A stretch of DNA of 64,000 bases, taken from the NCBI GenBank assembly GCA_036490475.1, contig DASXDT010000001.1, positions 186,001-250,000 on the forward strand. The letters run 5' to 3'. The notes under the pieces were generated by a model. It was not told where the DNA came from. It did not search any database and saw only the letters and a list, made by a program, of their open reading frames with translations. How positions within the stretch are numbered: position 1 is the first letter of the stretch; every line of letters starts with the position of its first letter. The translations under genes were made by a program, and so were the position numbers. This stretch comes from Candidatus Tumulicola sp. GTDB lineage: Bacteria > Vulcanimicrobiota > Vulcanimicrobiia > Vulcanimicrobiales > Vulcanimicrobiaceae. Below are positions 1 through 64,000 of the stretch, in pieces.

Positions 1-1
1 T

Positions 2-2482
2 GATCCGCTGATCGCGCGTATGCGAACGTACGCCGAACCGCTCCGGTTGTCCGCTCATCTGTTAGAACAAATCGGTAGCTCGCTGCGCGAACAGTCGTTA
101 GCGCTAGCGCTTCCACTTTATGTTAACGGGACGCTTTATAGCGTCGTTCTTTATGGTGCGCATGTAAACGGATCGGACTTGGACCCGCAGGAAGTTAGTG
201 CGATCGTTGCTCTACAGCGACCGGCGGAGCTGCCTTTGCGCACGCTTTTAGAACGCGCAAAACATCTACGAGAGCTTGCCGACCTGATCGCAAAAGCGCC
301 ACCGGACGTCGCAACGGATCCTTACGACTATTTGTCAAATCAATTCATTGACGCACTTCCGCCGCGCACGAGGGCGGCCGTCGTTGCCTGCGCATCCATT
401 CCCGGGGCATGCGTCGCCGATATCAACAATGCCACGGAAGATCGAAACGGCAGTCGACTGATCAGTGAATGTCCACCTCTTTCATCGATCCTGCGTCTGC
501 GCGAAGCGAAAACCTTCGAGGTTCATGATTTGGTGACGCGCGCGATCGAGCGACGCTTCCCCGAACATCGCCAGGTTATGCTCGGCCGATGTGGTCGCGC
601 TTCTGCCGAAATTGGGGATCACTCGCGAGCCGCGCAATTGCTCCAGCTAGCCGGGCTTCACTCGGCGGCTGCATCGGAATTGGAAACGTACCTGTCTCAG
701 CAAGATCCTGAGGCGCTGGTTCGTTGGACCGACGACGGTAGAGAGTACGCTTACAATGGGCTTGCGGCAGACATCCATCCGAACTCGTGGATAGCCCACA
801 GCGCATCGCGACTCTTCCGCGACTCGCCGCGCGCATCGCTGAACGACGGCCGCCGGGTGGCGAATGTTGCATCGGAAGCCGCTTTACGGGCGCCTCTCCT
901 CATGCCGTGGTTGGCGTACTTGCAGGCTGAAGCCGGCCAACTGCGCGCCGGCGGCGAGGCGCTTTGTTCGCTTCCAACCGAGTTTGGCCCCACATTTGCG
1001 CTGGAATTCACGAGTGTTACTCGCGCGCTCTTCGCAGGAAGGTTGGGAAACATATCTTGTTGCGCCAGCGAAGTCGATCGCGTGGCGACGACCGTCGTAT
1101 GCAGAGGCCTTCGCGCGCTAATTTATGCCGCGCACGTCAAGCGAATGCAGGGCGATTGGAATGGGGAACGTTCGAGTTTGGACTCCGCCATCGAAACGCT
1201 GCGCGCGGCGCGTTCACGCTTCGTGGTCTGGGCGCTAGCGGAGGCGGTCACCGGCGCATGGTTGGCTGGAGATGAGCACGCACGACTGGGGTACGCTGAT
1301 GCGCTGCACGTGGCCGCCATGCAGTACGACGCACTCGGCTTCGTCGACTTTGCCGCGATGCCGTCAAGAGAACAGGGGCCGATGGGATGGGAGTCCCCTC
1401 GTTGGCTGGCTTTGGCTCATCTACGTGCGGCGTGCGACGCAGAAACGTGGGAGCAAGCTCGCGATTCCGCAACCCGCGCTTTAGTGGCGGCGACCGATAC
1501 GGAAGAGCCCTTCGTGCAAGTTCTAGCCCATCTCGCGTGCGCGGAGTTTGACGAGAACGCGCGCCAAGAACACTTTAGGCATGCGCTAAGCGAGAGCTGC
1601 AAGGTCGACTCGCCAGTGCTTGCGTCGGCAGTTCGCGCCGTGATTTCGAACGAGGCGCATGCCGGGATGCTCATGAGCTTCGTTATGAATTTACGCAAAG
1701 ACCGGGACGCTAGTCAGGCGGCGCTAGTGGTCGAGGTTACCGCGGGGAGAGTGCGTCGTGGCAGGCTAGCCGTCGCACTGTCGGAGCGCGAACTTGCGGT
1801 AGTGCTCGCGATTGCGCGCTCGCAGAACGCGACGCCCGGCGCAGAGCTCGCCGATCTGATCTGGCCCGACTTAGACGACTCGGCTGGATCGCACGCTGTC
1901 CAGACTTGCATGCACCGCTTACGTCAACGCCTCCGAGACGCAGGCGCTGTGGAGAAGACGGCTTACGGTTATCGATTGCGCGACGGCATTCTGGTCGATC
2001 TTTCGGAAATCGAAGTGTTCGTGCGCGGCCTCCAGGGCGACGATACGCTCGACGAATTCACAGCGCTCCGATTAGCGGCGCTTGCGAAGCAGCTAGATGT
2101 CTCGCGTCCCGCTTTCATGGCGGAATGGGAATGGTTTAGTCCGATCGAGCGACGGATCGAGGAGTGCTGGCGCTTCGCACGATACCGCTTGGCTTTCGAT
2201 GCCTTTGCGCGACATGAGTTTGACAGAACCGTGAACTTAACGCAGTCAATCATCCTGCGCGATGAATTGGACGAGCCGGCGTGGGAGCTAGTCATTCGCG
2301 CTCTAGTAGAGAAAGACGACCGCGCGGCCGCACAACGCGAGCTACGTCGCTATCGCGAAATCACACTGCGCGAGTTGAACGCACAGCCGCCGCCGCATCT
2401 CTACGCCCTCGTCGAGTCGGCGCCGGAGAAAAAGTGGAGATTGCGCGTCGTAGGCGACCAGAGCGCGTCAGCCGGAGCCTAA
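2..2482 (+). CDS. SARP/BTAD-type transcriptional regulator, 5' end outside window
   Basis: The frame is open from the first bases of the window, so the gene is taken as 5'-truncated; the first in-window ATG is at 20. From that Met it runs 820 residues. The middle is an alpha-helical TPR-like region. Around residues 580-655 there is an OmpR/SARP-like winged helix (LSERELAVVLAIA followed by HAVQTCMHRLRQRLRDAG and a YGYRL wing), and the last 150 residues look like a bacterial transcriptional activator (BTAD) domain with RRYREITLRELNAQPPP. Proteins of this family often carry an N-terminal AAA+ ATPase, which would lie upstream of the window. Role: DNA-binding regulator; target unknown. Confidence 0.75.
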   Translation, partial: DPLIARMRTYAEPLRLSAHLLEQIGSSLREQSLALALPLYVNGTLYSVVLYGAHVNGSDLDPQEVSAIVALQRPAELPLRTLLERAKHLRELADLIAKAPPDVATDPYDYLSNQFIDALPPRTRAAVVACASIPGACVADINNATEDRNGSRLISECPPLSSILRLREAKTFEVHDLVTRAIERRFPEHRQVMLGRCGRASAEIGDHSRAAQLLQLAGLHSAAASELETYLSQQDPEALVRWTDDGREYAYNGLAADIHPNSWIAHSASRLFRDSPRASLNDGRRVANVASEAALRAPLLMPWLAYLQAEAGQLRAGGEALCSLPTEFGPTFALEFTSVTRALFAGRLGNISCCASEVDRVATTVVCRGLRALIYAAHVKRMQGDWNGERSSLDSAIETLRAARSRFVVWALAEAVTGAWLAGDEHARLGYADALHVAAMQYDALGFVDFAAMPSREQGPMGWESPRWLALAHLRAACDAETWEQARDSATRALVAATDTEEPFVQVLAHLACAEFDENARQEHFRHALSESCKVDSPVLASAVRAVISNEAHAGMLMSFVMNLRKDRDASQAALVVEVTAGRVRRGRLAVALSERELAVVLAIARSQNATPGAELADLIWPDLDDSAGSHAVQTCMHRLRQRLRDAGAVEKTAYGYRLRDGILVDLSEIEVFVRGLQGDDTLDEFTALRLAALAKQLDVSRPAFMAEWEWFSPIERRIEECWRFARYRLAFDAFARHEFDRTVNLTQSIILRDELDEPAWELVIRALVEKDDRAAAQRELRRYREITLRELNAQPPPHLYALVESAPEKKWRLRVVGDQSASAGA

Positions 2483-2501
2483 ACAGCCCATCACACAGCG
2501 T

Positions 2502-2530
2502 GCCGCCGAGAGCGGCTCGGGATTTCTTTT
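2502..2530 (+). terminator. possible weak terminator after the regulator gene
   Basis: A 5-bp stem (GCCGC/GCGGC) with a 5-nt loop lies 20 bp after the stop and is followed by a T-rich but interrupted tract (ATTTCTTTT). Weak by intrinsic-terminator standards. Confidence 0.35.
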
Positions 2531-2799
2531 GATAGCGCCAACGGCGGGATCGAAAACCCCGTGATGGCCGTGAGAGGGCGATGAGATACCGGTCGATTGC
2601 TCTGCGCGCAGACCGTAATGATCGCAGCGAATGGCTGTGAGCGCCTTGAGACCGCGCGCCCTTACGATCGACATCTGACAGATCCGACGATCGCGATTCC
2701 AGTCGGCACGGCCCCGACGCGGACGACCCCATCGAACAATGTGCCGCACACGGTGAACTCGCGACCGTCGCCTGCCATCCCAAAGTACTGTTGCTTTTC
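2531..2799. other. intergenic stretch without recognised content
   Basis: About 270 bp between the regulator and the ScyD-like gene. I see no convincing ORF, promoter or RNA structure here; the reading frames that cross it look like shadows. Confidence 0.5.
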
Positions 2800-2810
2800 A
2801 GGAGTTTGTT

Positions 2811-4046
2811 ATGTCGAATTCTAACACCCGATTGATCGCGGCGACTTTCGCGGGTAGCCTCAGCTTGGCTTCCTGTGTGGGCGGAGGCTCGTCGCCGATG
2901 ACACCCCTCTCCCAGCCAGCGCAGACCGGCGCCGCACACAACGTAATCGCCCCGCTCGATAACGACTGGGGCGGAACAACATTGTCGCCGGCCGTGAAGC
3001 CCACCGTCGTCGCGGCAAACCTGGAGAATCCGCGCGGAATCGAGTTCGGCCCCGACGGGCGGCTCTACGTTGCAGAAGGTGGTTTGGGCGGCTCTCATTC
3101 GACTGTGGGCCAATGCCGGCAAGTTCCGGCTCCGACCGGACCGTATCTTGGCGGATTCACGGGGCGGGTTTCAGCGATAAACGTAATGACGGGCGCGCGT
3201 ACTACGATCGCCCGCAATCTTCCGTCGAATCAGACCGCGGCCGCGACCGGGGGGTTCGTGAGCGGCGTCGCGGACGTCACGTTCGTGCATGGCACGCTGT
3301 ATGCACTCATATCCGGCGCCGGATGTTCGCACGGCTTGGCCGGGACCTTCAATAGCATCGATAGTATCAGTCCGTCGGGCACGGCCATACCAATCGTCAA
3401 CTTGAGCAAATTCCTAAAGACCCATCCCGTCGCTCATCCGGATCCGGACGATTTCGAACCTGACGGAACCTGGTTCAGTTTCGTGGCGGTGGGACACGCG
3501 CTTTATGCGGTCGAGCCCAATCACGGCGAAGTGGACATCGTCAGACCGAACGGTAGCATCAACCGTCTCGTCGACGTTTCCGCCACGCAAGGGCATATTG
3601 TTCCGACGGCGCTCGCGTTCGTCTCTTCCGGATTCTCAGGCGATGGCGTTAAGAGGGGTCAGTTCGTGCTCGGCAATCTGAACACGTTCGTCCCCGGATC
3701 GCAACGACACGCCAAAGTTTTTCGTTTGACCATGCACGGGCAACTCGACAAACTTGCTTCAGGGCTTACTGCAGTGACCGGCGTCGCGGTGCATCGCGGG
3801 CAAATCTACGCTTTGGAAAGCTTCACGGGCTTCTACGCGCCCGCACCGCCCGTTGCCCACACCGGAAAGGTCGTGCGGCTCGCTCGCGACGGCTCATGGC
3901 GCACCATCGTGAGCGGACTGAGTTTTCCGACCGCGATGACCTTCGGCGACGGTAACACGTTGTACATCTCGAACCAAGGCTTCGGGCAGCCGACGAATAC
4001 GTCGGGTGAAATCGTGAAGGTGCGGGTGCCGGACATCCGCGACTAA
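2811..4046 (+). CDS. ScyD/ScyE-like beta-propeller lipoprotein
   Basis: The ATG at 2811 is preceded by AGGAG at 2800-2804. The N-terminus is a lipoprotein signal peptide with lipobox LASC, lipidated Cys22. The mature protein (to residue 411) has repeated propeller-blade motifs: NPRGIEFGPDGRLYVAEGG near residues 70-88, GRVSAINVMTG, LYALISGAG, and a last blade FPTAMTFGDGNTLYISNQGFG. This matches the ScyD/ScyE family, named after scytonemin-cluster proteins but widespread as exported proteins of unclear role. No other scytonemin genes are nearby, so that pathway is not implied. A strong terminator follows. Confidence 0.8.
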   Translation: MSNSNTRLIAATFAGSLSLASCVGGGSSPMTPLSQPAQTGAAHNVIAPLDNDWGGTTLSPAVKPTVVAANLENPRGIEFGPDGRLYVAEGGLGGSHSTVGQCRQVPAPTGPYLGGFTGRVSAINVMTGARTTIARNLPSNQTAAATGGFVSGVADVTFVHGTLYALISGAGCSHGLAGTFNSIDSISPSGTAIPIVNLSKFLKTHPVAHPDPDDFEPDGTWFSFVAVGHALYAVEPNHGEVDIVRPNGSINRLVDVSATQGHIVPTALAFVSSGFSGDGVKRGQFVLGNLNTFVPGSQRHAKVFRLTMHGQLDKLASGLTAVTGVAVHRGQIYALESFTGFYAPAPPVAHTGKVVRLARDGSWRTIVSGLSFPTAMTFGDGNTLYISNQGFGQPTNTSGEIVKVRVPDIRD

Positions 4047-4115
4047 CGCGCACCCTATCCCGACGGTCAGAGCATCGGACGGCCGCAAACCGGTGGATGT
4101 GCGCGTCCACGGTTT

Positions 4116-4149
4116 GCCCGCCGTCCGGCGCTGTATTTGCGGGCTTTTT
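4116..4149 (+). terminator. intrinsic terminator after the ScyD-like gene
   Basis: GCCCGC/GCGGGC stem (4116-4121 with 4139-4144) followed by TTTTT. A second weaker inverted repeat (4087-4115) precedes it. Confidence 0.75.
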
Positions 4150-4155
4150 CTGTGG

Positions 4156-4827
4156 TTAGGGCGGCGGTGTTGCCGATCCGCGACATTGCGCGGCAAGCGG
4201 GATCAACGTCTTTGTGAATTCGTGTTCGCGATCCAAAATGACACTAACACCTTGCAGCGCGGCGCGTGCGAGGGCGCGGGCCGGCAACTGCGCGTTAGGC
4301 GCGAGGCCGGGCGGCGGAGTCGGGCCGGTAAACGTTAAATCCGCACCAGCGGGATTATCGTTGAACATCCTCGAGAACTGTTGCGTCTCGGACGCACCAT
4401 CCAACACGTTGAGTTCTGCGCGCTGTGCGCCCTCTGCAGCGCCAAGTTGGGATTTCAACTGCTCGATTGCCGCGTGATCGCTGCCCTCGTTCGTCGCCGC
4501 ATCAGGTGCATCGCGCAGTAGGTCGTCGATCTCGTCGAGGTTGCGAATGATGGCCGAAACATCGTTCTCGAGATGAAGAGAGCCAAGCATGCGACCGTTA
4601 CTAAGGCGGGTCCGATCCTCGAGAACCTTTTCGCCGTCTTCAATCGCAGCGTCATTTTGCATTAACGCCATGATGCTGGGGCCGATACGGTCGTGAAGGG
4701 CCGCGCATAGCGAGCGCGCCGTGACGTGCGTAATCTCTTTAAGCGGGCTCGCCTGCGGGCCAGGCGACGGCGCCGCTACTTGAGCGACGAGCACCGCAAA
4801 CGTAATAACGTCGAGCATACGAATCAC
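4156..4827 (-). CDS. secreted protein of unknown function (paralog of 5958-6596)
   Basis: The 223-residue product has a hydrophobic N-terminus (MIRMLDVITFAVLVAQVAA) consistent with a signal peptide, then a helical, charged body and a C-terminal IPLAAQCRGSATPPP tail. It is clearly paralogous to the product of 5958-6596: shared N-terminus MIRMLDV, SPLKEITHVT, a DDLLRDAP segment, and a LIPL(A/T)AQC(R/Q)G C-terminus with one conserved Cys. I do not recognise the family. Both genes are read leftward and share an inverted repeat upstream. The start is supported by GGAGTG a few bases upstream. Confidence 0.65.
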   Translation of the reverse strand: MIRMLDVITFAVLVAQVAAPSPGPQASPLKEITHVTARSLCAALHDRIGPSIMALMQNDAAIEDGEKVLEDRTRLSNGRMLGSLHLENDVSAIIRNLDEIDDLLRDAPDAATNEGSDHAAIEQLKSQLGAAEGAQRAELNVLDGASETQQFSRMFNDNPAGADLTFTGPTPPPGLAPNAQLPARALARAALQGVSVILDREHEFTKTLIPLAAQCRGSATPPP

Positions 4828-4838
4828 TCCGCGTAGAT

Positions 4839-4859
4839 CGAACGATTTTTATCCGTTCG
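4839..4859. promoter_or_regulatory. inverted repeat upstream of the secreted paralog
   Basis: CGAACG (4839-4844) and CGTTCG (4854-4859) are separated by 9 bp, about 12 bp upstream of the gene's start. The other paralog has the same arrangement at 6608-6629, so this is a candidate shared operator. Confidence 0.45.
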
Positions 4860-4979
4860 CCAGCCACCCCCGTGCGCCTGGCGTGCGCTGCCGAGCCGAA
4901 AAGGCAGCCACCGTAGGAACGACCTTGCAAGCCGGTTAAGCGCCTTTGCTTACTCCCAATTAGTGGAGAGGAAGGCTTT

Positions 4980-5951
4980 ATGCGAACGATACTCGTTTTT
5001 CTTGCGATGGGAGCGGTGCTTGCATCGACCGCCTGCGCTTCGACGGTCGCGCCATCAACCGGCGCATCCGAGGCACAGTCATCGCTACTCAGTTCAAACG
5101 CGGTTCCGAAGCCATCACCCACTGTGCTACGGCAGCCCGATCTCGGGCCGAAACCGCGCGGTTGGATGCGCAAGGAAAGTCATTCAGGATCGCTGATCTA
5201 CGTTGCCGACGGCAGCCAGGTGAAGATCTTCCCGGAAAGTGGTTCCAACCCGCCAGCCATTGGAGCAATTACCGACCAGGTGAATGGTGCATACGGGCTG
5301 TTCGTGGACGGGAAGCGGGATCTATTCGTCGCCAATTCTGCGACAATAACGGCGTATCGGCCAGGCGCCTTGCACCCGTATATCGTTTACAGCGATCCCG
5401 CCAGTCCACTGTACGTTGTTGAAGATCACGCGGGCAGGCTGTATGCCGCCAACCGGAATGGAACGGTCACTGAATATCCACCGCATCAAAGCAGTCCAGA
5501 CCGGACGTTGCAAACGCCCGGGGTAGAAGCCGACGGAATAAACGTAGACGATGCGGGTAACCTATACGTCGCGTATCGTGGCGGGTCGACATCGGGTAGC
5601 ATTGAGAAGTTCCCTCCGAACTCTACAAAAGGCCGTATTCTGGGCATGCTTCTCGACCAGCCGCAGGGCTTACAGCTCGATCACTCGGGAAACATCCTCG
5701 TCGTAGAGACCGGCGGCAAACAGGTTGTGGACATATTTCCGCCCGGAAGCCAATCCCCGTCCCAGGTCGTGCAAGCCACTAATGGCGTTACGCAAGTCGT
5801 TCTTCGTGAAGCTGAAGACAACATGTACGTTTCGAATTTCGCTAATGACAACATCTATATCAGCCACTATCCTCCGGGCGAGTTCCAACTCAAAATCGAC
5901 ACCGGTTTGAGGGGTGTTCAGGGCATGGCGCTTAGTAACGAAGAGCGATAA
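4980..5951 (+). CDS. NHL-repeat-like beta-propeller lipoprotein
   Basis: The ATG at 4980 follows GAGAGGAAGG. Signal peptide with lipobox ASTAC, lipidated Cys19, then a low-complexity Ser/Ala linker. From about residue 70 on there are propeller-like repeats: LIYVADGSQVKIFP, DLFVANSATITAYRPG, LYAANRNGTVTEYPP, NLYVAYRGG, NILVVETGGKQVVDIFPPGS, MYVSNFANDNIYISHYPPG. It is probably a cell-surface or periplasmic propeller; ligand unknown. It sits between the two secreted paralogs, on the opposite strand. Confidence 0.7.
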   Translation: MRTILVFLAMGAVLASTACASTVAPSTGASEAQSSLLSSNAVPKPSPTVLRQPDLGPKPRGWMRKESHSGSLIYVADGSQVKIFPESGSNPPAIGAITDQVNGAYGLFVDGKRDLFVANSATITAYRPGALHPYIVYSDPASPLYVVEDHAGRLYAANRNGTVTEYPPHQSSPDRTLQTPGVEADGINVDDAGNLYVAYRGGSTSGSIEKFPPNSTKGRILGMLLDQPQGLQLDHSGNILVVETGGKQVVDIFPPGSQSPSQVVQATNGVTQVVLREAEDNMYVSNFANDNIYISHYPPGEFQLKIDTGLRGVQGMALSNEER

Positions 5952-5957
5952 AACTGG

Positions 5958-6596
5958 TTAAGGCGGCGCCGTGGCGGTTCCCTGACACTGCGCGGTAAGG
6001 GGGATCAACGTTTGCATTAGGAGTTGCTCGCGAACCCGAATGACGCGTGTGACTTGCGTCGCGGCGTCGGCGACCGCATGTAGCGGAACGTTTTGTAAAG
6101 GAACGAGATCTGACGACGGTGCGTTTCCCGACATCCCCTCATCCGGCGGTGTGTCAGAGTACATCAGTCGCGTCATCCCCTGCGTCTCATTCGTGCCTTC
6201 GATGACCTTGACTTCGGCTCGCTGCGCTTCCTCAACGCTTCGCAACTCGGTTGTTAGTTGCTCCATCGTATTCGGCGCGTCGCGCAACAGATCGTCGATC
6301 TTGCTGAGGTTGCGAACGATGGCAGCGCCGTCGTTTTCAAAAATCACCGTGTCGAGCGGCCGCCCGCCACCCTCGCGTGCGCGGCGTTCTAGAATTTTTA
6401 CGCCGTCCGCGATCGTCGCATCGTTTTGGATCAATGCCGACTCGCTGGGGGCGACCCGGTCGTGAAGCTCAATGCACGTTAGGCTCCCCGTAACGTGCGT
6501 GATCTCTTTCAGCGGACTCGCCTGCGGGCTAGGCGAGGGGGCCACTCCTCGAGCGAGGAGCGCGACAAAAAGCAAAACATCGAGCATACGAATCAC
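5958..6596 (-). CDS. secreted protein of unknown function (paralog of 4156-4827)
   Basis: 212 residues, signal-peptide-like N-terminus (MIRMLDVLLFVALLARGVA), the same SPLKEITHVT and DDLLRDAP segments and the same LIPLTAQCQG C-terminus as the product of 4156-4827. Converges with the NHL lipoprotein, whose stop is 6 bp away. Family unknown; duplicated with its upstream inverted repeat. Confidence 0.65.
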   Translation of the reverse strand: MIRMLDVLLFVALLARGVAPSPSPQASPLKEITHVTGSLTCIELHDRVAPSESALIQNDATIADGVKILERRAREGGGRPLDTVIFENDGAAIVRNLSKIDDLLRDAPNTMEQLTTELRSVEEAQRAEVKVIEGTNETQGMTRLMYSDTPPDEGMSGNAPSSDLVPLQNVPLHAVADAATQVTRVIRVREQLLMQTLIPLTAQCQGTATAPP

Positions 6597-6607
6597 CCCG
6601 CATCGAC

Positions 6608-6629
6608 CGAACGATTTCTTACGCGTTCG
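6608..6629. promoter_or_regulatory. inverted repeat upstream of the second secreted paralog
   Basis: CGAACG (6608-6613) and CGTTCG (6624-6629), 10 bp apart, with flanks like those at 4839-4859. Confidence 0.45.
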
Positions 6630-6684
6630 AGCGTCGACCTAATTCGCCTTGCGGCAAAATACAATCAGGCGCGGCGAGGCAACA

Positions 6685-6712
6685 AAAAAGCCCGCAAGTG
6701 CTGCAGGCTTTT
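6685..6712 (-). terminator. original terminator of the tRNA-Ile gene, displaced by integration
   Basis: Read leftward, the sequence beyond the tRNA 3' remnant forms a stem GCCTGC/GCGGGC followed by TTTTTTG. It sits just outside attL, where the native terminator of the split tRNA gene is expected. Confidence 0.6.
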
Positions 6713-6717
6713 CTCGA

Positions 6718-6766
6718 TGGTGGGCCATCCTGGTCTCGAACCAGGGACCTCATGCTTATCAAGCAT
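6718..6766 (-). repeat. attL: displaced 3' half of tRNA-Ile
   Basis: This 49-bp stretch repeats the 3' half of the tRNA-Ile gene at 29283-29359, from the anticodon loop to the encoded CCA. The 31 bp from 6736 to 6766 are identical to 29301-29331. Two mismatches fall in the T-loop, leaving all stems intact. It is the left boundary of the integrated element. Confidence 0.9.
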
Positions 6767-6817
6767 ATTTTGTCATGCGAAAACCTTATTTTATATGACT
6801 TTTTCGGGCATACATTG

Positions 6818-6885
6818 GGGGTTATTTTGGGGGTTAGTGGGCTAGTTTAGGGTTAGTAGAATTTCCCGGTTTTTGGTGGGTTAGT
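6818..6885 (+). repeat. cluster of GGGTTAGT-like repeats near attL (candidate integrase arm sites)
   Basis: GGGTTATT at 6818, GGGTTAGT at 6831, GGGCTAGT at 6839, GGGTTAGT at 6850 and 6878, all in the same orientation, within about 120 bp of the att core. The same octamer occurs beside the integrase start (27964, inverted) and near attR (29192 and 29204). The rest of 6767-7082 holds no gene I can support. Confidence 0.5.
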
Positions 6886-7082
6886 AACGCGGTATGGAGG
6901 TCGGAAGCCTCATGCTCTCTTAGGCCCTAACCCACCTCCGTTCGCAGGATGCTGACTCACCCTTAGAGCCGGGTTCTCTCGTGAAACGTCGCGGATGGGG
7001 ACCGCATGCTTTTTGGCAGGCAGTCATGTGAGTGCATGAGCTAAGGACCTCATGCCAAGCGGAATCGCCGTATCTGCATCGC

Positions 7083-7111
7083 TTGACCCCCAAACACACG
7101 TTCGATATAAT
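7083..7111 (+). promoter_or_regulatory. strong sigma70-type promoter of a leaderless gene
   Basis: TTGACC (7083-7088), a 17-bp spacer and a perfect TATAAT (7106-7111). The expected transcription start (about 7118-7119) coincides with the ATG at 7119, implying a leaderless mRNA. Confidence 0.7.
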
Positions 7112-7118
7112 CGCGAGT

Positions 7119-7640
7119 ATGAGCCTATTAGATTCACTCGAACAGCGCCGAGTACCGCCGCTCGCCAAAACAATGAGCGTCGTCATGGAACGGCGCGAAC
7201 AAATGAGACTGGACAGAGACGAACTGCTCGAACACACCGAGGAGTTCGAAAAGGACCTAGAGCGTATCCTAAAGCCTTGGGCGCACAGCGTGGACCCGGT
7301 GACTGACCGATTACTGATTGCCGTTGAGGGGGTCACCGGAGCGGCGTGGGGTAGGCGTCTCCGCTTCTACAACGGTCACTTCATCGAGTTTGCAATCAGC
7401 CAAGAGGGTTCGCTGTCGATGTGGACGAGCGCCGATAATGTGCGTCAAGTTTTCGATGCCGGTATGTGCTTCAGGTTCAATGCGGCCGAAACCGGTGGCA
7501 CCTTCGTGTTAGAGACGTTCGAGCAGCACGAGCATCACGGAATTCCACTTTCAAGTATTCTCGACGAACATATTGCGGCGGCCATCAATTTGCCGGAGCT
7601 TATCGAAGACAGCCTCGAACAACGTCCAGAGGGCAAATAA
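7119..7640 (+). CDS. element-encoded protein of unknown function
   Basis: 173 residues from the ATG at 7119 (MSLLDSLEQRRVPPLAK). An upstream in-frame start at 7032 is possible but would lie in front of the promoter at 7083-7111, so 7119 is preferred. The N-terminal 60 residues are charged and helical, the rest mixed (AWGRRLRFYNGHFIEFAIS). No recognised domain. It is the only plus-strand gene in the left part of the element and has its own strong promoter, which fits expression in the integrated state; that role is inference. Confidence 0.6.
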   Translation: MSLLDSLEQRRVPPLAKTMSVVMERREQMRLDRDELLEHTEEFEKDLERILKPWAHSVDPVTDRLLIAVEGVTGAAWGRRLRFYNGHFIEFAISQEGSLSMWTSADNVRQVFDAGMCFRFNAAETGGTFVLETFEQHEHHGIPLSSILDEHIAAAINLPELIEDSLEQRPEGK

Positions 7641-7644
7641 AAAT

Positions 7645-7670
7645 AAAAGCCGCTCTTTAACCGGAGCGGC
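7645..7670 (-). terminator. intrinsic terminator of the leftward operon
   Basis: GCCGCTC/GAGCGGC stem (7649-7670) followed, on the minus strand, by TTTTATTTTTATTT. It terminates the operon whose last gene ends at 7719. Confidence 0.7.
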
Positions 7671-7718
7671 ATAACGGCTTCGAGTCGCTGCTCGAATGTG
7701 CTAAAGGTGACGCGAAAG

Positions 7719-8081
7719 CTATGCCAACCCTTCGAACAATATGTCCGGGCGCATCTCATCGCAACGTTTGTGTAACTGTTCCCCCATCTCCTTAAATATG
7801 TGCACGAGTACGTCTTCAAGGGGTGCAGTGAGTTCATCGTATGGCTTCCCACTCTTTTCGGAAATAACCGGCCGATTAAGTTTCTCTACATCTTTTGTCG
7901 AACGCTTCGCTAATATCCGGCGGTAGGACAGCCTGTCTACTATGAGACGCATGATTCTCTCAACCAACTCAGCCCTATCGACTAATATTTGATAGTTCAT
8001 ATCTTCCAATTTTTTAGTGAAGTTCTTAGGTCCCTCAAACATCGTTATTCTATGCCTTCCGTGTTTTGTTTTTAATGTCAA
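7719..8081 (-). CDS. element-encoded protein of unknown function
   Basis: 120 residues, rich in charged residues (DRAELVERIMRLIVDRLSYRRILAKRS). An internal Met14 (MFEGPKNFTKKL) is an alternative start. No domain recognised. Last gene of the leftward operon; base composition is noticeably more AT-rich than its neighbours, suggesting separate acquisition. Confidence 0.5.
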   Translation of the reverse strand: MTLKTKHGRHRITMFEGPKNFTKKLEDMNYQILVDRAELVERIMRLIVDRLSYRRILAKRSTKDVEKLNRPVISEKSGKPYDELTAPLEDVLVHIFKEMGEQLHKRCDEMRPDILFEGLA

Positions 8082-8165
8082 TTCGTTGTTAGCGGTTGCC
8101 GAGGCCGCTTTCGAACCGAAGAATCGCCACCCGAGTCGCTGCTCGGCATGTCTTGGGATGTGGCC

Positions 8166-8570
8166 TTAGGCGAGCTTGTCGAGTCGCTCGACGATTGCTG
8201 GAGGTATCGCAGCCACGTCAGCCGCGCTGATGCCTTTGCGTTGGGCGACGTTGTTGATGGCAGTCTTGAGTCCAAGCAGCTCGATTTCTGCGCCGCCATG
8301 CAGACCTTCAGCGAGTTCGCTGATGATGCGAGTGCCCTCAGGGTCGGCTGTCCTGTGAAGCGGCCGCATCACGCGCATCGCAATGCTTTTACGAGCCGCT
8401 GCGCGTTGTGCGTCCGTGCTTGTCGCGCTTCGAAGCGTCTCGACTTCGAGTGCGACGACTGCGCGGTCTTGCCGCGTCGCCTTGCGACTCATCTTCTCGA
8501 TGGTCGCCGGGTCAGGGCTGGAGGCGACTTCGAACTGCCGCTGCGCGATGGACTTTGCAGAAGTTTTCAT
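8166..8570 (-). CDS. element-encoded protein of unknown function
   Basis: 134 residues, predicted largely helical with many Ala/Arg/Glu (ARKSIAMRVMRPLHRTADPEG), no recognised family. Its start overlaps the preceding gene's stop as ATGA, so the two are translationally coupled. Confidence 0.6.
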   Translation of the reverse strand: MKTSAKSIAQRQFEVASSPDPATIEKMSRKATRQDRAVVALEVETLRSATSTDAQRAAARKSIAMRVMRPLHRTADPEGTRIISELAEGLHGGAEIELLGLKTAINNVAQRKGISAADVAAIPPAIVERLDKLA

Positions 8571-8887
8571 GCTGTTTCGCCTTTCAAAGCGTCGGGGTTC
8601 ACCTGTTCGAGCATGACGGGAAGCACTACGTCGAGCGAGCCGCTCAAGCGCATGAGTTGTCCGGTCAGCCTGTCGTCGTTGGTTAACTCGTCGAGCGTGA
8701 TGCTACCAAGTTCGGTGAGGCCGAGCGGTTCGAGAACGAGCGCCATCAATTCATTGTGGGCTGTTTTTTCTTCCTCGATGCTGTCGGCAAGTGCCGCTTT
8801 TCGGGTTAGCTCGCGAAACCGCGTTCGGTCTGCCAGTAGAGTCTCGACGGCCCTCTTAAAGAGGACCGCTTCTTCGGGTTCGGTCAT
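8567..8887 (-). CDS. element-encoded protein of unknown function
   Basis: 106 residues, acidic and helical (MTEPEEAVLFKRAVETLLADR). No domain recognised. Coupled by a 4-bp overlap to the gene downstream; separated from the upstream gene by a spacer containing two hairpins. Confidence 0.6.
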   Translation of the reverse strand: MTEPEEAVLFKRAVETLLADRTRFRELTRKAALADSIEEEKTAHNELMALVLEPLGLTELGSITLDELTNDDRLTGQLMRLSGSLDVVLPVMLEQVNPDALKGETA

Positions 8888-8903
8888 GGGTTTGGCTCTT
8901 TCG

Positions 8904-8946
8904 TGCCGCGTCTTGCGGCAGTCGTTGATGACCCTTCAGCAGGGTC
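8904..8946. other. pair of perfect hairpins in an operon spacer
   Basis: TGCCGC/GCGGCA (8904-8909, 8915-8920) and GACCCT/AGGGTC (8930-8935, 8941-8946), each with a 5-nt loop. Neither has a following T-tract. Part of a wider pattern of hairpins in the spacers of this element. Confidence 0.5.
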
Positions 8947-8979
8947 GGTTTAGGTCTACGCCACGCATCCGGCGCGCGT

Positions 8980-9300
8980 CTAAGACGGTGATGGTTGCTC
9001 TGAGCGCTCTTTAAGGTGCGGTGCGAGTATCTCGCGCAGTCGTCTCTCGACATCAGGTCTGGACATCATGCCGCGAATGACCCAGCTAACAACTCGGTAC
9101 GATACACCAAGTTCTTTGCCGAGGTCCGCATACTTGAGGCCGCCGCGTTTGAACGCGTCAGCTAGGTCCCGGTTGGGATTCACGGGACGACCTTGCGGCC
9201 TTGCATCCTCTTCCAGCGCTCGAATCGCTTCGGTAATTTGTCGGGCCTCGCGTCGCTTCGTTCGCGCTTCTGCTTTGAGTTGTTCGATAAGCGCCTGCAT
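8980..9300 (-). CDS. small HTH protein
   Basis: 106 residues. The N-terminal third is a basic helix (MQALIEQLKAEARTKRRE), then a helix-turn-helix-like segment around residues 48-75 (KYADLGKELGVSYRVVSWVIRG), typical of a Cro/XRE-like or Fis-like DNA-binding fold. Its ATG overlaps the stop of the upstream gene (ATGA). Confidence 0.6.
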   Translation of the reverse strand: MQALIEQLKAEARTKRREARQITEAIRALEEDARPQGRPVNPNRDLADAFKRGGLKYADLGKELGVSYRVVSWVIRGMMSRPDVERRLREILAPHLKERSEQPSPS

Positions 9301-9884
9301 CAGATGTCTCTCCAGCTTTTGGCCGCTCGCAGTAGCCCGACCATATCGTCGTCCGGTTGCAGTTTACGGATGCAGCCTCGGAGTTCGACTAGGCTCGGCC
9401 GATAACTAGCGTCGCGTACTGCGCCCGAGATAATGAAGTCGGTTTCGAAAACCGTTTCTTTCAGTAAGCCCCAATTGGGTCGCCCGAGCATCACGACAAC
9501 GTCACGCAGTTCGAATGCGAAAACGAACAACGCCTCGTGCCCAACGCGAACCTCTAGCGAGTTCGCAACGGGTTGGATGGCTTGATACGCCGACGATTCC
9601 TCGACCGACGTGAACGAGTCGCCGGAAACTCGAACGCAGAACGCATTTCGAGCGCGAGCAAAAAGGTTGCCCGCTCCCGTATCAAAGCCCGTTGAGCCAA
9701 GAATCCCAGGTGCAATGCGACGCCAGCAGGACACGTTTGCGGTTTCTTTACGCCAGGGAGGTTGCCCGACGAGTTCGAGACCTTGTAACTCCGTGCCGAG
9801 CGCCGGGAACCGACCGGCCGCAATACGTTCAACCTGGTCGGCGACTCGCGGGATTACCGGAAGAGCGGTTGACGCGGATGTCAC
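9300..9884 (-). CDS. element-encoded protein of unknown function
   Basis: 194 residues, no recognised domain. Mixed alpha/beta composition with a single hydrophobic strand-like stretch (HEALFVFAFELRDVVVML). Overlaps both neighbours by 4 bp (ATGA), placing it firmly in the leftward operon. Confidence 0.6.
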   Translation of the reverse strand: MTSASTALPVIPRVADQVERIAAGRFPALGTELQGLELVGQPPWRKETANVSCWRRIAPGILGSTGFDTGAGNLFARARNAFCVRVSGDSFTSVEESSAYQAIQPVANSLEVRVGHEALFVFAFELRDVVVMLGRPNWGLLKETVFETDFIISGAVRDASYRPSLVELRGCIRKLQPDDDMVGLLRAAKSWRDI

Positions 9885-10330
9885 GAGGTTTCCCTCTCTG
9901 CCCGCTCCAGTGCGACTCTAGCGGTAACAACAAGGTGCGCTGCAGTCAGCGGCACTTGTAGGAGTTCAGGTGTGATAGGCACCTTGGGTGTTAGGATGTC
10001 GTTGAAGTACGCTGCCGCTCGGTCAAGCACGCTCTGCTTTCTTAGCAGGCCGTCCGCATGTCGAGATAGCGTTGAAGCGGATATGCCCAACGCCTTGGCA
10101 ATTTGATAGTCAGGCGTCCCGCTGATGCTCAGCAGTTCCTTGAACAAAGTTGTCGTTTGCACAGTGATTTCCGTTGCATCGCACGTTGCTTCGTGCAGAT
10201 GAAAAAAGAGAGACGCCGTGGACAACGTCCACAACGCCTTCGAGTGATTCGATTGTGAGATTCGTCGCGGACCGACCTGCGCGACAAGCCGGTCCGCTTC
10301 GTGTCGCGGAGTAAACGCGACGTTGAGCAC
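9881..10330 (-). CDS. HTH protein, first gene of the leftward operon
   Basis: 149 residues from a GTG at 10330; the start is uncertain because no clear ribosome-binding site is seen and the first 50 residues are unremarkable. Residues 73-95 (TPDYQIAKALGISASTLSRHADG) are a good XRE-type helix-turn-helix. It probably binds DNA and may regulate the element. It lies about 400 bp downstream of the promoter at 10741-10768, with a hairpin-rich leader in between. Confidence 0.6.
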   Translation of the reverse strand: MLNVAFTPRHEADRLVAQVGPRRISQSNHSKALWTLSTASLFFHLHEATCDATEITVQTTTLFKELLSISGTPDYQIAKALGISASTLSRHADGLLRKQSVLDRAAAYFNDILTPKVPITPELLQVPLTAAHLVVTARVALERAERETS

Positions 10331-10466
10331 GCCACCGACTGCGTGCCCTTCCCCTTCGCTTTGGGAAAAGTATTTGGTCTACGTCGAAGCCTCCGCCGCG
10401 CGGCTGAAGCGTAGCGAAGACTTCGAACGTGACTGTGGCCGAGCCAGACGAATCCAGCTACGGCCG

Positions 10467-10671
10467 TCCGTGACGTTCTGCACCATCACGGAGCATCACA
10501 CGCTCGACTCGTCAGTCAAAAGGAACTGACGACTATGCGGTCGAGCAGTGCGATTGAGGAACGGTACCTCGAAGCCGTTGAGGTACCGTTCGAGCAGATG
10601 CGAGCTTCGGTTTCGCATCCGCAACCGAGGATTGAGCACCCTCGGTTTTCGCGCCCGGAGTTCGGAGCGCA
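10467..10671 (-). other. hairpin array in the leader of the leftward operon
   Basis: Consecutive inverted repeats: TCCGTGA/TCACGGA (10467-10492); 8 bp at 10509-10516 and 10525-10532; 12 bp at 10559-10570 and 10580-10591 (perfect); 7 bp at 10597-10603 and 10613-10619; 8 bp at 10623-10630 and 10640-10647; and an imperfect GCGC stem at 10651-10670. Loops are mostly 8-9 nt. There is no long ORF, so a structured leader or separate RNA is the simplest reading. Confidence 0.65.
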
Positions 10672-10685
10672 AACTTGTTCGGGAA

Positions 10686-10722
10686 TTAAAAAGAGCGAAC
10701 CGGCCCTGTTGCGCCGTCGCTC
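10686..10722 (-). terminator. early terminator just downstream of the operon promoter
   Basis: On the minus strand GAGCGA/TCGCTC (10693-10698, 10717-10722) with inner CGGC/GCCG pairing, followed by TTTTTAA. It begins about 12 nt after the predicted transcription start, so it could act as an attenuator or define a very short RNA. Confidence 0.6.
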
Positions 10723-10740
10723 ATTTCCCCTACCTTAGTC

Positions 10741-10768
10741 ATTATACCACGGAAATCTCAAAAGTCAA
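10741..10768 (-). promoter_or_regulatory. promoter of the leftward operon
   Basis: Minus strand TTGACT (10768-10763), 16-bp spacer, TATAAT (10746-10741). Matches in layout and position the promoter at 20340-20367. Confidence 0.7.
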
Positions 10769-10808
10769 GTCCCATGAGCCGAAAAGCCCTGTGGTTATTG
10801 AGCTTTTC

Positions 10809-10825
10809 CTGAACGGTGTTGAACC
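10809..10825 (+). promoter_or_regulatory. 17-bp motif upstream of the promoter, copy 1
   Basis: CTGAACGGTGTTGAACC, containing two TGAAC half-sites 10 bp apart. A 16/17 match lies at 20464-20480 upstream of the other strong leftward promoter; candidate activator or repressor site. Confidence 0.5.
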
Positions 10826-10859
10826 AAGGCCGTCTGTTTAGACGAGCATTGCGGTCAAG

Positions 10860-10891
10860 ACGGAGAGGTCCTCGACCCAAGACCTCTCCGT
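10860..10891 (-). terminator. hairpin just after the tape-measure gene
   Basis: Perfect 11-bp stem ACGGAGAGGTC/GACCTCTCCGT with a 10-nt loop, 15 bp beyond the tape-measure stop. No T-tract follows on the minus strand, so it may protect the mRNA end rather than terminate on its own. Confidence 0.5.
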
Positions 10892-10906
10892 GTTGTTCGC
10901 CTTTGT

Positions 10907-13900
10907 CTACCGAATCGGACCCGCTCCGACACCACCCTTGTTCGAGCGCGACTGGGCGTTGTAAGCGTTCACGATTTGCGTGAGCAACTTACCGTCGAGG
11001 TAGACTGGCGTGCTAATTTGTAGCTTCAGTTGCGTCAGGCTTGCGCCGGTTGCAGTTCCGTAGCTACCCCGCCCGCCGTATCCAGGCGTTGCTGTTGGCG
11101 AGTATGGTGCGAGTTGCGTGTTGCCAAGTGACGAACCGGCAGCACCGCCAACGACTGCGTCTCCGCCCGCAGAACCTCCACCAGTTACCGGCGAGTTGTA
11201 CGCACCGTATCCAGTTGAGCCGGACATACCGGAAGCCCATCCTTGTTCTTCAGCCGCGAATGTACTGCTGTCCATGCCGGGGGTGTTGTATCCACCCGCT
11301 GCACTTCCGCCGCCATACGAGTTGATGGAGACGATTGGCGAGTTGGTCGCGCCGGTAGCTTTCGCTTGCCATTGCGAGCCCAACTGTTCATAAGCTGTGA
11401 CCGAAATCTGCTTGCCGTTCCACAGAGTAAATTCACCCTGATATTCGGATTTGATTCCAAGTCCGCTCGTACCGAGTGCGAGGATTTGTTTGGAGAGTGG
11501 GTCGTTCGGGTTCTTCTGCGCCCACGCGACCATCTGTTGACTCATCGGCAACGCGCCGTCTGCACGGTTGTATTGCGGTTGAGCGTTGATGGTTACGCCG
11601 TTGTAGGTTCCGGTCGTTCCGTTCATGTTGGACACGAACTGACCGTAGTTCTGCGTGTCGTACACATCTGGCTCGTCCGCTGCGGTTTCATGGTTGCCGA
11701 ACAGGCCGCCAAGAATACCGCCCGCTGCGGGAAGCAACGCACCGATGATTGGCCCGATACCGGGAATCATCGAAGCAGCAGAGCCTAACGCTCCACCGAC
11801 TGCACCCCAATCCGAACTGTTACCGGCACTCGTCTGCTCCATGCCGCCCAAAGCATAGCCTTGAGCCGCACCGCCGATGATGTTGCCAGCGATTTTACCA
11901 CCAGTGGTGGCTTCCAGTTTCTGGAGTATCGGACCTAATGCCGCGCCGAGCGGACCGAGCAGTCCCGAGATGAGACTGAATCCGCTTTGCGTTAATGGCG
12001 AGTTTCCAGCGTCTGCTCCATAACCGGAACCAGACTGACTGTTCGCCATGTCTTGCGAGACTTTTTGTCCGGCCGACACGGCTGTTGCCGTCATCTGAGC
12101 GTCGGAGACTGCTAACGGAGTGGTTGAATCTCCGAGTTGCATTCCGCTCGATTGGTCAACGACCGATACAGCTACTGGGTTGGTATTCGAACCTGCGCCA
12201 GTTGTCTGCCCGTTCGCACCTTGCGTACCGCTCTTATTGTCGTCGGTACCGCTACCCGAGCCGCTTCCCGTAGCGCCCGGCATCTTAGCGACATCGGCTG
12301 CGAACTTTACTTCCCAGGCGTTGAGTTTATCAACGACTTGCGTCTTCGTGTTCTGCAGGATGTCATTCAGTCCATCACGGTTGACTTTGAGCATGTTCTG
12401 TTCAAGGTCGCGCGCTTTGGACGCCGGGTCTCCGAACATCGAGTTCGTGAGATTTTTGACGGTCTGCTGCCACCATGCGGTTACGGTGTTCGTGAGGTAG
12501 TCCTTGAAGAGGGACTGCATTCCCGAAAGTGCCGTTCCGCTGATGGCTTCTTTGTACGCGGCTTCGCGAGTCTGCGCGTTGTTCTGGTTACCCATAAGAC
12601 GCGAGATGGATTGGTCGATTACTTGCTCACCGGCTTTTTCCAGCGCCGACTGCGTCGCTTTGTACGCAATCGAGTTCTGGATTTGTTCCTGTTGAGCGAG
12701 GAGCGGTAGCAGTTGCTGCTGGAGTCCGAGTAGTTGCGTTGCCGACTTCACGCGCTGTTGGTCGGCTTCGGTGAGACCGCCGGTTGTCGCAGCAGTGCTC
12801 TTAACCCATTCGTCGATTTTCTGCAACGAGTCGTCGATGCTGTTGTAACCGTCGATGAGTGTCTTCTGAGCTTGAACCGAACCATCGTCCAGTCCCATCA
12901 ACTTGCCGAGGTCTTCGGCGTTCTTCGATGCGAGCGACCCGATGAGGCCGTCCATGTTCTTGCGGAACTCACTGAGGCTCTTGTCGGCTTCACTCAGGCC
13001 TTGGTTGGCTTTAAGCCCGGCCTTATTGATTTCGACGAGCATCTGAGCGAACACCGCCGCTTGTTTCGGGTCGCTCGATTTGAGCTTCTCGTACAAAGCG
13101 TAGATGGTAGCGCCCATCTCTTTTAAGGTGTTCACCTGACCACCGGCCGTGGCGAGCTTGCCCATCGTCGTCGTAACGTGCGAGAGCGAGTCGTCGAGAC
13201 CGCTGATGTAGAATTGGAATGCTTGCGGTGAAGACATCGCCGGGGCCGACGAGCTTCCTACGCCCTTTACGTCACCGTATCCGAGGAACGACATTGGCAT
13301 CGAGTGGACGCCAGCGATGTGCTTCGGTACGTTCGCAGACAGAGATGACCACGCATTGGCTTCCGCCATCGTCGTGGACTGTGTCTCTTTGAGCTTCTCT
13401 TTCTGCGTGTTGTAGAGTTGAAGGTTGCCCTTAGCCTTGGTGATGGCTTCGTCGGCCATACGCCAGGCTTTCGCTTCAGCGTAGACAGCCGATGAACGGT
13501 CGCCGCCCTTGACATTGCCCTTCGCATCGAGCGAGGCGTGGTGCGTCTTGATTAAGTCTTCGAGGTGCTGCTTCTGAGCGTCGAGAGACTTTATCTCTTT
13601 CTCAGTTGCCGTCTGGCCGTTGTAGATGGCATCGTTCTGCGTTTTGAATGCAGCGGCGAGCTTCTTGACGGTGTCCTCGGTAAAGCCGTTTGCGGCACCC
13701 ACTTTGGTGAGTGTCTTGACGTATTGCTCGGCGGCGTTGGCGGTATCTCTCCACTTGGAGATTTGCGCCATCGCGTCGGCTTTGTCTTTATTGACGGCTT
13801 CAGCAGCGATTTGCTGTTCGGTGGCGACCTTGGGCTTCTTCCCGCCGCCCAGTCCCGCGCCCGGCATGGTCATGCCAGCACCGTTACCGCCCTTGGCTTG

Positions 13901-16189
13901 GTCGAGAAGTTTCTGCAACCACGGTGGAATCTGGTCGAGCTTGTCGTAGCCGGGGACATCACCCGTGTGATGGATTTTGTTGTATTCTTGTGCGAGGAGT
14001 TGTTTGATTAACTCTCCGGCATCGGTCCTGTCATCGTTGGTTGCGTGCGGGTTGTCGTACAACGTCCACATCGCATTGTTAAGTTGCTTCGCCATCGTGC
14101 CACCGTTGGCTTTGATGCGGTCGCGTAGCGCGTTCGCAGCATCACCATCAGGGACGAGTAGCGGGTTCTTGACAATGTCGCCGGTCGTATCGAGGATGCC
14201 CTTACCGCCGCTTTCGGCACCGTGCGTGCCCATGTCAACGGCCGCGTCGATGCGCGACATCTTGTCGAAGTTCTGCAACGCCGACATGGCTGCGTACATC
14301 GCCGCAAGCGGACCGATGGCGCGAATTGCGTTACCGGCAATAGTGCCGAGTCCGGCTGCGAAGGCGCTCAGGCCGCGCGTAGCACTCGCTTCTGCGACTG
14401 CCTGCACGTCTGCCATTGCGACTCCGGCCTTTTCACAGGCCGCCGCGAACCCGCCTAACTGCCAGTTGACTGCTTCGATTTTAGCTTGCAGCATCTGCAG
14501 TGCGGCCTGTTCGCGCTCCATTTGCGCCGTGGCGTCGTTGACGGCCCCGACAGTGTTGAGTTCCGCGTTGACGAAGGTCTGCGCCGAGAGCGCGGCTTCC
14601 GTCTGAGCGCCCTTGAGGACGGTGACGTTGGCCGCAGCAGCAGCCGCAGCGGCTCCCGTACCTTGCAGCATCGCTGCGACGCGAGAGAAGCCGAGTAGGA
14701 AACCGTAAGACACGCCGAGCTTGATGACCGAGGTAGCAGCACCGATGACCGCACCCGAATGCGCGGCCAGCACTGGGAAGAGCGTGCCGGACAGGAACGA
14801 CGCTACCCGCGTTGCGGTCGGGAGAAGTTGCGTACCGAGTGCGAGGTTCAGTTCTTGGAACGATGCCTTCAGACGTTCGACTTGACCATTGTAAGTGGAC
14901 ATTTCCGCCGAAGCGATGAGTTCCAACGTACCTTGTGACTTGCCGCGAATCTGGTCCGCGAGGTCTTTCGTCTGTTGCAATGTTTCGATGAACGTGCGCC
15001 AGGTATTGATGGTCTGCGGTTTGACGCGCAGCAGTCCGTCAGCCTGAGCTTGCTTCAGTTTGTCAACATTGGCAATTGCGGCGTCCATGAAATGCTCGGA
15101 GTCCTGGAACGCGCCGGGTCCGAGAATGCTAATCCACTCTTTGAGTTGCTTGCCGCCCTGGTTGAGCGAACCGAACATCGTCGAAACTTGCGTGCCGACT
15201 TTGCTGCCGGTCTGTCCGAGGTTTTCGATTTGCTTTGCGACGGTCGCGATGATGAGCGCGTCGTCCATGCCTTGTGCGCGCAGCGTTGCGCCCGACTCGG
15301 CCATACCTTCAAAGATGTCGCGAATGCCTTCGTTCTTCGAACTGGTACCCGGTTGAGCCTTAAGCACCGGCGCAATACGCGTCGCAGCATAGGCAATCTG
15401 GTCGTACAGTTTCGGAATCTGTCCGAGCGACAGTCCGAGTTCGTGCCAGATGGAGACAGACTTCTGGTAGACTTCGAGCGAGTCGATACCCGACGCGCGA
15501 TGGAACTTCTCAGCGTCTGCAGCCAGCTTTGCAGCGGCGGCGAGAGCGGTCTGCGAGTCCACGAGCTTGCCGGTGGCATCGTGCATTTGCGAGGTCTGTT
15601 TCGTCCACAAGCCGATGGCTTGCTGAACGTCGGTGATGTCCGAACCCCACTCCTTGGCGATGATGATGGCGTCTTTCAGCGCGGCATTCGTGTCGATTTG
15701 CGCGTTGTAGATACGCTGGAGCACCTGCTCCATCTGGACGTTCGAGGCTTCGTTCAGCGAGTTCATCACTTCGCCGAGTGCCGTGTTGAACGTCTTCATC
15801 ACCAGTTCGTACTCGACGAACTTGAAGACGGTGTTGCCGACGATACGGCCGAGCATATCGAAGGCGTCTTTTTGCTTGCCAACAGCGGCTGCATTGCGGC
15901 TCGCGATGTTGGAGATGTCTGTTAGCCCACCACCGCCATTCGACATACCTGCAGTCGCGTTGCGGCGCTGCGCGTCGGCAATCTTGTTCTCAACGGCCAG
16001 CCGCTTCTCGGCCACCGTGAGCATCGTGTTCTGATTCTTGATGGCCTGCGCTGCGCCCTGATTGGACGAGACAGTGACCTTCTGGATACTGGCAACGGCT
16101 GCGTTCGTGCGCTTGACGAATTCTTGAACGGCCGCATCGGCTTGTGAGGCGTCTACACCAATTGAGAAGAGAAAATCGCTCGCCGCCAT
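10907..16189 (-). CDS. phage tail tape-measure-like protein
   Basis: 1760 residues, by far the largest gene of the element. The N-terminus (SIGVDASQADAAVQEFVKRTNAAVASIQ) is the usual opening of tape-measure proteins, followed by long helical, Ala/Gln-rich repeats. A central part has hydrophobic, probably membrane-active helices (around residues 475-530 and 660-685), then more helices and a Gly/Ser/Asn-rich tail ending in VYLDGKLLTQIVNAYNAQSR, as in phage proteins of this class. In siphophages this protein sets tail length and helps DNA entry; at about 1.5 angstrom per residue it would imply a tail near 260 nm. The neighbouring tail genes normally found with it (chaperones, tube, tip) are not recognisable. 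Confidence 0.8.
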   Translation of the reverse strand: MAASDFLFSIGVDASQADAAVQEFVKRTNAAVASIQKVTVSSNQGAAQAIKNQNTMLTVAEKRLAVENKIADAQRRNATAGMSNGGGGLTDISNIASRNAAAVGKQKDAFDMLGRIVGNTVFKFVEYELVMKTFNTALGEVMNSLNEASNVQMEQVLQRIYNAQIDTNAALKDAIIIAKEWGSDITDVQQAIGLWTKQTSQMHDATGKLVDSQTALAAAAKLAADAEKFHRASGIDSLEVYQKSVSIWHELGLSLGQIPKLYDQIAYAATRIAPVLKAQPGTSSKNEGIRDIFEGMAESGATLRAQGMDDALIIATVAKQIENLGQTGSKVGTQVSTMFGSLNQGGKQLKEWISILGPGAFQDSEHFMDAAIANVDKLKQAQADGLLRVKPQTINTWRTFIETLQQTKDLADQIRGKSQGTLELIASAEMSTYNGQVERLKASFQELNLALGTQLLPTATRVASFLSGTLFPVLAAHSGAVIGAATSVIKLGVSYGFLLGFSRVAAMLQGTGAAAAAAAANVTVLKGAQTEAALSAQTFVNAELNTVGAVNDATAQMEREQAALQMLQAKIEAVNWQLGGFAAACEKAGVAMADVQAVAEASATRGLSAFAAGLGTIAGNAIRAIGPLAAMYAAMSALQNFDKMSRIDAAVDMGTHGAESGGKGILDTTGDIVKNPLLVPDGDAANALRDRIKANGGTMAKQLNNAMWTLYDNPHATNDDRTDAGELIKQLLAQEYNKIHHTGDVPGYDKLDQIPPWLQKLLDQAKGGNGAGMTMPGAGLGGGKKPKVATEQQIAAEAVNKDKADAMAQISKWRDTANAAEQYVKTLTKVGAANGFTEDTVKKLAAAFKTQNDAIYNGQTATEKEIKSLDAQKQHLEDLIKTHHASLDAKGNVKGGDRSSAVYAEAKAWRMADEAITKAKGNLQLYNTQKEKLKETQSTTMAEANAWSSLSANVPKHIAGVHSMPMSFLGYGDVKGVGSSSAPAMSSPQAFQFYISGLDDSLSHVTTTMGKLATAGGQVNTLKEMGATIYALYEKLKSSDPKQAAVFAQMLVEINKAGLKANQGLSEADKSLSEFRKNMDGLIGSLASKNAEDLGKLMGLDDGSVQAQKTLIDGYNSIDDSLQKIDEWVKSTAATTGGLTEADQQRVKSATQLLGLQQQLLPLLAQQEQIQNSIAYKATQSALEKAGEQVIDQSISRLMGNQNNAQTREAAYKEAISGTALSGMQSLFKDYLTNTVTAWWQQTVKNLTNSMFGDPASKARDLEQNMLKVNRDGLNDILQNTKTQVVDKLNAWEVKFAADVAKMPGATGSGSGSGTDDNKSGTQGANGQTTGAGSNTNPVAVSVVDQSSGMQLGDSTTPLAVSDAQMTATAVSAGQKVSQDMANSQSGSGYGADAGNSPLTQSGFSLISGLLGPLGAALGPILQKLEATTGGKIAGNIIGGAAQGYALGGMEQTSAGNSSDWGAVGGALGSAASMIPGIGPIIGALLPAAGGILGGLFGNHETAADEPDVYDTQNYGQFVSNMNGTTGTYNGVTINAQPQYNRADGALPMSQQMVAWAQKNPNDPLSKQILALGTSGLGIKSEYQGEFTLWNGKQISVTAYEQLGSQWQAKATGATNSPIVSINSYGGGSAAGGYNTPGMDSSTFAAEEQGWASGMSGSTGYGAYNSPVTGGGSAGGDAVVGGAAGSSLGNTQLAPYSPTATPGYGGRGSYGTATGASLTQLKLQISTPVYLDGKLLTQIVNAYNAQSRSNKGGVGAGPIR
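13124..13139 (+). repeat. 16-bp palindrome copy inside the tape-measure gene
   Basis: TAAGGTGTTCACCTGA, sharing the core AAGGTGNNCACCT with five other copies in the element. Within a coding sequence it could be a chance match or a stoperator-like site. Confidence 0.4.
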
Positions 16190-16244
16190 GGCCGGACCTC
16201 ATCTGATTGAAACTGCTGCGCCCATAGGCGGCTGTTGAGGGAAA

Positions 16245-16475
16245 CTCTGCGAGAGTGCTGACGCAATGACCGACACATCAGCACTCGCGGCAGAGGGTCG
16301 CGACGAAATGACAACATCGCGACAATGGTGCGCGTCTGAGACGCACCGCCGGGAGGATTTAACCCGGCTTCCTGCGCGTAGAAAGACCGCGCAGAAACTT
16401 TGAATAGAAGCGCCGACGCATGGCCTGCTCACCTTGCGTCGGCGTTCGCCCTTCGCTCCAGGAGTACCGGAGCGA
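16245..16475 (-). other. hairpin array upstream of the tape-measure gene
   Basis: Seven consecutive inverted repeats in the non-coding 16190-16490 gap: CTCTGC plus GAGTGCTGA pairing with TCAGCACTC plus GCAGAG (16245-16295); GTCGCG/CGCGAC (16297-16323); GTGCG/CGCAC (16328-16346); GCCGGG/CCCGGC (16348-16368); CTGCGCG/CGCGCAG (16372-16394); a perfect 10-bp CGCCGACGCA/TGCGTCGGCG (16411-16444); and TCGCTCC/GGAGCGA (16453-16475). Several loops are 9 nt. No ORF or promoter was found in the gap. Confidence 0.7.
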
Positions 16476-16490
16476 GACTTACCTGCGGAT

Positions 16491-16847
16491 TTAGGCCGCT
16501 TCTCGGACTTCGACCGTCACCGTCGCGTCATTCGTGGCGTCGAGATTCACAAGCCTGAACTGCAGCGCGTCCGCAGCTTTGTATTGGTCGAGCGCGACGT
16601 ACTGCTGCGATACGACCGGGGATGCCGAGTTGGCTGCTGGAGCAACGGTTGCGAGGTCGGCGAAGTCGCTGAACGACGTTCCCTCGTCGATGCTGACTCC
16701 GACCTGCAGCTTTACACCCGTCGTCGCACCTGTGGCGTCGTAGTGTGCCAGCAGTGACGCAGACAGAGACGAGAACTTGGCCGCGAGTTGGGTCGCTGGC
16801 AACGTGACCAACGCACCCTTCCCGACGACGCCGGAGAAGGGCGTCAC
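16491..16847 (-). CDS. small protein next to the tape-measure gene, possible virion protein
   Basis: 118 residues from a GTG at 16847 that overlaps the stop of the upstream gene (GTGA). A longer reading from 16991 only adds an out-of-character basic extension that is a shadow of the upstream gene. The sequence looks all-beta (GALVTLPATQ, VKLQVGVSIDEGTSFSDF, ATVTVEVREAA), similar in texture to small phage structural proteins, but no family is recognised. Confidence 0.6.
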   Translation of the reverse strand: MTPFSGVVGKGALVTLPATQLAAKFSSLSASLLAHYDATGATTGVKLQVGVSIDEGTSFSDFADLATVAPAANSASPVVSQQYVALDQYKAADALQFRLVNLDATNDATVTVEVREAA

Positions 16848-17236
16848 TTGCTGGCGCTCTTCGCGTCCGGCTTCTTGGTCTTGCCGGAGTCTGCAACGAT
16901 TTCGATAGTCGGCGAATCGCCCTCGGAAAAGATTTTGAGACGACGGCGGGTCTCGGTGTTCTTCTTGCGGTTCTCGGCGACTAACGCCCACGCTTCATCC
17001 ACGAGGTCGTCATACAGCCGCTTCGGCATGTCTTTATCGCGCTCGGGCATCTCGATGTCCTCGTCCTGCAGTTGGACGCGGTGAATGCTGCTGTTCGGCC
17101 CAACGTCGAACGCGGGAGTCTTTGTCTCGCACATCGCGTCTTGGGATGGCTCCATCCAGTATTTGATGTCGAACATCTGGCCGGTGCCAACGTCGATGAC
17201 GCGGTTTTTGAGAAATCTGATGTCAATGTAAGTCAT
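16844..17236 (-). CDS. element-encoded protein of unknown function
   Basis: 130 residues. N-terminal beta-like part (MTYIDIRFLKNRVIDVGTGQMFDIKYW), then a charged helical C-terminus with a Lys-rich tail. No domain recognised. Translationally coupled to the downstream gene by a 4-bp overlap. Confidence 0.6.
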   Translation of the reverse strand: MTYIDIRFLKNRVIDVGTGQMFDIKYWMEPSQDAMCETKTPAFDVGPNSSIHRVQLQDEDIEMPERDKDMPKRLYDDLVDEAWALVAENRKKNTETRRRLKIFSEGDSPTIEIVADSGKTKKPDAKSASK

Positions 17237-17256
17237 TTCGTGTTACTCGTGTGTGG

Positions 17257-17610
17257 TTAGTTGCTGGCGCTCTCCGCGCTCGTACCGGATACGATTTCCG
17301 GCGTAGGTTGGTCTTGCGTCGCCTCATCGTCGATTTCGACGTGTGCCGCAGAGCCGGAAGCATTTTCAAGCCATAGGCGCAGTACGCGTGTTCGCGGCGG
17401 GAGAGCCCCGAAGTTCACAACGGTCGTCTTCGAGTCGAGCGTGACGCTTCGGTGATAACTGCCGAAGTTGCGCCCATTCTGTGAGGACTGCACACTTAGG
17501 CGGACCTTTCCGGCAGGCGTAGCTCGTGCGGAGAATTGCGTGACGGCGTCGTTGCAGTCGAGACTATGCTCGACCGATTCGCCGGACGCCAAGTTGATGA
17601 TGGTACTCAT
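17257..17610 (-). CDS. small beta-rich protein, possible virion protein
   Basis: 117 residues, probably a beta-sandwich (VRLSVQSSQNGRNFGSYHRSVTL, RVLRLWLENASGSAAHVEI). Its texture resembles the product of 16491-16847, including an SSQNGRNFGSY / SIDEGTSFSDF type strand, so the two may be distantly related. Function unknown. Confidence 0.6.
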   Translation of the reverse strand: MSTIINLASGESVEHSLDCNDAVTQFSARATPAGKVRLSVQSSQNGRNFGSYHRSVTLDSKTTVVNFGALPPRTRVLRLWLENASGSAAHVEIDDEATQDQPTPEIVSGTSAESASN

Positions 17611-17676
17611 GGGGCTCCAAATTGAAGAAGCGCCCGGTGAGAGCGCTAAGTTATAAGCGAGAGTGAACGCGTCGCG

Positions 17677-17871
17677 CTAAACGTCGGCAAGTAGCTTCGT
17701 TAGCTTACGACCAAAGAATTGTTCGAGCTTTATGGCTGTCCCGGAGGTTGGACCGGGGATTAGGCGGCCTTGCTCGATTTTGGAGTAGCTGGAATAGCCG
17801 AGACGCACGCGCTCGCTGACTTCGCGTTGAGTTAGGCCGCGACGCTGCCGCTCGAAAGAAAGTTGTGTCAA
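17677..17871 (-). CDS. XRE-family HTH regulator
   Basis: 64 residues from a TTG preceded by CGGAG at 8 bp. Nearly the whole protein is a helix-turn-helix of the Cro/CI class: LSFERQRRGLTQREVSERVRLGYSSYSKIEQGRLIPG. The size and lack of another domain fit a Cro-like repressor. It may recognise the 16-bp palindromes upstream of the replication operon; that link is inference. Confidence 0.75.
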   Translation of the reverse strand: MTQLSFERQRRGLTQREVSERVRLGYSSYSKIEQGRLIPGPTSGTAIKLEQFFGRKLTKLLADV

Positions 17872-17983
17872 GAGTTGGCTCCGATGAGAATGGAAAGTTG
17901 TCGGCGGCTTCAGGGCGACTAGGACCGCTAATCAGGTGCTAGTTTTAGGCCCCTCACTATAATCAGGCACCCCGGTATATGGT

Positions 17984-18553
17984 TTAGTTGAGGAGTGCCT
18001 CGACCTCATGGTTTCGCCATTTGTCCTTCCTGAAGTACTTGTTCATCTTCTTTCGAAGACGCCTGATGACGTATCGTTGAACCCCTTGGACATGTTTGGC
18101 GGCCTTGAAGGCTTCTGCACCGACTCGCTCTCGATGTCGCTCTGCGGACACCTTAGCGAAGTGCTTCGTGCAGAGCGTCTCGACGTTGTCCAAACTTCGC
18201 GGTTTGGAAGTGTCCACAATCCGCACGAGAAGACGCTGCTTGATACGGTCGCCGATGGGATACTCTGCATTCAGCCAGGCCTGGTAAGGGTCTTGCTCGG
18301 TGTCGTCACGTTCTTCGTTGTGTTCTTCAACGGGCGGTTCACATCGCACGCAGCCGCCATCCCGTTCGATTGCAGCCTTTCGGAGCGCGGAGCCCTTCAG
18401 ATGGCGGCCGGATTTGACTTGGTGCGCTCGCACTTGGCATAGCTGCGAACAGTAACGCTTAGGGCCACGCTCGGGGAAGCTCTCTAAGCACTGACCGGTT
18501 TTGCGAGACTTGTAAGCACACCGAAGATTTTTAGGTTCGTCTTTACTTTTCAC
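17984..18553 (-). CDS. zinc-finger protein with a degenerate HNH-like domain
   Basis: 189 residues from a GTG. The N-terminus has a zinc-finger-like C12/C22/C35/C39 pattern (YCSQLCQVRAHQ). Residues 60-135 resemble an HNH nuclease: ERDGGCVRC (C68, C71), then SLDNVETLCTKHF with N123, C128 and H131. The first His of the HNH triad, normally in a VDH motif, is absent (VRIVDTSKP), so nuclease activity is doubtful. The C-terminus is strongly basic (RRLRKKMNKYFRKDK), fitting nucleic-acid binding. Located directly after the replication gene. Confidence 0.6.
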   Translation of the reverse strand: MKSKDEPKNLRCAYKSRKTGQCLESFPERGPKRYCSQLCQVRAHQVKSGRHLKGSALRKAAIERDGGCVRCEPPVEEHNEERDDTEQDPYQAWLNAEYPIGDRIKQRLLVRIVDTSKPRSLDNVETLCTKHFAKVSAERHRERVGAEAFKAAKHVQGVQRYVIRRLRKKMNKYFRKDKWRNHEVEALLN

Positions 18554-18565
18554 TTTAACACCGGG

Positions 18566-19819
18566 TTAGAACGGAAGCTCGACGACTTCGTTGCCCGCGT
18601 TGATTTCTGCAACAATCTCGCCAAGTCGCCGATGCGTTAGCGCGTCCTTGATTTTCGGTTGGAGCGACTCGGGATACATCGCAAGCTCTGCTCTCCCGGT
18701 GGCGATGGCATCGGCGCACTCGTCGATTTGCTCCTGCGAGTATTCGGGAACCGCCGAGCCCGCACGACGCGCCCGCCCTTCCGCCCGTTTGAATGACTCC
18801 GCACGCGCGGCTACGGTGTGCAGTTTCTCGTCGAACTCGGGCCACCAAGGCTCTACAGGATACCCGGCTTCAATGGCATGGATGTAAAGCGCGGTCGGTT
18901 TCTGCACCGGCTTACCGATAGAGTATTGCCGGGCAATCTTGCGGGGCAGCCAGTGCGCCCACATGTGGCAGAACGCAACGCCTCTGAGCCCCACAAGCCT
19001 GTCCAGTTCGCCTGTGTTCAACGGCTCGCCAATCACCATAGGGAGAATGAGACCGTCGATGTCAGGCTGCAGGTTCTCGAAGTCGTCGCTCGCGAGCGTT
19101 CCGTCCGGCAATAGCAGTTCGGTGCTCACCTTAGGCATGGGTGCCTGATGGTCGCCATCGGTGGACGTGTGCGCCGAGGTCAGCCCGAAGCCAAGGTCTC
19201 CATCGCCAACGCTCGCCCCGGAGCCAGCAGAATTACCTATGGAATGAGACGCGCTCGTTGACTCGCGCTCAAGGTCGGCTTCGCCTCCAGCGTCCAGCAG
19301 AGAAGCAGAATTATCAATAATTGAATTTCTGCTCCCGCCGCCGGTGGTAGCGTCGGTAGGCGAGGTGCCGCCGAGCGGAGCGTTCTTGTTCTCGGTTTTA
19401 TTCTGCTTCGTCTGCTTAGTGGCATAATTGTTCCAGGTTACCTGGCATAATTGTTCCAGGTCATCTGGCACGATTGTTCCAGGTCGCGGACTCACGGACA
19501 GAGCTTCAATCTGGCACAATTGTTCCAGGTCTGCGCGGTTAATCCGATACGTCACCTGGTTACGGCCGTCGCGACCGGCTTCAGACACCGCACCTAAAGT
19601 GAGTAGCCGCTGCAGTGAGTCACGAACAGTCTTACGGGACACTCCCGCGAGTGCAGCGATACGAACTTGGCTCGGCCAGACGTTGTCGCTCTTTCCGAAG
19701 TCGTGCCGGAGCAGCGTAATCAGGACGAGCTTTTCGTTACCTTTGAGAACCTTGGTGTCGAGAACGAAGTTCGGCACCTGCGTGTAACCGCCGAGATAAC
19801 TACGAGGGGCGGTTTGCAT
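18566..19819 (-). CDS. lambda O-like replication initiator with internal origin
   Basis: 417 residues. Residues 10-85 form a winged helix of the phage replisome-organiser type (VPNFVLDTKVLKGNEKLVLITLLRH, then WPSQVRIAALAGVSRKTVRDSLQRL). A low-complexity hydrophilic linker follows (residues 95-240) and a distinct C-terminal domain (GLRGVAFCHMWAHWLPRKIARQYS). The linker-coding DNA holds four iterons at 23-bp phasing and then an AT-rich block, the arrangement of the lambda origin inside gene O. It probably binds these iterons and recruits the host replication machinery. Its start overlaps the upstream HTH gene by 20 bp. No helicase-loader (P-like) gene was recognised. Confidence 0.75.
   Translation of the reverse strand: MQTAPRSYLGGYTQVPNFVLDTKVLKGNEKLVLITLLRHDFGKSDNVWPSQVRIAALAGVSRKTVRDSLQRLLTLGAVSEAGRDGRNQVTYRINRADLEQLCQIEALSVSPRPGTIVPDDLEQLCQVTWNNYATKQTKQNKTENKNAPLGGTSPTDATTGGGSRNSIIDNSASLLDAGGEADLERESTSASHSIGNSAGSGASVGDGDLGFGLTSAHTSTDGDHQAPMPKVSTELLLPDGTLASDDFENLQPDIDGLILPMVIGEPLNTGELDRLVGLRGVAFCHMWAHWLPRKIARQYSIGKPVQKPTALYIHAIEAGYPVEPWWPEFDEKLHTVAARAESFKRAEGRARRAGSAVPEYSQEQIDECADAIATGRAELAMYPESLQPKIKDALTHRRLGEIVAEINAGNEVVELPF
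19305..19332. other. AT-rich block, candidate DNA-unwinding element
   Basis: A run of mostly A/T (19309-19330) bracketed by GCAGAA/TTCTGC inverted arms, about 90 bp from the iterons on the 3' side of the replication gene, as in lambda-type origins. Confidence 0.5.
19421..19530. repeat. four iterons, candidate replication origin
   Basis: 18-bp repeats of the form GGCAYRATTGTTCCAGGT start at 19421, 19444, 19467 and 19513: spacings 23, 23 and 46 bp, i.e. a 23-bp grid with one position empty. Because 23 is not a multiple of three, the repeats are read in different frames (DLEQLCQ, GTIVPD, WNNYAT), so conservation is of DNA, not of protein. Confidence 0.8.
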
Positions 19820-19991
19820 AGAAACCCTGGGGCATAGAGCCCTCGGTCGCGGTCAGGATGCCGGTCCGGTACAGTTCTGATTTCGCTCGGCGGACATTCC
19901 GGTTGGAGCAGCCGATGCGATGCTCAATTTCGGAAACGGTAAGGCCTTCGCGTACAGCGTCGGCAACGCGTTGCAGGAACGAGTCGGTCAT
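19800..19991 (-). CDS. small HTH protein upstream of the replication gene
   Basis: 63 residues. Residues 10-45 (VADAVREGLTVSEIEHRIGCSNRNVRRAKSELYRTG) form a helix-turn-helix. It overlaps the replication gene start by 20 bp. Likely a regulator or accessory DNA-binding factor of the replication module. Confidence 0.65.
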   Translation of the reverse strand: MTDSFLQRVADAVREGLTVSEIEHRIGCSNRNVRRAKSELYRTGILTATEGSMPQGFYANRPS

Positions 19992-20094
19992 TTTGCCGTT
20001 CTCGCTGCATGGGATTGGATGTGGAGAGCTAGGGGCGACGCATCACCGCGCGCGCCCGTTGAGGTCCGCATTCCAGCGGACGAAGGAGTTGTCT

Positions 20095-20292
20095 TCACCG
20101 ATTAACCTGGTGGAGGGCAGTTACCAATTCAGCCCGGTCGAACTTCGGGGTCGCCTGTCGTCCCCGCGTTGATACCGACACGAACCTATACGACAGCTTC
20201 CCCGTCGTCTTGACTATCAGCGCGAACTCTGTGAGGCCGTATGCCCTCGCGCCGTTATGCAGGTCCAAATCGCCGAAGACCTTCGCCGACAA
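20095..20292 (-). CDS. small protein of unknown function, first in the replication operon
   Basis: 65 residues from a TTG at 20292, mixed alpha/beta (LSYRFVSVSTRGRQATPKF). No domain recognised and no clear ribosome-binding site, so the start is uncertain. It follows the promoter at 20340-20367 by about 50 bp. Confidence 0.5.
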   Translation of the reverse strand: MSAKVFGDLDLHNGARAYGLTEFALIVKTTGKLSYRFVSVSTRGRQATPKFDRAELVTALHQVNR

Positions 20293-20298
20293 ACAGAA

Positions 20299-20324
20299 AA
20301 CGATGTCGGCTTCGCCGCATCGTT
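20299..20324 (-). promoter_or_regulatory. leader hairpin of the replication operon
   Basis: AACGATG/CATCGTT, 7 bp perfect, 12-nt loop, located roughly 9-34 nt after the predicted transcription start and ending 6 nt before the first start codon. It could control translation of the first gene. Confidence 0.5.
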
Positions 20325-20339
20325 GAACCTCTCACCATC

Positions 20340-20367
20340 ATTATAACACAGGAATTGCATTTGTCAA
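20340..20367 (-). promoter_or_regulatory. promoter of the replication operon
   Basis: Minus strand TTGACA (20367-20362), 16-bp spacer, TATAAT (20345-20340): consensus hexamers. The same layout occurs at 10741-10768. Confidence 0.75.
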
Positions 20368-20463
20368 GATGCGATGACGCGTAACTATTCCAAAAACCCT
20401 ATATGTCATAGTATCTTTGGCCGTCGCGACCGACTTACTCATCGTTGCTGGAGAGACGTTCGG

Positions 20464-20480
20464 CTGAACGGTATTGAACC
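20464..20480 (+). promoter_or_regulatory. 17-bp motif upstream of the promoter, copy 2
   Basis: CTGAACGGTATTGAACC, differing from the copy at 10809-10825 by one base. Confidence 0.5.
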
Positions 20481-20524
20481 TCGAACGATGTCAACGGTAT
20501 ATTAGCCGACGCCCGGTGCGAGTC

Positions 20525-20746
20525 TAAGGTGAACACCTTAATTGTAAGAACCTGTCAACACTGGCCGGTCGTCGCACGTCTAACTGTGGAAGTATCGCTG
20601 TAAACTCTTCCTCGTAGCGTAGATGCAGTCGTCCATTAAGGTGAACACCTTAGTCGGCAGGCCGTTCGCGGTCCTCGTCCATTGAGGTGAACACCTGAGC
20701 GCTCTGGACGTGTATCCGGTGTTCCTCAATTAAGGTGAGCACCTTA
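20525..20746. promoter_or_regulatory. four palindromic operator-like sites upstream of the replication operon
   Basis: TAAGGTGAACACCTTA at 20525 and 20637, TGAGGTGAACACCTGA at 20683 and TAAGGTGAGCACCTTA at 20731. The second and third share a longer flank (CGTCCATT before the site). The last three are 46 and 48 bp apart. They occupy the 500-bp gene-free region 20293-20794, where I see no ORF. Confidence 0.7.
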
Positions 20747-20794
20747 GGCCGCGACCTATTTGTCAACACCTTCGTCAGCCATGGGTAACGCGCG

Positions 20795-21436
20795 TTAGTC
20801 GTCGTTCTCGTCGTCTTCGTCATCGTTGAACGTACCGATGACATTTAAGTAGCGACGTTGATTCAGGACTTCCGAGATTGTTTCGCCACCGGTGCCGACG
20901 ACGCGCGCAGTCTTGGGTGAATACTGCCCTGACCGGTACCCGTGAGGGACGAAGCCTTTCACCTGGTAGAATAATCCGAAGACGTGCTCCGCACCACGCG
21001 CTGAGATAGTCATCGGATTCTCACGGTCCTCTTCTTCATTGATTGGCCCACTCCACTCAAGTTCAACTAGTTCTTCAGGCTTTAGCGGCAAGTTGACCTC
21101 GACATCAACGCTGAAGTTATCTCCGACCTGTACGTCTACGTCCTGGCGCATTGATTTATCGAACTCCGCAGGCGTGAAACAGATAACACTGGCAACGAAA
21201 CTGTCGAGCGGTATCTGCAGCGACGCGAGCACGGCGGTCTTGACGAGACTCTTGCGGCCGTCGTCATCTCTGTTCTCAAAGCCGTTCCATATAACAAGTA
21301 GCGACGCCTTACCCATAGGAAGCGGGATGTAGTGACTCGCCGCTCCGGGCAACGACCGAGACACCGCGTCAAGAATGGGCTTCTGGTACTTCCCCAGTGA
21401 ATCGAACTTTACGGTCTGCTCGTATCTGAACGACAT
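20795..21436 (-). CDS. element-encoded protein of unknown function
   Basis: 213 residues, no recognised family. The N-terminal half has beta-like segments (KASLLVIWNGFENRDDDG, FVASVICFTPAEF), the middle is beta-rich (VQVGDNFSVDVEVNLPLKPEELVELEWSG), and the C-terminus is strongly acidic (NDDEDDENDD). Soluble; no signal peptide. Confidence 0.6.
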   Translation of the reverse strand: MSFRYEQTVKFDSLGKYQKPILDAVSRSLPGAASHYIPLPMGKASLLVIWNGFENRDDDGRKSLVKTAVLASLQIPLDSFVASVICFTPAEFDKSMRQDVDVQVGDNFSVDVEVNLPLKPEELVELEWSGPINEEEDRENPMTISARGAEHVFGLFYQVKGFVPHGYRSGQYSPKTARVVGTGGETISEVLNQRRYLNVIGTFNDDEDDENDD

Positions 21437-21526
21437 CGTATCTTCTCCGTCTGGTCGTCGTGGCTAAAGTGGAAGCTGCCTCGGGCCTTTGATGTGCTCC
21501 AACCGCCGAAGCACTCGTGAACTGTG

Positions 21527-22567
21527 TTAGCTGCTGCCGCTCCCTGGGCAAAAGATTGGAAACGACTTCGAGACTGATATTCCGCACACATTCCAATATG
21601 TAGTGCCTTGCGCGTTGCGCTCGACGAGGCGACCTACATACACAAAAGCATCGACTCTCGTTTTTAGACGAAAGAACTGGTCAACACTTATGTTCGTCAT
21701 AAACGAGTAGGCGTGCAAGGCCTTTTGCGGGTCGCAATCACCTAGATAGTCAATTGGCTCCTCGGCCGCCGGATATGTTTCCACTGCTCCTTTGTTAGTT
21801 GCCGCTGCCGCCGACAAGTCGTCTTGAAAGCCCTCAATCATGCGATGAACTTTCGCCGGAGACATGTTTCTCGGTATCACGGAACCCTTCGCGTAAAGCT
21901 GAACATTGGTGTCTTGCTCTCCAAAGTTTGCGAAGCATACAGTCGTGTAGAAGTAAAGTGCCTCCGGGATGTTACCGTTTGACTTGTCCGTGAAATTGGC
22001 TGGTCGGGAAGGGCCATAGTCCCTTACCATCGCTGTAGGATTCGGGTTCGGCGTCGGACTTGCTGACGAAATATCGTTCCCAATTGTTGAAGAACTTCCA
22101 GCCGATTTAAGCGCGGCGCAAATTAAAACAACTGCAATGCAACCAACTGGTATTGCAACGAGGAGACGGCGGGGAGTCGTCCACCAAGCATCTAGTGGCA
22201 GCACGTCCCAAAGAAACCATAAGAAAGAAGCAACTCCGCCAATGCAAAGGGTAACTTGAAAAAACGTGTTTGAAAGATATAGCGCACCAATAAGTCCGCC
22301 CACGGCAAGCACGAAGGGAACAGCGGGGTGCGAGTACCAAGGACGTTTCAGTTGCCCCGTCGAGTGCGAGAACACCCTCACCGTCCTAGCGGTCCTGATG
22401 CCGGAGCCTACATATTCCCAGGTGCAGCCTTGGGCGGAGTGCCCAAAATTATGGCACGGAGCAAATCGCGTTCCCGCAGATACGCGGTCTCTGACATCGT
22501 TATGCTCGACGCATTGCACTTCGCCAGTCTTAGGGACGATTTCGCCCGGTCTATAGAACTCGGCCAT
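21527..22567 (-). CDS. membrane protein with an N-terminal YjzC-like zinc motif
   Basis: 346 residues. Residues 4-53 (YRPGEIVPKTGEV, then GTRFAPC-x10-C-TWEYV) resemble the YjzC-like domain seen in other bacterial proteins. Three or four hydrophobic helices follow at about residues 80-155 (VPFVLAVGGLIGALYL, LCIGGVASFLWFLW, LLVAIPVGCIAVVLICAAL). The C-terminal 190 residues appear extracytoplasmic and contain several Cys. Family and role unknown; a surface or abortive-infection role would be speculation. Confidence 0.6.
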   Translation of the reverse strand: MAEFYRPGEIVPKTGEVQCVEHNDVRDRVSAGTRFAPCHNFGHSAQGCTWEYVGSGIRTARTVRVFSHSTGQLKRPWYSHPAVPFVLAVGGLIGALYLSNTFFQVTLCIGGVASFLWFLWDVLPLDAWWTTPRRLLVAIPVGCIAVVLICAALKSAGSSSTIGNDISSASPTPNPNPTAMVRDYGPSRPANFTDKSNGNIPEALYFYTTVCFANFGEQDTNVQLYAKGSVIPRNMSPAKVHRMIEGFQDDLSAAAATNKGAVETYPAAEEPIDYLGDCDPQKALHAYSFMTNISVDQFFRLKTRVDAFVYVGRLVERNAQGTTYWNVCGISVSKSFPIFCPGSGSS

Positions 22568-22681
22568 CCTGGCGACACCTCCAGTTCATACAACAGCGGT
22601 TAGAGCCAAATGGCTCCCCATAATTTTCGAACTCTACTTCTACGGAACTGCGAGTGCGTTCTGCCGGGCGACCTATCCCCC

Positions 22682-22807
22682 TTAGTTCAACCGCACGAGC
22701 CATCGACGCGCGTCGTCCTGCACCCACTCGCCTACGTCGTCGAACGGGCCCGGATGCTGCTCCAAGGACCGGAGAGCTTCGAGTAAGGTGTTCACCTCAA
22801 ACCGCAT
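22682..22807 (-). CDS. possible small protein overlapping an operator copy
   Basis: 41 residues from the ATG at 22807 (MRFEVNTLLEALRSLEQH); a longer reading reaches 22894 but its extension looks non-coding. The palindrome copy at 22784-22799 lies over codons 3-8. No ribosome-binding site is evident. The remaining 22568-23008 region holds nothing else I can support. Confidence 0.3.
   Translation of the reverse strand: MRFEVNTLLEALRSLEQHPGPFDDVGEWVQDDARRWLVRLN
22784..22799 (+). promoter_or_regulatory. 16-bp palindrome copy upstream of the second recombinase
   Basis: TAAGGTGTTCACCTCA, same core as the sites at 20525-20746; about 250 bp upstream of the recombinase gene. Confidence 0.55.
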
Positions 22808-23008
22808 CACGGCGACAGTAACCGTTTCCCGGATGAGGTGCGTAGTTGGGTGTGTAGTGGCGCGACAGCGACCGAGACTCCGGCCAATCTGCAACCCATC
22901 CCCCGGTCTCGCGTCGTGAACCGATGAGCAGGTAGGTGGCGAGCCGTTCCGCTGCCTGCCTAGCCTCGCGCACGCTATCCGAGGGGTTGAATTTGCGCCT
23001 TTCCTAGG

Positions 23009-23033
23009 TTACGATAATAGAAGGTTATCGTAA
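23009..23033. promoter_or_regulatory. perfect inverted repeat in front of the second recombinase
   Basis: TTACGATAA and TTATCGTAA separated by 7 bp. It lies 15 bp upstream of the ATG. The geometry (9-bp arms, 7-bp centre) fits either an operator or the core crossover site of a tyrosine recombinase. Confidence 0.65.
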
Positions 23034-23047
23034 GTCAGGAGGTTGTT

Positions 23048-24007
23048 ATGATTGCACCGCTGCCCGGCACATCGCTCGACACCGCTACCGTACTCGATGG
23101 GCTTGCCGACAAGGCTCGTGCGTATGCTGAGGGTGCTCGCGCCGACAACACACGTCGCGCCTATGAGTCCGACCTGCGGGCGTTCTGCTCGTGGTGTCAG
23201 ACGCGTGGTCTAACGTGCCTTCCTGCGACCGCTGAGACGCTCTCGCTCTACATCGCGGACGTTGGCGAGTCGATGAAGCCTGCGACGCTGCAGCGGCGTC
23301 TAACAGCCATTGCAGTCGCGCACAAGGCAGCCGGTTACGAATCGCCGACCGCGCACGAAGTCGTCCGTTCGGTACTGACCGGTGTACGACGCAAACTAGG
23401 GGTGGCTCAGGTCCAGAAGCTGGCCCTAGCTGTTGACGATGTGCGAGCGATTGTTGACGAGCTTGGTGATGACAAACCTATCGACGTTCGGGACCGAGCC
23501 CTTCTGCTGCTGGGATTCGCAGGAGCGTTACGCCGGTCTGAACTGGTCGCGCTGGACGTGGCCGATGTCGCATTCGAGAAGCAGGGTGTCGTCATTGTGT
23601 TGCATCGCTCGAAGACGAATCAAGAAGGCGACATCGAGCGCATCGCTGTTCCTTACGGTTCGGACTACAGGACGTGCCCGGTGCGTGCGCTACAGGCTTG
23701 GATTGAGGTCGTTGGCGATGGTCCGCTGTTCCGTAGCATCGACCGGCACGGAAACCTCGGCAATCGGCTGTCGGCGCATTCCGTCGCGCTCGTCGTCAAA
23801 GCGCGCGCCGAGCAAGCTGGACTCGACCCTGCACTCGTTGCCGGTCACTCCCTGCGTAGCGGCTTTGCGACGAGTGCAGCGCGTGCCGGTAAGTCTGAGG
23901 CTGCTATCATGCGTCAGACGCGCCACAAGAGCGTTACCGTCGCGCGCCGGTACATCCGGCAGGGAACGATGTGGGACGACCACGCGGGGCACGGAATCGG
24001 CCTCTGA
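23048..24007 (+). CDS. tyrosine recombinase (XerC/D-like)
   Basis: 319 residues; ATG at 23048 preceded by an ideal AGGAGG. N-terminal SAM-like core-binding domain (residues 25-110, NTRRAYESDLRAFCSWCQTRG), then the catalytic domain. The catalytic residues are visible: Arg in GALRRSELV, Lys in HRSKTNQEGD, HSLR in GHSLRSGF, His in RQTRHKS and the nucleophile Tyr in ARRYIRQG. Distinct from the integrase at 27977. It may resolve multimers, act on the inverted repeat just upstream, or be a second integrase acquired with cargo. Confidence 0.85.
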   Translation: MIAPLPGTSLDTATVLDGLADKARAYAEGARADNTRRAYESDLRAFCSWCQTRGLTCLPATAETLSLYIADVGESMKPATLQRRLTAIAVAHKAAGYESPTAHEVVRSVLTGVRRKLGVAQVQKLALAVDDVRAIVDELGDDKPIDVRDRALLLLGFAGALRRSELVALDVADVAFEKQGVVIVLHRSKTNQEGDIERIAVPYGSDYRTCPVRALQAWIEVVGDGPLFRSIDRHGNLGNRLSAHSVALVVKARAEQAGLDPALVAGHSLRSGFATSAARAGKSEAAIMRQTRHKSVTVARRYIRQGTMWDDHAGHGIGL

Positions 24008-24081
24008 GGGTCAGAACGCGACTTTCGCCCGACCGTTCTTGTCCCTATGCGGGTCTTTGAACGACGCCGCGAGCCGCCGCT

Positions 24082-24447
24082 TTATGCCTCGCGTCGGCAT
24101 TCGTTCACATTCTTGACGAATCGGTGAAACATAGCGTCGCGGACCAGGCCCGTCAACGTATCGAGGTGCTTGCGGCCGTCGAGATAGCCGAAGAGATGCT
24201 CTACGGTGTAAGCGCGACCTCCACGAGGCAGCGGAACGTACCGTTCACCGACATCGTCCACTGCCATTCCGCCTCCCCAATAGCGAACGTGCCAGTCCGT
24301 ATGAACGGCGAGCATCTTGTGATTCATCAGCACGAATCGGCGGTCTTGAGCGTCGGTGATTTCAGTTTCCAAGAGATGGTCGATGGCATGTCCGTGGTCG
24401 CTGGTTGGGAGGCCTAGGAGTCCATCTTTCAATCGGTAGCTGCTCAA
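24082..24447 (-). CDS. protein of unknown function
   Basis: 121 residues rich in His, Trp and Tyr (VLMNHKMLAVHTDWHVRYWGGG). No family recognised. Four-base overlap with the gene upstream suggests one operon. Ends 75 bp from the convergent recombinase gene. Confidence 0.5.
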   Translation of the reverse strand: MSSYRLKDGLLGLPTSDHGHAIDHLLETEITDAQDRRFVLMNHKMLAVHTDWHVRYWGGGMAVDDVGERYVPLPRGGRAYTVEHLFGYLDGRKHLDTLTGLVRDAMFHRFVKNVNECRREA

Positions 24448-24770
24448 GGTTTTGCTCCTTCTATACGACGTTGCGCCGCTACAGAATCTGCAGCAGTCGA
24501 TGCAAGAAATTGTACTTGAAAAGCTGCTAAAAGTTCAAGATTTAGCCATTGAGCACAAAATTCGAACGACACTTCACAGAGAGTCTTTGCAATGCGCCAT
24601 TCCGCACCCATTCCGGCCGCTCTGGCGAGGTTTAGCGCGCGCGATGACTCTACACTCACGAGCGCCGTCGCGAACGCGTTGTAGGGCAGAATTGGGTGTC
24701 GATACCGGGCCTTGACCGGCGTGGTAGTCTGAGGCCTTATGGATTCACCGGACGACTTCGTCACACGCAA
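24444..24770 (-). CDS. protein of unknown function
   Basis: Up to 108 residues from a TTG; internal GTG or ATG starts are possible because the first 25 residues look like non-coding sequence and overlap the divergent small gene at 24739. The C-terminal part is helical (WLNLELLAAFQVQFLASTAADSVAAQRR). Family unknown. Confidence 0.4.
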   Translation of the reverse strand: MRVTKSSGESIRPQTTTPVKARYRHPILPYNAFATALVSVESSRALNLARAAGMGAEWRIAKTLCEVSFEFCAQWLNLELLAAFQVQFLASTAADSVAAQRRIEGAKP

Positions 24771-24891
24771 CGGACCCGACGACCGGTTCGCGCCGGATGG
24801 ACAAGCTCGACTCGACTACTGCAAGGTCTGCGGGGCTGCTCTGCTGCTGCGTCGCGATGATGACGCCGAGCCCAATTGTGGGTCACATTGA
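24739..24891 (+). CDS. very small zinc-ribbon-like protein
   Basis: 50 residues (MDSPDDFVTRNGPDDRF...), with CKVCGA at residues 28-33 and a Cys-Gly-Ser-His at the end, giving three Cys and one His as possible zinc ligands. Typical of tiny phage-encoded zinc ribbons. No strong ribosome-binding site. Confidence 0.45.
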   Translation: MDSPDDFVTRNGPDDRFAPDGQARLDYCKVCGAALLLRRDDDAEPNCGSH

Positions 24892-25010
24892 CGAGTTTCT
24901 GCCAGAAATGCGGGCGCGCGTTTGAGGCGTCTGGTAAATCATCGCATTCAAGCAGTTTCCTCGACCCTAACGACCCTTTTGAGCATGTCGCGTCGCTTCA
25001 AGACTGCAAG

Positions 25011-25090
25011 AACCCACCTGTCAACACGCAGTTTTGAAAGATGTTGCAGCAACCCACCTGTCAACACGCAGTTTTGAAAGATATTGCACG
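25011..25090. repeat. 40-bp tandem direct repeat
   Basis: Two adjacent 40-bp units (25011-25050 and 25051-25090) match at 37 of 40 positions, beginning AACCCACCTGTCAACACGCA. The region 24892-25367 has no supported gene, so these may be protein-binding sites. A stem followed by TTTTTT on the minus strand lies just beyond (25092-25116). Confidence 0.6.
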
Positions 25091-25341
25091 AAAAAAGGGT
25101 ACCCCAAATGGGTCCATTTCCAGCTTTGAGCGTCGTCGGTACGGCGTAGATTCGAGCAGGCTCGGCTCTCGAACGACTGGATTGGCCTGAGCTTGTCAAT
25201 GCCTCGACTTGCGCTTTCGCCCGGTCTTGCGGGCGCGCTTCTCAGCGGTCCTCTCGCGCCAAGCCCGGAGTACAAGGTCCGTGATTCGAGCCAAAGTATT
25301 GATTAGTTCGAGCAGTACCGATGGATTGAGGTCTTGCATGA

Positions 25342-25363
25342 GGGAGCCGTTGTTCCGGGCTCC
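25342..25363. other. hairpin before the small membrane-protein gene
   Basis: GGAGCC/GGCTCC stem with a roughly 10-nt loop in the gene-poor stretch; no T-tract. Confidence 0.35.
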
Positions 25364-25367
25364 TCCT

Positions 25368-25547
25368 ATGTACTGTGAGGACTGTAACGCCCGCCTGAGT
25401 TTCTCCCAGGAGGGCCGTTGTTCAGCGCCGGGATTATCCGCAGACGCACTTCATCCGGCCGCTTATGGCTACGGAGGGTTTCACTCATGGTCTATCCGCA
25501 CAAAGACTCACCGACCGGCGCTGTTCCTGTTGGAGCGGTCATCTTGA
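25368..25547 (+). CDS. possible small Cys-containing protein
   Basis: 59 residues from the ATG at 25368: MYCEDCNARLSFSQEGRC gives a CxxC plus a third Cys, zinc-ribbon-like, then an unremarkable tail overlapping the next gene by 61 bp. No ribosome-binding site; only the first 20 residues look convincing. Confidence 0.25.
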   Translation: MYCEDCNARLSFSQEGRCSAPGLSADALHPAAYGYGGFHSWSIRTKTHRPALFLLERSS

Positions 25548-25708
25548 CCGAGATTCAAATACCGTTCTGGAATCTCGTGGGACTACTTGTGAAGGTCTCG
25601 CTCGCGGCTATTCCGGCGTCCATCATCCTGTTCGTTATCTACGGCGTGCTATGGGCAGTCACGTTAGGATTGTTCGGGGCGGGGCTGTTCGGGACATTTC
25701 ACCGATAG
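25487..25708 (+). CDS. small membrane protein
   Basis: 73 residues from the ATG at 25487, which has GGAGGG 8 bp upstream; a longer reading from 25418 lacks such support. Hydrophilic first 20 residues, then a long hydrophobic region (FWNLVGLLVKVSLAAIPASIILFVIYGVLWAVTLGLFGAG) that could form two membrane helices. Function unknown. Confidence 0.55.
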   Translation: MVYPHKDSPTGAVPVGAVILTEIQIPFWNLVGLLVKVSLAAIPASIILFVIYGVLWAVTLGLFGAGLFGTFHR

Positions 25709-25737
25709 CTCGCAAAGGTCGGGCGAAGTGCGTCCAC

Positions 25738-26454
25738 TCAAGTCCCGTTCGGAACGTTTTCTTCGCCCGAACTTTTCGGCGAGTTGACCTCGGAACTTAG
25801 TGGACCCGGCGCGGGGAAGGACGTGACTCGCTCTTGCGGTGCCGGTAGGTCGTATGACACTACGAAGCGCACGCCCTGACCCTCCAGCACTGTCCATTTC
25901 CCCGTACCCCAGGAGTTGAACATGCTAAGGAACTCAACTTTAACTAGGAAGGACTTGTACGCGTCGGGTGATTGCGACGGTACCTTTGAGAAGGTCAGCC
26001 CGGCCATTTCGTGCTTTTTCGTTTCCCCTGCGGCGAGAGTGTATGGAAGTTCGCCGCGAGCCATTCCGCTTTGTTGCAGTCCCGGCCCGACCGGTGTAAC
26101 GTGTACGTTGACTAGCAGCGCCGGTCCTGAACCGGCGTTTTGCACGCTGAATGCTAGGAAATAACGCCCGTCTCCGCTGTTAGAGCAATTCGCGTCCTTA
26201 AGGAGGCATACCGGCGACAAACTTTCTTGATGATGCCGGTCTGATAGTTTGTTACCCTGGATTGTATCTCCGGCGAGGTCAACGGTAGCTTTTCGCAACT
26301 TGGCCGTATAAACTGCGAGTCCCAGTGTCGCAAGGAATAGAAGGCCTGTTATAACGTCGAGAACTGTATCCGTGTGAGGTTGTGGAGGTGGCACAATGAC
26401 AGTCGTGCTGCTTCCAGCATGCGTTACTACCGATGTCAACATGTGAGGAGTCAT
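25738..26454 (-). CDS. membrane-anchored protein of unknown function
   Basis: 238 residues. One membrane helix at about residues 30-50 (VLDVITGLLFLATLGLAVYTA), then a short cytoplasmic coil and a beta-rich domain (YFLAFSVQNAGSGPALLVNVHVTPVG) resembling the immunoglobulin-like domains of small membrane-tethered proteins common in phage cargo. Its stop is 30 bp from the convergent small membrane gene. First of three leftward genes that separate the recombinase region from the integrase. Confidence 0.6.
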   Translation of the reverse strand: MTPHMLTSVVTHAGSSTTVIVPPPQPHTDTVLDVITGLLFLATLGLAVYTAKLRKATVDLAGDTIQGNKLSDRHHQESLSPVCLLKDANCSNSGDGRYFLAFSVQNAGSGPALLVNVHVTPVGPGLQQSGMARGELPYTLAAGETKKHEMAGLTFSKVPSQSPDAYKSFLVKVEFLSMFNSWGTGKWTVLEGQGVRFVVSYDLPAPQERVTSFPAPGPLSSEVNSPKSSGEENVPNGT

Positions 26455-26550
26455 ATTGGGGAATGCCCCTGAGGGACAACTCCAAAGCTGAGCCCTCCTT
26501 GAGGCTCGTCGCGGTGCCCACGCGCTGAAGCTCTTCCCAATCTCAAGGCT

Positions 26551-27108
26551 TCATGCCCGCTGCTTCGTGCAATCGTCGCCGCTTATGACTATTCTCTTTG
26601 TGAAACCAGTCAAGGTATCCGTCACGGTTCGGGTCGCGGTGAAATCGCCGGAGACCGAACCCTGATAATCAAACTGAACACGGTATCTAAATTGCACGTT
26701 GTAGGTTGTCCAAAGCAGCAGCCCCAGGGCGATGAACGTCAAGGTTGGAGCCGCTTTGTAACAGGAGAGAATGCCGCCGAAAAGTTTGCCGATTGATTCC
26801 CTTGCTGCCAAGGGCTGACCTAAGAGTAATGAGCCAAGTGCTGGAACGAGAAACAACGCCACCAAGAAGAGTGGTATAAAATAGTTGGAGGCCAACAGTA
26901 TTTCAGCGGGCTCCTGAGTTCCGCAAGTGTTTTCCATGGCTAAAAGTCTCGCCGCGAAGAAGCTAACAAAAGCCATCTCCGCTATCCAGACGCAAAGCCA
27001 AAGCCTCGTAGACTTGCGGCGTTCCGCCGCTTGTTGGACATGGTGCTCAAGCCACAGCCTTGCCGTGGTCCGTTCTCTTTCTGCCTGCTCGGCTTTGTCG
27101 TAGTCCAC
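26551..27108 (-). CDS. membrane protein of unknown function
   Basis: 185 residues with a charged N-terminal helix and three membrane segments (about residues 38-58, 75-95 and 120-135), then a short extracytoplasmic tail with Cys near the end. No family recognised. Part of the cargo block next to the integrase. Confidence 0.55.
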   Translation of the reverse strand: MDYDKAEQAERERTTARLWLEHHVQQAAERRKSTRLWLCVWIAEMAFVSFFAARLLAMENTCGTQEPAEILLASNYFIPLFLVALFLVPALGSLLLGQPLAARESIGKLFGGILSCYKAAPTLTFIALGLLLWTTYNVQFRYRVQFDYQGSVSGDFTATRTVTDTLTGFTKRIVISGDDCTKQRA

Positions 27109-27178
27109 GTCGATATTTAACTTCCGTTTGCCCGGTCACAAGGTTTCGGCATCGCGACTTTTCCCGAAAAGATACTTA

Positions 27179-27919
27179 TCACTTAACTACCGCCTTTTCG
27201 AGGTACTCGCGAGCGGATTCGAAAATCGCCCTCAAAGAGTCGGATAACTGTTGGCGCAGTTCGGCAATCAACGCTACATTTAGAGTTAAGCCTTGCCAAG
27301 TTGACTCCGCTCTGGGAAGCGGCGGGTCAACGCCAATTATCCTCGGAGGCTGTATGGCCCAATTTCTGGGTGGACTGCCCCGGTGGGAGAGAATGTCGCG
27401 CATGTTCTTCACGGCCTTATAGGCTTTGCTCTTTTGCACCGTCTTGAGAACCGACGTGACCTTGTGGTCGCGAATCTGACTTGAAAGTCTGCCGACAATT
27501 GCGTCTGGCGGGGGCACCTTCTTCTCGTCAAGGTTAAACTCTATTTTGTTAGGGCTTACGAGTGAGAGCGCCGCGTATACGCCGAAGAATGTGCATTCTA
27601 TCACCGATAGGCCATTCGTGAAAAACGAGAACAGGGCGGTCTCTTCGAGATTTCGCTGCTCAGCGGACGGCATGGTTAGCGGGTAGAGCCTTTCGAACTC
27701 TCTTGCCGCCACGTCAAGACCGCTCCATCGGTACACGATGCTGTTTGATGCCGCAGTAAACTGCCTCCAAACCGGTGAAGGTTGCTGATTGTTCGCGTTG
27801 CGATGCGCCATGTCTAATCCATCGCACACGGAAACGATAGCATCGTAATCGTCAGACGGAAAATCCGCTGGCATCTGAATAGATGGCATGCGAAGAAGTT
27901 CGCGACTGCCTGTTCGCAC
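27179..27919 (-). CDS. helical protein with a possible HEPN-like motif
   Basis: 246 residues, soluble and mostly helical. Residues 95-190 contain LFSFFTNGLSVIECTFFGVYAAL and later KNMRDILSHRGSPPR. The RDILSH element fits the R-x4-H signature of HEPN nucleases and the general fold looks similar, so a HEPN-type RNase is possible, but the match is by eye. The position beside the integrase fits accessory or defence cargo. Confidence 0.5.
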   Translation of the reverse strand: MRTGSRELLRMPSIQMPADFPSDDYDAIVSVCDGLDMAHRNANNQQPSPVWRQFTAASNSIVYRWSGLDVAAREFERLYPLTMPSAEQRNLEETALFSFFTNGLSVIECTFFGVYAALSLVSPNKIEFNLDEKKVPPPDAIVGRLSSQIRDHKVTSVLKTVQKSKAYKAVKNMRDILSHRGSPPRNWAIQPPRIIGVDPPLPRAESTWQGLTLNVALIAELRQQLSDSLRAIFESAREYLEKAVVK

Positions 27920-27976
27920 GCCCTTGCCTTCTCGGAGCGAAGGGTTTCTGGCACCTCATGCAAACTAACCCACCCA

Positions 27977-29263
27977 ATGGCTATGAAAAAGAAGGCTCGG
28001 AAGGTCGCTCACATCGTCCAAGTCGAGGGTTACGATGACCCGCTTGGCATTGGCGGTCGGTTTGTAACGACCCAAGAGCGACAGTCCGGGACCGGCTCCA
28101 TCGACCGCGTGACTATCAAGGGCGAAGAGTTCTGGCGCGCCCGGTACTGGATGGATGACGCCAAAGGCGTGCGAGTGCGAAAGGCGCTCTATGCGAAGTC
28201 GGAATCAAAGGTTCTGCAAAAGCTTTCGAACCTTCGGAAGACTCCGACTGCGAGTCGCGATGCGAAGAAGCTCACTCTGGAGCAGTACCTCACGCATCAC
28301 TTCCTCCCCGGCATCGAGCAGCAGGTTCGGCTCAACACGTTTTCGACGTATGACCGCGCCTGCCGGAATCACATCATTCCTCGTATCGGTAAGGCACGGC
28401 TCGTGTCATTTACACCATCGAACGCGAACGCATGGACCGCCGAGTTAGCAGCGGACGAGACTGGCGCTCGTGCGACGCAGCAGGCCTTCATGGTTCTCAA
28501 GCGCGCGCTCGGGTACGCGGTCACGCCGTTAGGCCTCCTCGAACGCAATCCGCTCAGTGAAATGCACGCTCCGAGGGCCGACAAGAAGACGCAGCACATC
28601 CTCGGCTTGGATGAAGTCGGGAAGCTACTCAAAGCGGCGCAGCAGACGGACTGGTACGTTTTGATTCTGCTCGCGATTGCAACGTCGATGCGTCAAGGTG
28701 AACTGTTCGGTCTGCAGTGGAAGCATGTCAAACTTCCCGAGGGGTATCTCCGCGTCGTCGAGAGTCTGCTCATCGGACGCCAAGGCGAGCCGTATCTTGC
28801 GGCACCCAAGACTGAGGCTTCGAAGCGACGGGTTGAACTGTCGCCCATGCTCGTGCAAGTTCTCACCGACCACAAGGCGCGACAGACCGACAACCCGCTC
28901 GGTCTCGTGTTTCCGGCGGCTAAGGGCGGCTTCATCCGCAAGGATAACTTCCGGCGCGACGTATGGGTCCCGCTCCTTGAAGCGGCCGAATTGCCAAGCG
29001 TTACCTTTCACAGTCTAAGGCACGCCGGGAACTCGCTGCTCGTCTCTCGCGCCGGGGTCTCACTGAAGGTCGCTCAGGAGCGTCTCGGCCATGAAACCAG
29101 AGGCGTCACGTTCGACGTGTACACCCACCTCGAACCGGGCGAATCCAAGCGCGCAGCGGCTCAAATGGACAAGCTCCTAAACCGCTCAGGTGGGCTAGTA
29201 ACGGGGTTAGTAAGCTCTTCGAAGGGCTCGAAGCCGAGGCCTAAGGCAAAGAAAAAAGACTGA
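27977..29263 (+). CDS. int: phage-type tyrosine integrase
   Basis: 428 residues. An N-terminal arm-binding domain (GEEFWRARYWMDDAKGVRVRKALYAKSESK), SAM-like core-binding domain (residues 100-185), catalytic domain from about residue 205. Catalytic residues: Arg in SMRQGELFGL, Lys in KTEASKRR, HSLR in FHSLRHAGNS, His in RLGHETRG, and the Tyr nucleophile in FDVYTHLEPG. It ends 20 bp before the tRNA-Ile 3' end and points at attR, the usual position for the enzyme that integrated the element. Its start follows an inverted GGGTTAGT copy. Confidence 0.9.
   Translation: MAMKKKARKVAHIVQVEGYDDPLGIGGRFVTTQERQSGTGSIDRVTIKGEEFWRARYWMDDAKGVRVRKALYAKSESKVLQKLSNLRKTPTASRDAKKLTLEQYLTHHFLPGIEQQVRLNTFSTYDRACRNHIIPRIGKARLVSFTPSNANAWTAELAADETGARATQQAFMVLKRALGYAVTPLGLLERNPLSEMHAPRADKKTQHILGLDEVGKLLKAAQQTDWYVLILLAIATSMRQGELFGLQWKHVKLPEGYLRVVESLLIGRQGEPYLAAPKTEASKRRVELSPMLVQVLTDHKARQTDNPLGLVFPAAKGGFIRKDNFRRDVWVPLLEAAELPSVTFHSLRHAGNSLLVSRAGVSLKVAQERLGHETRGVTFDVYTHLEPGESKRAAAQMDKLLNRSGGLVTGLVSSSKGSKPRPKAKKKD
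29192..29211 (+). repeat. GGGYTAGT repeats near attR (candidate integrase arm sites)
   Basis: GGGCTAGT at 29192 and GGGTTAGT at 29204 inside the 3' end of the integrase gene, about 90-110 bp from the att core. A 15-bp block around the first copy (GGTGGGCTAGTAACG) matches 14 of 15 at 6876-6890. Confidence 0.5.
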
Positions 29264-29279
29264 AGCTATCAGTCTTTTT
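29252..29279. terminator. bidirectional terminator between integrase and tRNA-Ile
   Basis: GACTGA/TCAGTC stem with a 5-nt loop, preceded by A6 and followed by T5, so it can serve the integrase on the plus strand and the tRNA on the minus strand. It overlaps the integrase stop codon. Confidence 0.8.
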
Positions 29280-29282
29280 CTC

Positions 29283-29359
29283 TGGTGGGCCATCCTGGGT
29301 TCGAACCAGGGACCTCATGCTTATCAAGCATGCGCTCTAACCAACTGAGCTAATGGCCC
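29283..29359 (-). tRNA. tRNA-Ile(GAT)
   Basis: 77 nt with an intact cloverleaf: acceptor GGGCCAT/ATGGCCC, anticodon loop TTGATAA, T-arm CCTGG-TTCGAAC-CCAGG, and an encoded CCA. The 5' part is chromosomal and the 3' part (to 29331) is contributed by the integrated element, which thereby restores the gene; the original 3' end is at 6718-6766. Confidence 0.95.
29301..29331 (-). repeat. attR core
   Basis: 31 bp identical to 6736-6766, spanning anticodon loop to T-loop of tRNA-Ile. Right boundary of the element. Confidence 0.9.
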
Positions 29360-29449
29360 TCGGGGAAGCTCCTGTATAAGACGCGCGCGCGGCCGTCTCC
29401 TACCGGACGGCGTCGGAGGCGGCGCACGGCGGGCGCGGAAGCGATTCGA

Positions 29450-30394
29450 ATGCGGAAAATGTCGGGTGTCTGGCTGCTGCGCGCGACGGTCGTGCTCTCG
29501 TTGCTCTCGGGAGAAGCTTGCGCCGGCGATCCCGGGCTGTCCCCGCCTGCAGCAGCGTCCGCCGACAGTCCGAGGACGGCAACGAGCGGCGAACATTCGA
29601 TGTGGTTGTGGCCGGGCAGCAGCTATCCGCCGGCAGCCTCGGTGATGGCGTGGTGCACGGCCAACGGCGTCAGCAACGTCTTTCTGTACGCGTACGCACG
29701 CGACGGCCGACTGCAACACTCGCGCGAGCTGCAAAGCTACGCCAAGGCCGCGCCGCCGGCCGGCGTCACGCTGTACGCCTTGAACGGCGACACGAGCTGG
29801 ATCGAACACCCGAACAAAGCCGTCGCGTGGGAAAACGCCGTCAACAAAAGCGGCTTGTTCTCCGGTATTCATATGGACACCGAGCCGAATCAAGTCTCCG
29901 GCTGGAAGGCGTACGACAAGCCCGGCGCGGTGCAATCCGACACGCCGATCATCAAACACTTCTACACCATGCTGCACGCGGTGCGCGCCAACAGTCCGTC
30001 GACGCACATCGAGGTGGACGTGCAGTTTGCCGACACCGATTATACCAAGGCGCTCGGCTTTCCGACCGATGGTTACAACAGCTTCGGCGAAGCGCTGGTC
30101 GCCGACACCGATGAGCTGACCGTCATGTCGTATCGCACGGCATTGAACGGCAACAACGGCTTGCTCCAGATTTCGGCGCCAATGCTTGCACTGGCCACCG
30201 CGCACGACAAACCGATACGGTTGGCGATCGAAACGACCAAAGACCCGGCCGATCCGCAAGACTCGTTCTGGGGACAGCCGCAATCGGCCGTTACGACAAT
30301 GTTAAATGCCATCGACAACGCCGAAGCGTCGTCGACGGCCTACAATGGAACGTCGGTGGAAGACTATGAGGCTTGGGTGGAACTCAAGAAATAG
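29450..30394 (+). CDS. secreted TIM-barrel-like protein of unknown function
   Basis: 314 residues with a signal peptide (LLRATVVLSLLSGEACAG). The mature part looks like a (beta/alpha)8 barrel: SMWLWPGSSYPPAASVMAWC, NVFLYAYARDG, VTLYALNGDTSWI, FSGIHMDTEPNQ, HIEVDVQFAD, DELTVMSYRTALNG, IRLAIETTKD. The acidic residues at strand ends (DTEP, ETTKD) would suit a glycosidase, but no family is recognised, so no enzymatic function is assigned. Converges with the phosphoesterase operon; the stops are 10 bp apart. Confidence 0.6.
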   Translation: MRKMSGVWLLRATVVLSLLSGEACAGDPGLSPPAAASADSPRTATSGEHSMWLWPGSSYPPAASVMAWCTANGVSNVFLYAYARDGRLQHSRELQSYAKAAPPAGVTLYALNGDTSWIEHPNKAVAWENAVNKSGLFSGIHMDTEPNQVSGWKAYDKPGAVQSDTPIIKHFYTMLHAVRANSPSTHIEVDVQFADTDYTKALGFPTDGYNSFGEALVADTDELTVMSYRTALNGNNGLLQISAPMLALATAHDKPIRLAIETTKDPADPQDSFWGQPQSAVTTMLNAIDNAEASSTAYNGTSVEDYEAWVELKK

Positions 30395-30403
30395 CGCTTA
30401 ACG

Positions 30404-31837
30404 CTAATACGTATCCGGAGGCGTGTTGTCGACGTGCGTCAGGAAGTATTGCGCGTCTTCGCTCGAGGGAATTTTGACGAACGTAATGGGCGGCTGCGTG
30501 AAGTCGAACATGTCGTCGAACGCCGCCGCTCGCTGATCGGCTAACACCACCGAACCGTTTCCTAGGAACGGCAATCCGAACGTTTCTTCGATGAAGTGCA
30601 GCGTGCTCGCGACCTCGTAATGGGTGTGCGAGACGTAGCCGGCTCTTGCGTAGGGCGACACCACCATGAGCGGCACACGGTAACCAAGGCCTTCGTACGC
30701 GCCCGTGACCGGATCCGCTAGCTGCTTCGGTACGACCGGATCGAACCAGCCGCCGGACTCTTCCCACATGACGATGACGGCGGTATTGCCCCAATACTGA
30801 CTCTGACCGACCGCGTTGACGATCGACGCGACCCAGGACGGTCCGAGGCTTCCGGATTGCGGACCGGGATGATCGGAGTTGGCACCGCTCGGCGTCACCC
30901 ACGAGACCTGCGGTAAGTTCCCGTTCGCGATATCCTTGAGGACTGTTGTGTCGGGACTGACGATATTGGCGTGGTCCGGACCGTTCCAAACGCTTTGAAT
31001 CGACTCGAACGGATCCAGATTGCTTCCTGCGCCTGACTTCTGCGAGTAGAATTTCCACGTGATGCCGGCTGCGTCGAGCGAGTCGGCAATGGTCGAGAAC
31101 GTAAAGCACGGATACGGGCCCGCGACCTCGTGGCCGGTCGCCGCCGGGAATTGCGGCGGATCGGCTTGACCGAAGTCGAGCACGTTTGCGGTAACACCTG
31201 GCTTCTTCTCGTTGCAGCCCCAGACCGAACCATCCGGAACCTCGACCGTGTGGCCGCTTTGCCCGGCGATCATGTACTCGTGCGAAACGAACGTGGGACC
31301 GCTGTTCGATTCGAAGGCCTCGTCACCCAAGGCGTACTCTTGGGCGATCGTCCAATACGGTTGGATGTCCGATTTTTGCACGTACGTAAACGGCATTTGC
31401 TTGACGGTAGGATCGTTGGAAAAAACCCAACACTGGGGCTCGTTATTCTCGTTGACCTTGTCGCTACAGACGGAACCAGTTTTTTTGAACTTAACGATCT
31501 CGTCGTCCCAGCCATCGTTCTTGCCTCGATCGAAGTCTTCGAGAAACTGGGTGTGCGAGTGATTGATATCGCGCTTTTCTTCCAACGGAAGTGGTTGCAA
31601 CGTGTAGGTCGTTCCGTGGCCCATGCCGTTGCTCGCCGTCTTCGCTCCCGGAAAGCCGTAGAACAAATTGTTGAAGCTGCGATTCTCTTGCATGACGATA
31701 ATAACGTTCTGAATAGGCGTCGATCCGCCCGAGTGGTTAGCGAAAGAGCGCGCGGTGCCGGGCGCTGCCGGCCCCTGGGATAATGGCGAACTACAGGCGG
31801 CCAGAACGACCGCCATCAACCACGAGAGTTTTTTCAT
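30404..31837 (-). CDS. phospholipase C-like phosphoesterase lipoprotein, array copy 6
   Basis: 477 residues; the ATG at 31837 sits 8 bp after GGAG (a GTG three codons upstream is less likely). Lipobox LAAC, Cys15. Phosphoesterase family (PF04185, acid phosphatase AcpA / phospholipase C type): N-terminal metal motif IVMQENRSFNNLF, SGPTFVSHEYMIAGQSGH in the middle, and a late metal-site motif that here reads MWEESGGWFDPV instead of the usual WDExGGxYDHV. So this copy lacks both the Asp and the His of that motif and may be altered or inactive. It ends in DNTPPDTY. Last gene of the six-gene operon. Confidence 0.85.
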   Translation of the reverse strand: MKKLSWLMAVVLAACSSPLSQGPAAPGTARSFANHSGGSTPIQNVIIVMQENRSFNNLFYGFPGAKTASNGMGHGTTYTLQPLPLEEKRDINHSHTQFLEDFDRGKNDGWDDEIVKFKKTGSVCSDKVNENNEPQCWVFSNDPTVKQMPFTYVQKSDIQPYWTIAQEYALGDEAFESNSGPTFVSHEYMIAGQSGHTVEVPDGSVWGCNEKKPGVTANVLDFGQADPPQFPAATGHEVAGPYPCFTFSTIADSLDAAGITWKFYSQKSGAGSNLDPFESIQSVWNGPDHANIVSPDTTVLKDIANGNLPQVSWVTPSGANSDHPGPQSGSLGPSWVASIVNAVGQSQYWGNTAVIVMWEESGGWFDPVVPKQLADPVTGAYEGLGYRVPLMVVSPYARAGYVSHTHYEVASTLHFIEETFGLPFLGNGSVVLADQRAAAFDDMFDFTQPPITFVKIPSSEDAQYFLTHVDNTPPDTY

Positions 31838-31849
31838 GTCGATCACTCC

Positions 31850-33295
31850 TCAGTAGGTGTCGGCCGGCGTATCGTCGTGGAAGTTCTCGAAGAGCGTTGC
31901 GTTGCCGGTGGTCCGAATCGGAACGAACGGAATCGGTTTCTGCGTGTAGTCGAACATATCGTCGAATCCGTCGGCACGTTGATCGGCGTATTTTATGCCC
32001 GAATCGCCGCCGATAAACGGCAGGTCGAACGTCTCTTCGAGAAAGCGCAACGTGCCGGCGATCTCGTGCTGTTTGTGCGAGATGTAGCCGGCCCTGGCGT
32101 ACGGCGATACGACGATCAGCGGAACGCGAAAGCCGAGTCCCTCATAGGCATTTGACTGAGAATCTAGATACTGCGGCGGTTTCACCTCATCGTACCAACC
32201 GCCCCACTCATCCCACATGACGATGATTGCGGTGCTCTTCCAATACTCGCTTTTGCCGATCGCATTGACGATCGAGGCGACCCATTTCGGCCCCTCATTC
32301 CCCGACTGCGGACCCGGATGATCGGACGTCTGACCGCTCGGAGTCACCCACGAAACATTGGCAAGCTTACCGGTGCGGATATCTTTGAGGACCTGCGTAT
32401 CGGGATAGATAATATTTTTGCGATCGGGACCGTTCCATACTGCCGAGCTCGATTCGAACGGATCGAGGTCGCGCCCCGTCCCGGTTTCTTGCGCGTAATA
32501 TTTCCACGTGACATTCGACGCGTCTAAGTTTTGCGCGATCGTCGGATAGGTGAAGCACGGATAGGGACCCGCGATTTCGTGCCCCGTATCTTCTGAGTAG
32601 ACGGGCGGCCTCGCCCGTCCGCCCTTTAGAACGTTCACCGTCGTTCCGGTTTCGGCGTCGCAGCCCCACGGTTGTCCGTGGGGAACCTCGGTTGCGTGAC
32701 CCGATTCGCCCGCAATCAAGTACTGGTGCGACGGAAACGTCGGACCATTATTCGACGAAAACGTGTTGTCGCCGAGTGCGTATTGTTGCGCCATCGCCCA
32801 GTACTCCGTTATCTGCGTTGGATCGACGTATGAAAACGACATCTGTTTGAACCTGGCGGACTGCTGGATGTGAAAGCACGGCGGTTCGTTGTAGCGGTTG
32901 ATTGGATTGCTGCATATCGAACCGGTTTTCTTCAACGAGACGACGTACTGATCGAAGCCGTCGATCTTTCCCTTATCGTAATCCTCGAGAAACTGATAAT
33001 GGGAATGGTCCATCTCGACCGGCCACGTTAGTGGTATCGACTGCAAATGATAGACCGTGCCGTCGTGGCCGACGCCCGAGTTGACCGTCCGCGCGCCCGG
33101 AAACGCGTGGAACAAGTTCTCGAAGCTGCGATTTTCTTGCATGATGATGACGACATGCTTAATCGGGGTTGACGTCGCTGCGCGCCTGGCCGCGCCCGGC
33201 GAGAACGCTCCGGGGAAACCGGAGGCGCCCGGCGCGCCATCGCATGCAGCAAGGCAAGCAAACGCCAGAACGGCGCTTATCCATCGTGAATACAC
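31850..33295 (-). CDS. phospholipase C-like phosphoesterase lipoprotein, array copy 5
   Basis: 481 residues from a GTG at 33295, giving a clean lipoprotein signal (VLAFACLAAC, Cys18). The frame stays open upstream to 33382, but that extension is the decayed 3' end of another array member and is excluded. Motifs: IIMQENRSFENLFHAFPG, NNGPTFPSHQYLIAGESGH, WDEWGGWYDEV (His replaced by Glu), C-terminal FHDDTPADTY. It differs from its neighbours more than they differ from each other. Confidence 0.8.
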   Translation of the reverse strand: MYSRWISAVLAFACLAACDGAPGASGFPGAFSPGAARRAATSTPIKHVVIIMQENRSFENLFHAFPGARTVNSGVGHDGTVYHLQSIPLTWPVEMDHSHYQFLEDYDKGKIDGFDQYVVSLKKTGSICSNPINRYNEPPCFHIQQSARFKQMSFSYVDPTQITEYWAMAQQYALGDNTFSSNNGPTFPSHQYLIAGESGHATEVPHGQPWGCDAETGTTVNVLKGGRARPPVYSEDTGHEIAGPYPCFTYPTIAQNLDASNVTWKYYAQETGTGRDLDPFESSSAVWNGPDRKNIIYPDTQVLKDIRTGKLANVSWVTPSGQTSDHPGPQSGNEGPKWVASIVNAIGKSEYWKSTAIIVMWDEWGGWYDEVKPPQYLDSQSNAYEGLGFRVPLIVVSPYARAGYISHKQHEIAGTLRFLEETFDLPFIGGDSGIKYADQRADGFDDMFDYTQKPIPFVPIRTTGNATLFENFHDDTPADTY

Positions 33296-33350
33296 GCCTG
33301 GCGTATTAGCCGGATGCGTCAGTAAATACTGTCCGTTCCGTTCGAGGATA
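33296..33350 (-). pseudogene. remnant 3' end of another phosphoesterase copy
   Basis: Read leftward, this spacer encodes GQYLLTHPANTPG, closely matching the C-terminal AHYFLTHPDNTPGDTY of copy 3 and AQYFLTHVDNTPPDTY of copy 6. In the place of the final DTY-stop it reads VYS and runs into the start of copy 5. Confidence 0.6.
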
Positions 33351-33356
33351 GGGTAC

Positions 33357-34832
33357 CTAGTACGTGTCCCCGGGCGTGTCATCGTGAAGGTTTAAGAAGT
33401 ACCGCGCACCGTGCTTGACTGGGGGAATGGTGACGAATGGAATCGGCGACTGCGTGTAGTCAAACATGTCGTCGAACCCGTCGGCCCGGCAATCGGCGTA
33501 CTGCGTTTTTTTGTCCGTGCACGACCCGATGGTACCCAAACCAAACGTTTCTTCGATGAAGCGCAACGTGCTGGCGATCTCGTGCTGGTCGTGCGAGACG
33601 TACCCGGCCTTCGCGTACGGCGACACGACGATCAGGGGCACGCGGAAGCCGAGACCCTCACGTGCTCCGGTTTGTGGATCGGCGTACTGCGGCGGATGAA
33701 CCGGATCGAACCAGCCGCCCCACTCGTCCCACATGATGATGATTGCGGTGCTGTCCCAGTACTGGCTGTTGCCGACGGCATTGACGATCGATGCGACCCA
33801 GTCCGGGCCGCCATCGCCGGACTGCCGGCCGGGATGATCGGATTTCAAGCCGCTGGGCGTCACCCACGATACGTTTGCGAGGTTGCCGCTCGTGATGTCG
33901 GAGAGAACCTTGGTATCGGGCGAGATGATGTTCGCGCGATCGGCGCCGTCCCAAATCGGTTTGTTGGCCTCAAACGGCTCGAGGTCACGCCCCGAATCGG
34001 CCTTTTGCGCGTAGTAGCGCCAGGTCAGACCGGCACCATCTAGGGCGGCGGCGATCGTTGGATAGCTAAAGCAGGGGCTCGGCCCGGCGACTTCGTGACC
34101 GGTTGCCGGAGAGAATACCGGGGGATCGGCCGGGCCGTAGGCTAGCAGATTGACGGTCACACTACTGTTCGCGTTGCAGCCCCACGGCTGTCCGTTGGGC
34201 ACTTCGACGGAGTGACCCGATTGGCCGGCGACCAGATATTGATGCGAAACGAACGTCGGGCCGTTGTTGGACGAGAATGTTTCGTCGCCCAACGCGTACT
34301 CCTCGGCCATCGTCCAGTACGGCGTGATCTCCGTGTGATCGACGTACGAAAACGCCCGCTGCTTGTCGACCGGATTCTTTGAGATCACCCAGCAGCTCGG
34401 CTCGTTTTGATAGTACGGGTTATTACCTTTGCCTTGACACTTTGGGTCGTTAGCAGGTTGAGGAAGAATCTCACTATCCCAGCCGTCGTCTTTGCCTTGG
34501 TCGTAATCTTCTAAGAATTGCGAATGCGAATGGTTAAGGTCGAAGTAATATGCGAGATCAACCTTTTTCACCTTATACTGGCTGCCGTGGCCGTTACCGA
34601 ACTTGGCCGTCTTGGCACCAGGAAAACCATAAAACAAGTTATTGAAGCTACGGTTTTCTTGCATGACGATAATGATGTGTTGGATGGGCGTCGTTCCACC
34701 GGAATGATGGGCGAACCGGCCGCCAAACGATGGGATCGCGGCGGGCTGCGACGAACCCGAGCCGCACCCAGAAAGCGCAAGCGCCACCGAAGCGAGCAGC
34801 GGCGCGAACGCAAGCCTTCGTGCGGAATTCAT
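33357..34832 (-). CDS. phospholipase C-like phosphoesterase lipoprotein, array copy 4
   Basis: 491 residues, lipobox LSGC, Cys23. IVMQENRSFNNLFYGFPGAKT, NNGPTFVSHQYLVAGQSGH, and WDEWGGWFDPVHPPQ, so the Asp/Glu pair is kept but His of YDHV is Pro. Ends LHDDTPGDTY. Most similar to copy 3 (34835-36274) over nearly the whole length, indicating a recent duplication. The start lies 2 bp after the stop of copy 3. Confidence 0.85.
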   Translation of the reverse strand: MNSARRLAFAPLLASVALALSGCGSGSSQPAAIPSFGGRFAHHSGGTTPIQHIIIVMQENRSFNNLFYGFPGAKTAKFGNGHGSQYKVKKVDLAYYFDLNHSHSQFLEDYDQGKDDGWDSEILPQPANDPKCQGKGNNPYYQNEPSCWVISKNPVDKQRAFSYVDHTEITPYWTMAEEYALGDETFSSNNGPTFVSHQYLVAGQSGHSVEVPNGQPWGCNANSSVTVNLLAYGPADPPVFSPATGHEVAGPSPCFSYPTIAAALDGAGLTWRYYAQKADSGRDLEPFEANKPIWDGADRANIISPDTKVLSDITSGNLANVSWVTPSGLKSDHPGRQSGDGGPDWVASIVNAVGNSQYWDSTAIIIMWDEWGGWFDPVHPPQYADPQTGAREGLGFRVPLIVVSPYAKAGYVSHDQHEIASTLRFIEETFGLGTIGSCTDKKTQYADCRADGFDDMFDYTQSPIPFVTIPPVKHGARYFLNLHDDTPGDTY

Positions 34833-34834
34833 AA

Positions 34835-36274
34835 CTAGTACGTATCTCCCGGCGTGTTATCGGGATGCGTTAAGAAGTAATGCGCGTCGTAGTGGTCGGT
34901 GGGAATCGTGACGAACGGAATCGGCGACTGCGTGTAGTCGAACATGTCGTCGAACGCATCGGCGCGTTGATCGGCATAGGTTGGGACCGAGCAGTTGCAG
35001 ATCGGCGGCAAGCCAAACGTTTCTTCGATGAAATGTAGCGTGCTGGCGATCTCGTGCTGGTCGTGCGAAATGTAGCCGGCTTTCGCGTACGGCGACACGA
35101 CGATCAGGGGAACGCGAAACCCGAGACCCTCGCGTGCTTTCGTTTGCGGATCGGGGTACTGCGGCGGATGCACCGGATCGAACCAGCCGCCCCACTCGTC
35201 CCACATGATGATGACTGCCGTGCTGTTCCAGTACTGGCTGTTGCCTACGGCGTTGACGATCGACGCGACCCAATCCGGGCCGCCGCTGCCGGATTGCGGA
35301 CCGGGGTGATCCGATTTCAGGCCGCTGGGCGTGACCCACGATACGTTCGCCAGGTTACCGCTGGAGATGTCGGTGAGCACCTTGGTGTCGGGCGCGATGA
35401 TGTTTGCGTGATCCGGGCCATCCCAAATCGGTTCGTTGGCCTGGAACGGCTCGAGGTCGCGTCCCGAATCCGCCTTCTGCGCATAGTACTTCCACGTGAT
35501 GCCGGCAGCGTCGAGGTTTGTAGCGATCGTCGGATAGCTGAAGCATGGGGGCGGGCCGGCGACTTCGTGACCCGTTGCCGGAGAAAATGCCGGGGGATAG
35601 GCTTGGCCATACGCCAGTAGGTTGACGGTCACACCACTGTGCGCGTTGCAGCCCCACGGCTGGCCGTCGGGAACTTCGACCGAGTGACCCGATTGGCCGG
35701 CAACGAGATATTGATGCGAAACGAATGTCGGGCCGCTGTTGGACGAGAACGCATCGTCGCCCAACGCGTATTCCTTAGCCATGGTCCAGTACGGAACGAT
35801 CTGCGTGGGATCGACATAGGAAAGTGCCGCCTGCCTAAAGGACTTGTTCTTCCAAAACACCCAACAGCTCGGCTCGTTGGCCTTGTTTACCGGATCCTTG
35901 CATATCGAACCGGGGCCGTTCAGATCCTCGATCAGATCGTCCCACCCATCGTCTTTGCCTTGATCGTAATCTTCTAAAAATTGCGTGTGCGAATGGTTGA
36001 GATCGAGCTTATTATACTTAAGGTCTACTTTCTGCAGCTCGTACTGGTGCCCGTGGCCGTTACCGAACTTGGCCGTCTTGGCGCCCGGAAAACCATAGAA
36101 TAAATTATTAAAGCTACGGTTTTCTTGCATGATGACGATGATATGTTGAATGGGAGTCGACCCACCGGAATGATGCGAGAACGGGCCGCCGGCGACGCCT
36201 TGGCCGGGAGTGGTCGACATGGGCGAACTGCAGGCGGCCAACGCCGCCACGGCCACGAGCGCTAATTTTTTCAT
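34835..36274 (-). CDS. phospholipase C-like phosphoesterase lipoprotein, array copy 3
   Basis: 479 residues; ATG at 36274 after AGAGGGA. Lipobox LAAC, Cys15. IIVIMQENRSFNNLF, NSGPTFVSHQYLVAGQSGH, WDEWGGWFDPVHPPQ, C-terminal THPDNTPGDTY. Exported, lipid-anchored phosphoesterase; the substrate (phospholipid or other phosphoester) cannot be told from sequence. Confidence 0.85.
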   Translation of the reverse strand: MKKLALVAVAALAACSSPMSTTPGQGVAGGPFSHHSGGSTPIQHIIVIMQENRSFNNLFYGFPGAKTAKFGNGHGHQYELQKVDLKYNKLDLNHSHTQFLEDYDQGKDDGWDDLIEDLNGPGSICKDPVNKANEPSCWVFWKNKSFRQAALSYVDPTQIVPYWTMAKEYALGDDAFSSNSGPTFVSHQYLVAGQSGHSVEVPDGQPWGCNAHSGVTVNLLAYGQAYPPAFSPATGHEVAGPPPCFSYPTIATNLDAAGITWKYYAQKADSGRDLEPFQANEPIWDGPDHANIIAPDTKVLTDISSGNLANVSWVTPSGLKSDHPGPQSGSGGPDWVASIVNAVGNSQYWNSTAVIIMWDEWGGWFDPVHPPQYPDPQTKAREGLGFRVPLIVVSPYAKAGYISHDQHEIASTLHFIEETFGLPPICNCSVPTYADQRADAFDDMFDYTQSPIPFVTIPTDHYDAHYFLTHPDNTPGDTY

Positions 36275-36307
36275 ACCATTCCCTCTATCGGCACATCGAG
36301 ACGCATC

Positions 36308-37810
36308 CTAGTAATCGATTTCCGGAGGCCAAACTTGCTTTTCGGCATCCTTGTTCACCTTCGGACAGGGTGGTAGTTTCACCGGTTTCGTAACCGGCGG
36401 TTCCTTCGCTAGTTTAATGGCCTTGAATTTGATCGGCTTCTGCGTAAAATCGAAAATGTCGTCGAAACCGTCGGCGCGCTCGTCGGCAAAGTGATATTTC
36501 GTTCCGGTTCCGAGCGGCGGCAGGTCGAAGGTCTCGCGGATGAAGTGGATCGAACTCGCGATCTCGTGCTGCTGATGTGAGATGTAACCGGCTTTCGCGT
36601 AGGGCGAAACGACGAGCAACGGGACACGGAAGCCTAAGCCCTCATTTGCGCCGGTGATTGGGTCGGGATACTGCTGCGGGATCACGTGGTCGTACCAGCC
36701 GCCCCACTCATCCCACATAACGATGACCGCGGTGCTGTTCCAATACTGACTCTTGCCGATCGCATTGACGATCAATGCGACCCAGTCGGGCCCGCAGTTT
36801 CCGGAACCCCCACCGGGATGATCGGAGGCATGCCCGTGCGGCATGACCCACGAGACTGACTGGAGATTGCCGTTGTCGATGTCGCTCAGCACGTTGGTGT
36901 CGGGAGATGAGATGTCGCCGTTCGACCAGTCGGGACCATACCGGATGCTCTTAACGGCATCAAAGGCGTTGAGCCACCACGAATCTATCTTGGGAGGCTG
37001 CACGTAGTAGCGCCAGCTGATGCCGGCATTGTCGAGCTCGTCGGCGATGGTGGTGTAGGTCGAATCCGGTCCCGTCATTTTGATCGGGAAGCACGGATCT
37101 GGACCCTTGATTTCGTGTCCGAAGATTGGATCGTACTGGGGTGGGTCGGCAGCGCCGTATTTCAGATAATATTCCCATTCGCTGGGAGCGTCGCAGCCCC
37201 ACGGTCCGCCGCCAAGGCTGGGAATGTCCGAGGCGTGGCCGGAGCGGCCGGCGATCATATATTGATGCGATGCGAACGTTGGCCCGTTGTTCGAGGAAAA
37301 GGTGTTGTCACCGAGCGCGTACTGCTTGGCCATATCCCAGTACGGCTGAACCTGGGCCTGAATGACGTACGTATAGGGTTCTTTATTAAACGGCGGCCCG
37401 TGAATCAAGTAGCACGGCGGGTAGTTGACCCAGAGTTCTTTGGTGCAATATTTTTGCGAGCCGTTGTTGCCGTAGATCTGTTGGTCGAACCCGTCGCCTT
37501 TGCCATTATCGAAATCCAAAAGAAACTGATAATGGTAGTGGTTTTGGTCGTGCGCGTACGCGAGGTTGATCGGTTTGAGCGGATACACGGTACCGTCATG
37601 CCCCATACCCGTCGTGGCAGTGTTCGCTCCCGGATAACCGTAAAACATGTTATCGAAGCTTCGATTCTCTTGCATGATGATGACGATATGCTGGATCGGG
37701 CTAGACGACGTGCGATGATGTGCGGCGTTCGCCGACGACAAGATCGACGTTCCACCGGAACCGCCGCACGCAGAGAGCGCGAATATCAATGCCATGGATA
37801 GTTTTTTCAC
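36308..37810 (-). CDS. phospholipase C-like phosphoesterase lipoprotein, array copy 2
   Basis: 500 residues from the GTG at 37810, 7 bp after AGGGG (an ATG overlapping the previous stop at 37828 would add six residues before the signal peptide). Lipobox LSAC, Cys15. IIMQENRSFDNMFYGYPGA, NNGPTFASHQYMIAGRSGH, and the complete WDEWGGWYDHVIPQQ, so its catalytic motif is intact. Longer C-terminus than copies 3-6, ending in PPEIDY. Confidence 0.85.
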   Translation of the reverse strand: MKKLSMALIFALSACGGSGGTSILSSANAAHHRTSSSPIQHIVIIMQENRSFDNMFYGYPGANTATTGMGHDGTVYPLKPINLAYAHDQNHYHYQFLLDFDNGKGDGFDQQIYGNNGSQKYCTKELWVNYPPCYLIHGPPFNKEPYTYVIQAQVQPYWDMAKQYALGDNTFSSNNGPTFASHQYMIAGRSGHASDIPSLGGGPWGCDAPSEWEYYLKYGAADPPQYDPIFGHEIKGPDPCFPIKMTGPDSTYTTIADELDNAGISWRYYVQPPKIDSWWLNAFDAVKSIRYGPDWSNGDISSPDTNVLSDIDNGNLQSVSWVMPHGHASDHPGGGSGNCGPDWVALIVNAIGKSQYWNSTAVIVMWDEWGGWYDHVIPQQYPDPITGANEGLGFRVPLLVVSPYAKAGYISHQQHEIASSIHFIRETFDLPPLGTGTKYHFADERADGFDDIFDFTQKPIKFKAIKLAKEPPVTKPVKLPPCPKVNKDAEKQVWPPEIDY

Positions 37811-37827
37811 GACGGATCCCCTCACCA

Positions 37828-39297
37828 TTAGTAGTCGATTTCTTCTGGGAACGTGTGCTTCAGGAAAAACGAGCCGGGTTCTTTGACGGGTTTGATGTTC
37901 TTGAACTTGATCGGCTGCTGCGTGTAGTCGAAACAGTCATCGAAGCCGTCGGCACGCTGATCGGCGTAGGTTTGGCCCGAACCTGCCCCCAGGAACGGCA
38001 GCTTGAACGTCTCCTCGATGAAACGCAAGGTGCTGGCAATTTCGTGCTGCTTATGCGAAATATAGTGCGGCTTGGCATACGGCGACACGACGATAAGCGG
38101 CACGCGATAGCCCAGGCCCTCGTAGACCCCGGTTTGCGAATCGGGATATTGCGGCGGCAGCACGTGGTCGTACCAGCCGCCCCATTCGTCCCACATGATG
38201 ATGATGGCGGTGTTTTTCCAGTACGGGCTCTTGCCGACCGCGTCGACGATCGACGCGACCCAGTCGGGACCGAGGTTACCCGAACCGCCTCCCGGATGGT
38301 CGGACGCACCGCCGTGCGGCATGACCCACGATACTTGCGCCAGATTTCCGTTCTGAATATCGGAGAGCACGTTGGTGTCCGGCATCGAGATGTCGCCGTT
38401 CGTCCAATCCGGCCCGTTGAAGACCGCTCGTACCGCTGCGAAGGCGTTGAGCCAGTACGAATCTTGAATCTTGCCTTTAATCTCGCGCGGCTGCACGTAG
38501 TATCGCCAGCTGATGCCGGCGTTATCCAGCGAGTCGGCGATGGTGGGATACGTTCCCGATTGTTTGAGCGGGAAGCACGGATCGACGCCGACGTATTCGT
38601 GCCCGACCTTCGGACCGAACGCAGGCGGGTCGGCTTCGCCGAACTCGATGTAGTTTTCGGTTTCGTTCGGCGCATTGCAACCCCAAGGCATCGTGCTGGG
38701 CACTTCGGAGGCGTGTCCGGATTGGCCGGCGATCAGATACTGATGCGAAACGAACGTCGGACCGTTGTTTGACGAAAATGTTTTGTCGCCCAAAACGTAC
38801 TGTTGGGCCATATCCCAGTACGGCTTAATCTGCGCCTGAATCGTATACGAGTACGGCATCTGCATGTTGCCGCTGCCGGTTAAGAAATTCCAACAGTGCG
38901 GTTCGTTAAACCAGTTCTTATCGGTGCAGCCCTTGCCGGATTTGTACGGCTGCGTAATCTGGTGTTCCCAGCCGTCGTTGCTACCGCGATCGTAATCTTC
39001 GAGGAACTGCCAGTGGTAGTGGTTGATGTCGTGGCCCCACTTGAGGGGAAGTGCTTGCAACTGATACACGCGTCCGTCGTGACCCTTGCCCGACGTCGCG
39101 TAGTTTGCGCCCGGAAACTTGTAGAAGAAATTATCGAAGCTCCGGTTTTCTTGCATGATGATGACGATGTGCTGGATCGGGCTCGACGAGGCGCTGCGGT
39201 GGCTTCCAGCGGCAGACGGTCCAAACGACGGCTGGCCGCTCGGTCCGCTACACGAGGTAGCAATCGCAGCCATACACAACAGCGCGGCACGTTTCAT
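37828..39297 (-). CDS. phospholipase C-like phosphoesterase lipoprotein, array copy 1
   Basis: 489 residues, lipobox ATSC, Cys16. IIMQENRSFDNFFYKFPGAN, NNGPTFVSHQYLIAGQSGH, complete WDEWGGWYDHVLPPQ, C-terminus FPEEIDY. First gene of the operon and, with copy 2, the pair that keeps the canonical active-site motif. Upstream lies a 98-bp region shared with the divergent cyclase/ATPase regulator. Confidence 0.85.
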   Translation of the reverse strand: MKRAALLCMAAIATSCSGPSGQPSFGPSAAGSHRSASSSPIQHIVIIMQENRSFDNFFYKFPGANYATSGKGHDGRVYQLQALPLKWGHDINHYHWQFLEDYDRGSNDGWEHQITQPYKSGKGCTDKNWFNEPHCWNFLTGSGNMQMPYSYTIQAQIKPYWDMAQQYVLGDKTFSSNNGPTFVSHQYLIAGQSGHASEVPSTMPWGCNAPNETENYIEFGEADPPAFGPKVGHEYVGVDPCFPLKQSGTYPTIADSLDNAGISWRYYVQPREIKGKIQDSYWLNAFAAVRAVFNGPDWTNGDISMPDTNVLSDIQNGNLAQVSWVMPHGGASDHPGGGSGNLGPDWVASIVDAVGKSPYWKNTAIIIMWDEWGGWYDHVLPPQYPDSQTGVYEGLGYRVPLIVVSPYAKPHYISHKQHEIASTLRFIEETFKLPFLGAGSGQTYADQRADGFDDCFDYTQQPIKFKNIKPVKEPGSFFLKHTFPEEIDY

Positions 39298-39395
39298 CTA
39301 GGAGCGCCTTCCGCGCCTGCGTAATTGAGTCCTAGACCCACAACAAGAGCGACCGTAACCGTAGTCATCATTTCCCATGAAACCACGCGGGGTGT

Positions 39396-42215
39396 GTGTG
39401 CGGGAGCCCCGAAGAGCGCCCCGTGCAAGCGAACACCGACCCTGCGGTCGCCGGCACGCCAACCTTTCTCTTTTCGGATATCGAGAACAGTACGCAGCGC
39501 TGGGAGCGCCATCAATCTGAAATGAGGGAAGCGCTCGAGCGTCACGACGCGGTGCTTCGGTCGGCGATCGAAAAGCGTGGCGGCCGCGTTTTTAAAACGG
39601 TCGGCGACGCCTTTTGCGCGGTCTTCCCGCTTGCGACCGATGCAGTTTCGGCCGCGGTCGACGCGCAGCGCGCGCTCGGCGCGGAAAACTTTGACGGTGT
39701 CGACGGACTGCTCGTGCGTATGGCGGTTCACACCGGTGAGGCGCACCCGCGCGACGGCGATTACTTCGGACCGACCGTCAATCGCGTCGCCCGGCTCATG
39801 TCGATCGGCTACGGCGCACAAGTGCTCGTCTCCGGAACCTCAGCCGATTTGCTGCAGGGCGAACTTGCTGCGCCGCTGTCGCTGATGGATCTGGGCGTGC
39901 ATCGGCTTAAAGATTTATCCGACGGCGAGCGGGTGTATCAGTTGGTCGCACCGGACTTGCGGTTGCAATTTCCGGCGTTACGGTCGCTCGATTCGTTACC
40001 GAATAATTTGCCGAGACAGCTGACGACGTTCGTCGGGCGGGAAGCCGAAGAACGCGACATCGCATCGTTGATGGATCGCGCACCGCTGGTGACGCTGGCC
40101 GGATCCGGCGGCGTTGGAAAGACACGGTGCGCGTTGCACGCGGGCGCGGCAGTTCTCGACAAGACGTCCGACGGCGTGTGGCTCGTGGAACTCGCATCGC
40201 TCACCGACGGGGCGTTGGTCGGAGGTGCGGTAGCGCAAGCGCTCGGCGTGGCCGAGTCGCCGGGACGGCCGATCCTCGACGTGCTGATCTCGCACTTGAA
40301 GTTGAAACAAGCGCTGTTGATTCTGGATAACTGCGAGCACTTGATCGATGCAGTGGCGACCGCGGCCGACGCTATTCTGCGCGCATGTCCGCGCGTGCGG
40401 ATCATCGCGACGAGCCGTCAGAGTTTGAACGTCGACGGCGAGCAGGTGTATCGCATGCCGTCGTTAGCGGTGCCGCCGGCTTCGCGCTCGACAGCACTTG
40501 CGCCGGCCGATGCAAGCGCATACGGTGCGGTGGCGTTGTTCGAAGATCGCGCTCGGGCGGTCGATGCGTCGTTTCGTTTGGATGCTTCGAACGTGGATGC
40601 GGTCGGCGAGATTTGCCGGCGTTTGGACGGCGTTCCGTTCGCATTGCAGTTAGCCGCAGCGCGCGTGGCGGCATTTCCGCCACGCGAGTTGGCCAAGCGG
40701 CTCGACGAACGCTTCCGCCTGTTGACCGGGGGTAGTCGCAGCTCGCTGGCGCGCCAACAAACGATGCGAGCGATGATCGACTGGAGTTACGATTTGCTCG
40801 ACGAGCGCGAGCGGGCGATCTTCCGGCGGTTGTCTATTTTCAGCGGCGGATTTACCAGCGCGAGCGCGGCTTCCGTGTGCGTGGACGCGACGATCGACGA
40901 GTTCGACGTGTTCGACGTTCTGGCGTCGCTAGTCGACAAGTCGATGGTGTCGCCAGAACCGGGAACCGGAGGATCGTTGCGGTACCGGTTGTTGGAGTCG
41001 ACGCGACAATACGCGTTGGACAAGTTGAAAGAGCTGGGCGAACGCGAATCGGCCGCACGTGCGCATGCCGGTGCGTTTGTGGAACTGGCGGAAGAGCTCG
41101 AGCGCGACAAAGAAACGATGGCGGACCGAGGTTGGTACGCATTGGTCGAGCCGGAGTTTGAGAACTGGCGCGCGGCGCTTTCGTGGACGCTGGACGAAAA
41201 GGCCGATGTGCTGTTGGGGGCGCGGCTGGCCGGCGCGCTGCATCCGTTATGGGCCTCGGTTTTGGCCGGCGAAGGACCTCGCTGGGTACCGCTCGCCATC
41301 TCGTTGGCGCCTTCCGATGCGCCGAGCGGTGTGCTCGCGAAACTCGAGCTCGCGAACTCGGCTTTGCAGGCAGCGTTTCTGCATCGTGCCGAGAGCTACG
41401 CGGCGGCGGCGCGCGCTTTGGAGCGATATGACGCGCTCGGCGACGCGTTTGGTCTGACGGCGGCGCGCGATCTGGCAGGTTCGGCGCTGATTTTGATGGG
41501 CCGCTTGGACGAGGGCGAGGTGTTGTTACGGGCTGCTTTGGAGGACGGGCGGCGCTTGAAGTTGCGCCGCTTGAGCGGCAACGTCTTGGTCGCGCTGGGA
41601 ATCGCGCGCGATGCGGTCGGCGATCTGGACGGCGCGCGCGCTTATCTCCGCGAAGCGCTTGAGAACTTTCGCGCGATCGGCGCGGAACGGCTTGTAACGT
41701 CGGCCGCGAACAATCTTTCCGAGACGGAGTTCCAAGCGGGCGACGCGGAGCGGGCATTAGCGTTGTCTACCGAAGCGCTGGAAGGTCACCGGCGTTGGAA
41801 CGACGTCAGGAGCTGCGCGTTGACGCTGGCCAATATCGCGGCGTATTCGGTGTGGCTCGGGCGTTTCGACGAAGCGCGTGCTGCAGCTCGCGAGGTGATC
41901 GAACTCGCCACCGAAGCCCGGCTTGAATTTCTCGTGTTGTGTGCGCTACAACACCTAGCGGCGATCCTCGCGCTGGATCGCTCGGGTTCGGCTTCGGATG
42001 CGGTGCGGGCCGCGAGATTGCTGGGTTTCGTCGAGGCGCAAGCGCCGAAGATTTCGTTCGTTCGCGGTTACACCGAACAGCAAGAATACGACGAGATGGT
42101 CGATGCGCTGCGTGCGTCGCTTGGCGGCGATGCGTTACAGGCGCATGTTGTCGAAGGCGCCGCGTGGGACGAGGCACGGGCGTTACGGGAAGTTGCCCTA
42201 ACTCGCGATTCCTGA
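39396..42215 (+). CDS. adenylate cyclase-domain NB-ATPase/TPR regulator
   Basis: 939 residues from a GTG; a second GTG at 39423 is equally likely. Residues 22-190 form a class III nucleotide cyclase domain: FLFSDIENSTQRWE (metal-binding Asp), FKTVGDAFCAVF, and GPTVNRVARLM (Asn/Arg). An NB-ARC/MalT-like ATPase follows with Walker A GSGGVGKT (about 236-243) and Walker B LLILDNCEH, then TPR-like repeats to the end (ARAYLREALENFRAIG). There is no DNA-binding domain, so it may act as a signal-responsive cyclase or scaffold. Divergent from the phosphoesterase operon, suggesting but not proving a regulatory link. Confidence 0.8.
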   Translation: MCGSPEERPVQANTDPAVAGTPTFLFSDIENSTQRWERHQSEMREALERHDAVLRSAIEKRGGRVFKTVGDAFCAVFPLATDAVSAAVDAQRALGAENFDGVDGLLVRMAVHTGEAHPRDGDYFGPTVNRVARLMSIGYGAQVLVSGTSADLLQGELAAPLSLMDLGVHRLKDLSDGERVYQLVAPDLRLQFPALRSLDSLPNNLPRQLTTFVGREAEERDIASLMDRAPLVTLAGSGGVGKTRCALHAGAAVLDKTSDGVWLVELASLTDGALVGGAVAQALGVAESPGRPILDVLISHLKLKQALLILDNCEHLIDAVATAADAILRACPRVRIIATSRQSLNVDGEQVYRMPSLAVPPASRSTALAPADASAYGAVALFEDRARAVDASFRLDASNVDAVGEICRRLDGVPFALQLAAARVAAFPPRELAKRLDERFRLLTGGSRSSLARQQTMRAMIDWSYDLLDERERAIFRRLSIFSGGFTSASAASVCVDATIDEFDVFDVLASLVDKSMVSPEPGTGGSLRYRLLESTRQYALDKLKELGERESAARAHAGAFVELAEELERDKETMADRGWYALVEPEFENWRAALSWTLDEKADVLLGARLAGALHPLWASVLAGEGPRWVPLAISLAPSDAPSGVLAKLELANSALQAAFLHRAESYAAAARALERYDALGDAFGLTAARDLAGSALILMGRLDEGEVLLRAALEDGRRLKLRRLSGNVLVALGIARDAVGDLDGARAYLREALENFRAIGAERLVTSAANNLSETEFQAGDAERALALSTEALEGHRRWNDVRSCALTLANIAAYSVWLGRFDEARAAAREVIELATEARLEFLVLCALQHLAAILALDRSGSASDAVRAARLLGFVEAQAPKISFVRGYTEQQEYDEMVDALRASLGGDALQAHVVEGAAWDEARALREVALTRDS

Positions 42216-42239
42216 GAGTTTCGATCGCGCATAGTGCGA

Positions 42240-42500
42240 TTCGAGACCGTGTGGTTTTCGGACTAGACTTAGTCCACTCGTAAACAAAACGTTCATGTAA
42301 AAAGCGGGCCGTATCGGGCGATTTTCCACCGGTTTCCGCGATCGCAGATGTCTGTTGCGGGCGAAAATTGGGTGTGGTGCATTTCGACCATAGATCGGCA
42401 AGAAAATGGCAACAAACTTGGCTGAAAGCGGCCCGAAATTACGTTACCAAGATGTGAACGGGTGGACTAGACTTAGTCCAAATCGCGTACGGTGCGAAAT
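42240..42500. repeat. MITE-like element, copy A
   Basis: Inverted ends: a TTCGAGACCGTG-type flank plus GGACTAGACTTAGTCC and CACTCGT on the left (42240-42281), and CGGGTGGACTAGACTTAGTCC then GTACGGTGCGAAAT on the right (42459-42499). Copy B at 62866-63091 has the same ends with a different interior. Lies between convergent genes. Region 42216-42612 has no gene. Confidence 0.55.
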
Positions 42501-42612
42501 GAACGTGCCGAGGGGGCGAGCTACGGCATAGCCCCCGGCTGTGCCCCACACGTCGGCAACGCAAAAACACAACCGTTTGTCAAAACGAATGGCCTCGGAT
42601 CCGCGATGATCC

Positions 42613-43140
42613 TCATTTTGGATCCTCTACAGAACGAGATGACAGTATCGCAAGAACCAGCACGATAAGCGGCACCGCAATATCGCTAAACCACAGGATC
42701 AAGCCGGCGTTTCCGGGAGCCATGTTGTGGCAACAGATGATGAGTTGGATATGCTGTGCGGCGGCCGCCCAACTGAAGATCACGAACGGGATCGATAATG
42801 CTAAGCGAAAATCGTATCCGCGCCAGAGCGAGAGTATGGCCGAGACCCCCAGGCCGATTTCGACCCAACCGAGTTCGTATTCGAATGGGCTGGGAAGCCA
42901 CCCAATACTCGGAGCGGCAATGTTTTGAGCATACGCATGCAGCAAGCCGTAATAAACGAATCCAATTCCGACTGCGTAAAAGAGAATCTCGCTCCAGAAA
43001 ATGGACGCTACGCTCGGCGATTGCCGTGCGGTACGCGCTCGACGGACCTTCGCGAACGACGTAATAATCGCGACTACGAAAAGAACGATCCCGGCGTTAC
43101 TTAAAACCCATGTGATTGCGTCTTGGATCACGCGTTCCAC
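42613..43140 (-). CDS. DUF6790-like membrane protein
   Basis: About 175 residues from a GTG at 43140 (another GTG at 43131 is possible); the longer frame runs into the tRNA-Ala gene and is rejected. Four or five membrane helices: NAGIVLFVVAIITSFA, IFWSEILFYAVGIGFVYYGLLHAY, LGVSAILSL, LALSIPFVIFSWAAA, DIAVPLIVLVLAIL, with the SPFEYELGWVEIGLGVSAI segment typical of DUF6790. Inner-membrane protein of unknown role. Confidence 0.7.
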   Translation of the reverse strand: MERVIQDAITWVLSNAGIVLFVVAIITSFAKVRRARTARQSPSVASIFWSEILFYAVGIGFVYYGLLHAYAQNIAAPSIGWLPSPFEYELGWVEIGLGVSAILSLWRGYDFRLALSIPFVIFSWAAAAQHIQLIICCHNMAPGNAGLILWFSDIAVPLIVLVLAILSSRSVEDPK

Positions 43141-43170
43141 CCATCCGCCCGAGAGATTTTCGACTTTCCA

Positions 43171-43246
43171 TGGTGGAGGCAAGGAGACTCGAACTCCTGA
43201 CCCTCACGCTGCCAGCGTGATGCTCTACCAACTGAGCTATGCCCCC
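43171..43246 (-). tRNA. tRNA-Ala(GGC)
   Basis: 76 nt, acceptor GGGGGCA/TGCCTCC, anticodon loop CTGGCAG in a TCACG/CGTGA stem, T-arm AGGAG-TTCGAGT-CTCCT, encoded CCA. Confidence 0.95.
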
Positions 43247-43347
43247 GCAATCGCCGCCTATTCACGCCGTCGGGGTTGAGTCCTTGCAGAGCCACGAGCG
43301 CTGCGGTAGGGTTATCCTCACGACCCCGGAAAAGTCGGGGCGCGCAC

Positions 43348-43420
43348 GGGGATGTAGCTCAGCTGGTAGAGCGTCCGGTTTGCATCCGGAAGGTCAGGGG
43401 TTCGAGCCCCCTCGTCTCCA
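43348..43420 (+). tRNA. tRNA-Ala(TGC)
   Basis: 73 nt, acceptor GGGGATG/CGTCTCC, anticodon loop TTTGCAT in a TCCGG/CCGGA stem, T-arm GGGGG-TTCGAGC-type. The 3' CCA is not encoded (CAT follows the discriminator base), unlike the other two tRNAs here. Confidence 0.95.
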
Positions 43421-43469
43421 CATGTTTCTTACCGAGGGGAAGCTCGGCTGCAGTCCAAAAGAGGCCGCC

Positions 43470-44099
43470 ATGCCGGTTCTATTGCGACACAAAGCAGCCG
43501 TTACGTTTGGATTGCTGCTCGCCAGCCTTCTCGCGGCCTGCTCTGACGGATCGTCCGGATCCTCAAGCGGCGGCTACGGTCAAGGCGATCCAAAACTTGC
43601 GGCGCCTAACCCCGGCGGCGGTACGATCGATCCGTTCCTCACCGATGGCCAAGCGGTGATGAAAGCGCTGAACGCGATTGCCGAAAAATCCGGCCGGCCG
43701 CTCAAAGTAACCACGATCGGCGCCGACGGCGTCAACGGCCTGATGGTCGACGTGCAAGAACCGAAGAATCACGTCAACGTGGATCACTACGTCGTCGCGC
43801 CTGACGGCACGATCACCGGACCGACTCCGGTGAAGATGATGTCCATGGACAACGGCCCCGTCACCGCCGCAAAGATCGACGCACAAGCTTTCGATCCGAA
43901 CGCGATCGCGTTCGCAAAACTCGCCGCGACCGCACGAGCCGCGATCGCAAAGTCGGGAGACGCCGACGCGCGCGTCACGCAGTGGGAAATAAACGGACTC
44001 GACAAAGACGACCGGCACTTTATGTATCTAGAGTCCGCCAGATCCAGACCGGCCGCCAACATCGACGCACAACTCAACATCATAGGGATGTCATATTGA
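43470..44099 (+). CDS. lipoprotein of unknown function
   Basis: 209 residues from the ATG at 43470, five bases after GAGG; longer readings cross the tRNA gene. Lipobox LLAAC, Cys24, then a Gly/Ser linker. The body has two similar-looking alpha/beta segments (DGQAVMKALNAIAEKSGRPLKVTTIGADGVNGLMVDVQEP and DHYVVAPDGTITGPTPVKMM). Family not recognised. Its stop overlaps the next start (TTGA), so the two form an operon. Confidence 0.65.
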   Translation: MPVLLRHKAAVTFGLLLASLLAACSDGSSGSSSGGYGQGDPKLAAPNPGGGTIDPFLTDGQAVMKALNAIAEKSGRPLKVTTIGADGVNGLMVDVQEPKNHVNVDHYVVAPDGTITGPTPVKMMSMDNGPVTAAKIDAQAFDPNAIAFAKLAATARAAIAKSGDADARVTQWEINGLDKDDRHFMYLESARSRPAANIDAQLNIIGMSY

Positions 44100-44812
44100 A
44101 GCGCTCGTACGCCGCCCTCGTCCTAGCCGCCACGGCCGCCATTACGATGCCCGCAGCAGCGAGAGCCGATAACCCCGGTACGATTAACGCGTACGTCACG
44201 CCCTATTACAACTCGACCGGCGACGTCGTTCATGTCGGCAAATACAGCGCGGGCTTAGCCTCGAGCGATCGTCGACGATTCGTCGCCACCATTCAACAGA
44301 TGCGCAGCCAGTGGATGCAGTTGACGTTCCCCGAGTTGTACGTCGCGGCCATTCGGCTCTACGACATGGGCTACCGAAACGAAGCGACCTACTGGTTTTA
44401 CTCGGCGCAGTATGCCGGCCGTCAGTTCCAGGCATTCACGGATCCGAACAAGCTGGGATCGATCGGCAATAAAGCATTCGAGCTGTATCACGCACAGGAC
44501 GCGTTCTTTCAGTTGAGCGGCACGGACATCAACGGCTACGCGTTCGGCAACATCGACGCCGCCTTGAGAATCCTCGAACACGTTCGCAACGAACGCCGCA
44601 CCGTGCCGGACGTGCGCAAGATTTATCCGGGCGTAGCGTTTCTCAGCCAGCCACAATGGGCGTCGCGCAACGCCATCATTCAGTCCGGTCTCGGCGACCT
44701 GGAAAAGCAGATGCAAAGCCAAAAGACGCAAATCGCAAGCCAGCGCGCGCAAAACGGCACGCAAGTAAAATTTGGTCATCTCACTAGCCTGCGCTTTCCG
44801 GGAGGCTTCTAA
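44096..44812 (+). CDS. secreted protein of unknown function
   Basis: 238 residues from a TTG overlapping the previous stop, with AGGGA upstream. Signal peptide (KRSYAALVLAATAAITMPAAARA). The mature protein is helical (RFVATIQQMRSQWMQLTFPELYVAAIRLYDMGYRNEATYWFYSAQYAGRQF), resembling TPR or SEL1-like folds, with a coiled Gln/Lys-rich tail (KQMQSQKTQIASQR). Function unknown. Confidence 0.65.
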   Translation: MKRSYAALVLAATAAITMPAAARADNPGTINAYVTPYYNSTGDVVHVGKYSAGLASSDRRRFVATIQQMRSQWMQLTFPELYVAAIRLYDMGYRNEATYWFYSAQYAGRQFQAFTDPNKLGSIGNKAFELYHAQDAFFQLSGTDINGYAFGNIDAALRILEHVRNERRTVPDVRKIYPGVAFLSQPQWASRNAIIQSGLGDLEKQMQSQKTQIASQRAQNGTQVKFGHLTSLRFPGGF

Positions 44813-44821
44813 TAGCGCCAA

Positions 44822-45568
44822 ATGCTCAATAAGAATCGTTACGCCATCCTCGTCGCGGTCGTGTTGGCCGCTATGTTCATCGCGCCAGCCGCTAACGCAA
44901 CGGCGGTGGCACCGAGCGCCGTCACTGCGATCGATATCGGACTTCAACCCGACGCAACGATGATTCAACACGCAAGAGCCGCGAACGCCCGCCTCTTGCA
45001 GAGCTTTCCTAAGGGGTTCACGCTGGATGCAAGCCACCTGCCGCATTTGACACTGCTGCAGCGTTACGTGTACGCGGCCCACCTCAGCGATGTCTACGCC
45101 GCCGCCGACAAGGTCTTTGCAGCCGATAATGCCGACACCATGCAGCTTACGGCGGTGAAATACGCCGGTGAAGCGTGGGGTAAAACTGGCCTGTACGCTA
45201 CGGTGATCGAGGTCAAGCCCACGCCTAATCTGCTGAAACTTCAGCGCGACCTTTTGGCCGCCGTCGCACCGTACACCGCCTCGAGCGGAACATCTGCTGC
45301 ATTCTATACGACACAGGCCGAACCAGATATCAACCAGCCGACGCTGGACTACGTCGCAGCGTACGTTCCGAAAGCGAGCGGCGCGAATTTCTTCCCGCAT
45401 GTCACTGTCGGCGTAACGACCGCGACGTACTTCCACAAGATGGTCGCGGAGCCGTTTACCAGCTTTGCCTTCCAGGCTTCAGCTGCATCGGTGTATCAAC
45501 TGGGTAACAACGGGACGGCGCGCAAAGAACTCAAGAAATGGTCATTCGCTATAGAGGGTCTACCGTAG
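44822..45568 (+). CDS. exported 2H phosphoesterase (2'-5' RNA ligase superfamily)
   Basis: 248 residues with a signal peptide ending about ANATA (residue 28). It carries both signature motifs of 2H phosphoesterases: H75-L-T (LPHLTLLQRYV) and H193-V-T (FPHVTVGVTT), spaced as in the family. These enzymes hydrolyse cyclic phosphodiesters in RNA or nucleotides, usually in the cytosol, so an exported member is uncommon. It follows two genes for secreted proteins; probably the same transcription unit. Confidence 0.75.
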   Translation: MLNKNRYAILVAVVLAAMFIAPAANATAVAPSAVTAIDIGLQPDATMIQHARAANARLLQSFPKGFTLDASHLPHLTLLQRYVYAAHLSDVYAAADKVFAADNADTMQLTAVKYAGEAWGKTGLYATVIEVKPTPNLLKLQRDLLAAVAPYTASSGTSAAFYTTQAEPDINQPTLDYVAAYVPKASGANFFPHVTVGVTTATYFHKMVAEPFTSFAFQASAASVYQLGNNGTARKELKKWSFAIEGLP

Positions 45569-45615
45569 GGGCTCCCTAGGTGGGCTCCGGCAGTCCCGCG
45601 AAGGCGCCGCCCGCT

Positions 45616-45888
45616 ATGGATAATACAATTGAGTTCGGCGCCAACAATGCATTAACGGACGAAACTGCGACCGAAATTGGCAAGCGGCTCTACGAGCGGG
45701 ATGCAAAGGCAGAGTGTCCTAGGTGCGCAGGGTCACTATCCGTCGTCGTCAATGGTCTCGTGGCACTTCCTATTTTTAGCGGGGATGATGAGGCTCCGCC
45801 ACAGCGACTGAACTGCGCTTGTATCCGATGCAAGAAATGCGGGTTCGTCGCTCTGCATAGCCTCGATTCACTGAATCTCAGTCTCTAA
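45616..45888 (+). CDS. small Cys-rich zinc-ribbon-like protein
   Basis: 90 residues from the ATG at 45616 (the longer frame from 45580 lacks a ribosome-binding site). CPRC near residue 35 and CACIRCKKC near residue 71 give enough Cys for a zinc ribbon. Family not identified. Confidence 0.6.
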   Translation: MDNTIEFGANNALTDETATEIGKRLYERDAKAECPRCAGSLSVVVNGLVALPIFSGDDEAPPQRLNCACIRCKKCGFVALHSLDSLNLSL

Positions 45889-45975
45889 CGGGTGCATCGA
45901 GCGATATATTTGCCTACGTAAACGGCCGGTGGCATGCGGTGTACTCACAGCACACCGCCGTCAAGCCGTGACCAG

Positions 45976-46854
45976 TTATAGAGATCGGTCCGCGATCGTA
46001 GCGGTTGTATTGGGGGCGATCGCGACGCTGCGATAGCCGAGGACGCTCATCAGTCTGCTCTGCGGAACCATGAGCGGGCCGGGCTTCGGAGCCGTGCCGG
46101 GTGCGGGTTGCGGATAGGCCGTCGAGGCGGCGGTTGCGAATTTGATGTTGCCGTCGGTGTGCTGGACGATTTGGTGGATGTGCCCGTTGAGGACCGTTAC
46201 GGCGTCGAACTTGCGCAGCGCGGCCATGACGCGCGCTCCATCTTCGGTCGTCCAACCCCACGGCGGATAGAGCGCATACAACGGAACGTGTGCGAACACC
46301 ACGATGGGCGTCGACTTCTTCTGCGCGGCGAGGTCGTTTTCGACAAAAGCGAGTTGTTTTTCGCCGAGCTTCCCGTCGATTTCGAAGTTGAACACGTTCA
46401 CTAATGCGAGAAAATGCGTGCCGCCTTGATCCCACGAGAACCAGCCGTCGGGAGCACCGGCGTGCGCGAAGGCGGCCATGAAGGCGACCGGCGAGCCGAT
46501 GACGTCGTGTTCGCCAGGAAGCGTTATCAGCGGAGCCTTGAGCGTTCCGAGGATTTGCTTTGCGGTATCGAATTGCGTGGGCTTGGCGAGATGGGTAACG
46601 TCGCCGGTGTGGACGACGAACGCGGGCTGCACCGGCATGGCGTTGATCGCGGCGACCGTGCGCTGCAGCGTTCCGGCTACGTCAGTGTTTTCGGGGCGCG
46701 CGAAACCGATGTGGCTATCGCTGATTTGCACGAACGAGATGCCGTCGCTTTGCGCCAGCGCAGGCGTTGCATTAAAGACGCCGGTTGCCGAGAGCGTCCA
46801 GGCGATGCCGGTTCCGGTCCAGGCTACGTGTTTGAGAAAGTCGTCGCGCTTCAT
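45976..46854 (-). CDS. exported metallophosphoesterase
   Basis: 292 residues from the ATG at 46854, which overlaps the stop of the cupredoxin gene (ATGA). N-terminal export signal (FLKHVAWTGTGIAWTLSATGVFNATPALA). Calcineurin-like motifs: DSH (D46/H48), HTGDVTH, GEHD (the usual GNHD/E with Asn changed to Glu), FAHVP and NGHIH. The bimetal site is mostly conserved. Periplasmic phosphodiesterase or phosphatase; substrate unknown. Confidence 0.8.
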   Translation of the reverse strand: MKRDDFLKHVAWTGTGIAWTLSATGVFNATPALAQSDGISFVQISDSHIGFARPENTDVAGTLQRTVAAINAMPVQPAFVVHTGDVTHLAKPTQFDTAKQILGTLKAPLITLPGEHDVIGSPVAFMAAFAHAGAPDGWFSWDQGGTHFLALVNVFNFEIDGKLGEKQLAFVENDLAAQKKSTPIVVFAHVPLYALYPPWGWTTEDGARVMAALRKFDAVTVLNGHIHQIVQHTDGNIKFATAASTAYPQPAPGTAPKPGPLMVPQSRLMSVLGYRSVAIAPNTTATIADRSL

Positions 46855-47177
46855 AGAACGGTGACCGCGCCTTTCATATACGGATGCATCTGGCAGAAGT
46901 ATGTATAGGTTCCGGGTTTTGCGAACACGTGTTGCCATTTGTCGTTGGTGTCCATACCGGCGGAATCGAACGATTTGTCGGTAGCCGTAACGGTGTGCGC
47001 TTCGTCGTCGTCGTTGACGAATGTGACGCGCTCGCCGGCGTGTACGGTAAGGTTGGGCGGAACGTATGCGAAGTTCTTGATATGGACCGTCGCGGTTGCA
47101 ATGTGCGGAGCCGGGCTTGCGACGCCGAGCGCACCGATCAGGAGTGCGGCGACCACGGCGAGTTGGATCGTCTTCAT
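46851..47177 (-). CDS. cupredoxin (plastocyanin-like) protein
   Basis: 108 residues from the ATG at 47177, with a signal peptide (MKTIQLAVVAALLIGALGVASPAP). Type 1 copper ligands are visible: His in DEAHTVTA, Cys-x2-His in YFCQMHPYMKG with a Met close by. Periplasmic electron-transfer or copper-binding protein. Translationally coupled to the metallophosphoesterase gene. Confidence 0.85.
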   Translation of the reverse strand: MKTIQLAVVAALLIGALGVASPAPHIATATVHIKNFAYVPPNLTVHAGERVTFVNDDDEAHTVTATDKSFDSAGMDTNDKWQHVFAKPGTYTYFCQMHPYMKGAVTVL

Positions 47178-47255
47178 ATGCTGGATATGCCGCCGCCGGG
47201 GCGCCTGGATGACTGGGGCGGTTTCAATCGCTCTTGCGCGGAAGCAGTCGATACC

Positions 47256-49658
47256 ATGACGGTGCGATCGGTGACGCGCGAACCATCCGGGGTCGATGCA
47301 GTACGGGCCGCTTTCGAATACCGCATTGCGATCATTCAAGCTGTCGCCGGAGCGGGGAAAACCACCGCCGTTCGCGCCGCGCTCGGCGGCCTTCAACATG
47401 TTTGGCACGACCCGAAAACGCAGGGGATCGACGAACTGGTCGCCGCGGTCTCGTCCGGATCGCCACTCATCGTAGTAGACGACCTGCACGTGATCGCCGC
47501 CGGCGATATCGACAGGATCGCATCGTTCGTCGGCGGGTTTCCCGCAACTCGATGGATCTTCGTTTCCCGTGAATCCGTGGGACTACCGATGGCTGCCTGG
47601 GTGGCCGTAGGCCAAGCGGGCGCGCCGGTCGGACAACGCGATTTATCGTTGTCGTTACACGAGATCCGTCGAGCTGCAAAGACGCTCGGTATGCGCGTCG
47701 ACGATTCGGCGATGCAGTTCGTTACCGATGCGACGGGCGGATGGCCAGTCGCGGTTCGATTCGCACTCGCCGCTCTGCAGCGATCGACGTTGGACCTTTC
47801 GCGGGCCGCAGCAACAGCGGAGCGGCTTTTATTCTCGTACTTCTCCACCGAGATACTCAGTCGGCTCGACGACGATCGACGCTACCTCGTCTCGGAGCTG
47901 GCATTGCTCGGCGCGTTCGATGAAACGATGCTCGCAGCAGCCGGCCGCGAGGATGCGCCGGCAGATCTGCGCTGGCTCAGCGACGCCCCGGTTCCATCGC
48001 ATGAAGAGGCCGATCGGGTCGTGCTACATCCGGCGTTCGCGCGCTACGCCATCGCGCAGATTCCCGCATCGCAACGTCGAGCGCGCGCACTTCGCGTAGC
48101 CGCTGTTTTGCGTGTGTCGGGTTTTGCCGGGCGCGCATTCGACCTGGTGCGGCGTTACGCGCCCGACTGCGTGCTCGCCGAGCTGCACGCCGGCGGCTTA
48201 GCCTTGTTCGACGCAGGATGTGCGCGAGGCGTCGGAGATGCGCTGCGAGCGCTGCCGCAATCGGTGCGTCGAGACGATCCGATCGTCGTGTGTCTACGCG
48301 CCGAGATCGAAGCGCAAGCCGGCGCACTCGGCCGAGCCAACGCCCTATACGAGCGGGCGAATCAGATCGAGACGACGCGCGAGATTCACGCTCGCGTCTG
48401 CCGGCTTCGAGCCGTTCATTACCTCAACCAGGGCAGCACCGAGGCGCTGGCCGCAATCGTGCCGGCCTTCGACGTGGGAACGGAGGTCGACCGTGCCGAT
48501 GCGCGGGGCATCTACGCAATGGCGCTGGCGTTGGCGGGCCGCCTCGACGAGGCACACCTCGAAGCGGCGCGGGCAGTACGCGCCGCGACCGACCTCGACG
48601 ACGAGGCGCTGCTGGCACGCTCGTTGCAGCGTTTGTCGTACGTACAATACCAATCCGGCAATGCTGCGGCTGCAGAGGGCAACGCAACCGAAGCAGCGCG
48701 CCTTGCGCATCGAGCCGGCGCTTGGTTTCACTTCATTTGCGCACAAAGTATTTTGTATGGGACGGCCGTCGGAACGCGCGACGATCACGCCGCGGCATTA
48801 TGGCACGCACAACAGATGGCGTCGGCCGCGGAACGTACCGGCGACCGGCGTCATCGTCTTTACGCACTGAGCGCGCAATATTGCCTTGAGGTGGAGCGCG
48901 GCCACGACGATCGCGCGCTGGCGATCGAATCTGAAATGCAGTTGCATTCGGGTTTTCGCGACGAACTCGACTGTTGCATCGCCATGGCTACTCGTTTGAG
49001 TTGGAATGGCGAGTTCTCGGTGGGCTACAGAGTTCTCGCCAAGCTGGACGATCGCGTGGTCGATCCGGCCGAACGCCGGCTTTGGAATGCGTCGCTTGCG
49101 ATGTTCGCTGCGTTTGGCGGCGACGAAAAGAACGCGTTGCTTCGTCTGCGCGCATGCGGCCGGATTGCGGCACCCGCAGCGCGGGAAAACGCGATCGGAA
49201 ACGTGCAGGCCGACTGCTTCGCAGCGATCGCGCAAATCACGTTAGGCAACACCGAAGCCGCGATGCGCAGATTGCCGCATCACGCACCCACCGCACAGAC
49301 GCGCGCGCTCGTCACGTTCGTGCGCGACCTCGCCGCGCTTGGCTCGTCCCTCAACGGCGAATCGGCGTCGAGGGCGCTCAAACGATTGCGTTCGGCGCAT
49401 CAAGAAGGCATTGCCGAAGCGATCGCCGTCGCACTTGCTTCACTCCATCGTGAGGACGTGCCCACGTTACTTACCGATGCGGAGACTCGCGTCTTGGTTG
49501 AATTGGCGGACGGTCGAACCGCAAAGGCCATCGCACAACAACATGCGCGTAGCATTCACACCGTTCGCAATCAGATCAAGGCCGTTACACGGAAGCTCGG
49601 CGCTTCCGGAATCATCGAGGCGGTCGCGCGCGCACGCGACAAGGGACTGCTGCACTAA
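47256..49658 (+). CDS. LuxR-family MalT-like ATPase regulator
   Basis: About 800 residues from the ATG at 47256; upstream in-frame starts at 47178 or earlier would cut into the divergent cupredoxin gene. Walker A AVAGAGKTT near residues 19-27, an ATPase domain, a long TPR-like helical region, and a C-terminal LuxR/GerE helix-turn-helix (LTDAETRVLVELADGRTAKAIAQQHARSIHTVRNQIKAVTRKLG). MalT-like regulators bind ATP and an inducer. Divergent from the cupredoxin/phosphoesterase pair, a plausible target. Confidence 0.75.
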   Translation: MTVRSVTREPSGVDAVRAAFEYRIAIIQAVAGAGKTTAVRAALGGLQHVWHDPKTQGIDELVAAVSSGSPLIVVDDLHVIAAGDIDRIASFVGGFPATRWIFVSRESVGLPMAAWVAVGQAGAPVGQRDLSLSLHEIRRAAKTLGMRVDDSAMQFVTDATGGWPVAVRFALAALQRSTLDLSRAAATAERLLFSYFSTEILSRLDDDRRYLVSELALLGAFDETMLAAAGREDAPADLRWLSDAPVPSHEEADRVVLHPAFARYAIAQIPASQRRARALRVAAVLRVSGFAGRAFDLVRRYAPDCVLAELHAGGLALFDAGCARGVGDALRALPQSVRRDDPIVVCLRAEIEAQAGALGRANALYERANQIETTREIHARVCRLRAVHYLNQGSTEALAAIVPAFDVGTEVDRADARGIYAMALALAGRLDEAHLEAARAVRAATDLDDEALLARSLQRLSYVQYQSGNAAAAEGNATEAARLAHRAGAWFHFICAQSILYGTAVGTRDDHAAALWHAQQMASAAERTGDRRHRLYALSAQYCLEVERGHDDRALAIESEMQLHSGFRDELDCCIAMATRLSWNGEFSVGYRVLAKLDDRVVDPAERRLWNASLAMFAAFGGDEKNALLRLRACGRIAAPAARENAIGNVQADCFAAIAQITLGNTEAAMRRLPHHAPTAQTRALVTFVRDLAALGSSLNGESASRALKRLRSAHQEGIAEAIAVALASLHREDVPTLLTDAETRVLVELADGRTAKAIAQQHARSIHTVRNQIKAVTRKLGASGIIEAVARARDKGLLH

Positions 49659-49846
49659 GCGTAGCCCAAATTGGTCATGGCTCTGCCCGCGCTCTTCGGG
49701 CAGACTTGTTCGCATACAGTCGAGCCAATAGCTTGACATCCCCACGACACGGTATCGCCTGCGCGTGCACTCTGTTTGCATAGCAACGCAATAAGCGTTG
49801 TTGCCGCCTTCGCGAGACCGCATTCAGAAAGGCTCTCGAATTGTTC

Positions 49847-50923
49847 ATGTCTCAATTGCGCCACGGCTTGGTCGCTGCGGCTACTCTTGCGCTGCTTGCA
49901 GGTTGCTCCGGCGCCTCGCAGCTCGCGCCATCTGCTACGGGCGCGCAGTCCGCCGGCAAACAGTCAGCTCTCCCCCAAGGGATGAAGCGGCCGTTGGGTG
50001 CTTTCGCGCTCAGTGCCGAGAAGCTCGCAATGTTGCGCAGCAGCCACATCAACGTGCCGCACGTCGTCGTGCCCAACACGTCACGCTCGAAATGGGGCCG
50101 CACGCTGTTCGTTTCCGATTATCTCGGTAACGTCGTGCAACAGTTCGAGCCGAAAAAGGGCGGCGTCGTCACGGCAACGATCACCGATGTCTCGGGACCG
50201 CAGGGCATGGCTTCAGACCGTCAGGGGAATCTGTACGTAACGAGCCAGGGCACTTCCGCCGTTAACGTCTACGCGCCGGGCAATTATACGGCGACGAAGA
50301 TTCTCAACGAGGGGAACCAGCAGGCTCCGGCCTATGTGGCGGTTTGTCCGAACGGCACGGTCTACGTGTCGAATACGTACGCCGACAATGGCTACACGAA
50401 CGGCAGCATCCAAATCTTCGCACCGGGTGCGACGGCACCGACGGGCTCGATCCCGGAGTCGAACATCTTCTTCTCGTTCGGCGTCGCTTGCGATAAAGCC
50501 AATAACGTGTGGTACAACTACCTCGATACCAACTTCGCAACCGCGTTTGCCGAGTACGTGCCCTCAACCGGTACCATCACCGAGTTCGGCGGTCTGGGAA
50601 TCGCTTTCCCCGGCGGCATCCGCTCGTTCGGCAAGGGCATGCTCATGATCAACGATCAAAGCTCGAGCCAGTTTAATGGAACCGTCAACATCTTTGACAG
50701 CTCTAACATGGCTGCCGGTCCGGTTTCGACCATCTCCGGGTTCGCCGATCCGGTCTCGGGCTCGTTGATAGCGTCGCACACGGCAACGTGGCAAGCCGAT
50801 ATCTCGAATCAGCGCGTCGAGTACGCGCAAATCGGCGGAAATCAGAGGATTAAGTTCTCCATCGGCGCGGGTGAGCTGTACGGACCGGAAGATGCCGTCG
50901 TCTTCCCCTCGGGTAACAGATAA
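49847..50923 (+). CDS. beta-propeller lipoprotein
   Basis: 358 residues from the ATG at 49847 (a TTG two codons earlier is possible). Lipobox LLAGC, Cys20. Repeated propeller strands: TLFVSDYLGNVVQQFEP, GNLYVTSQGTSAVNVYAPG, GTVYVSNTYADNGYTNGSIQIFAPG, MLMINDQSSSQFNGTVNIFDSS. Same general family as the propeller lipoproteins at 2811, 4980 and 60446. Confidence 0.7.
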   Translation: MSQLRHGLVAAATLALLAGCSGASQLAPSATGAQSAGKQSALPQGMKRPLGAFALSAEKLAMLRSSHINVPHVVVPNTSRSKWGRTLFVSDYLGNVVQQFEPKKGGVVTATITDVSGPQGMASDRQGNLYVTSQGTSAVNVYAPGNYTATKILNEGNQQAPAYVAVCPNGTVYVSNTYADNGYTNGSIQIFAPGATAPTGSIPESNIFFSFGVACDKANNVWYNYLDTNFATAFAEYVPSTGTITEFGGLGIAFPGGIRSFGKGMLMINDQSSSQFNGTVNIFDSSNMAAGPVSTISGFADPVSGSLIASHTATWQADISNQRVEYAQIGGNQRIKFSIGAGELYGPEDAVVFPSGNR

Positions 50924-50938
50924 CCTCAACCAGTCCTT

Positions 50939-50980
50939 CACCGCCGGAGTCGTCGCGCTGCTTGCACGATTCCGGCGGTG
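50939..50980. terminator. hairpin between convergent genes
   Basis: Perfect 10-bp stem CACCGCCGGA/TCCGGCGGTG with a 22-nt loop, placed between the convergent propeller and beta-lactamase-like genes. No T-tract. Confidence 0.55.
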
Positions 50981-50988
50981 CCTCGACG

Positions 50989-52386
50989 CTAACTTCCGCT
51001 GATGGCGAAGATCTTGTTGTTAGCGTCCAGACCCATCTCCCACATTAATACGTGGCCGCCGGGATAGGTGACTTTATACTTGTAGACCGTTTTCGTGCCG
51101 GAGCGCTCGATTCCGACGAATTCGATCTTTTGTATTGCGCCGTAGCTCGAGAGCAGCACGGAAGTCTGTTTTAGAACGTCCGGCGTTAACGCGGCATTCG
51201 CTTCATCGGTATATTGCGAGCGATCGACCGAGCCTTTCGTGAACGACGTCAAAGCGGTGCGGAATCGCGCGGTCATGGCTTTATCTTCCGGAGTTGTCAC
51301 GGTTGCCACGATCGGGAACTGCTGGGGCCACAGTGCGTTCAGAACGATTTTGTCGGCGCTCGAAGTTTTGAAATCGAATGCATTGCCGAGCACGACCCAG
51401 GCCACACCTTGCGACGGAATCATCTGGTTATTGGCCTCGAAGCCGGGGAGGCCACCGTGATGCCCGACCGACTGCATTCCGGCCCGATCGTTCATCACCG
51501 GGCCGAGGCCTTGCAGAAATCCATCGCCTTTGAAGACGGTCGTTTGCATTTGCGTGAACGTCTCGGGCGTTACGAGTTTTCCGTTCATTAGCGCGATATC
51601 GAAGCGTAGCAGGTCGGCGGCGGTCGAGACGATGTCGCCGCATGCGAAGGTCCACGACGGGTCGTACGGCGGAGCCGGCGTGCCGCTTGCCTCTAAGTAG
51701 CCTTTTGCCATCGCTACATCCGCAGGCGGATTACCGACGGTGGTTTGCGTCATGCCTGCGGGCTGCAAGATATGCTGCGCGTCGTAGCCGGCCAGCGACA
51801 TGCCCGACACATGCTCGACGATCAACCCCAACGCGACGTAGCCGGTATTGCTATAGGCCCATGTGGTTCCGGGCAACGACGTCAGCGGATGACCGGCGGC
51901 CAACTCAAGGATCGCGCCCGGCGTGGTCGGCTTTGCTGCCGCGCCGCTGTTGAATGCATAGTCGCCATAGTTCCACAATCCCGATGTGTGTTGCAGAAGC
52001 TCGGTCACCGTGATCCTTGCGGCATACTTCGCATCCGGAAGATAGGTGGTTACATAGGCATTGAGATCGACGCGCTTTTCTTGAACTAATTGCATGATTG
52101 CGATTGCAGTGAATAGTTTGGTAATCGAACCGACCGCGAAGCGCGTATCGGCTGAGGCCGTCCCGAAGCCCTGGTTGTAAACGATCTGTCCGTCTTGCGC
52201 GATGGCGACTTGCATGGCCGGCGCGTGGTCGGGTTGATTGCCGGCGAGCGATGAGAGCCCTGTATTCAGACGGGCTTGAACTGCGGTTGACGATGCGACA
52301 AGTGCGGGCGCTGCGGCCGGCGGCGTTGGAGAAGCCGCGGCCTGCGAGGTGGCCGCAACGGCGGCGAGGACGATCGATGCGAACAT
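50989..52386 (-). CDS. beta-lactamase-family serine hydrolase
   Basis: 465 residues; ATG at 52386 after GGGAG. N-terminal signal peptide. Class C/PBP4*-type signature residues: SITK (S87, K90), YSN (178-180), HGG (310-312). The C-terminal 110 residues form an extra domain. The family includes esterases, D-aminopeptidases and penicillin-binding proteins, so beta-lactam hydrolysis is not implied. Ten bases downstream of the DUF2252 gene, so co-transcribed. Confidence 0.85.
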   Translation of the reverse strand: MFASIVLAAVAATSQAAASPTPPAAAPALVASSTAVQARLNTGLSSLAGNQPDHAPAMQVAIAQDGQIVYNQGFGTASADTRFAVGSITKLFTAIAIMQLVQEKRVDLNAYVTTYLPDAKYAARITVTELLQHTSGLWNYGDYAFNSGAAAKPTTPGAILELAAGHPLTSLPGTTWAYSNTGYVALGLIVEHVSGMSLAGYDAQHILQPAGMTQTTVGNPPADVAMAKGYLEASGTPAPPYDPSWTFACGDIVSTAADLLRFDIALMNGKLVTPETFTQMQTTVFKGDGFLQGLGPVMNDRAGMQSVGHHGGLPGFEANNQMIPSQGVAWVVLGNAFDFKTSSADKIVLNALWPQQFPIVATVTTPEDKAMTARFRTALTSFTKGSVDRSQYTDEANAALTPDVLKQTSVLLSSYGAIQKIEFVGIERSGTKTVYKYKVTYPGGHVLMWEMGLDANNKIFAISGS

Positions 52387-52395
52387 ATGCTCCCT

Positions 52396-53727
52396 CTACT
52401 CCGCAGACAAGCGTCCGGTTTCGAGGGCGTGCAGAAAACTTTCGTAGTCCTCCAACACTTGTTCTGCATAATTCTGCGCGAACTCGGCGATGGCAGCGTC
52501 GAAGGTTGAAGACGAGCCCAAGTAGCCCGCGATGGTATGTGCGCTTCCGGATCGGGCGTGCGCGACCCCTAACACTTGGCCGCACAGCGCAGCGTAAGAC
52601 TGCAGCTCGGGAGCGCTCATCACGCTCACGTTAGCCGACCACTTCATGTCCGACAGTTGGCGGATGTAGAACTGATGGTCATCGTCGCTATCGCTCCAAC
52701 CTAAGAAAATATCGCTCGCCGATTGCATCAGCAACTGCCCCGCCACGACGCGCCGCCCGTTGTTCTCGTATCGACTCGCGCCGGCATAGGGCGCGAGAAT
52801 CGACGGGCGGGCCTCTTTGATCTGCAAGATCAGCGCATCCTCGTCGTTTGCCATCATCAACGCGACCGCGCAGCGCGTGCCGACGCTGCCCAGCCCGACC
52901 ACTTTGATCGCGAGATCTTTCAGCTCGTAGGCACCAAAGAGCACCTGTAAGTCGTCGCGTAGCGACCGCTTATAGCGCTCGAAGACTTCGCGTGCGTCGC
53001 CGATCACCTCACCATCCGGCGGCGGGTGGAACAGCTTCGGAGGCTTGTCCGCAATTTTCGTTCCGACGCCTTTGCCTTCGGTATACTGCTCGGCGATCAG
53101 TTCGTGGCTATCGTCCGGTGCGGCGCGCGGCAGTCCGGCTCGCCGAAGTTCCCAAATGCCGGTCTGTTTCAAAAAGTCCGATGCGTCGATCCTCGAATAC
53201 CAACATTGCAGCCGCGTCATCTGCGCGCACTCGAGCATCTTGTGTCGATATTCGGACACCGCACCGAGCACGGCCTTAGACGTTTGCTTCTCGGAAAATC
53301 CGTTGACGCGTGCGGCAATTTCGATGCTGGCGGCCAGGCGCTCCACGTCCCATTCCCACGGAGCCGGGGTCGTTTCGTCGAAATCGTTGATATCGAAGAC
53401 CACGTTACGTTCGGGCGTTGCGTAGATTCCGAAGTTTTCCAAATGACAATCGCCGCACGACTGTACGATAATTCCGGTCGCCGGACGTCCGGTTCCCACA
53501 TCGTAGGCCATCATGCTCGGAAAGCCGCGAAAGAACGTAAACGCCGATTTTTTCATGCGTGCAAAGCGGACCGGAATGAGATTCTGTAGCCGCCCTACGT
53601 TCGATTCTTCCAGAACCGCGAGCGGATCCGGCCGTCCGGGCTGCGGCGCCCATCGACCGTACGACGACCGTGGAATTTGCTTACGAAGCGCCTTGCCTGC
53701 AGCTGGTTGGGTCGCTCCTTTGCGCAT
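52396..53727 (-). CDS. DUF2252 family protein
   Basis: 443 residues. Characteristic motifs: LIPVRFARMKKSAFTFFRGFPSMMAYD, QSCGDCHLENFGIYATPERNVVFDINDFDET, PWEWDVERLAASIEIAAR, and later HARSGSAHTIAGYLG. DUF2252 proteins resemble aminoglycoside-phosphotransferase-like kinases, with CGDxHxxNFG and DFDE standing for the catalytic loop and metal site; substrate unknown. First gene of a two-gene operon, divergent from the sigma factor. Confidence 0.85.
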   Translation of the reverse strand: MRKGATQPAAGKALRKQIPRSSYGRWAPQPGRPDPLAVLEESNVGRLQNLIPVRFARMKKSAFTFFRGFPSMMAYDVGTGRPATGIIVQSCGDCHLENFGIYATPERNVVFDINDFDETTPAPWEWDVERLAASIEIAARVNGFSEKQTSKAVLGAVSEYRHKMLECAQMTRLQCWYSRIDASDFLKQTGIWELRRAGLPRAAPDDSHELIAEQYTEGKGVGTKIADKPPKLFHPPPDGEVIGDAREVFERYKRSLRDDLQVLFGAYELKDLAIKVVGLGSVGTRCAVALMMANDEDALILQIKEARPSILAPYAGASRYENNGRRVVAGQLLMQSASDIFLGWSDSDDDHQFYIRQLSDMKWSANVSVMSAPELQSYAALCGQVLGVAHARSGSAHTIAGYLGSSSTFDAAIAEFAQNYAEQVLEDYESFLHALETGRLSAE

Positions 53728-53824
53728 ACAGGCCGCTTCCCGTCGATGGAGCGCTTCTCATCCGGGGTGGTCGGCGGCGGCGTTTCCAGGCTATGAAAGG
53801 TTCGGAACCGTATTCGGAGGCCGA

Positions 53825-54364
53825 ATGGACGGGCTGGTCGATGGATTCGTCGCGCGCGAGCCACGGGCGCTCGAGGAAGTCTATGCGCTTTGGGCACGGG
53901 TATTCGTGAGCGTCGCTCGCCACGTGACGGGCGACAACGCCCTGGCCGAAGACTGCGTGCACGATGCGCTCGTGCGCGTGTGGCGCAGCCCGAATCGCTT
54001 TTCCGGCAGCCGGGAGATGTTGAAAGCCTACCTGGTGGCGTGCGTTCGAAACGAATCGTTGGCGGCGCTACGCAGCGACACGCGTCGCGGTTTGCGCGAA
54101 GAAAAGGCGGCACGATGGGAACCGGTGACGACGATCGATCCACCGGTCGTGGATCCGGTTGAGTCGGAGCGATTGCGTTTGGCGTTGGAGCGTTTACCCG
54201 AGGAGCAGCGCACCGCGTTGACGCTGGCCTATTATGGAAATAAGACGCACGTGGAGGTAGCCGAGGCATTGAACGTTCCGCTCGGGACGATCAAGAGCCG
54301 CATCGCGATGGGTATGCGCAAACTGCAAGCGGAGTTGCGCGCCGGTTCGGAGGCGCGCGCATGA
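53825..54364 (+). CDS. ECF-type RNA polymerase sigma factor
   Basis: 179 residues from the ATG at 53825, five bases after GGAGG; a longer frame back to 53513 runs antisense to DUF2252. Region 2 (AREPRALEEVYALWARVFVSVARHVTGDNALAEDCVHDALVRVWRSP) and region 4 (RLALERLPEEQRTALTLAYYGNKTHVEVAEALNVPLGTIKSRIAMGMRKLQ). No region 3, as in ECF sigma factors. Its stop overlaps the anti-sigma start (ATGA). Confidence 0.9.
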   Translation: MDGLVDGFVAREPRALEEVYALWARVFVSVARHVTGDNALAEDCVHDALVRVWRSPNRFSGSREMLKAYLVACVRNESLAALRSDTRRGLREEKAARWEPVTTIDPPVVDPVESERLRLALERLPEEQRTALTLAYYGNKTHVEVAEALNVPLGTIKSRIAMGMRKLQAELRAGSEARA

Positions 54365-55002
54365 CGCAGCACATCGGCGACGACGCCGAACTTTACGCGC
54401 TTGGGGCGCTCGATGCGTTTGAGTCGGCAGCGGTAGACCGCCATATTGCTGCCTGCGCCGAGTGCGCGGCGCGAGTCATCGATGCGCAAAGCGTTGCGGC
54501 GTCGCTGGCGTCGGCGCTGCCGGGAGTGACGCCGTCTGCGTCGTTGGACCGACGCATTCACGATGTGGCTTCACCTGCGACGCCGTCTCGTTCTCGCTCT
54601 TCTTCACTTTGGCAGTACGCGATTGCGGCGGTATTTGCGCTAGCGTTCTTGGGCACCGGTTTCCAAGCGTTACGGCTGCACGGCCAGTTGGCCGACGAAG
54701 ACGTTGCGTTAGCGACTGTGGTGCACAGCCATTTCAATCACGTGTCGATGTCGCCCATATCGGGGTCACAGGTCGCTGCGAAAGTGTTGTACGCGCGCGA
54801 CGGTTCGTGGGTGTACGTGATCGCCGACCATCCGGGCGGTGAGCTGCACGTCGTTAGCATCGGCGCTGGTGGACAGACCGATTTAGGTGCGCTGCATTCG
54901 ACCGGGCAAACAGCCTCGCTGTTGATTCGGCCGACCGCGCGCATCCAATCGATCGTGTTACAACGCGATGGCGTCCCCGTCGCGGCGGCAACGTTGAAAT
55001 AG
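54361..55002 (+). CDS. zinc-binding anti-sigma factor (RskA-like)
   Basis: 213 residues. The N-terminus has the H28-x3-C32-x2-C35 motif of zinc-binding anti-sigma domains, one membrane helix lies at about residues 83-103 (LWQYAIAAVFALAFLGTGFQAL), and the C-terminal RskA-type domain is predicted to be extracytoplasmic. It should hold the cognate sigma factor at the membrane until a signal releases it. The anti-sigma domain is cytosolic. Confidence 0.85.
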   Translation: MTQHIGDDAELYALGALDAFESAAVDRHIAACAECAARVIDAQSVAASLASALPGVTPSASLDRRIHDVASPATPSRSRSSSLWQYAIAAVFALAFLGTGFQALRLHGQLADEDVALATVVHSHFNHVSMSPISGSQVAAKVLYARDGSWVYVIADHPGGELHVVSIGAGGQTDLGALHSTGQTASLLIRPTARIQSIVLQRDGVPVAAATLK

Positions 55003-55003
55003 G

Positions 55004-56534
55004 TCAGGAGCGCGGCACGAAGATCACGCCGGCTCGCGAGAAGTCGAACACGATTTTTTCGAATCGGTCGAGAAAATCCAGACCGATTACGGCTTGCCCG
55101 TCTTCCAAACCGATATAGATACAAGCCGTCGGGCGAGTGTAACTGATCGGGCCGAGCGTCACAACCTCAAGCTGCCAGCATCTCCCCCCGGTCGTTACCT
55201 CGAGCGCGCCATTTTCGTCCGCCCAGGCGTGGGGGAGCACTATCGCGTCGGCCGCCTGATTATCATTGTAGAGCTTTAAGCCGTCGTGATCTGCCATGCC
55301 ATACGGAAGTAGGACGGCCGCAGGGACGCCGGTTTCGAGAACGGCGGGGACACCGACGTCTTGGATCTTGGCCGGAACGATCGCCTTTCCGCGGCCGAGA
55401 TCGGCCAGCATATGGACTCCCTGCACTGCGTCGGGGTTGACGAGCGCCGGGTCTTGGATTTGCATCGTGTTCTTTACGAAATCGATCGTGACCACGGTGT
55501 GCGCGAAGATGTCGTAGCCGAGCACACCATCGGGAATGAGGTCGTCCGCATCTTGCGCCCCGAAATAGATGTGCGCGTTGCGCAAGACGCTTCCGCCTAT
55601 TTCGATCGTGTCGACCGTTCCCGACTGAACGTGGTTTGGCAGCTCTTGATATATTTGCGGCGCATATCCGTCGGCTTTGAGTCCGGCGCGGTGCGCGAAC
55701 TGCCCGCCGATCAACGTACCGGTCGAGCCCGACCCGAGAACGAACAGGCCTTGCACGCCGTTGATCTTGGCTTCCACGGCGATGTGCCGGTGGATGATTT
55801 TGATCGGGAACACCGTCCCCGAGATTGAGTCCCAGCTCGCGACCTGCGGCGGCGGCGACAGATCCGGATCGCTGATGATCGCGTTAACGGCAATATCGCT
55901 TAACGTGTGCGTCGTGTCGTCGAGCTCGGAATGCCACTGCGACACGATTTGCATTCCACTGACGGGAGTGTATTGGAGTATGTCGATCGTCACGCGATGA
56001 CTACCGTCGGGATCGATCACGGCGCGACGGTATTGACCGGTCGTGTCGTCGACGTATAGATCGATCGTATAGCCCGGATCTTTAGCGATCCGGTAGACGC
56101 CGACGGAATGTCCATCGACCGAGGACGGGCCTTGCGGCGTCCAAGGGATCGACGCTATGGCATCGGTGAGATAGGTCTTCGGCCAGCAGGCGCTTCGCGG
56201 AATCGCCGATGACCGGAACGGTGAAGCCGTTGGCATTGGAAAACCAGAATTTTTCGCCATTGAATCCGGTCGAAGTAGAGAAACGCGAGCGCGCGTCGAC
56301 GATGTCGCGGCGGTAAACAAGCCCGACCCTGCGGATGCTGCCTTTTTGAAACGGTTGATTTTTCTGGCCATAGGTGACCGTGTCGGTCACGATTGACGAC
56401 CGCAGTTGACCGGCGTCGTACGTGAAGCCGGCAAACGTTTTGTGCAACGCTTCAAGGTCTGCTGCCTGCGCCGGGACGGCCGGCGCAAACGCCAAAAAGA
56501 GTGCCACAGAAAGCACGATGCTCGCTAAGCGCAT
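55004..56534 (-). pseudogene. frameshifted secreted aspartyl-protease-like gene
   Basis: The N-terminal part (from 56534, signal peptide MRLASIVLSVALFLAFAPAVPAQA) reads in one frame to about GDSAKRLLAE; the rest (from about 56185 to 55004) continues in another with YLTDAIASIPWTPQG. Joined, they give about 510 residues, so a single-base indel near 56180-56195 breaks the gene. The second part resembles a retropepsin/aspartyl protease duplicate: LFVLGSGSTGTLIG and GVPAVLETGVPAAVLLP stand where DTGS motifs belong, with the catalytic Asp replaced by Gly and by Glu. So even a restored protein would probably not be a protease. A sequencing error cannot be excluded. Confidence 0.65.
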
Positions 56535-56578
56535 GGGTCGTCCTTCGGCGCGCGGGCGAGTGCTCCCGCGGCGCTTAC

Positions 56579-56947
56579 TTAAAGTCGCTGGCCGAAGTAG
56601 AGCGTGTGGCCTTGATCGTCTTTTATAACGAGCTCTCGAGTTCCCCAGTCGGTATCGTGCACGTCTCGCACGAGCGCAACGCCGTTGCGTTTCAGCATCG
56701 CGGCCGTCGCTGTTGCGTCGTCGGTTTCGAAGTACAGATGGAAGTGATCGCCTTCATCGACGATCTCGATCGTCGGGTCTTTGCAGTCGACGAGCTTGAG
56801 GTGAAAGAGTTGATCGCCGGCACGAATACCCGCATAGAAATCTTCGAACTGAAAGTCGAGAACCAAGCCGACTTTGTCGGTGTAGAATCGGATCGATTCT
56901 GCAAGGTTCGTGGTTCGCAACTGCGAGATGGCGCCGGTGATAGGCAT
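56579..56947 (-). CDS. VOC (glyoxalase/bleomycin-resistance) family protein
   Basis: 122 residues; ATG after GGAGGA. One VOC module: the N-terminal beta-alpha-beta-beta-beta starts ISQLRTTNLAESIRFYTDKVGLVLDFQFEDF, and the C-terminal half has HLYFETDDATATAAML and KDDQGHTLYFGQ. Metal-binding residues cannot be fixed by eye. Possible functions include dioxygenase, glyoxalase or drug-binding protein. Confidence 0.8.
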   Translation of the reverse strand: MPITGAISQLRTTNLAESIRFYTDKVGLVLDFQFEDFYAGIRAGDQLFHLKLVDCKDPTIEIVDEGDHFHLYFETDDATATAAMLKRNGVALVRDVHDTDWGTRELVIKDDQGHTLYFGQRL

Positions 56948-57081
56948 CGTTCCTCCGAGCGGAGCGAGTCCGCCCTACGTGGCGAAATTCGACAGGCGAC
57001 CTCGCAAGCCCGGCCGGCCGAACGCAGTCGACATCGAAGGATTGGGCGAGGTTGGACTATTGTAAGGTCGAACGAGCATAA

Positions 57082-57756
57082 ATGCTGTTTAGTCGTAAGG
57101 ATCGCACCGACAATACGCACGGCTCCTCGTTGACCAGGACCCGCGATATCGTTGAAATCGCCGCGATCGTTGCGGCCGGTATCTGGGCCTTCTACATCTT
57201 CGCATACGAAAACCGGATTAAGCCGTCGTTCGCGCAACCGGAGGTGAATATCACCGCGTCGCTTCAGCGGTTGAGCCAGCAGCACGGGCTGATCGCCGTC
57301 GGACTGCACATCGATCTGCGCAATGTGGGCACGGTAAACGCGCACTTTCTCGGTCTCGCGGTCAACGTCTTCGGTAAGCGAGTGATGTCGGCGTCGCCGG
57401 CGGTGCCGCCAACGCGCGAACCACTCAGCTACGAATATCAGGGATACTACGCGGTCGGACGAAGCGTGCCGGTGTACAGCTGGTCGTACGTAACGCACCT
57501 CGGCAACCCGCGAACCGGAGTCGACACAGAGCTCGACCCAGGAACAAGCATCGAGAACTATCGCGTGTTCTACGTTCCGAAGGGCAAGTTCGATCTGCTG
57601 ACGGTGGGTATCGACGCGCCGTATACGAAGCTCGAGAGCACGCAACCGACGCATCTATCAATCGGCTCAGACGGAGCGGTGCGAGTCGTCACACCCTTGA
57701 CGGCGGACACCCAGCAATACGACATCGAGCCGGTAACGTCACTGGACGTCCGCTGA
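57082..57756 (+). CDS. membrane-anchored protein of unknown function
   Basis: 224 residues. One N-terminal membrane helix (residues 24-44, VEIAAIVAAGIWAFYIFAYE), then a beta-rich extracytoplasmic domain (EVNITASLQRLSQQHGLIAVGLHIDLRNVGTVNAHFLGLAVNV). Immediately followed by another membrane protein gene, so probably co-transcribed. Confidence 0.6.
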   Translation: MLFSRKDRTDNTHGSSLTRTRDIVEIAAIVAAGIWAFYIFAYENRIKPSFAQPEVNITASLQRLSQQHGLIAVGLHIDLRNVGTVNAHFLGLAVNVFGKRVMSASPAVPPTREPLSYEYQGYYAVGRSVPVYSWSYVTHLGNPRTGVDTELDPGTSIENYRVFYVPKGKFDLLTVGIDAPYTKLESTQPTHLSIGSDGAVRVVTPLTADTQQYDIEPVTSLDVR

Positions 57757-57760
57757 GGCG

Positions 57761-58378
57761 ATGGCGTACGCGGATTGCGCCCCCTCGTTGATCTTAGGTG
57801 GCCTGTTCTTTACCGTGTTCGGCGTATGTTTTGCATACGCAGGCTTCTATGCGCTATTTAAGCCCGACTCGAAGAAGGCTCAGGACCTTTGGGTGAATCA
57901 GTACTATCCTGAAGCCGAAGCGGATCGTTTTTCGCTCTTCATGGGATTTACCCGCGAACATGCGGGTCTTAATAACCTAGCATTAGGAAGATTCTTAGGG
58001 CCTTTAATCGGTACGCTTTTTACGCTAGCCGGTCTCTGGATGACCGTTTCATGGATTCATTGTGGGTCGCATCTCCCGTACGTACGGGCACTTTTCGGGC
58101 CGCTTGCGTGGCACGCGCTCGACGGGACATACGTGGTCTTAGTGATTTTTGGCGTCGGAATCGGTGTATGGAACGGACATAGAATGCGACCTGTATTGCG
58201 TGAAGTGTACGTTTCGCTGTTGCTCTTTTCTAGCGTCGCCGCCGCGCAGGCTGCAGCATTCCACGTCGGTCCGCAGGCGCCCAGATGGTTTGCCCTGGCG
58301 GTTCTCTCGGGAGCGTTGTTAGCAGGCGTCTTTTCGCTGAATGGCCGGCTTGCGAAGGCGAAGGAACTCTCGCCGTAA
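57761..58378 (+). CDS. membrane protein of unknown function
   Basis: 205 residues with five or six membrane segments (LILGGLFFTVFGVCFAYAGFYALF, LGPLIGTLFTLAGLWMTV, TYVVLVIFGVGIGVW, VYVSLLLFSSVAAAQAAAF, FALAVLSGALLAGVFSL). GAGG precedes the ATG. Family unknown. Base composition is more AT-rich than the surroundings. Confidence 0.6.
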   Translation: MAYADCAPSLILGGLFFTVFGVCFAYAGFYALFKPDSKKAQDLWVNQYYPEAEADRFSLFMGFTREHAGLNNLALGRFLGPLIGTLFTLAGLWMTVSWIHCGSHLPYVRALFGPLAWHALDGTYVVLVIFGVGIGVWNGHRMRPVLREVYVSLLLFSSVAAAQAAAFHVGPQAPRWFALAVLSGALLAGVFSLNGRLAKAKELSP

Positions 58379-58389
58379 AGAGCACGTTG

Positions 58390-58530
58390 CAAACCTCGGC
58401 GGCCAGGGTGTTGCTCGACGGTCAACGGCTGTATCAGCTAATTGGCCAAACCAGACGCGTGCGCGATCTGACCTTTTCGATCGAGTTTCTCGACCCGGGA
58501 GTGCAGGCGTTCTCGTTCACCTTCGGATAA
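58390..58530 (+). pseudogene. remnant C-terminus of a DipZ-like thioredoxin-family gene
   Basis: About 45 codons read QTSAARVLLDGQRLYQLIGQ and then FLDPGVQAFSFTFG followed by a stop, which matches the C-terminal end of DipZ-like proteins (RLYxLV ... FLDPGVxAYxFTFG). The rest of such a gene is absent: upstream is an unrelated membrane protein. Confidence 0.6.
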
Positions 58531-58539
58531 ACGGCAGGC

Positions 58540-59220
58540 GTGGACGAGCAGAGAGCGGCGTTTCTTCGGGACGCGCAAGACAAAGCGGCCTTACTATTCG
58601 AGCGGGTCGAAGCCGACGGGCTGATTCGCGCCGGCGCGACCGAACGATCGGTCAGCGATGCGATTTATGCGTTGGCCGAAGAGCTGTTCGGCGTTGAGAA
58701 GCATTGGCACAAGCGCATCGTGCGCGCCGGCAAGAACACGTTAGCCCCGTACGATCTGAATCCACCGAACCGTACGATTCAAAGCGACGACATCGTGTTT
58801 CTCGATTTCGGCCCGGTGTTCGAGAAATGGGAGGCCGATTTTGGCCGCACGTTCGTGGTTGGGTCGGATCCGCGCAAGTGCAAACTGCGCGACGACGTAG
58901 CCAGCGCTTTTTTTGAGGGTAAGGCCTACTTCGAGACGCAGCCGGATATTACGGCTAGCGAGCTGTTTGCCTACGCGGTAACCCTCGCGGAGAACTATGG
59001 TTGGGAGTTCGGTGGTGAAATCGCCGGGCATCTCGTCGGCCGATTTCCACACGAGCGAATCGCCGGGGATAAGATCTCGCTGTACGTTCATCCCGACAAT
59101 CATCTGCCGATTCGTTCGCTCGACAAGCAAGGACGGCAGCGCCAGTGGATTCTCGAGATTCATTTTGTCGATCGAGCCTGCGAGATCGGCGGCTTCTTCG
59201 AGCAACTCCTTACGCTGTAA
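58540..59220 (+). CDS. M24 family metallopeptidase
   Basis: 226 residues from a GTG with GGCAGG upstream. The pita-bread fold motifs are present: IVFLDFGPVFEKWEADFGRTF (two metal-binding Asp), GEIAGHLVGRFPHERI (His), and ILEIHFVDRA (Glu). Related to Xaa-Pro aminopeptidases, but only the catalytic half is present, as in single-domain relatives. Its 3' end overlaps the convergent CPBP gene by 11 bp. Confidence 0.8.
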   Translation: MDEQRAAFLRDAQDKAALLFERVEADGLIRAGATERSVSDAIYALAEELFGVEKHWHKRIVRAGKNTLAPYDLNPPNRTIQSDDIVFLDFGPVFEKWEADFGRTFVVGSDPRKCKLRDDVASAFFEGKAYFETQPDITASELFAYAVTLAENYGWEFGGEIAGHLVGRFPHERIAGDKISLYVHPDNHLPIRSLDKQGRQRQWILEIHFVDRACEIGGFFEQLLTL

Positions 59221-59812
59221 CGGCTCTGGCTTGTGCCCGTACTATGTATGCGTACAACAGCCACGGCTCCAGGACGAGATTGATCGCGAAGTGGGCGACG
59301 ACACAGGGGAACACGACGCGACCAGCCATGACGAAGACGACCGCAAGCGCGAGCCCCAATAGCGTTGTCGACCGTACGGCTCCAATAACAGCGGCAATAC
59401 CACCGCGGATACCCCAAAACGAATGTACGATTCCAAACGCTGCGCCTGAAGCCAGAATTTGCACTGTGACGTTCTGGTGATGATGCGCAAGCAGATTCAT
59501 CAAGCTCTCGCGAAAGAACACTTCTTCGACGATCGACGCCGGAATCGCAATCACGAGAGCAAGTAACTTGAATGACGAGATTCTTCCGAGCAGCGAGGCG
59601 ACCGTTGGAAGCCCTCGCACGCTATAGAAAATGTAACTAGCGGTAACAACAGCTGCAGCGATCCATGCGCCAACATGTACGTTGGCATAATTTCTGAAGG
59701 TCGCCGAAAGCCACGCATCGGGATAAGCAACGATGAAAGCGCCTTCGATACCGGCCAACACGCAAAGGACGATTGCTGCTCGTACCGCGGCCGGCTTATT
59801 AAGTGGCGTCAT
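59210..59812 (-). CDS. CPBP-family intramembrane protease
   Basis: 200 residues from the ATG at 59812 (MTPLNKPAAVRAAIVL); the longer frame to 59887 adds a non-membrane extension. Membrane protein of the CAAX-protease/bacteriocin-processing family: EEVFFRE (motif 1), FGIVHSFWG (motif 2 His), VVAHFAIN (motif 3). Likely an intramembrane metalloprotease; target unknown. Confidence 0.8.
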   Translation of the reverse strand: MTPLNKPAAVRAAIVLCVLAGIEGAFIVAYPDAWLSATFRNYANVHVGAWIAAAVVTASYIFYSVRGLPTVASLLGRISSFKLLALVIAIPASIVEEVFFRESLMNLLAHHHQNVTVQILASGAAFGIVHSFWGIRGGIAAVIGAVRSTTLLGLALAVVFVMAGRVVFPCVVAHFAINLVLEPWLLYAYIVRAQARAVTA

Positions 59813-59904
59813 TCGAGCGGGCCATTCTGTTTTGTGAAACGCACGCCTGCCGTTTAGACAGGATGGCGGCGCTGCGCGATCGAGCAATGACGGTCGTTAG
59901 GCCG

Positions 59905-60441
59905 TCACACTTCGCCACGCAGAAGCTGCGCGGCGGACACTTTAAATGGGCCAGCGCACTCGGCAACCGTGCCGGTTGCGTCGGTTCGAGCTCGTTCGTC
60001 GATATATGCTTCGATTTCCCTGAGGGTTTCGTCAGGCCGGCCATCAATTAGGGAATCCGTGCGAATTCTTCCTATTCGAACTAATACATCTGCCCAAACA
60101 GCGTTTAACACATCTTCTTTGGCTCGATCCGTCCCGATCGGAGGATACGCCTTGAAGGCGATGTCGGCGGGCGTTTTTTCGATGAGCCGGGCTATTTCGC
60201 CGGCCGCTTCGAGCGCGGAAGCTTCGGCCATATTCCCAGCCCAGGCTGGACCATCCGTACGGCCTTCTGCATCCAGGAGCCACACGACCGCTTCCTCGTC
60301 ATCGTCCATTACGAGTAGTCCGAGCTTACCGATCTTCAGGGTCCACCAACCAGTATCGGCGTTCGACTTGCCGTCGATGCCGGTTCTCGCCAGTTTCGCG
60401 AGCGATCGGCAGAAGCGATCGTTCCATTCTTTTAGCTGCAA
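59905..60441 (-). CDS. protein of unknown function
   Basis: 178 residues from a TTG four bases after the stop of the propeller lipoprotein gene. N-terminal beta-rich stretch (GWWTLKIGKLGLLVMDDDEEAVVWLLD) and a helical C-terminus. No family recognised. Soluble, cytoplasmic; probably co-transcribed with the gene upstream. Confidence 0.55.
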   Translation of the reverse strand: MQLKEWNDRFCRSLAKLARTGIDGKSNADTGWWTLKIGKLGLLVMDDDEEAVVWLLDAEGRTDGPAWAGNMAEASALEAAGEIARLIEKTPADIAFKAYPPIGTDRAKEDVLNAVWADVLVRIGRIRTDSLIDGRPDETLREIEAYIDERARTDATGTVAECAGPFKVSAAQLLRGEV

Positions 60442-60445
60442 ATTA

Positions 60446-61585
60446 CTAATGTGACCCGGCGTTCGTCACCTCGACGATTTGGCTCGGCTCGCCACTGAAG
60501 ATCGCGGTGAACCACGGATGTCCGGCTGCGTCTACCGTGAGCGATAACGGGTTGTACGGTACCGGGAACGCCTGTTGATTGCTCTTGCCGGCGAACTCCC
60601 AGAGCGCTCCATTGTTCTGGAACGGATTACCGCCGCTCGCCCAAACGGTGTTGCTGCTCGCGCCGGTCGACGCGATGCCGCTCGGATAGGCTGAGGTGCT
60701 TAGACCTTTATGCGTTAGGCGCAGCAATTGGAAAGCGTTTCCATTGACGGTTCCCAGATAGAAAGCAGTCGTGCCTTGCTTCAGATAGTTGGTGGTGGTG
60801 AACCACGGCGCGCCGCTCGGCCCGATCGTCATCTGCGTCGCGGACTGGTTGGGGCAGCACGGCAGAAACTGTTTGACCATGTGCATCGGCAAATGCACGA
60901 GCTTGCCGGTGCTGGCGACCCGCTCGAACAATTCTGCGTGCAGCGTTTTATTGACGCCGGTAAACCACAGGTTGCCGCTCGCGTCAGCAGCGAGCGTCGG
61001 ATCGGGCGTGAAATCGGCAGCTAACTTTTGCACCGTGATTTTCCCCGAGCTGGTGAGGTGGGCGAGAAGCGACGGGATACCGGAGCCGACGACCCACGGC
61101 AGTCCGTCGGAGCCGAATGCGATGGCTTTGGAGTTCGTGTCGGTGAACTTTGGTAGAGTGTATTCGGTGATCGTGCCGTTGGATGTTATTTGGCCGATGG
61201 CGACGCCGCGGAAGTCGGAGAAATACATGTTGCCGTCAGGACCGGCCGCGATCGCGTCGGGCTCCGCATTTACCGGCAATCCGGACGTGAACTCGGTAAC
61301 GGTGCCATCGGACGTGATGCGTCCGATCGCGGGCGTTCCGCCGTCGGTGAACCACATCGTTTGATTGGGACCGGGAGCGATATCGATCGCGCCCGCGGTG
61401 GATGGGAATCCCGGCGTCTGTCCGGCGGTGAACACCTGGAACTGCAGCGCGCCCGCTTTCTTTATCGTTGAAGCGGGTTGATTGAGTGCTGGGTTCGGGC
61501 CACTGCTCGATCCGGCGCCGGTACCGGCGCACGCCGCGAGCAGCGTCGCGACAAACGCGCACGCCGAAAGTCTAGCGAAATTCAT
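60446..61585 (-). CDS. Vgb/virginiamycin B lyase-like beta-propeller lipoprotein
   Basis: 379 residues; ATG after GGGAG. Lipobox LLAAC, Cys19. Propeller repeats of the Vgb type: TMWFTDGGTPAIGRITSDGTVTEF, NMYFSDFRGVAIGQITSNGTITEY, LPWVVGSGIPSLLAHLTSSGKITV, NLWFTGVNKTLH, APWFTTTNYLKQG. The fold is shared with streptogramin lyases, but the lipoprotein context and lack of obvious catalytic His residues argue against antibiotic lyase activity. Confidence 0.75.
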   Translation of the reverse strand: MNFARLSACAFVATLLAACAGTGAGSSSGPNPALNQPASTIKKAGALQFQVFTAGQTPGFPSTAGAIDIAPGPNQTMWFTDGGTPAIGRITSDGTVTEFTSGLPVNAEPDAIAAGPDGNMYFSDFRGVAIGQITSNGTITEYTLPKFTDTNSKAIAFGSDGLPWVVGSGIPSLLAHLTSSGKITVQKLAADFTPDPTLAADASGNLWFTGVNKTLHAELFERVASTGKLVHLPMHMVKQFLPCCPNQSATQMTIGPSGAPWFTTTNYLKQGTTAFYLGTVNGNAFQLLRLTHKGLSTSAYPSGIASTGASSNTVWASGGNPFQNNGALWEFAGKSNQQAFPVPYNPLSLTVDAAGHPWFTAIFSGEPSQIVEVTNAGSH

Positions 61586-61648
61586 TGCTCCCTCTTCCTC
61601 CGAGTTGTGGTCCTTAGGATAACGATTCGGCTACGCGAGCGTGACGGC

Positions 61649-62254
61649 CTAATGCGGCTTGGGCGTCGGCATCATTTTCTGCGCGACTTGCTTGAGTTTG
61701 CCGCTGTGGATGGCGTACGTCTGCACGATGAGTTTCGACGGACAGCAGTTGGCGTCTTTCGCTCCGTAATACGGAAGCGTCGCGACGATTGCATTACTCT
61801 TGATTTCGACCCTGAGGTGGCCGCCCGAACCGATGTAGCCGATATACGTGTATTTAGCGGCGCCGAGTCGCGCGAAGAGTATCTGCGTGAACACGCCACC
61901 GCTTCCGTCGCTCTCTAAAGGAACCGCGATCGCTTGGTAACCGCCTGCGACGGCGCCGTAATTGGCTTCGTCGGCCGAGAGATAGCCGCCGACGGCTTGG
62001 CCTTCGGGTACGCCGAGCACGTTGATATACGGATGGTTCTGGGCGTCGAAGACCGACGTCGCCGGAACCGTGCGATCGATTTTGAGTTGCGGCGACGCTT
62101 TGACGATCGCGAGAATCTGCGCCGTGTGCGCTGCTTTTTCTACCGCTGCTGCGGCCGCGGCCTTGGTTAGCGGCGCCGGGGTTTGGGCGACTGGCGATAG
62201 GATAGCGGCAGCGGCAAGAATGGACAGCAGCGATTGCATGATGGACTTAGGCAT
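61649..62254 (-). CDS. secreted protein of unknown function
   Basis: 201 residues, ATG preceded by GAAGAG, signal peptide (SLLSILAAAAILSPVAQ). Mature part beta-rich (INVLGVPEGQAVGGYLSADEANYGAVAGGYQ, YTYIGYIGSGGHLRVEIKSNAIVATLPYYG) with an adjacent Cys pair (NCCP). No family recognised. 64 bp upstream of the propeller lipoprotein gene, same strand. Confidence 0.6.
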   Translation of the reverse strand: MPKSIMQSLLSILAAAAILSPVAQTPAPLTKAAAAAAVEKAAHTAQILAIVKASPQLKIDRTVPATSVFDAQNHPYINVLGVPEGQAVGGYLSADEANYGAVAGGYQAIAVPLESDGSGGVFTQILFARLGAAKYTYIGYIGSGGHLRVEIKSNAIVATLPYYGAKDANCCPSKLIVQTYAIHSGKLKQVAQKMMPTPKPH

Positions 62255-62460
62255 TCACTCTTCTCGTTCACTCATTATTGGAAGGCTCAGCGCGACCGAC
62301 GGATGGATCGACTTCGGTGGATATCTTATGTGCATTGAATTCTGACTTAGAATGGAAGACGACGCCCGTCCAAGTTCTGCGCCGTTCGGCCGCGTGGTTC
62401 TCGGATTCGTCCATCCCAAACTGCTTTCCACGGTCGACGCAAGGGCCCCGCCCTCTGTGG

Positions 62461-62466
62461 TATACT
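62461..62466 (+). promoter_or_regulatory. -10 element of the RNase P RNA promoter
   Basis: TATACT, seven bases before the predicted first base of the RNA. No good -35 hexamer is visible. Confidence 0.45.
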
Positions 62467-62472
62467 GCGGCT

Positions 62473-62834
62473 GCGGGAACGCGCCAGATGACCGCGCCCA
62501 CTTGTGGGTGAGGAAAGTCCGGGCTTCATTGGGCAGGGTGCAGGATAACGTCCTGTCGGGGAAACTCGAAGGAAAGTGCCACAGAAACATACCGCTCGCA
62601 TTCGTGCGAGCAAGGGTGAAATCGTGAGGTAAGAGCTCACGGAGCACCGCGGTGACGCGGGCTCGGGTAAACCCCACTCGAAGCAAGATCGCTCGCATCC
62701 TCGAAAGAGGCGGACGGCCCGTCCGTAGAGCTACATCGCACCGAGGCCGGCGGCGACGTCGACCCCAGATAGATGGTCATCCGGGAACGAGCAATCGTTC
62801 TTGACAGAATCCGGCTTACCGGCGCGCTCCCCGC
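62473..62834 (+). ncRNA. rnpB: RNase P RNA (type A)
   Basis: The universally conserved blocks are all present in order: GAGGAAAGTCCGGGCT (62509-62524), AGGGTGCAGGATAACGTCC, GGAAAGTGCCACAGAAACAT, AGGGTGAAATCGTGAGGTAAG, GTAAACCCCA, and GACAGAATCCGGCTTAC. The ends pair as helix P1 (GCGGG and CGCGCC near 62473-62485 with GGCGCG and CCCGC at 62821-62834). Catalytic RNA that removes tRNA 5' leaders. Confidence 0.95.
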
Positions 62835-62865
62835 ATCTTCACGCGCTGACCTGGTCCACCACGCT

Positions 62866-63091
62866 TTCGAGACTGTAGAGAAATTGGACTAGACGTAGTC
62901 CACTCGTTCATACAGTGGCAATGGCAAATATCAGGGTTTGGAAATACGTCGGCAACATTTTTTCAAGGTCCTAATTTTTTGTGACCGGCGGGTTGCGAAA
63001 TTGTTATTTTTACGTCCGCAATCGGTGGATTCGGGCAAATTTGCATGTTAACGAGTGGACTTAGTCTAGTCCGAATTCCCTACAGTGCGAA
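62866..63091. repeat. MITE-like element, copy B
   Basis: Left end TTCGAGACTGTAG plus GGACTAGACGTAGTCC (62886-62901) plus ACTCGTTCAT; right end ATGTTAACGAGT plus GGACTTAGTCTAGTCC (63057-63072) plus CTACAGTGCGAAAC. Ends match copy A at 42240-42500, interior differs. Lies between rnpB and yvcK, which converge. Confidence 0.55.
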
Positions 63092-63138
63092 ACGAGCCGT
63101 ATCTCGCCTTTTGGAGCGCCGGGCTTCGTTCGGCGTCG

Positions 63139-64000
63139 TTAGGCGCCGCCGGCGGCGGCGGAGCGCCGATACGCGCTGGCAGGTTTCACCAGCGTTGCAC
63201 GCTCCGCCACGACGCGATCCACAAGCGCGACAACCGTCGCGGCCAAACGATCTGCATCGTGACGAACCGTCACGGTTTCGCTGATAACAGCCGCGCCAAC
63301 CGGCTCCACGCCCAACTCGGCAACCCGATCGAAATCTGGAACCACCGGAACTTGCCCTTCCAACGCATAGGCCGCCAGCAAACGCGAGGGTGCTTCGTTG
63401 TTGACCACCACAAAATCGCAGACTTGTTCGCCGGAGTTGTCTAACAGCACGCGCACGTGATCGGCAGCGGTCATGCCGTCGGTTTCGCCGGGCTGCGTCA
63501 TGACGTTACACACGTACAGCTTCACGGCGTGCGACTCCGCGATCTCGGAGGCCACGCGGCGCACCAGCAGGTTCGGCAAGATCGACGTAAACAACGAACC
63601 GGGCCCTAGCACGATCGCGTCGGCTTCACGAATCGCGGCGATCACTTCATCGAGCGGATCGACGGCCGGTGGATCCAAGAACACGCGGCGAATCGGACGC
63701 GACGTCCGCGAAATCGACGACTCACCTTCGACGATCGTTCCGTCGTTGAGTTCGGCGCACAGTTTGGCCACGCCGAGGGTCGCCGGCAGCACCCGACCGA
63801 CGATATTTAAAACGCGGCTCGATTCTTTAATCGCGCGATCGAAATTGCCGGTGACGCCCGACATCGCCGCCAAAAACAAATTGCCGAACGAGTGGCCGCT
63901 CAGGCCCTCGCCTTCTTTAAATCGAAAGCGAAATAAATCGGTGACGAGGGCTTCGTCGTCGGCCAGCGCCACCAAACAGTTGCGAATGTCGCCCGGAGGC
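63139..64000 (-). CDS. yvcK: YvcK/CofD-like gluconeogenesis factor, 5' end outside window
   Basis: The frame runs to the right edge with PPGDIRNCLVALADDE, so the gene continues beyond the window. Family motifs: FGNLFLAAMSGVTGNFDRAIKESSRVLNIVGRVLPATL, AIVLGPGSLFTSILPNLLV, YVCNVMTQPGETDGMTAADHV. YvcK proteins share the CofD fold and are needed for growth on gluconeogenic carbon sources and for cell shape in Firmicutes; they bind UDP-sugars. In many bacteria yvcK lies between rapZ and whiA; what lies upstream here is outside the window. Confidence 0.9.
   Translation of the reverse strand, partial: PPGDIRNCLVALADDEALVTDLFRFRFKEGEGLSGHSFGNLFLAAMSGVTGNFDRAIKESSRVLNIVGRVLPATLGVAKLCAELNDGTIVEGESSISRTSRPIRRVFLDPPAVDPLDEVIAAIREADAIVLGPGSLFTSILPNLLVRRVASEIAESHAVKLYVCNVMTQPGETDGMTAADHVRVLLDNSGEQVCDFVVVNNEAPSRLLAAYALEGQVPVVPDFDRVAELGVEPVGAAVISETVTVRHDADRLAATVVALVDRVVAERATLVKPASAYRRSAAAGGA

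Follow-up and report, generated by a model that had tools for sequence, protein, structure and literature searches.

Hairpin arrays precede a small HTH regulator gene in integrative elements of Candidatus Eremiobacterota

In a family of integrative elements of Candidatus Eremiobacterota, strings of consecutive strong hairpins very probably form a repeatedly encountered module with the small HTH regulator gene behind them, and the two arrays found in the 64,000-nt window analysed here are very probably RNAs selected in the sense orientation. Retention of such a string ahead of the same small regulator gene suggests a type of regulatory RNA for which no match was found among described families.

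Hairpin arrays of a tRNA-Ile integrative element

Both arrays lie in a 22.6-kb tRNA-Ile integrative element (6718–29331) of an uncultured soil bacterium of this phylum. The features are listed below in window coordinates.

6718–6766, no strand: left attachment repeat of 49 bp (47 of 49 bases match the right copy)
9881–10168, minus: gene for a small HTH regulator of about 95 aa (weak XRE/CII-like family matches)
10177–10201, minus: imperfect dyad in the interval from the terminator to the HTH gene (read from the sequence)
10201–10239, minus: 13-bp hairpin resembling a terminator, tail CTCTTTTTTC, closing array A (terminator scan)
10211–10730, minus: hairpin array A, 15 consecutive domains, non-coding, sense to the leftward genes (folding; 10205–10735, z −12.2)
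10741–10768, minus: promoter-like TTGACT-N16-TATAAT with TG, 11/12 matches, immediately upstream of array A
10860–10891, minus: lone 11-bp hairpin 3′ of the tape-measure gene (spacer 10740–10906, z about −4.2)
10907–16189, minus: tape-measure-like gene, 1760 aa, between arrays B and A (identity via a G057 protein)
16245–16478, minus: hairpin array B, 7 consecutive domains, which takes up the spacer from the 166-aa gene to the tape-measure gene (16241–16490, z −8.2)
16491–16991, minus: 166-aa gene preceding array B (by eye, a stop-codon-bearing homolog precedes the array in L124)
18566–19819, minus: O-like replication initiator of the element (protein family searches)
20340–20367, minus: consensus promoter-like site TTGACA-N16-TATAAT, 12/12 matches, upstream of the leftward operon
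29283–29331, no strand: right copy of the attachment repeat, within tRNA-Ile

Folding confirmed the hairpins at the positions given in the initial annotation, including the seven back-to-back hairpins of array B, whose minus strand had an MFE of −147.2 vs. −110.8 on average in shuffles (z −7.0, 0/100; plus strand, z −4.9). The hairpins reported for array A at 10467–10722 were also recovered, but about half of the array had been missed. Because 10205–10330 and 10331–10466 each gave z −5.8, array A reaches 10211 and comprises 15 domains; longer segments gave z −9.8 (10331–10740) and z −10.5 (10160–10740). One of the 15 domains is of 4 bp only. The array overlaps the 5′ portion of a nominal ORF (9881–10330), whose real start, judged from homologs, is probably near 10168. 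The description of the stems as perfect holds for their cores only, since G-U pairs also occur in them, and the shorter versions proposed for other spacers were not clearly beyond chance on the transcript strand (7641–7718, z −2.0; 8082–8165, z +0.5; 8888–8979, z −1.7).

Folding strength and strand preference of the arrays

None of 200 dinucleotide shuffles folded as well as array A or array B, the array ends for this test having been placed by eye after folding; the equal folding energy in shuffled controls that the annotation had named as counter-evidence did not occur. Across all eight arrays identified (6–15 domains, 213–531 nt), seven folded far below their shuffles and the eighth, in G021, was beaten by 4 of 200. 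Two of them (G084 and G006_C13) were chosen for strong folding. Four others were located solely via the HTH protein, and their z values (−5.3, −7.1, −2.0, and −4.0) thus provide an independent folding test. Among other spacers of the same elements, 10 of 11 controls were at z −2.7 or weaker. The gap between hairpins was not distinctive, with a median of 2 nt in arrays and host controls alike; pairing strength, not tight spacing, sets the arrays apart.

The arrays were also ranked among 40,002 windows covering both strands, with repeated rows removed, the overlapping L082/L127 and L023/L126 each counted, and z obtained from a GC regression on the first 21,666 windows, the arrays among them. Six of the 11 loci at z −3.8 or below were arrays, and the G021 and G020 arrays did not reach this value. 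The other loci were L021 18201 (a tRNA and a 23-bp hairpin), L132 1851 (tRNA-like by eye, with a 15-bp hairpin), L013 18201, L026 2101, and L129 9651.

As RNA, the arrays fold most stably in the sense orientation. Their stems contain 49 G-U vs. 10 A-C pairs when read in the sense direction, a ratio of 37:6 once the two folding-picked arrays are omitted, and the bias is absent in G084 and G021. When G-U pairing was forbidden and DNA parameters were used, the strand difference vanished. Shuffles, the strand test, and recurrence in related elements all support the earlier proposal that the leftward transcript carries a selected RNA.

As for the second counter-evidence named in the annotation, homologous elements with unpreserved stems, the individual stems are mostly replaced between elements, and what persists is the string of strong hairpins. 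Arrays A and B had nothing in common by BLASTN at E 1, and each is present in one copy in the host genome; no additional copies indicative of a REP-type or dispersed repeat were found there, in line with the annotation's view that the stems differ from one another and are not copies of a mobile repeat. RNAalifold analysis of three alignable tails counted double changes at 9 of 40 pairs, some in badly aligned columns. In the cleanly aligned terminal helix, pairing held in 29 of 30 cells with one double change, and covariation was not significant (159/500 shuffles).

The HTH gene is the constant partner of the arrays

Six HTH gene loci were found among 149 genomes of the phylum, and each of the six is preceded by a spacer rich in hairpins, weakly so in one case. 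An additional element carries an array upstream of a marginally similar HTH gene. All eight arrays sit between genes; their upstream neighbour differs between elements, and the HTH gene stays. The predicted structure of the HTH protein was of low confidence (mean pLDDT 65.9).

A hairpin and U-run stands ahead of the HTH gene in six of seven elements. A terminator-like site was scored there in the window element, G005, G006_C9, and G021, and none was scored in G006_C13, G020, or G084, with a stem followed by a U-run in G006_C13 and G084. These last two share the terminal tract TCTCTCTTTTT with array A. Scans of seven elements found no promoter-like site in the interval from array to HTH gene. 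Dyads resembling that at 10177–10201, a possible operator, were seen by eye in G005, G021, G006_C9, and G020, and none was seen in G006_C13.

Possible roles of the arrays

We tentatively favour a cis-acting leader that controls read-through into the HTH operon, the main rival being an RNA that acts in trans. Under the leader model, polymerase would transcribe the hairpin string and mostly halt at the terminal terminator, leaving a stable RNA of 0.25–0.5 kb, while a regulated fraction would continue through the HTH gene and those that follow it. The hairpins would set this fraction by attenuation or put-like antitermination, and would shield the untranslated stretch against Rho and nucleases. 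In the window element array A would have its own promoter, and the array seems to be split into B and A because the tape-measure gene sits inside the interval. The position of the array resembles that of the terminator and antitermination site which lambdoid phages carry between cro and cII. Consistent with a leader, a promoter-like site starts array A and a terminator-like site ends it. In addition, HK022 put RNA is described (PMC9378689) as a nascent structured RNA able by itself to suppress termination. We count against a leader that the G021 array folds weakly, that array B has no adjoining terminator or promoter match, that G020, G006_C13, and G084 lack a scored terminator, that the arrays are far longer than put and have little common sequence, and that the region holds no excess of promoter-like sites (7 vs. 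5.6 in shuffles) and no more terminator-like sites than shuffles.

Loop words shared between arrays suggest a binding role, which a simple attenuator would not need. Of the 52 loops with 5 nt or more in the eight arrays, 32 are of 7–9 nt (33% in host controls), and CUC occurs in 17 vs. 9.1 expected from within-loop shuffles. Ten loop 7-mers are shared between arrays vs. 1.2 expected; with wider flanks the loop words were weaker (18/2000 for 6-mers, 46/2000 for 7-mers). An abundantly released array might act in trans, its pyrimidine-rich 7–9-nt loops binding mRNAs, for example at Shine-Dalgarno sequences via CUC/UCC, or a protein of the host, a helper phage, or the element. Words common to arrays whose stems differ, the CUC enrichment, and the putative promoter and terminator of array A are all compatible with this role, as is the prediction that the most abundant transcript in PLE satellites is non-coding (PMC7567579). 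However, much of the shared 7-mer signal comes from a single 10-base stretch in array B and G006_C13, the comparison of loop content with the host was unmatched for loop length, no convincing antisense target of the loops was found within the element, and six of the eight arrays lack a scored promoter of their own (one 9/12 site lies inside the G006_C9 array). We regard a trans-acting RNA as possible, if somewhat doubtful.

A passive structured spacer, in which hairpins guard untranslated mRNA from Rho, nucleases, and ribosomes and insulate the HTH gene with no specific partner, is unlikely. It would accommodate the low sequence conservation, the variable hairpin number, and the intergenic location in 8/8 cases, but a single hairpin usually suffices for such protective or insulating roles, 10 of 11 control spacers in these elements are unstructured, and loop words recur across arrays. 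Still more speculative, and rather improbable, is a modular class of string-of-hairpins RNA in which stems are free and selection acts only on the loops and the string architecture. Each hairpin would present one loop address, the loop set would be swapped fast between elements, and the multi-target binder would be encoded with the HTH regulator.

It is very unlikely that the array, terminator, and protein gene represent a type III toxin-antitoxin-like module whose RNA binds the HTH protein. Where a terminator-like site was scored before the HTH gene, the order of parts is that of toxI, terminator, and toxN (PMC5772629), but the arrays lack tandem near-identical repeats of one unit, and the downstream protein, with weak matches to HTH regulators only, is not a ToxN-like endoribonuclease. 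Slighter still is the likelihood of single-stranded DNA hairpins serving replication, transfer, or recombination: these mobile elements do encode replication initiators, but no relaxase was found among the scanned proteins, and the sense G-U bias (except in G084 and G021) and the equality of strands with G-U forbidden under DNA parameters argue against it. Chance or compositional artefact has a negligible probability, since the dinucleotide shuffles and the ranking refute it for arrays A and B, and only the G021 array, on its own, is unremarkable.

Comparison with known structured RNAs

Like HK022 put, the arrays are non-coding structured RNAs transcribed from a phage-like element, and array A directly follows a promoter-like site, as putL follows its promoter. 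A put RNA measures about 70 nt, forms two stem-loops, and resembles its other copies in sequence (PMC9378689), whereas the arrays have many more domains, are several times longer, and share little sequence. Large non-coding RNAs of obscure role from phages or satellites, such as the PLE satellite ncRNAs and GOLLD/ROOL, offer a further parallel; Rfam (GOLLD, ROOL, and others) gave no gathering-score match for the window and six related loci, with sub-threshold matches at E 0.018 and above. The sponge RNAs CsrB and RsmZ are likewise long, with many consecutive hairpins, but GGA occurs in just 2 of 81 hairpin loops of the arrays. No description of hairpin arrays of this kind was found in the literature searched, which consisted mainly of sources other than subscription journals.

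Structured RNAs are normally recognised by conserved sequence or covariation, and the arrays came to light solely through their folding density and the genes around them. Since usable conserved sequence and covariation are missing in them, comparable mobile-element RNAs may escape current methods. Should the array control the HTH operon, an uncultured phylum would possess an attenuation or antitermination device of this kind; should it work in trans, a phage-satellite-like element would encode a regulatory RNA with multiple loops.

The tape-measure gene and coding potential

The arrays flank the tape-measure gene in the window element, as annotated, but this arrangement is peculiar to that element, the constant neighbour being the small HTH gene. 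The gene was not found in the five genomes carrying the other arrays, and at five of the six distant relatives of its protein in other genomes (L009–L013; the sixth is in G093) no window near the gene reached z −3.2. The association of arrays with this gene is incidental. The 1760-aa protein had no match in its own family searches, and its residues 1389–1623 match a 1258-aa G057 protein, which in turn matches PHROG tape-measure families. The tape measure was not found in phage records, and five scans of viral contigs gave no relatives; their queries were the tape measure and four different proteins from the window element or from the related G084 and G005.

A coding role for the arrays was rejected: the only shared peptide was of 16 residues in the homologous G005/G021 tail, along with two weak short matches. 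The G006_C13 array contains a stop-free frame of 172 codons, to which nothing notable matched in other arrays, and it also holds the sole internal repeat, of 26 nt.

Folding of two hairpin arrays on the minus strand

Folding delineated two runs of consecutive hairpin domains, the first directly followed by a small regulator gene (HTH gene, ~95 aa).

9881-10168 (-): HTH gene
10211-10730 (-): array A, 15 hairpin domains
16245-16478 (-): array B, 7 hairpin domains

Base pairs were limited to ≤60 nt, and 200 dinucleotide-shuffled sequences served as the reference; z-scores were -12.2 (sense) and -6.6 (antisense) for array A and -8.2 and -6.8 for array B. Eleven control regions of varied length from these elements, some spacers and some coding, had sense z values between +0.8 and -4.3. 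The most extreme of them was the spacer behind the tape-measure gene, which holds one strong hairpin; the second most extreme reached -2.7. The initial annotation had proposed selected local structure in both arrays, and both indeed fold well below their shuffled controls. Its extent for array B was borne out; array A is longer than described, as the unlisted 10205-10466 is equally structured. On the minus strand, the shorter hairpin versions that it reported in other spacers did not stand out clearly from chance. A lone 11-bp hairpin (10860-10891) lies 3' of the tape-measure gene, in a spacer with a minus-strand z of about -4.

The array and the HTH gene recur together

Two more arrays were singled out by scanning the folding of stretches that had been retrieved for unrelated purposes, one in genome G084 (stretch L021, obtained via a 130-aa protein) and one on contig C13 of genome G006 (stretch L078, obtained via the replication initiator). 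BLASTP showed homology between the HTH gene that follows array A and the gene behind the L078 array (E 1e-14). A search with the HTH gene returned four further loci, bringing the total to 6 loci, spread over 5 of the 149 genomes of the phylum; these four were not selected by folding and therefore provide an independent test.

Sense z of the spacer upstream of the HTH gene
Window: -12.2
G006, contig C13 (L078): -9.7
G006, contig C9 (L124): -5.3
G005 (L125): -7.1
G021 (L126): -2.0 (weak, 4/200 shuffles)
G020 (L127): -4.0

The G084 array (z -8.0) precedes a small HTH gene of only marginal similarity (BLASTP E 0.005). The HTH gene is constant downstream of the arrays and the upstream gene varies, being an XRE regulator, Cys-rich proteins, a 166-aa homolog, a 101-aa protein or the tape measure. 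In the window the tape-measure gene sits within the array interval, and its protein had no match in G005, G006, G020, G021 or G084. By eye, the 166-aa-gene homolog, array and HTH gene of L124 stand in direct succession. An in-frame stop codon was also seen by eye in this homolog before the array (about 11940-12300).

The arrays behave as RNA

Strand-neutral helices of the eight arrays contained 490 Watson-Crick, 49 G-T (sense G-U) and 10 A-C pairs (p 2.7e-7). Without the two folding-picked arrays, G-T exceeded A-C by 37 to 6 (p 1.6e-6), and the window arrays alone gave 19 vs. 4; the bias was absent in G084 (2 vs. 3) and G021 (1 vs. 1). Under RNA parameters, the sense MFE was lower in 7/8 arrays, with antisense slightly lower in G021. 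Under DNA parameters with G-U forbidden, the sense-antisense gap was at most 5.5 kcal/mol, and antisense was lower in 6/8 arrays. These results favour the arrays acting as RNA rather than as DNA; a DNA role is weakened rather than excluded, because G-T wobble occurs in DNA too.

Stems turn over faster than loops

BLASTN found little sequence common to the arrays: the final 96-121 nt of the G005, G021 and G006 C9 arrays, a 26-nt match (85%) of array A to G084, and the tract TCTCTCTTTTT in array A, G006 C13 and G084. G005 and G021 have HTH proteins with 94% identity, and BLASTN aligns their spacers only over this final stretch, which points to a much quicker turnover of the arrays than of the gene. 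The arrays compared were L125 6039-6400 and L126 2515-2727.

Among loops of ≥5 nt, with pairs within the three homologous tails excluded, 24 6-mers and 10 7-mers were shared vs. 7.1 and 1.2 in single-base shuffles (0/2000 each), counts in which overlapping words from one shared stretch enter repeatedly. With wider flanks the test was weaker (5-mers 116, 6-mers 18, 7-mers 46 and 8-mers 3 of 2000). The clearest shared loop stretch, GUCGGUCAUU, occurs in array B and G006 C13 on different stems. Loops were rich in CUC (17/52) and UCC (15/52) and poor in GGA (2/52); the corresponding values in host loops, which are shorter than array loops, were 9%, 11% and 8%. Stems change, and loops change less.

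Transcription signals and possible function

The minus strand of 7000-24000 was scanned for promoter- and terminator-like sites. Promoter-like sites totalled 7 vs. 5.6 in shuffles, which is not above expectation; the two best were:

20367-20340 (-): promoter-like site, 12/12
10768-10741 (-): promoter-like site, 11/12 with TG, directly before array A

The top terminator-like site was a 13-bp hairpin with CUCUUUUUUC (10239-10201), one of 25 such sites with 20.0 expected. G006 C9, G005 and G021 have a scored terminator-like site at the same place; G006 C13 and G084 have a stem and U-run there, and G020 a weak stem and U-run, without a scored site. None of the seven elements has a promoter-like site between array and HTH gene, and G006 C9 has one 9/12 site inside its array.

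We take the array and the HTH gene to form a single module. Polymerase seems to get to the HTH gene by reading through past the array end, so that the array would be well placed to set how much polymerase passes. HK022 put (PMC9378689) and the ToxIN terminator (PMC5772629) likewise set polymerase passage. The main rival is an RNA acting in trans, and array A is the strongest candidate for an RNA that stands on its own; abundant non-coding transcripts are known from satellites (PMC7567579). A passive structured spacer is possible.

No Rfam family matched the window or six related loci at gathering score, all matches being sub-threshold, and searches of an open-access library turned up no such hairpin arrays. 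In contrast to put, ToxIN, CsrB and the Rfam families, the arrays lack at least one tested defining feature of each. We regard the array as a further form of a known kind, structured RNA carried by phage-like mobile elements.

The integrative element

The arrays of the window lie in a 22.6-kb integrative element bounded by a 49-bp repeat.

6718-6766: left repeat copy (47 bases equal between copies)
10907-16189: tape-measure-like gene, 1760 aa
18566-19819: O-like replication initiator
23048-24007: second tyrosine integrase/recombinase, mid-element
27977-29263: tyrosine integrase
29283-29331: right repeat copy, within tRNA-Ile

The 1760-aa gene has no family match of its own; a partial homolog in genome G057 matches tape-measure families and shares its stretch with a terminase gene. 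Besides this gene, the window proteins scanned included no recognisable capsid, portal or terminase; the element could be a decayed prophage, an unrecognisably divergent prophage or a satellite bringing its own tape measure. Five scans of viral contigs returned no relatives.

The second recombinase shares 78-82% identity with copies in G006 (two) and G021 and is better conserved than the other proteins compared; its L078 counterpart lies at 12434-13393. Short direct repeats were seen by eye inside replication initiator genes (window 19423-19530; L078 9282-9340; stretch L085 9640-9725) and resemble an intragenic origin. In lambda O, the origin is located inside the gene. Palindromes of the AAGGTGTTCACCTT type, possibly operator or iteron sites, occur in the window at 20520-20745 (upstream of the leftward operon) and near 13125 and 22785, and one lies in a related element (L124 8163-8178).

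Follow-up and report, generated by a model that had tools for sequence, protein, structure and literature searches.

Six tandem genes encoding PF04185 phosphoesterases occupy positions 30404–39297, on the minus strand, of the window (the whole 64,000-nucleotide stretch of DNA analysed here), and nowhere in the genome do members of this family, expanded to at least 54 genes, cluster more densely. On balance, we favour the reading that their products constitute a diversified set of cell-surface phosphoesterases, grown by duplication within the genus, that would scavenge organic phosphorus; the activity and substrates in this reading are predicted from the sequence. Phylogenetic analyses, mapping of catalytic residues and comparisons to characterized relatives bear on how the array arose and on what its members may do.

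Organization of the array

The first-pass annotation described six tandem genes, and both the coordinates and the open reading frames (ORFs) agree with this description (Table 1); the genes are tightly spaced on one strand. Successive intergenic gaps measure −1, 33, 2, about 61 and 3 bases, the fourth of which presumes a GTG start for copy 5 at 33295; starting at the listed ATG (33382) would make copy 5 overlap copy 4. The spacing fits an operon, and we infer that the array is co-transcribed. The motif variants of copies 1–5 and the split between the two kinds of C-terminal tail, both reported in the first pass, are all seen. In copy 6, which had been said to lose the motif Asp, the motif reads WEESGGWFDPV: the residue is indeed altered, but by a conservative Asp-to-Glu swap.

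Table 1 Features of the array and its surroundings in the window
Feature	Position	Strand	Length (aa)	Description
Copy 1	37828..39297	−	489	Type A; EIDY tail, DHV, Thr nucleophile; predicted PF04185 lipoprotein
Copy 2	36308..37828	−	506	Type A; EIDY tail, DHV, Thr nucleophile
Copy 3	34835..36274	−	479	Type B; DTY tail, DPV; shares 78% identity with copy 4
Copy 4	33357..34832	−	491	Type B; DTY tail, DPV
Copy 5	31850..33295	−	about 481	Type B; DTY tail, DEV; Glu in place of D76; start probably the GTG at 33295, just ahead of the signal peptide
Copy 6	30404..31846	−	480	Type B; DTY tail, DPV; Glu in place of the metal ligand D299
Regulator-like protein	39396..42215	+		Adenylate-cyclase-domain/AAA/TPR protein, divergent, 98 bases upstream of copy 1
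Phage-like element	6718..29331			Probable integrated element beside the array
Tape-measure-like ORF	10907..16189		1760	In the element; judged by eye
Recombinase-like ORF	23048..24007			In the element, second recombinase; judged by eye
Tyrosine integrase	27977..29263			Adjoins tRNA-Ile
tRNA-Ile	29283..29359			Adjoins the integrase

Family membership and comparison with known enzymes

All six copies match the PF04185 profile of Pfam over its full length (positions 1–356; E 1e-56 to 1e-61), scoring 192–208 bits against a gathering score of 23, and they are thus full-length members of the family; Pfam reports no further domain in them. Also in line with membership, the catalytic residues E, N, H, S/T, H, D and D/E are present, with Glu replacing the first Asp of the pair in copy 6. 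The array proteins are probably exported and lipid-anchored, as the first pass had claimed: lipobox-like N termini are recognized by pattern in six of six copies, the weakest being that of copy 1 (IATSC), and, likewise by pattern, 48 of the 54 paralogues in the array's genome have a lipoprotein-like N terminus. Most paralogues carry an acidic motif (PVDTE, PPDTE, GDTY or EIDY) at their very C-terminal end, which a single pattern detects in 106 of 152 paralogues against 6 of 710 non-family ORFs; it could play a structural part or serve as a sorting signal.

By sequence, the closest entry in the Protein Data Bank (PDB) is the acid phosphatase AcpA (2d1g), followed by bacterial phospholipases C (PLCs) and the plant enzyme NPC4 (8hav). 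The array resembles AcpA in its single domain of about 480 aa and in its catalytic pattern, including the ionic pairing of Asp393 with Arg414 (PMC2673038): the Asp of the DHV motif is the equivalent of Asp393 and is invariant among the 142 paralogues, and the Arg414 equivalent is among the invariant columns of an 11-protein array alignment. In contrast to AcpA, however, which has Ser and an Asp-Asp pair, the array has Thr and an Asp-Glu pair, and it further differs in its lipoprotein-type export signal and in its 55–93 paralogues per genome. NPC4 aligns with the array at the catalytic residues E, N, H, T, H, D and E, but it requires its C-terminal domain for full activity (PMC9837106), and the array proteins show no sign of such a domain and have a bacterial lipoprotein-type signal. 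The PlcH-type phosphocholine-specific PLCs (PC-PLCs; TIGR03396) share with the array PF04185, a Thr nucleophile and, in copies 1 and 2, the DE..G..DHV motif, whereas the array proteins, at about 480 aa, are shorter than the model length of 688 positions.

Against the curated NCBIfam models, the copies score 120–142 bits with TIGR03396 (cut-off 580) and 131–152 bits with the Burkholderia-type acid phosphatase model TIGR03397 (cut-off 362.75). Because both scores fall far under their cut-offs, neither the PC-PLC nor the acid-phosphatase name is earned. AcpA, the closest PDB entry, acts on p-nitrophenyl phosphorylcholine and on several phosphorylated compounds, yet real phospholipids are not among its substrates (PMC2673038). 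Membership of PF04185 is thus not enough to separate a phosphatase from a PLC, and the phospholipase C label of the first pass is not supported.

Genome-wide expansion of the family

The array is part of a much larger, genome-wide expansion that the first pass overlooked. Profile searches, on which all PF04185 counts rest in place of gene calls, give 55 matches in the array's genome (3.32 Mb, 96% complete); at least 54 of these read as genes, the 55th being a fragment at a contig end, and together the genes total about 73 kb, or 2.2% of the assembly. The sister species has 93 matches, several related genera have 34–69 matches or candidates, and genera g10, g14, g16 and g21 have 37–57 matches. 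A scan of 121 genomes of the phylum, in which figures count first-look candidates, found 37–69 in twelve genomes of genus g36, 1–16 in other genera of the same family, 7–23 in family f3 (class-level relatives) and 0–6 in the remaining lineages, which have 0–4 matches. Among the named control genomes, just 2 of 14 have any PF04185 match.

Three contigs of the array's genome (C1, C5 and C6) end in or just after PF04185 genes (L024, L036 and L016), and the related segments at these ends are 84–89% identical in DNA sequence; the true copy number may therefore exceed the count. Elsewhere, L009 and L031 both have a similar family gene next to a transporter-like gene of 1.3 kb, with 92% identity. Both likenesses suggest fairly recent segmental duplications.

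In an rpoB tree of 25 genomes, the expanded genera g1, g10 and g36 group together, and g14 and g21 fall elsewhere among unexpanded relatives. A single origin, with all expanded genomes in one clade, is rejected by rpoB under the model (AU p = 7e-6), and the expansion likely arose at least twice; we go no further than likely because the tree has one outgroup row with an extreme branch and some rows that are fragments, and because losses could have followed one gain. Searches of the open-access literature returned no report of this PF04185 expansion, and likewise nothing relevant on phosphoesterases or phospholipase C under the names of the phylum. Phosphatases, phosphoesterases and phospholipases go unmentioned in both the Vulcanimicrobium paper and the WPS-2 phototrophy paper.

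Duplication history of the array

A tree of 142 paralogues places the six copies inside one starred, genus-specific clade of 17 members, nine from the array's genome and eight from the sister species. Separate arrival of the copies by horizontal transfer, which the first pass had set against a common origin, might seem to be favoured by the integrase-bearing mobile element that adjoins the array (Table 1). Every copy, however, has its nearest relatives in the same genome or genus, and the array lies outside the repeats of the element; the tree rules out independent transfer, and we accord it almost no credence.

The clade comprises two types, each represented in both genomes. In the array's genome, type A consists of copies 1 and 2 and one dispersed gene, all with EIDY tails, and type B of copies 3–6 and two dispersed genes, with DTY tails. 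A mixture-model tree of the 17 members supports type A at 99/99 and type B more weakly at 75/83, and grouping the members by genome is rejected (AU p = 0.0004). Copy 2 is closer to the dispersed gene G000:C5:58682 than to copy 1. Copies 3 and 4, presented in the first pass as recent duplicates, are the closest pair within the array (78% amino acid identity), but they are not recent (dN 0.15, dS 0.73); a still closer pair is formed by the two dispersed type B genes.

At G001:C28 in the sister species, a type A gene directly precedes a type B gene, the order also seen in the array, and the ancestral unit was thus probably an adjacent A–B pair. After the species split, copies were duplicated separately in each genome, and some of them relocated. 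The sister species, checked for a corresponding array, keeps this pair, but no flank of the array is conserved there, and no protein like the regulator upstream of copy 1 is found near the sister-species arrays.

This history bears on the proposal, also made in the first pass, that the array serves gene dosage, yielding more of one enzyme, as tandem and probably co-transcribed copies might. The copies are just 54–78% identical, with dS of 0.7–2.4, and types A and B are older than the split from the sister species. Because of the low identity among the copies, we regard dosage as very improbable.

Conservation of the active site

Mutational work on NPC4 has shown that E23, N24, D76, H79, T158, H264, D299 and E300 matter (PMC9837106). 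Mapped by alignment, the equivalent residues are all kept in copies 1–4, and copies 5 and 6 have one change each, D76 to Glu and the metal-binding D299 to Glu, respectively. Across the family, 139 of 142 paralogues retain the full core of E23, N24, S/T158, H264, D299 and D/E300 (NPC4 numbering). The His of the DHV motif lies outside the NPC4 catalytic set and is replaced in 26 of the 142 paralogues by Pro, Asn, Asp, Gly, Gln, Glu or Leu; as it is not catalytic in NPC4 and varies across the family, the motif differences are mostly not catalytic losses. Nei–Gojobori dN/dS, for which dS is partly saturated, is about 0.14–0.27 across all array pairs, which argues against decay.

The diverging active site described in the first pass could nevertheless be taken as a sign that copies 5 and 6 are turning from catalysts into binding or structural surface proteins, with copies 1 and 2 staying enzymes. 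Copy 6 combines the Glu at D299 with DPV, and copy 5 combines DEV with the Glu at D76, as such decay might produce. However, the remaining core residues are kept in both copies, metal binding is still possible with Glu, pairs involving copy 6 have dN/dS of about 0.14–0.23, and nearly all of the 26 paralogues with a replaced DHV His retain the core. Decay is thus an improbable reading of copies 5 and 6.

Two dispersed paralogues, L021 (G000:C1:59992) and L056 (G001:C24:116798), lack several catalytic residues at once and, judged by these residues, may be pseudoenzymes. A structure prediction for copy 1, made from 11 sequences, reached a mean pLDDT of 54.5, too poor to place the variable residues.

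Thr and Ser nucleophiles in the array clade

Each of the nine array-clade genes in the array's genome has Thr as its nucleophile, encoded by ACG or ACA, whereas each of the eight in the sister species has Ser, encoded by AGC or AGT. Outside the clade, nearly all paralogues have Ser. On the tree, this pattern requires at least two changes. Gene conversion between types A and B as the source of the common Thr would account for the pattern but is unsupported: the trees of individual segments are weak, and the A clade survives the AU test in each of them.

The residue matters to a further alternative, in which the members of the array clade are true PLCs attacking the membrane lipids of competitors or of dead cells, and most other paralogues are phosphomonoesterases. 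Thr is the nucleophile of PlcH (Thr178) and of NPC4 (Thr158), against Ser175 in AcpA (PMC2673038, PMC9837106), and the Asp-Glu pair of the array clade (Glu-Glu in copy 6) is likewise PLC-like, most of the family having Asp-Asp. However, the uniform Ser of the sister-species genes indicates that Thr is not needed for the role of the clade, the scores stay far from the PC-PLC cut-off and PF04185 is the only Pfam domain, and we consider this alternative unlikely, although less so than decay or dosage.

Proposed function

The conserved cores, the export signals and the purifying selection point to working enzymes outside the cytoplasm. In the phosphorus-scavenging reading that we favour, the array would have grown by repeated duplication of the adjacent type A–type B pair within this Eremiobacterota genus. 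A Ser or Thr nucleophile beside a bound metal ion would form a phospho-enzyme, from which water would then free either phosphate or a phosphorylated head group. The part played by the metal is uncertain, as the one present in the NPC4 crystal was judged unnecessary for activity (PMC9837106). The copies would differ in their substrate-binding region and so jointly mobilize, at the cell surface, the phosphorus of a wide range of organic phosphoesters. Poor soils would be the setting, and we infer the soil habitat from palsa and bog records of relatives.

PstS-type matches number 1–5 per genome. Other aspects of the genomic context speak against the scavenging reading. Matches to the glycerophosphodiester phosphodiesterase (GDPD) family PF03009 are absent from 11 genomes of the same family and occur in 11 of 14 control genomes, so a pathway from phospholipid to phosphate would need other enzymes. 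Among 184 neighbouring ORFs, in which the largest sequence cluster has three members, there is no recurrent phosphate-uptake or other partner. Upstream of the paralogues we found no common Pho-box-like regulatory motif, and an apparent conserved promoter motif was rejected, the enriched words being coding sequence of family genes.

More tentatively, and with somewhat less confidence than in the scavenging function, we suggest that several soil Eremiobacterota lineages may have independently amplified exported phosphoesterases, to tens of divergent, catalytically intact copies per 3–4 Mb genome, and that both sub-types of the array went from Ser to Thr in parallel here. Large paralogue sets are familiar among polysaccharide-degrading genes; as far as we searched, the literature holds none of exported phosphoesterases. 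If the suggestion is correct, these sets would resemble the polysaccharide enzyme arsenals of other bacteria, directed instead at organic phosphorus. If the copies differ in substrate, they would provide a natural panel for monoesterase versus phospholipase specificity in the AcpA/PLC superfamily, and a hint of organic phosphorus as a shaping influence on the genomes of this phylum, which is common in soil and almost uncultured.

Beside the array, the window contains a probable integrated phage-like element (Table 1), in which about 48 bases of the end of tRNA-Ile are repeated at 6718 with 46 of 48 identical.
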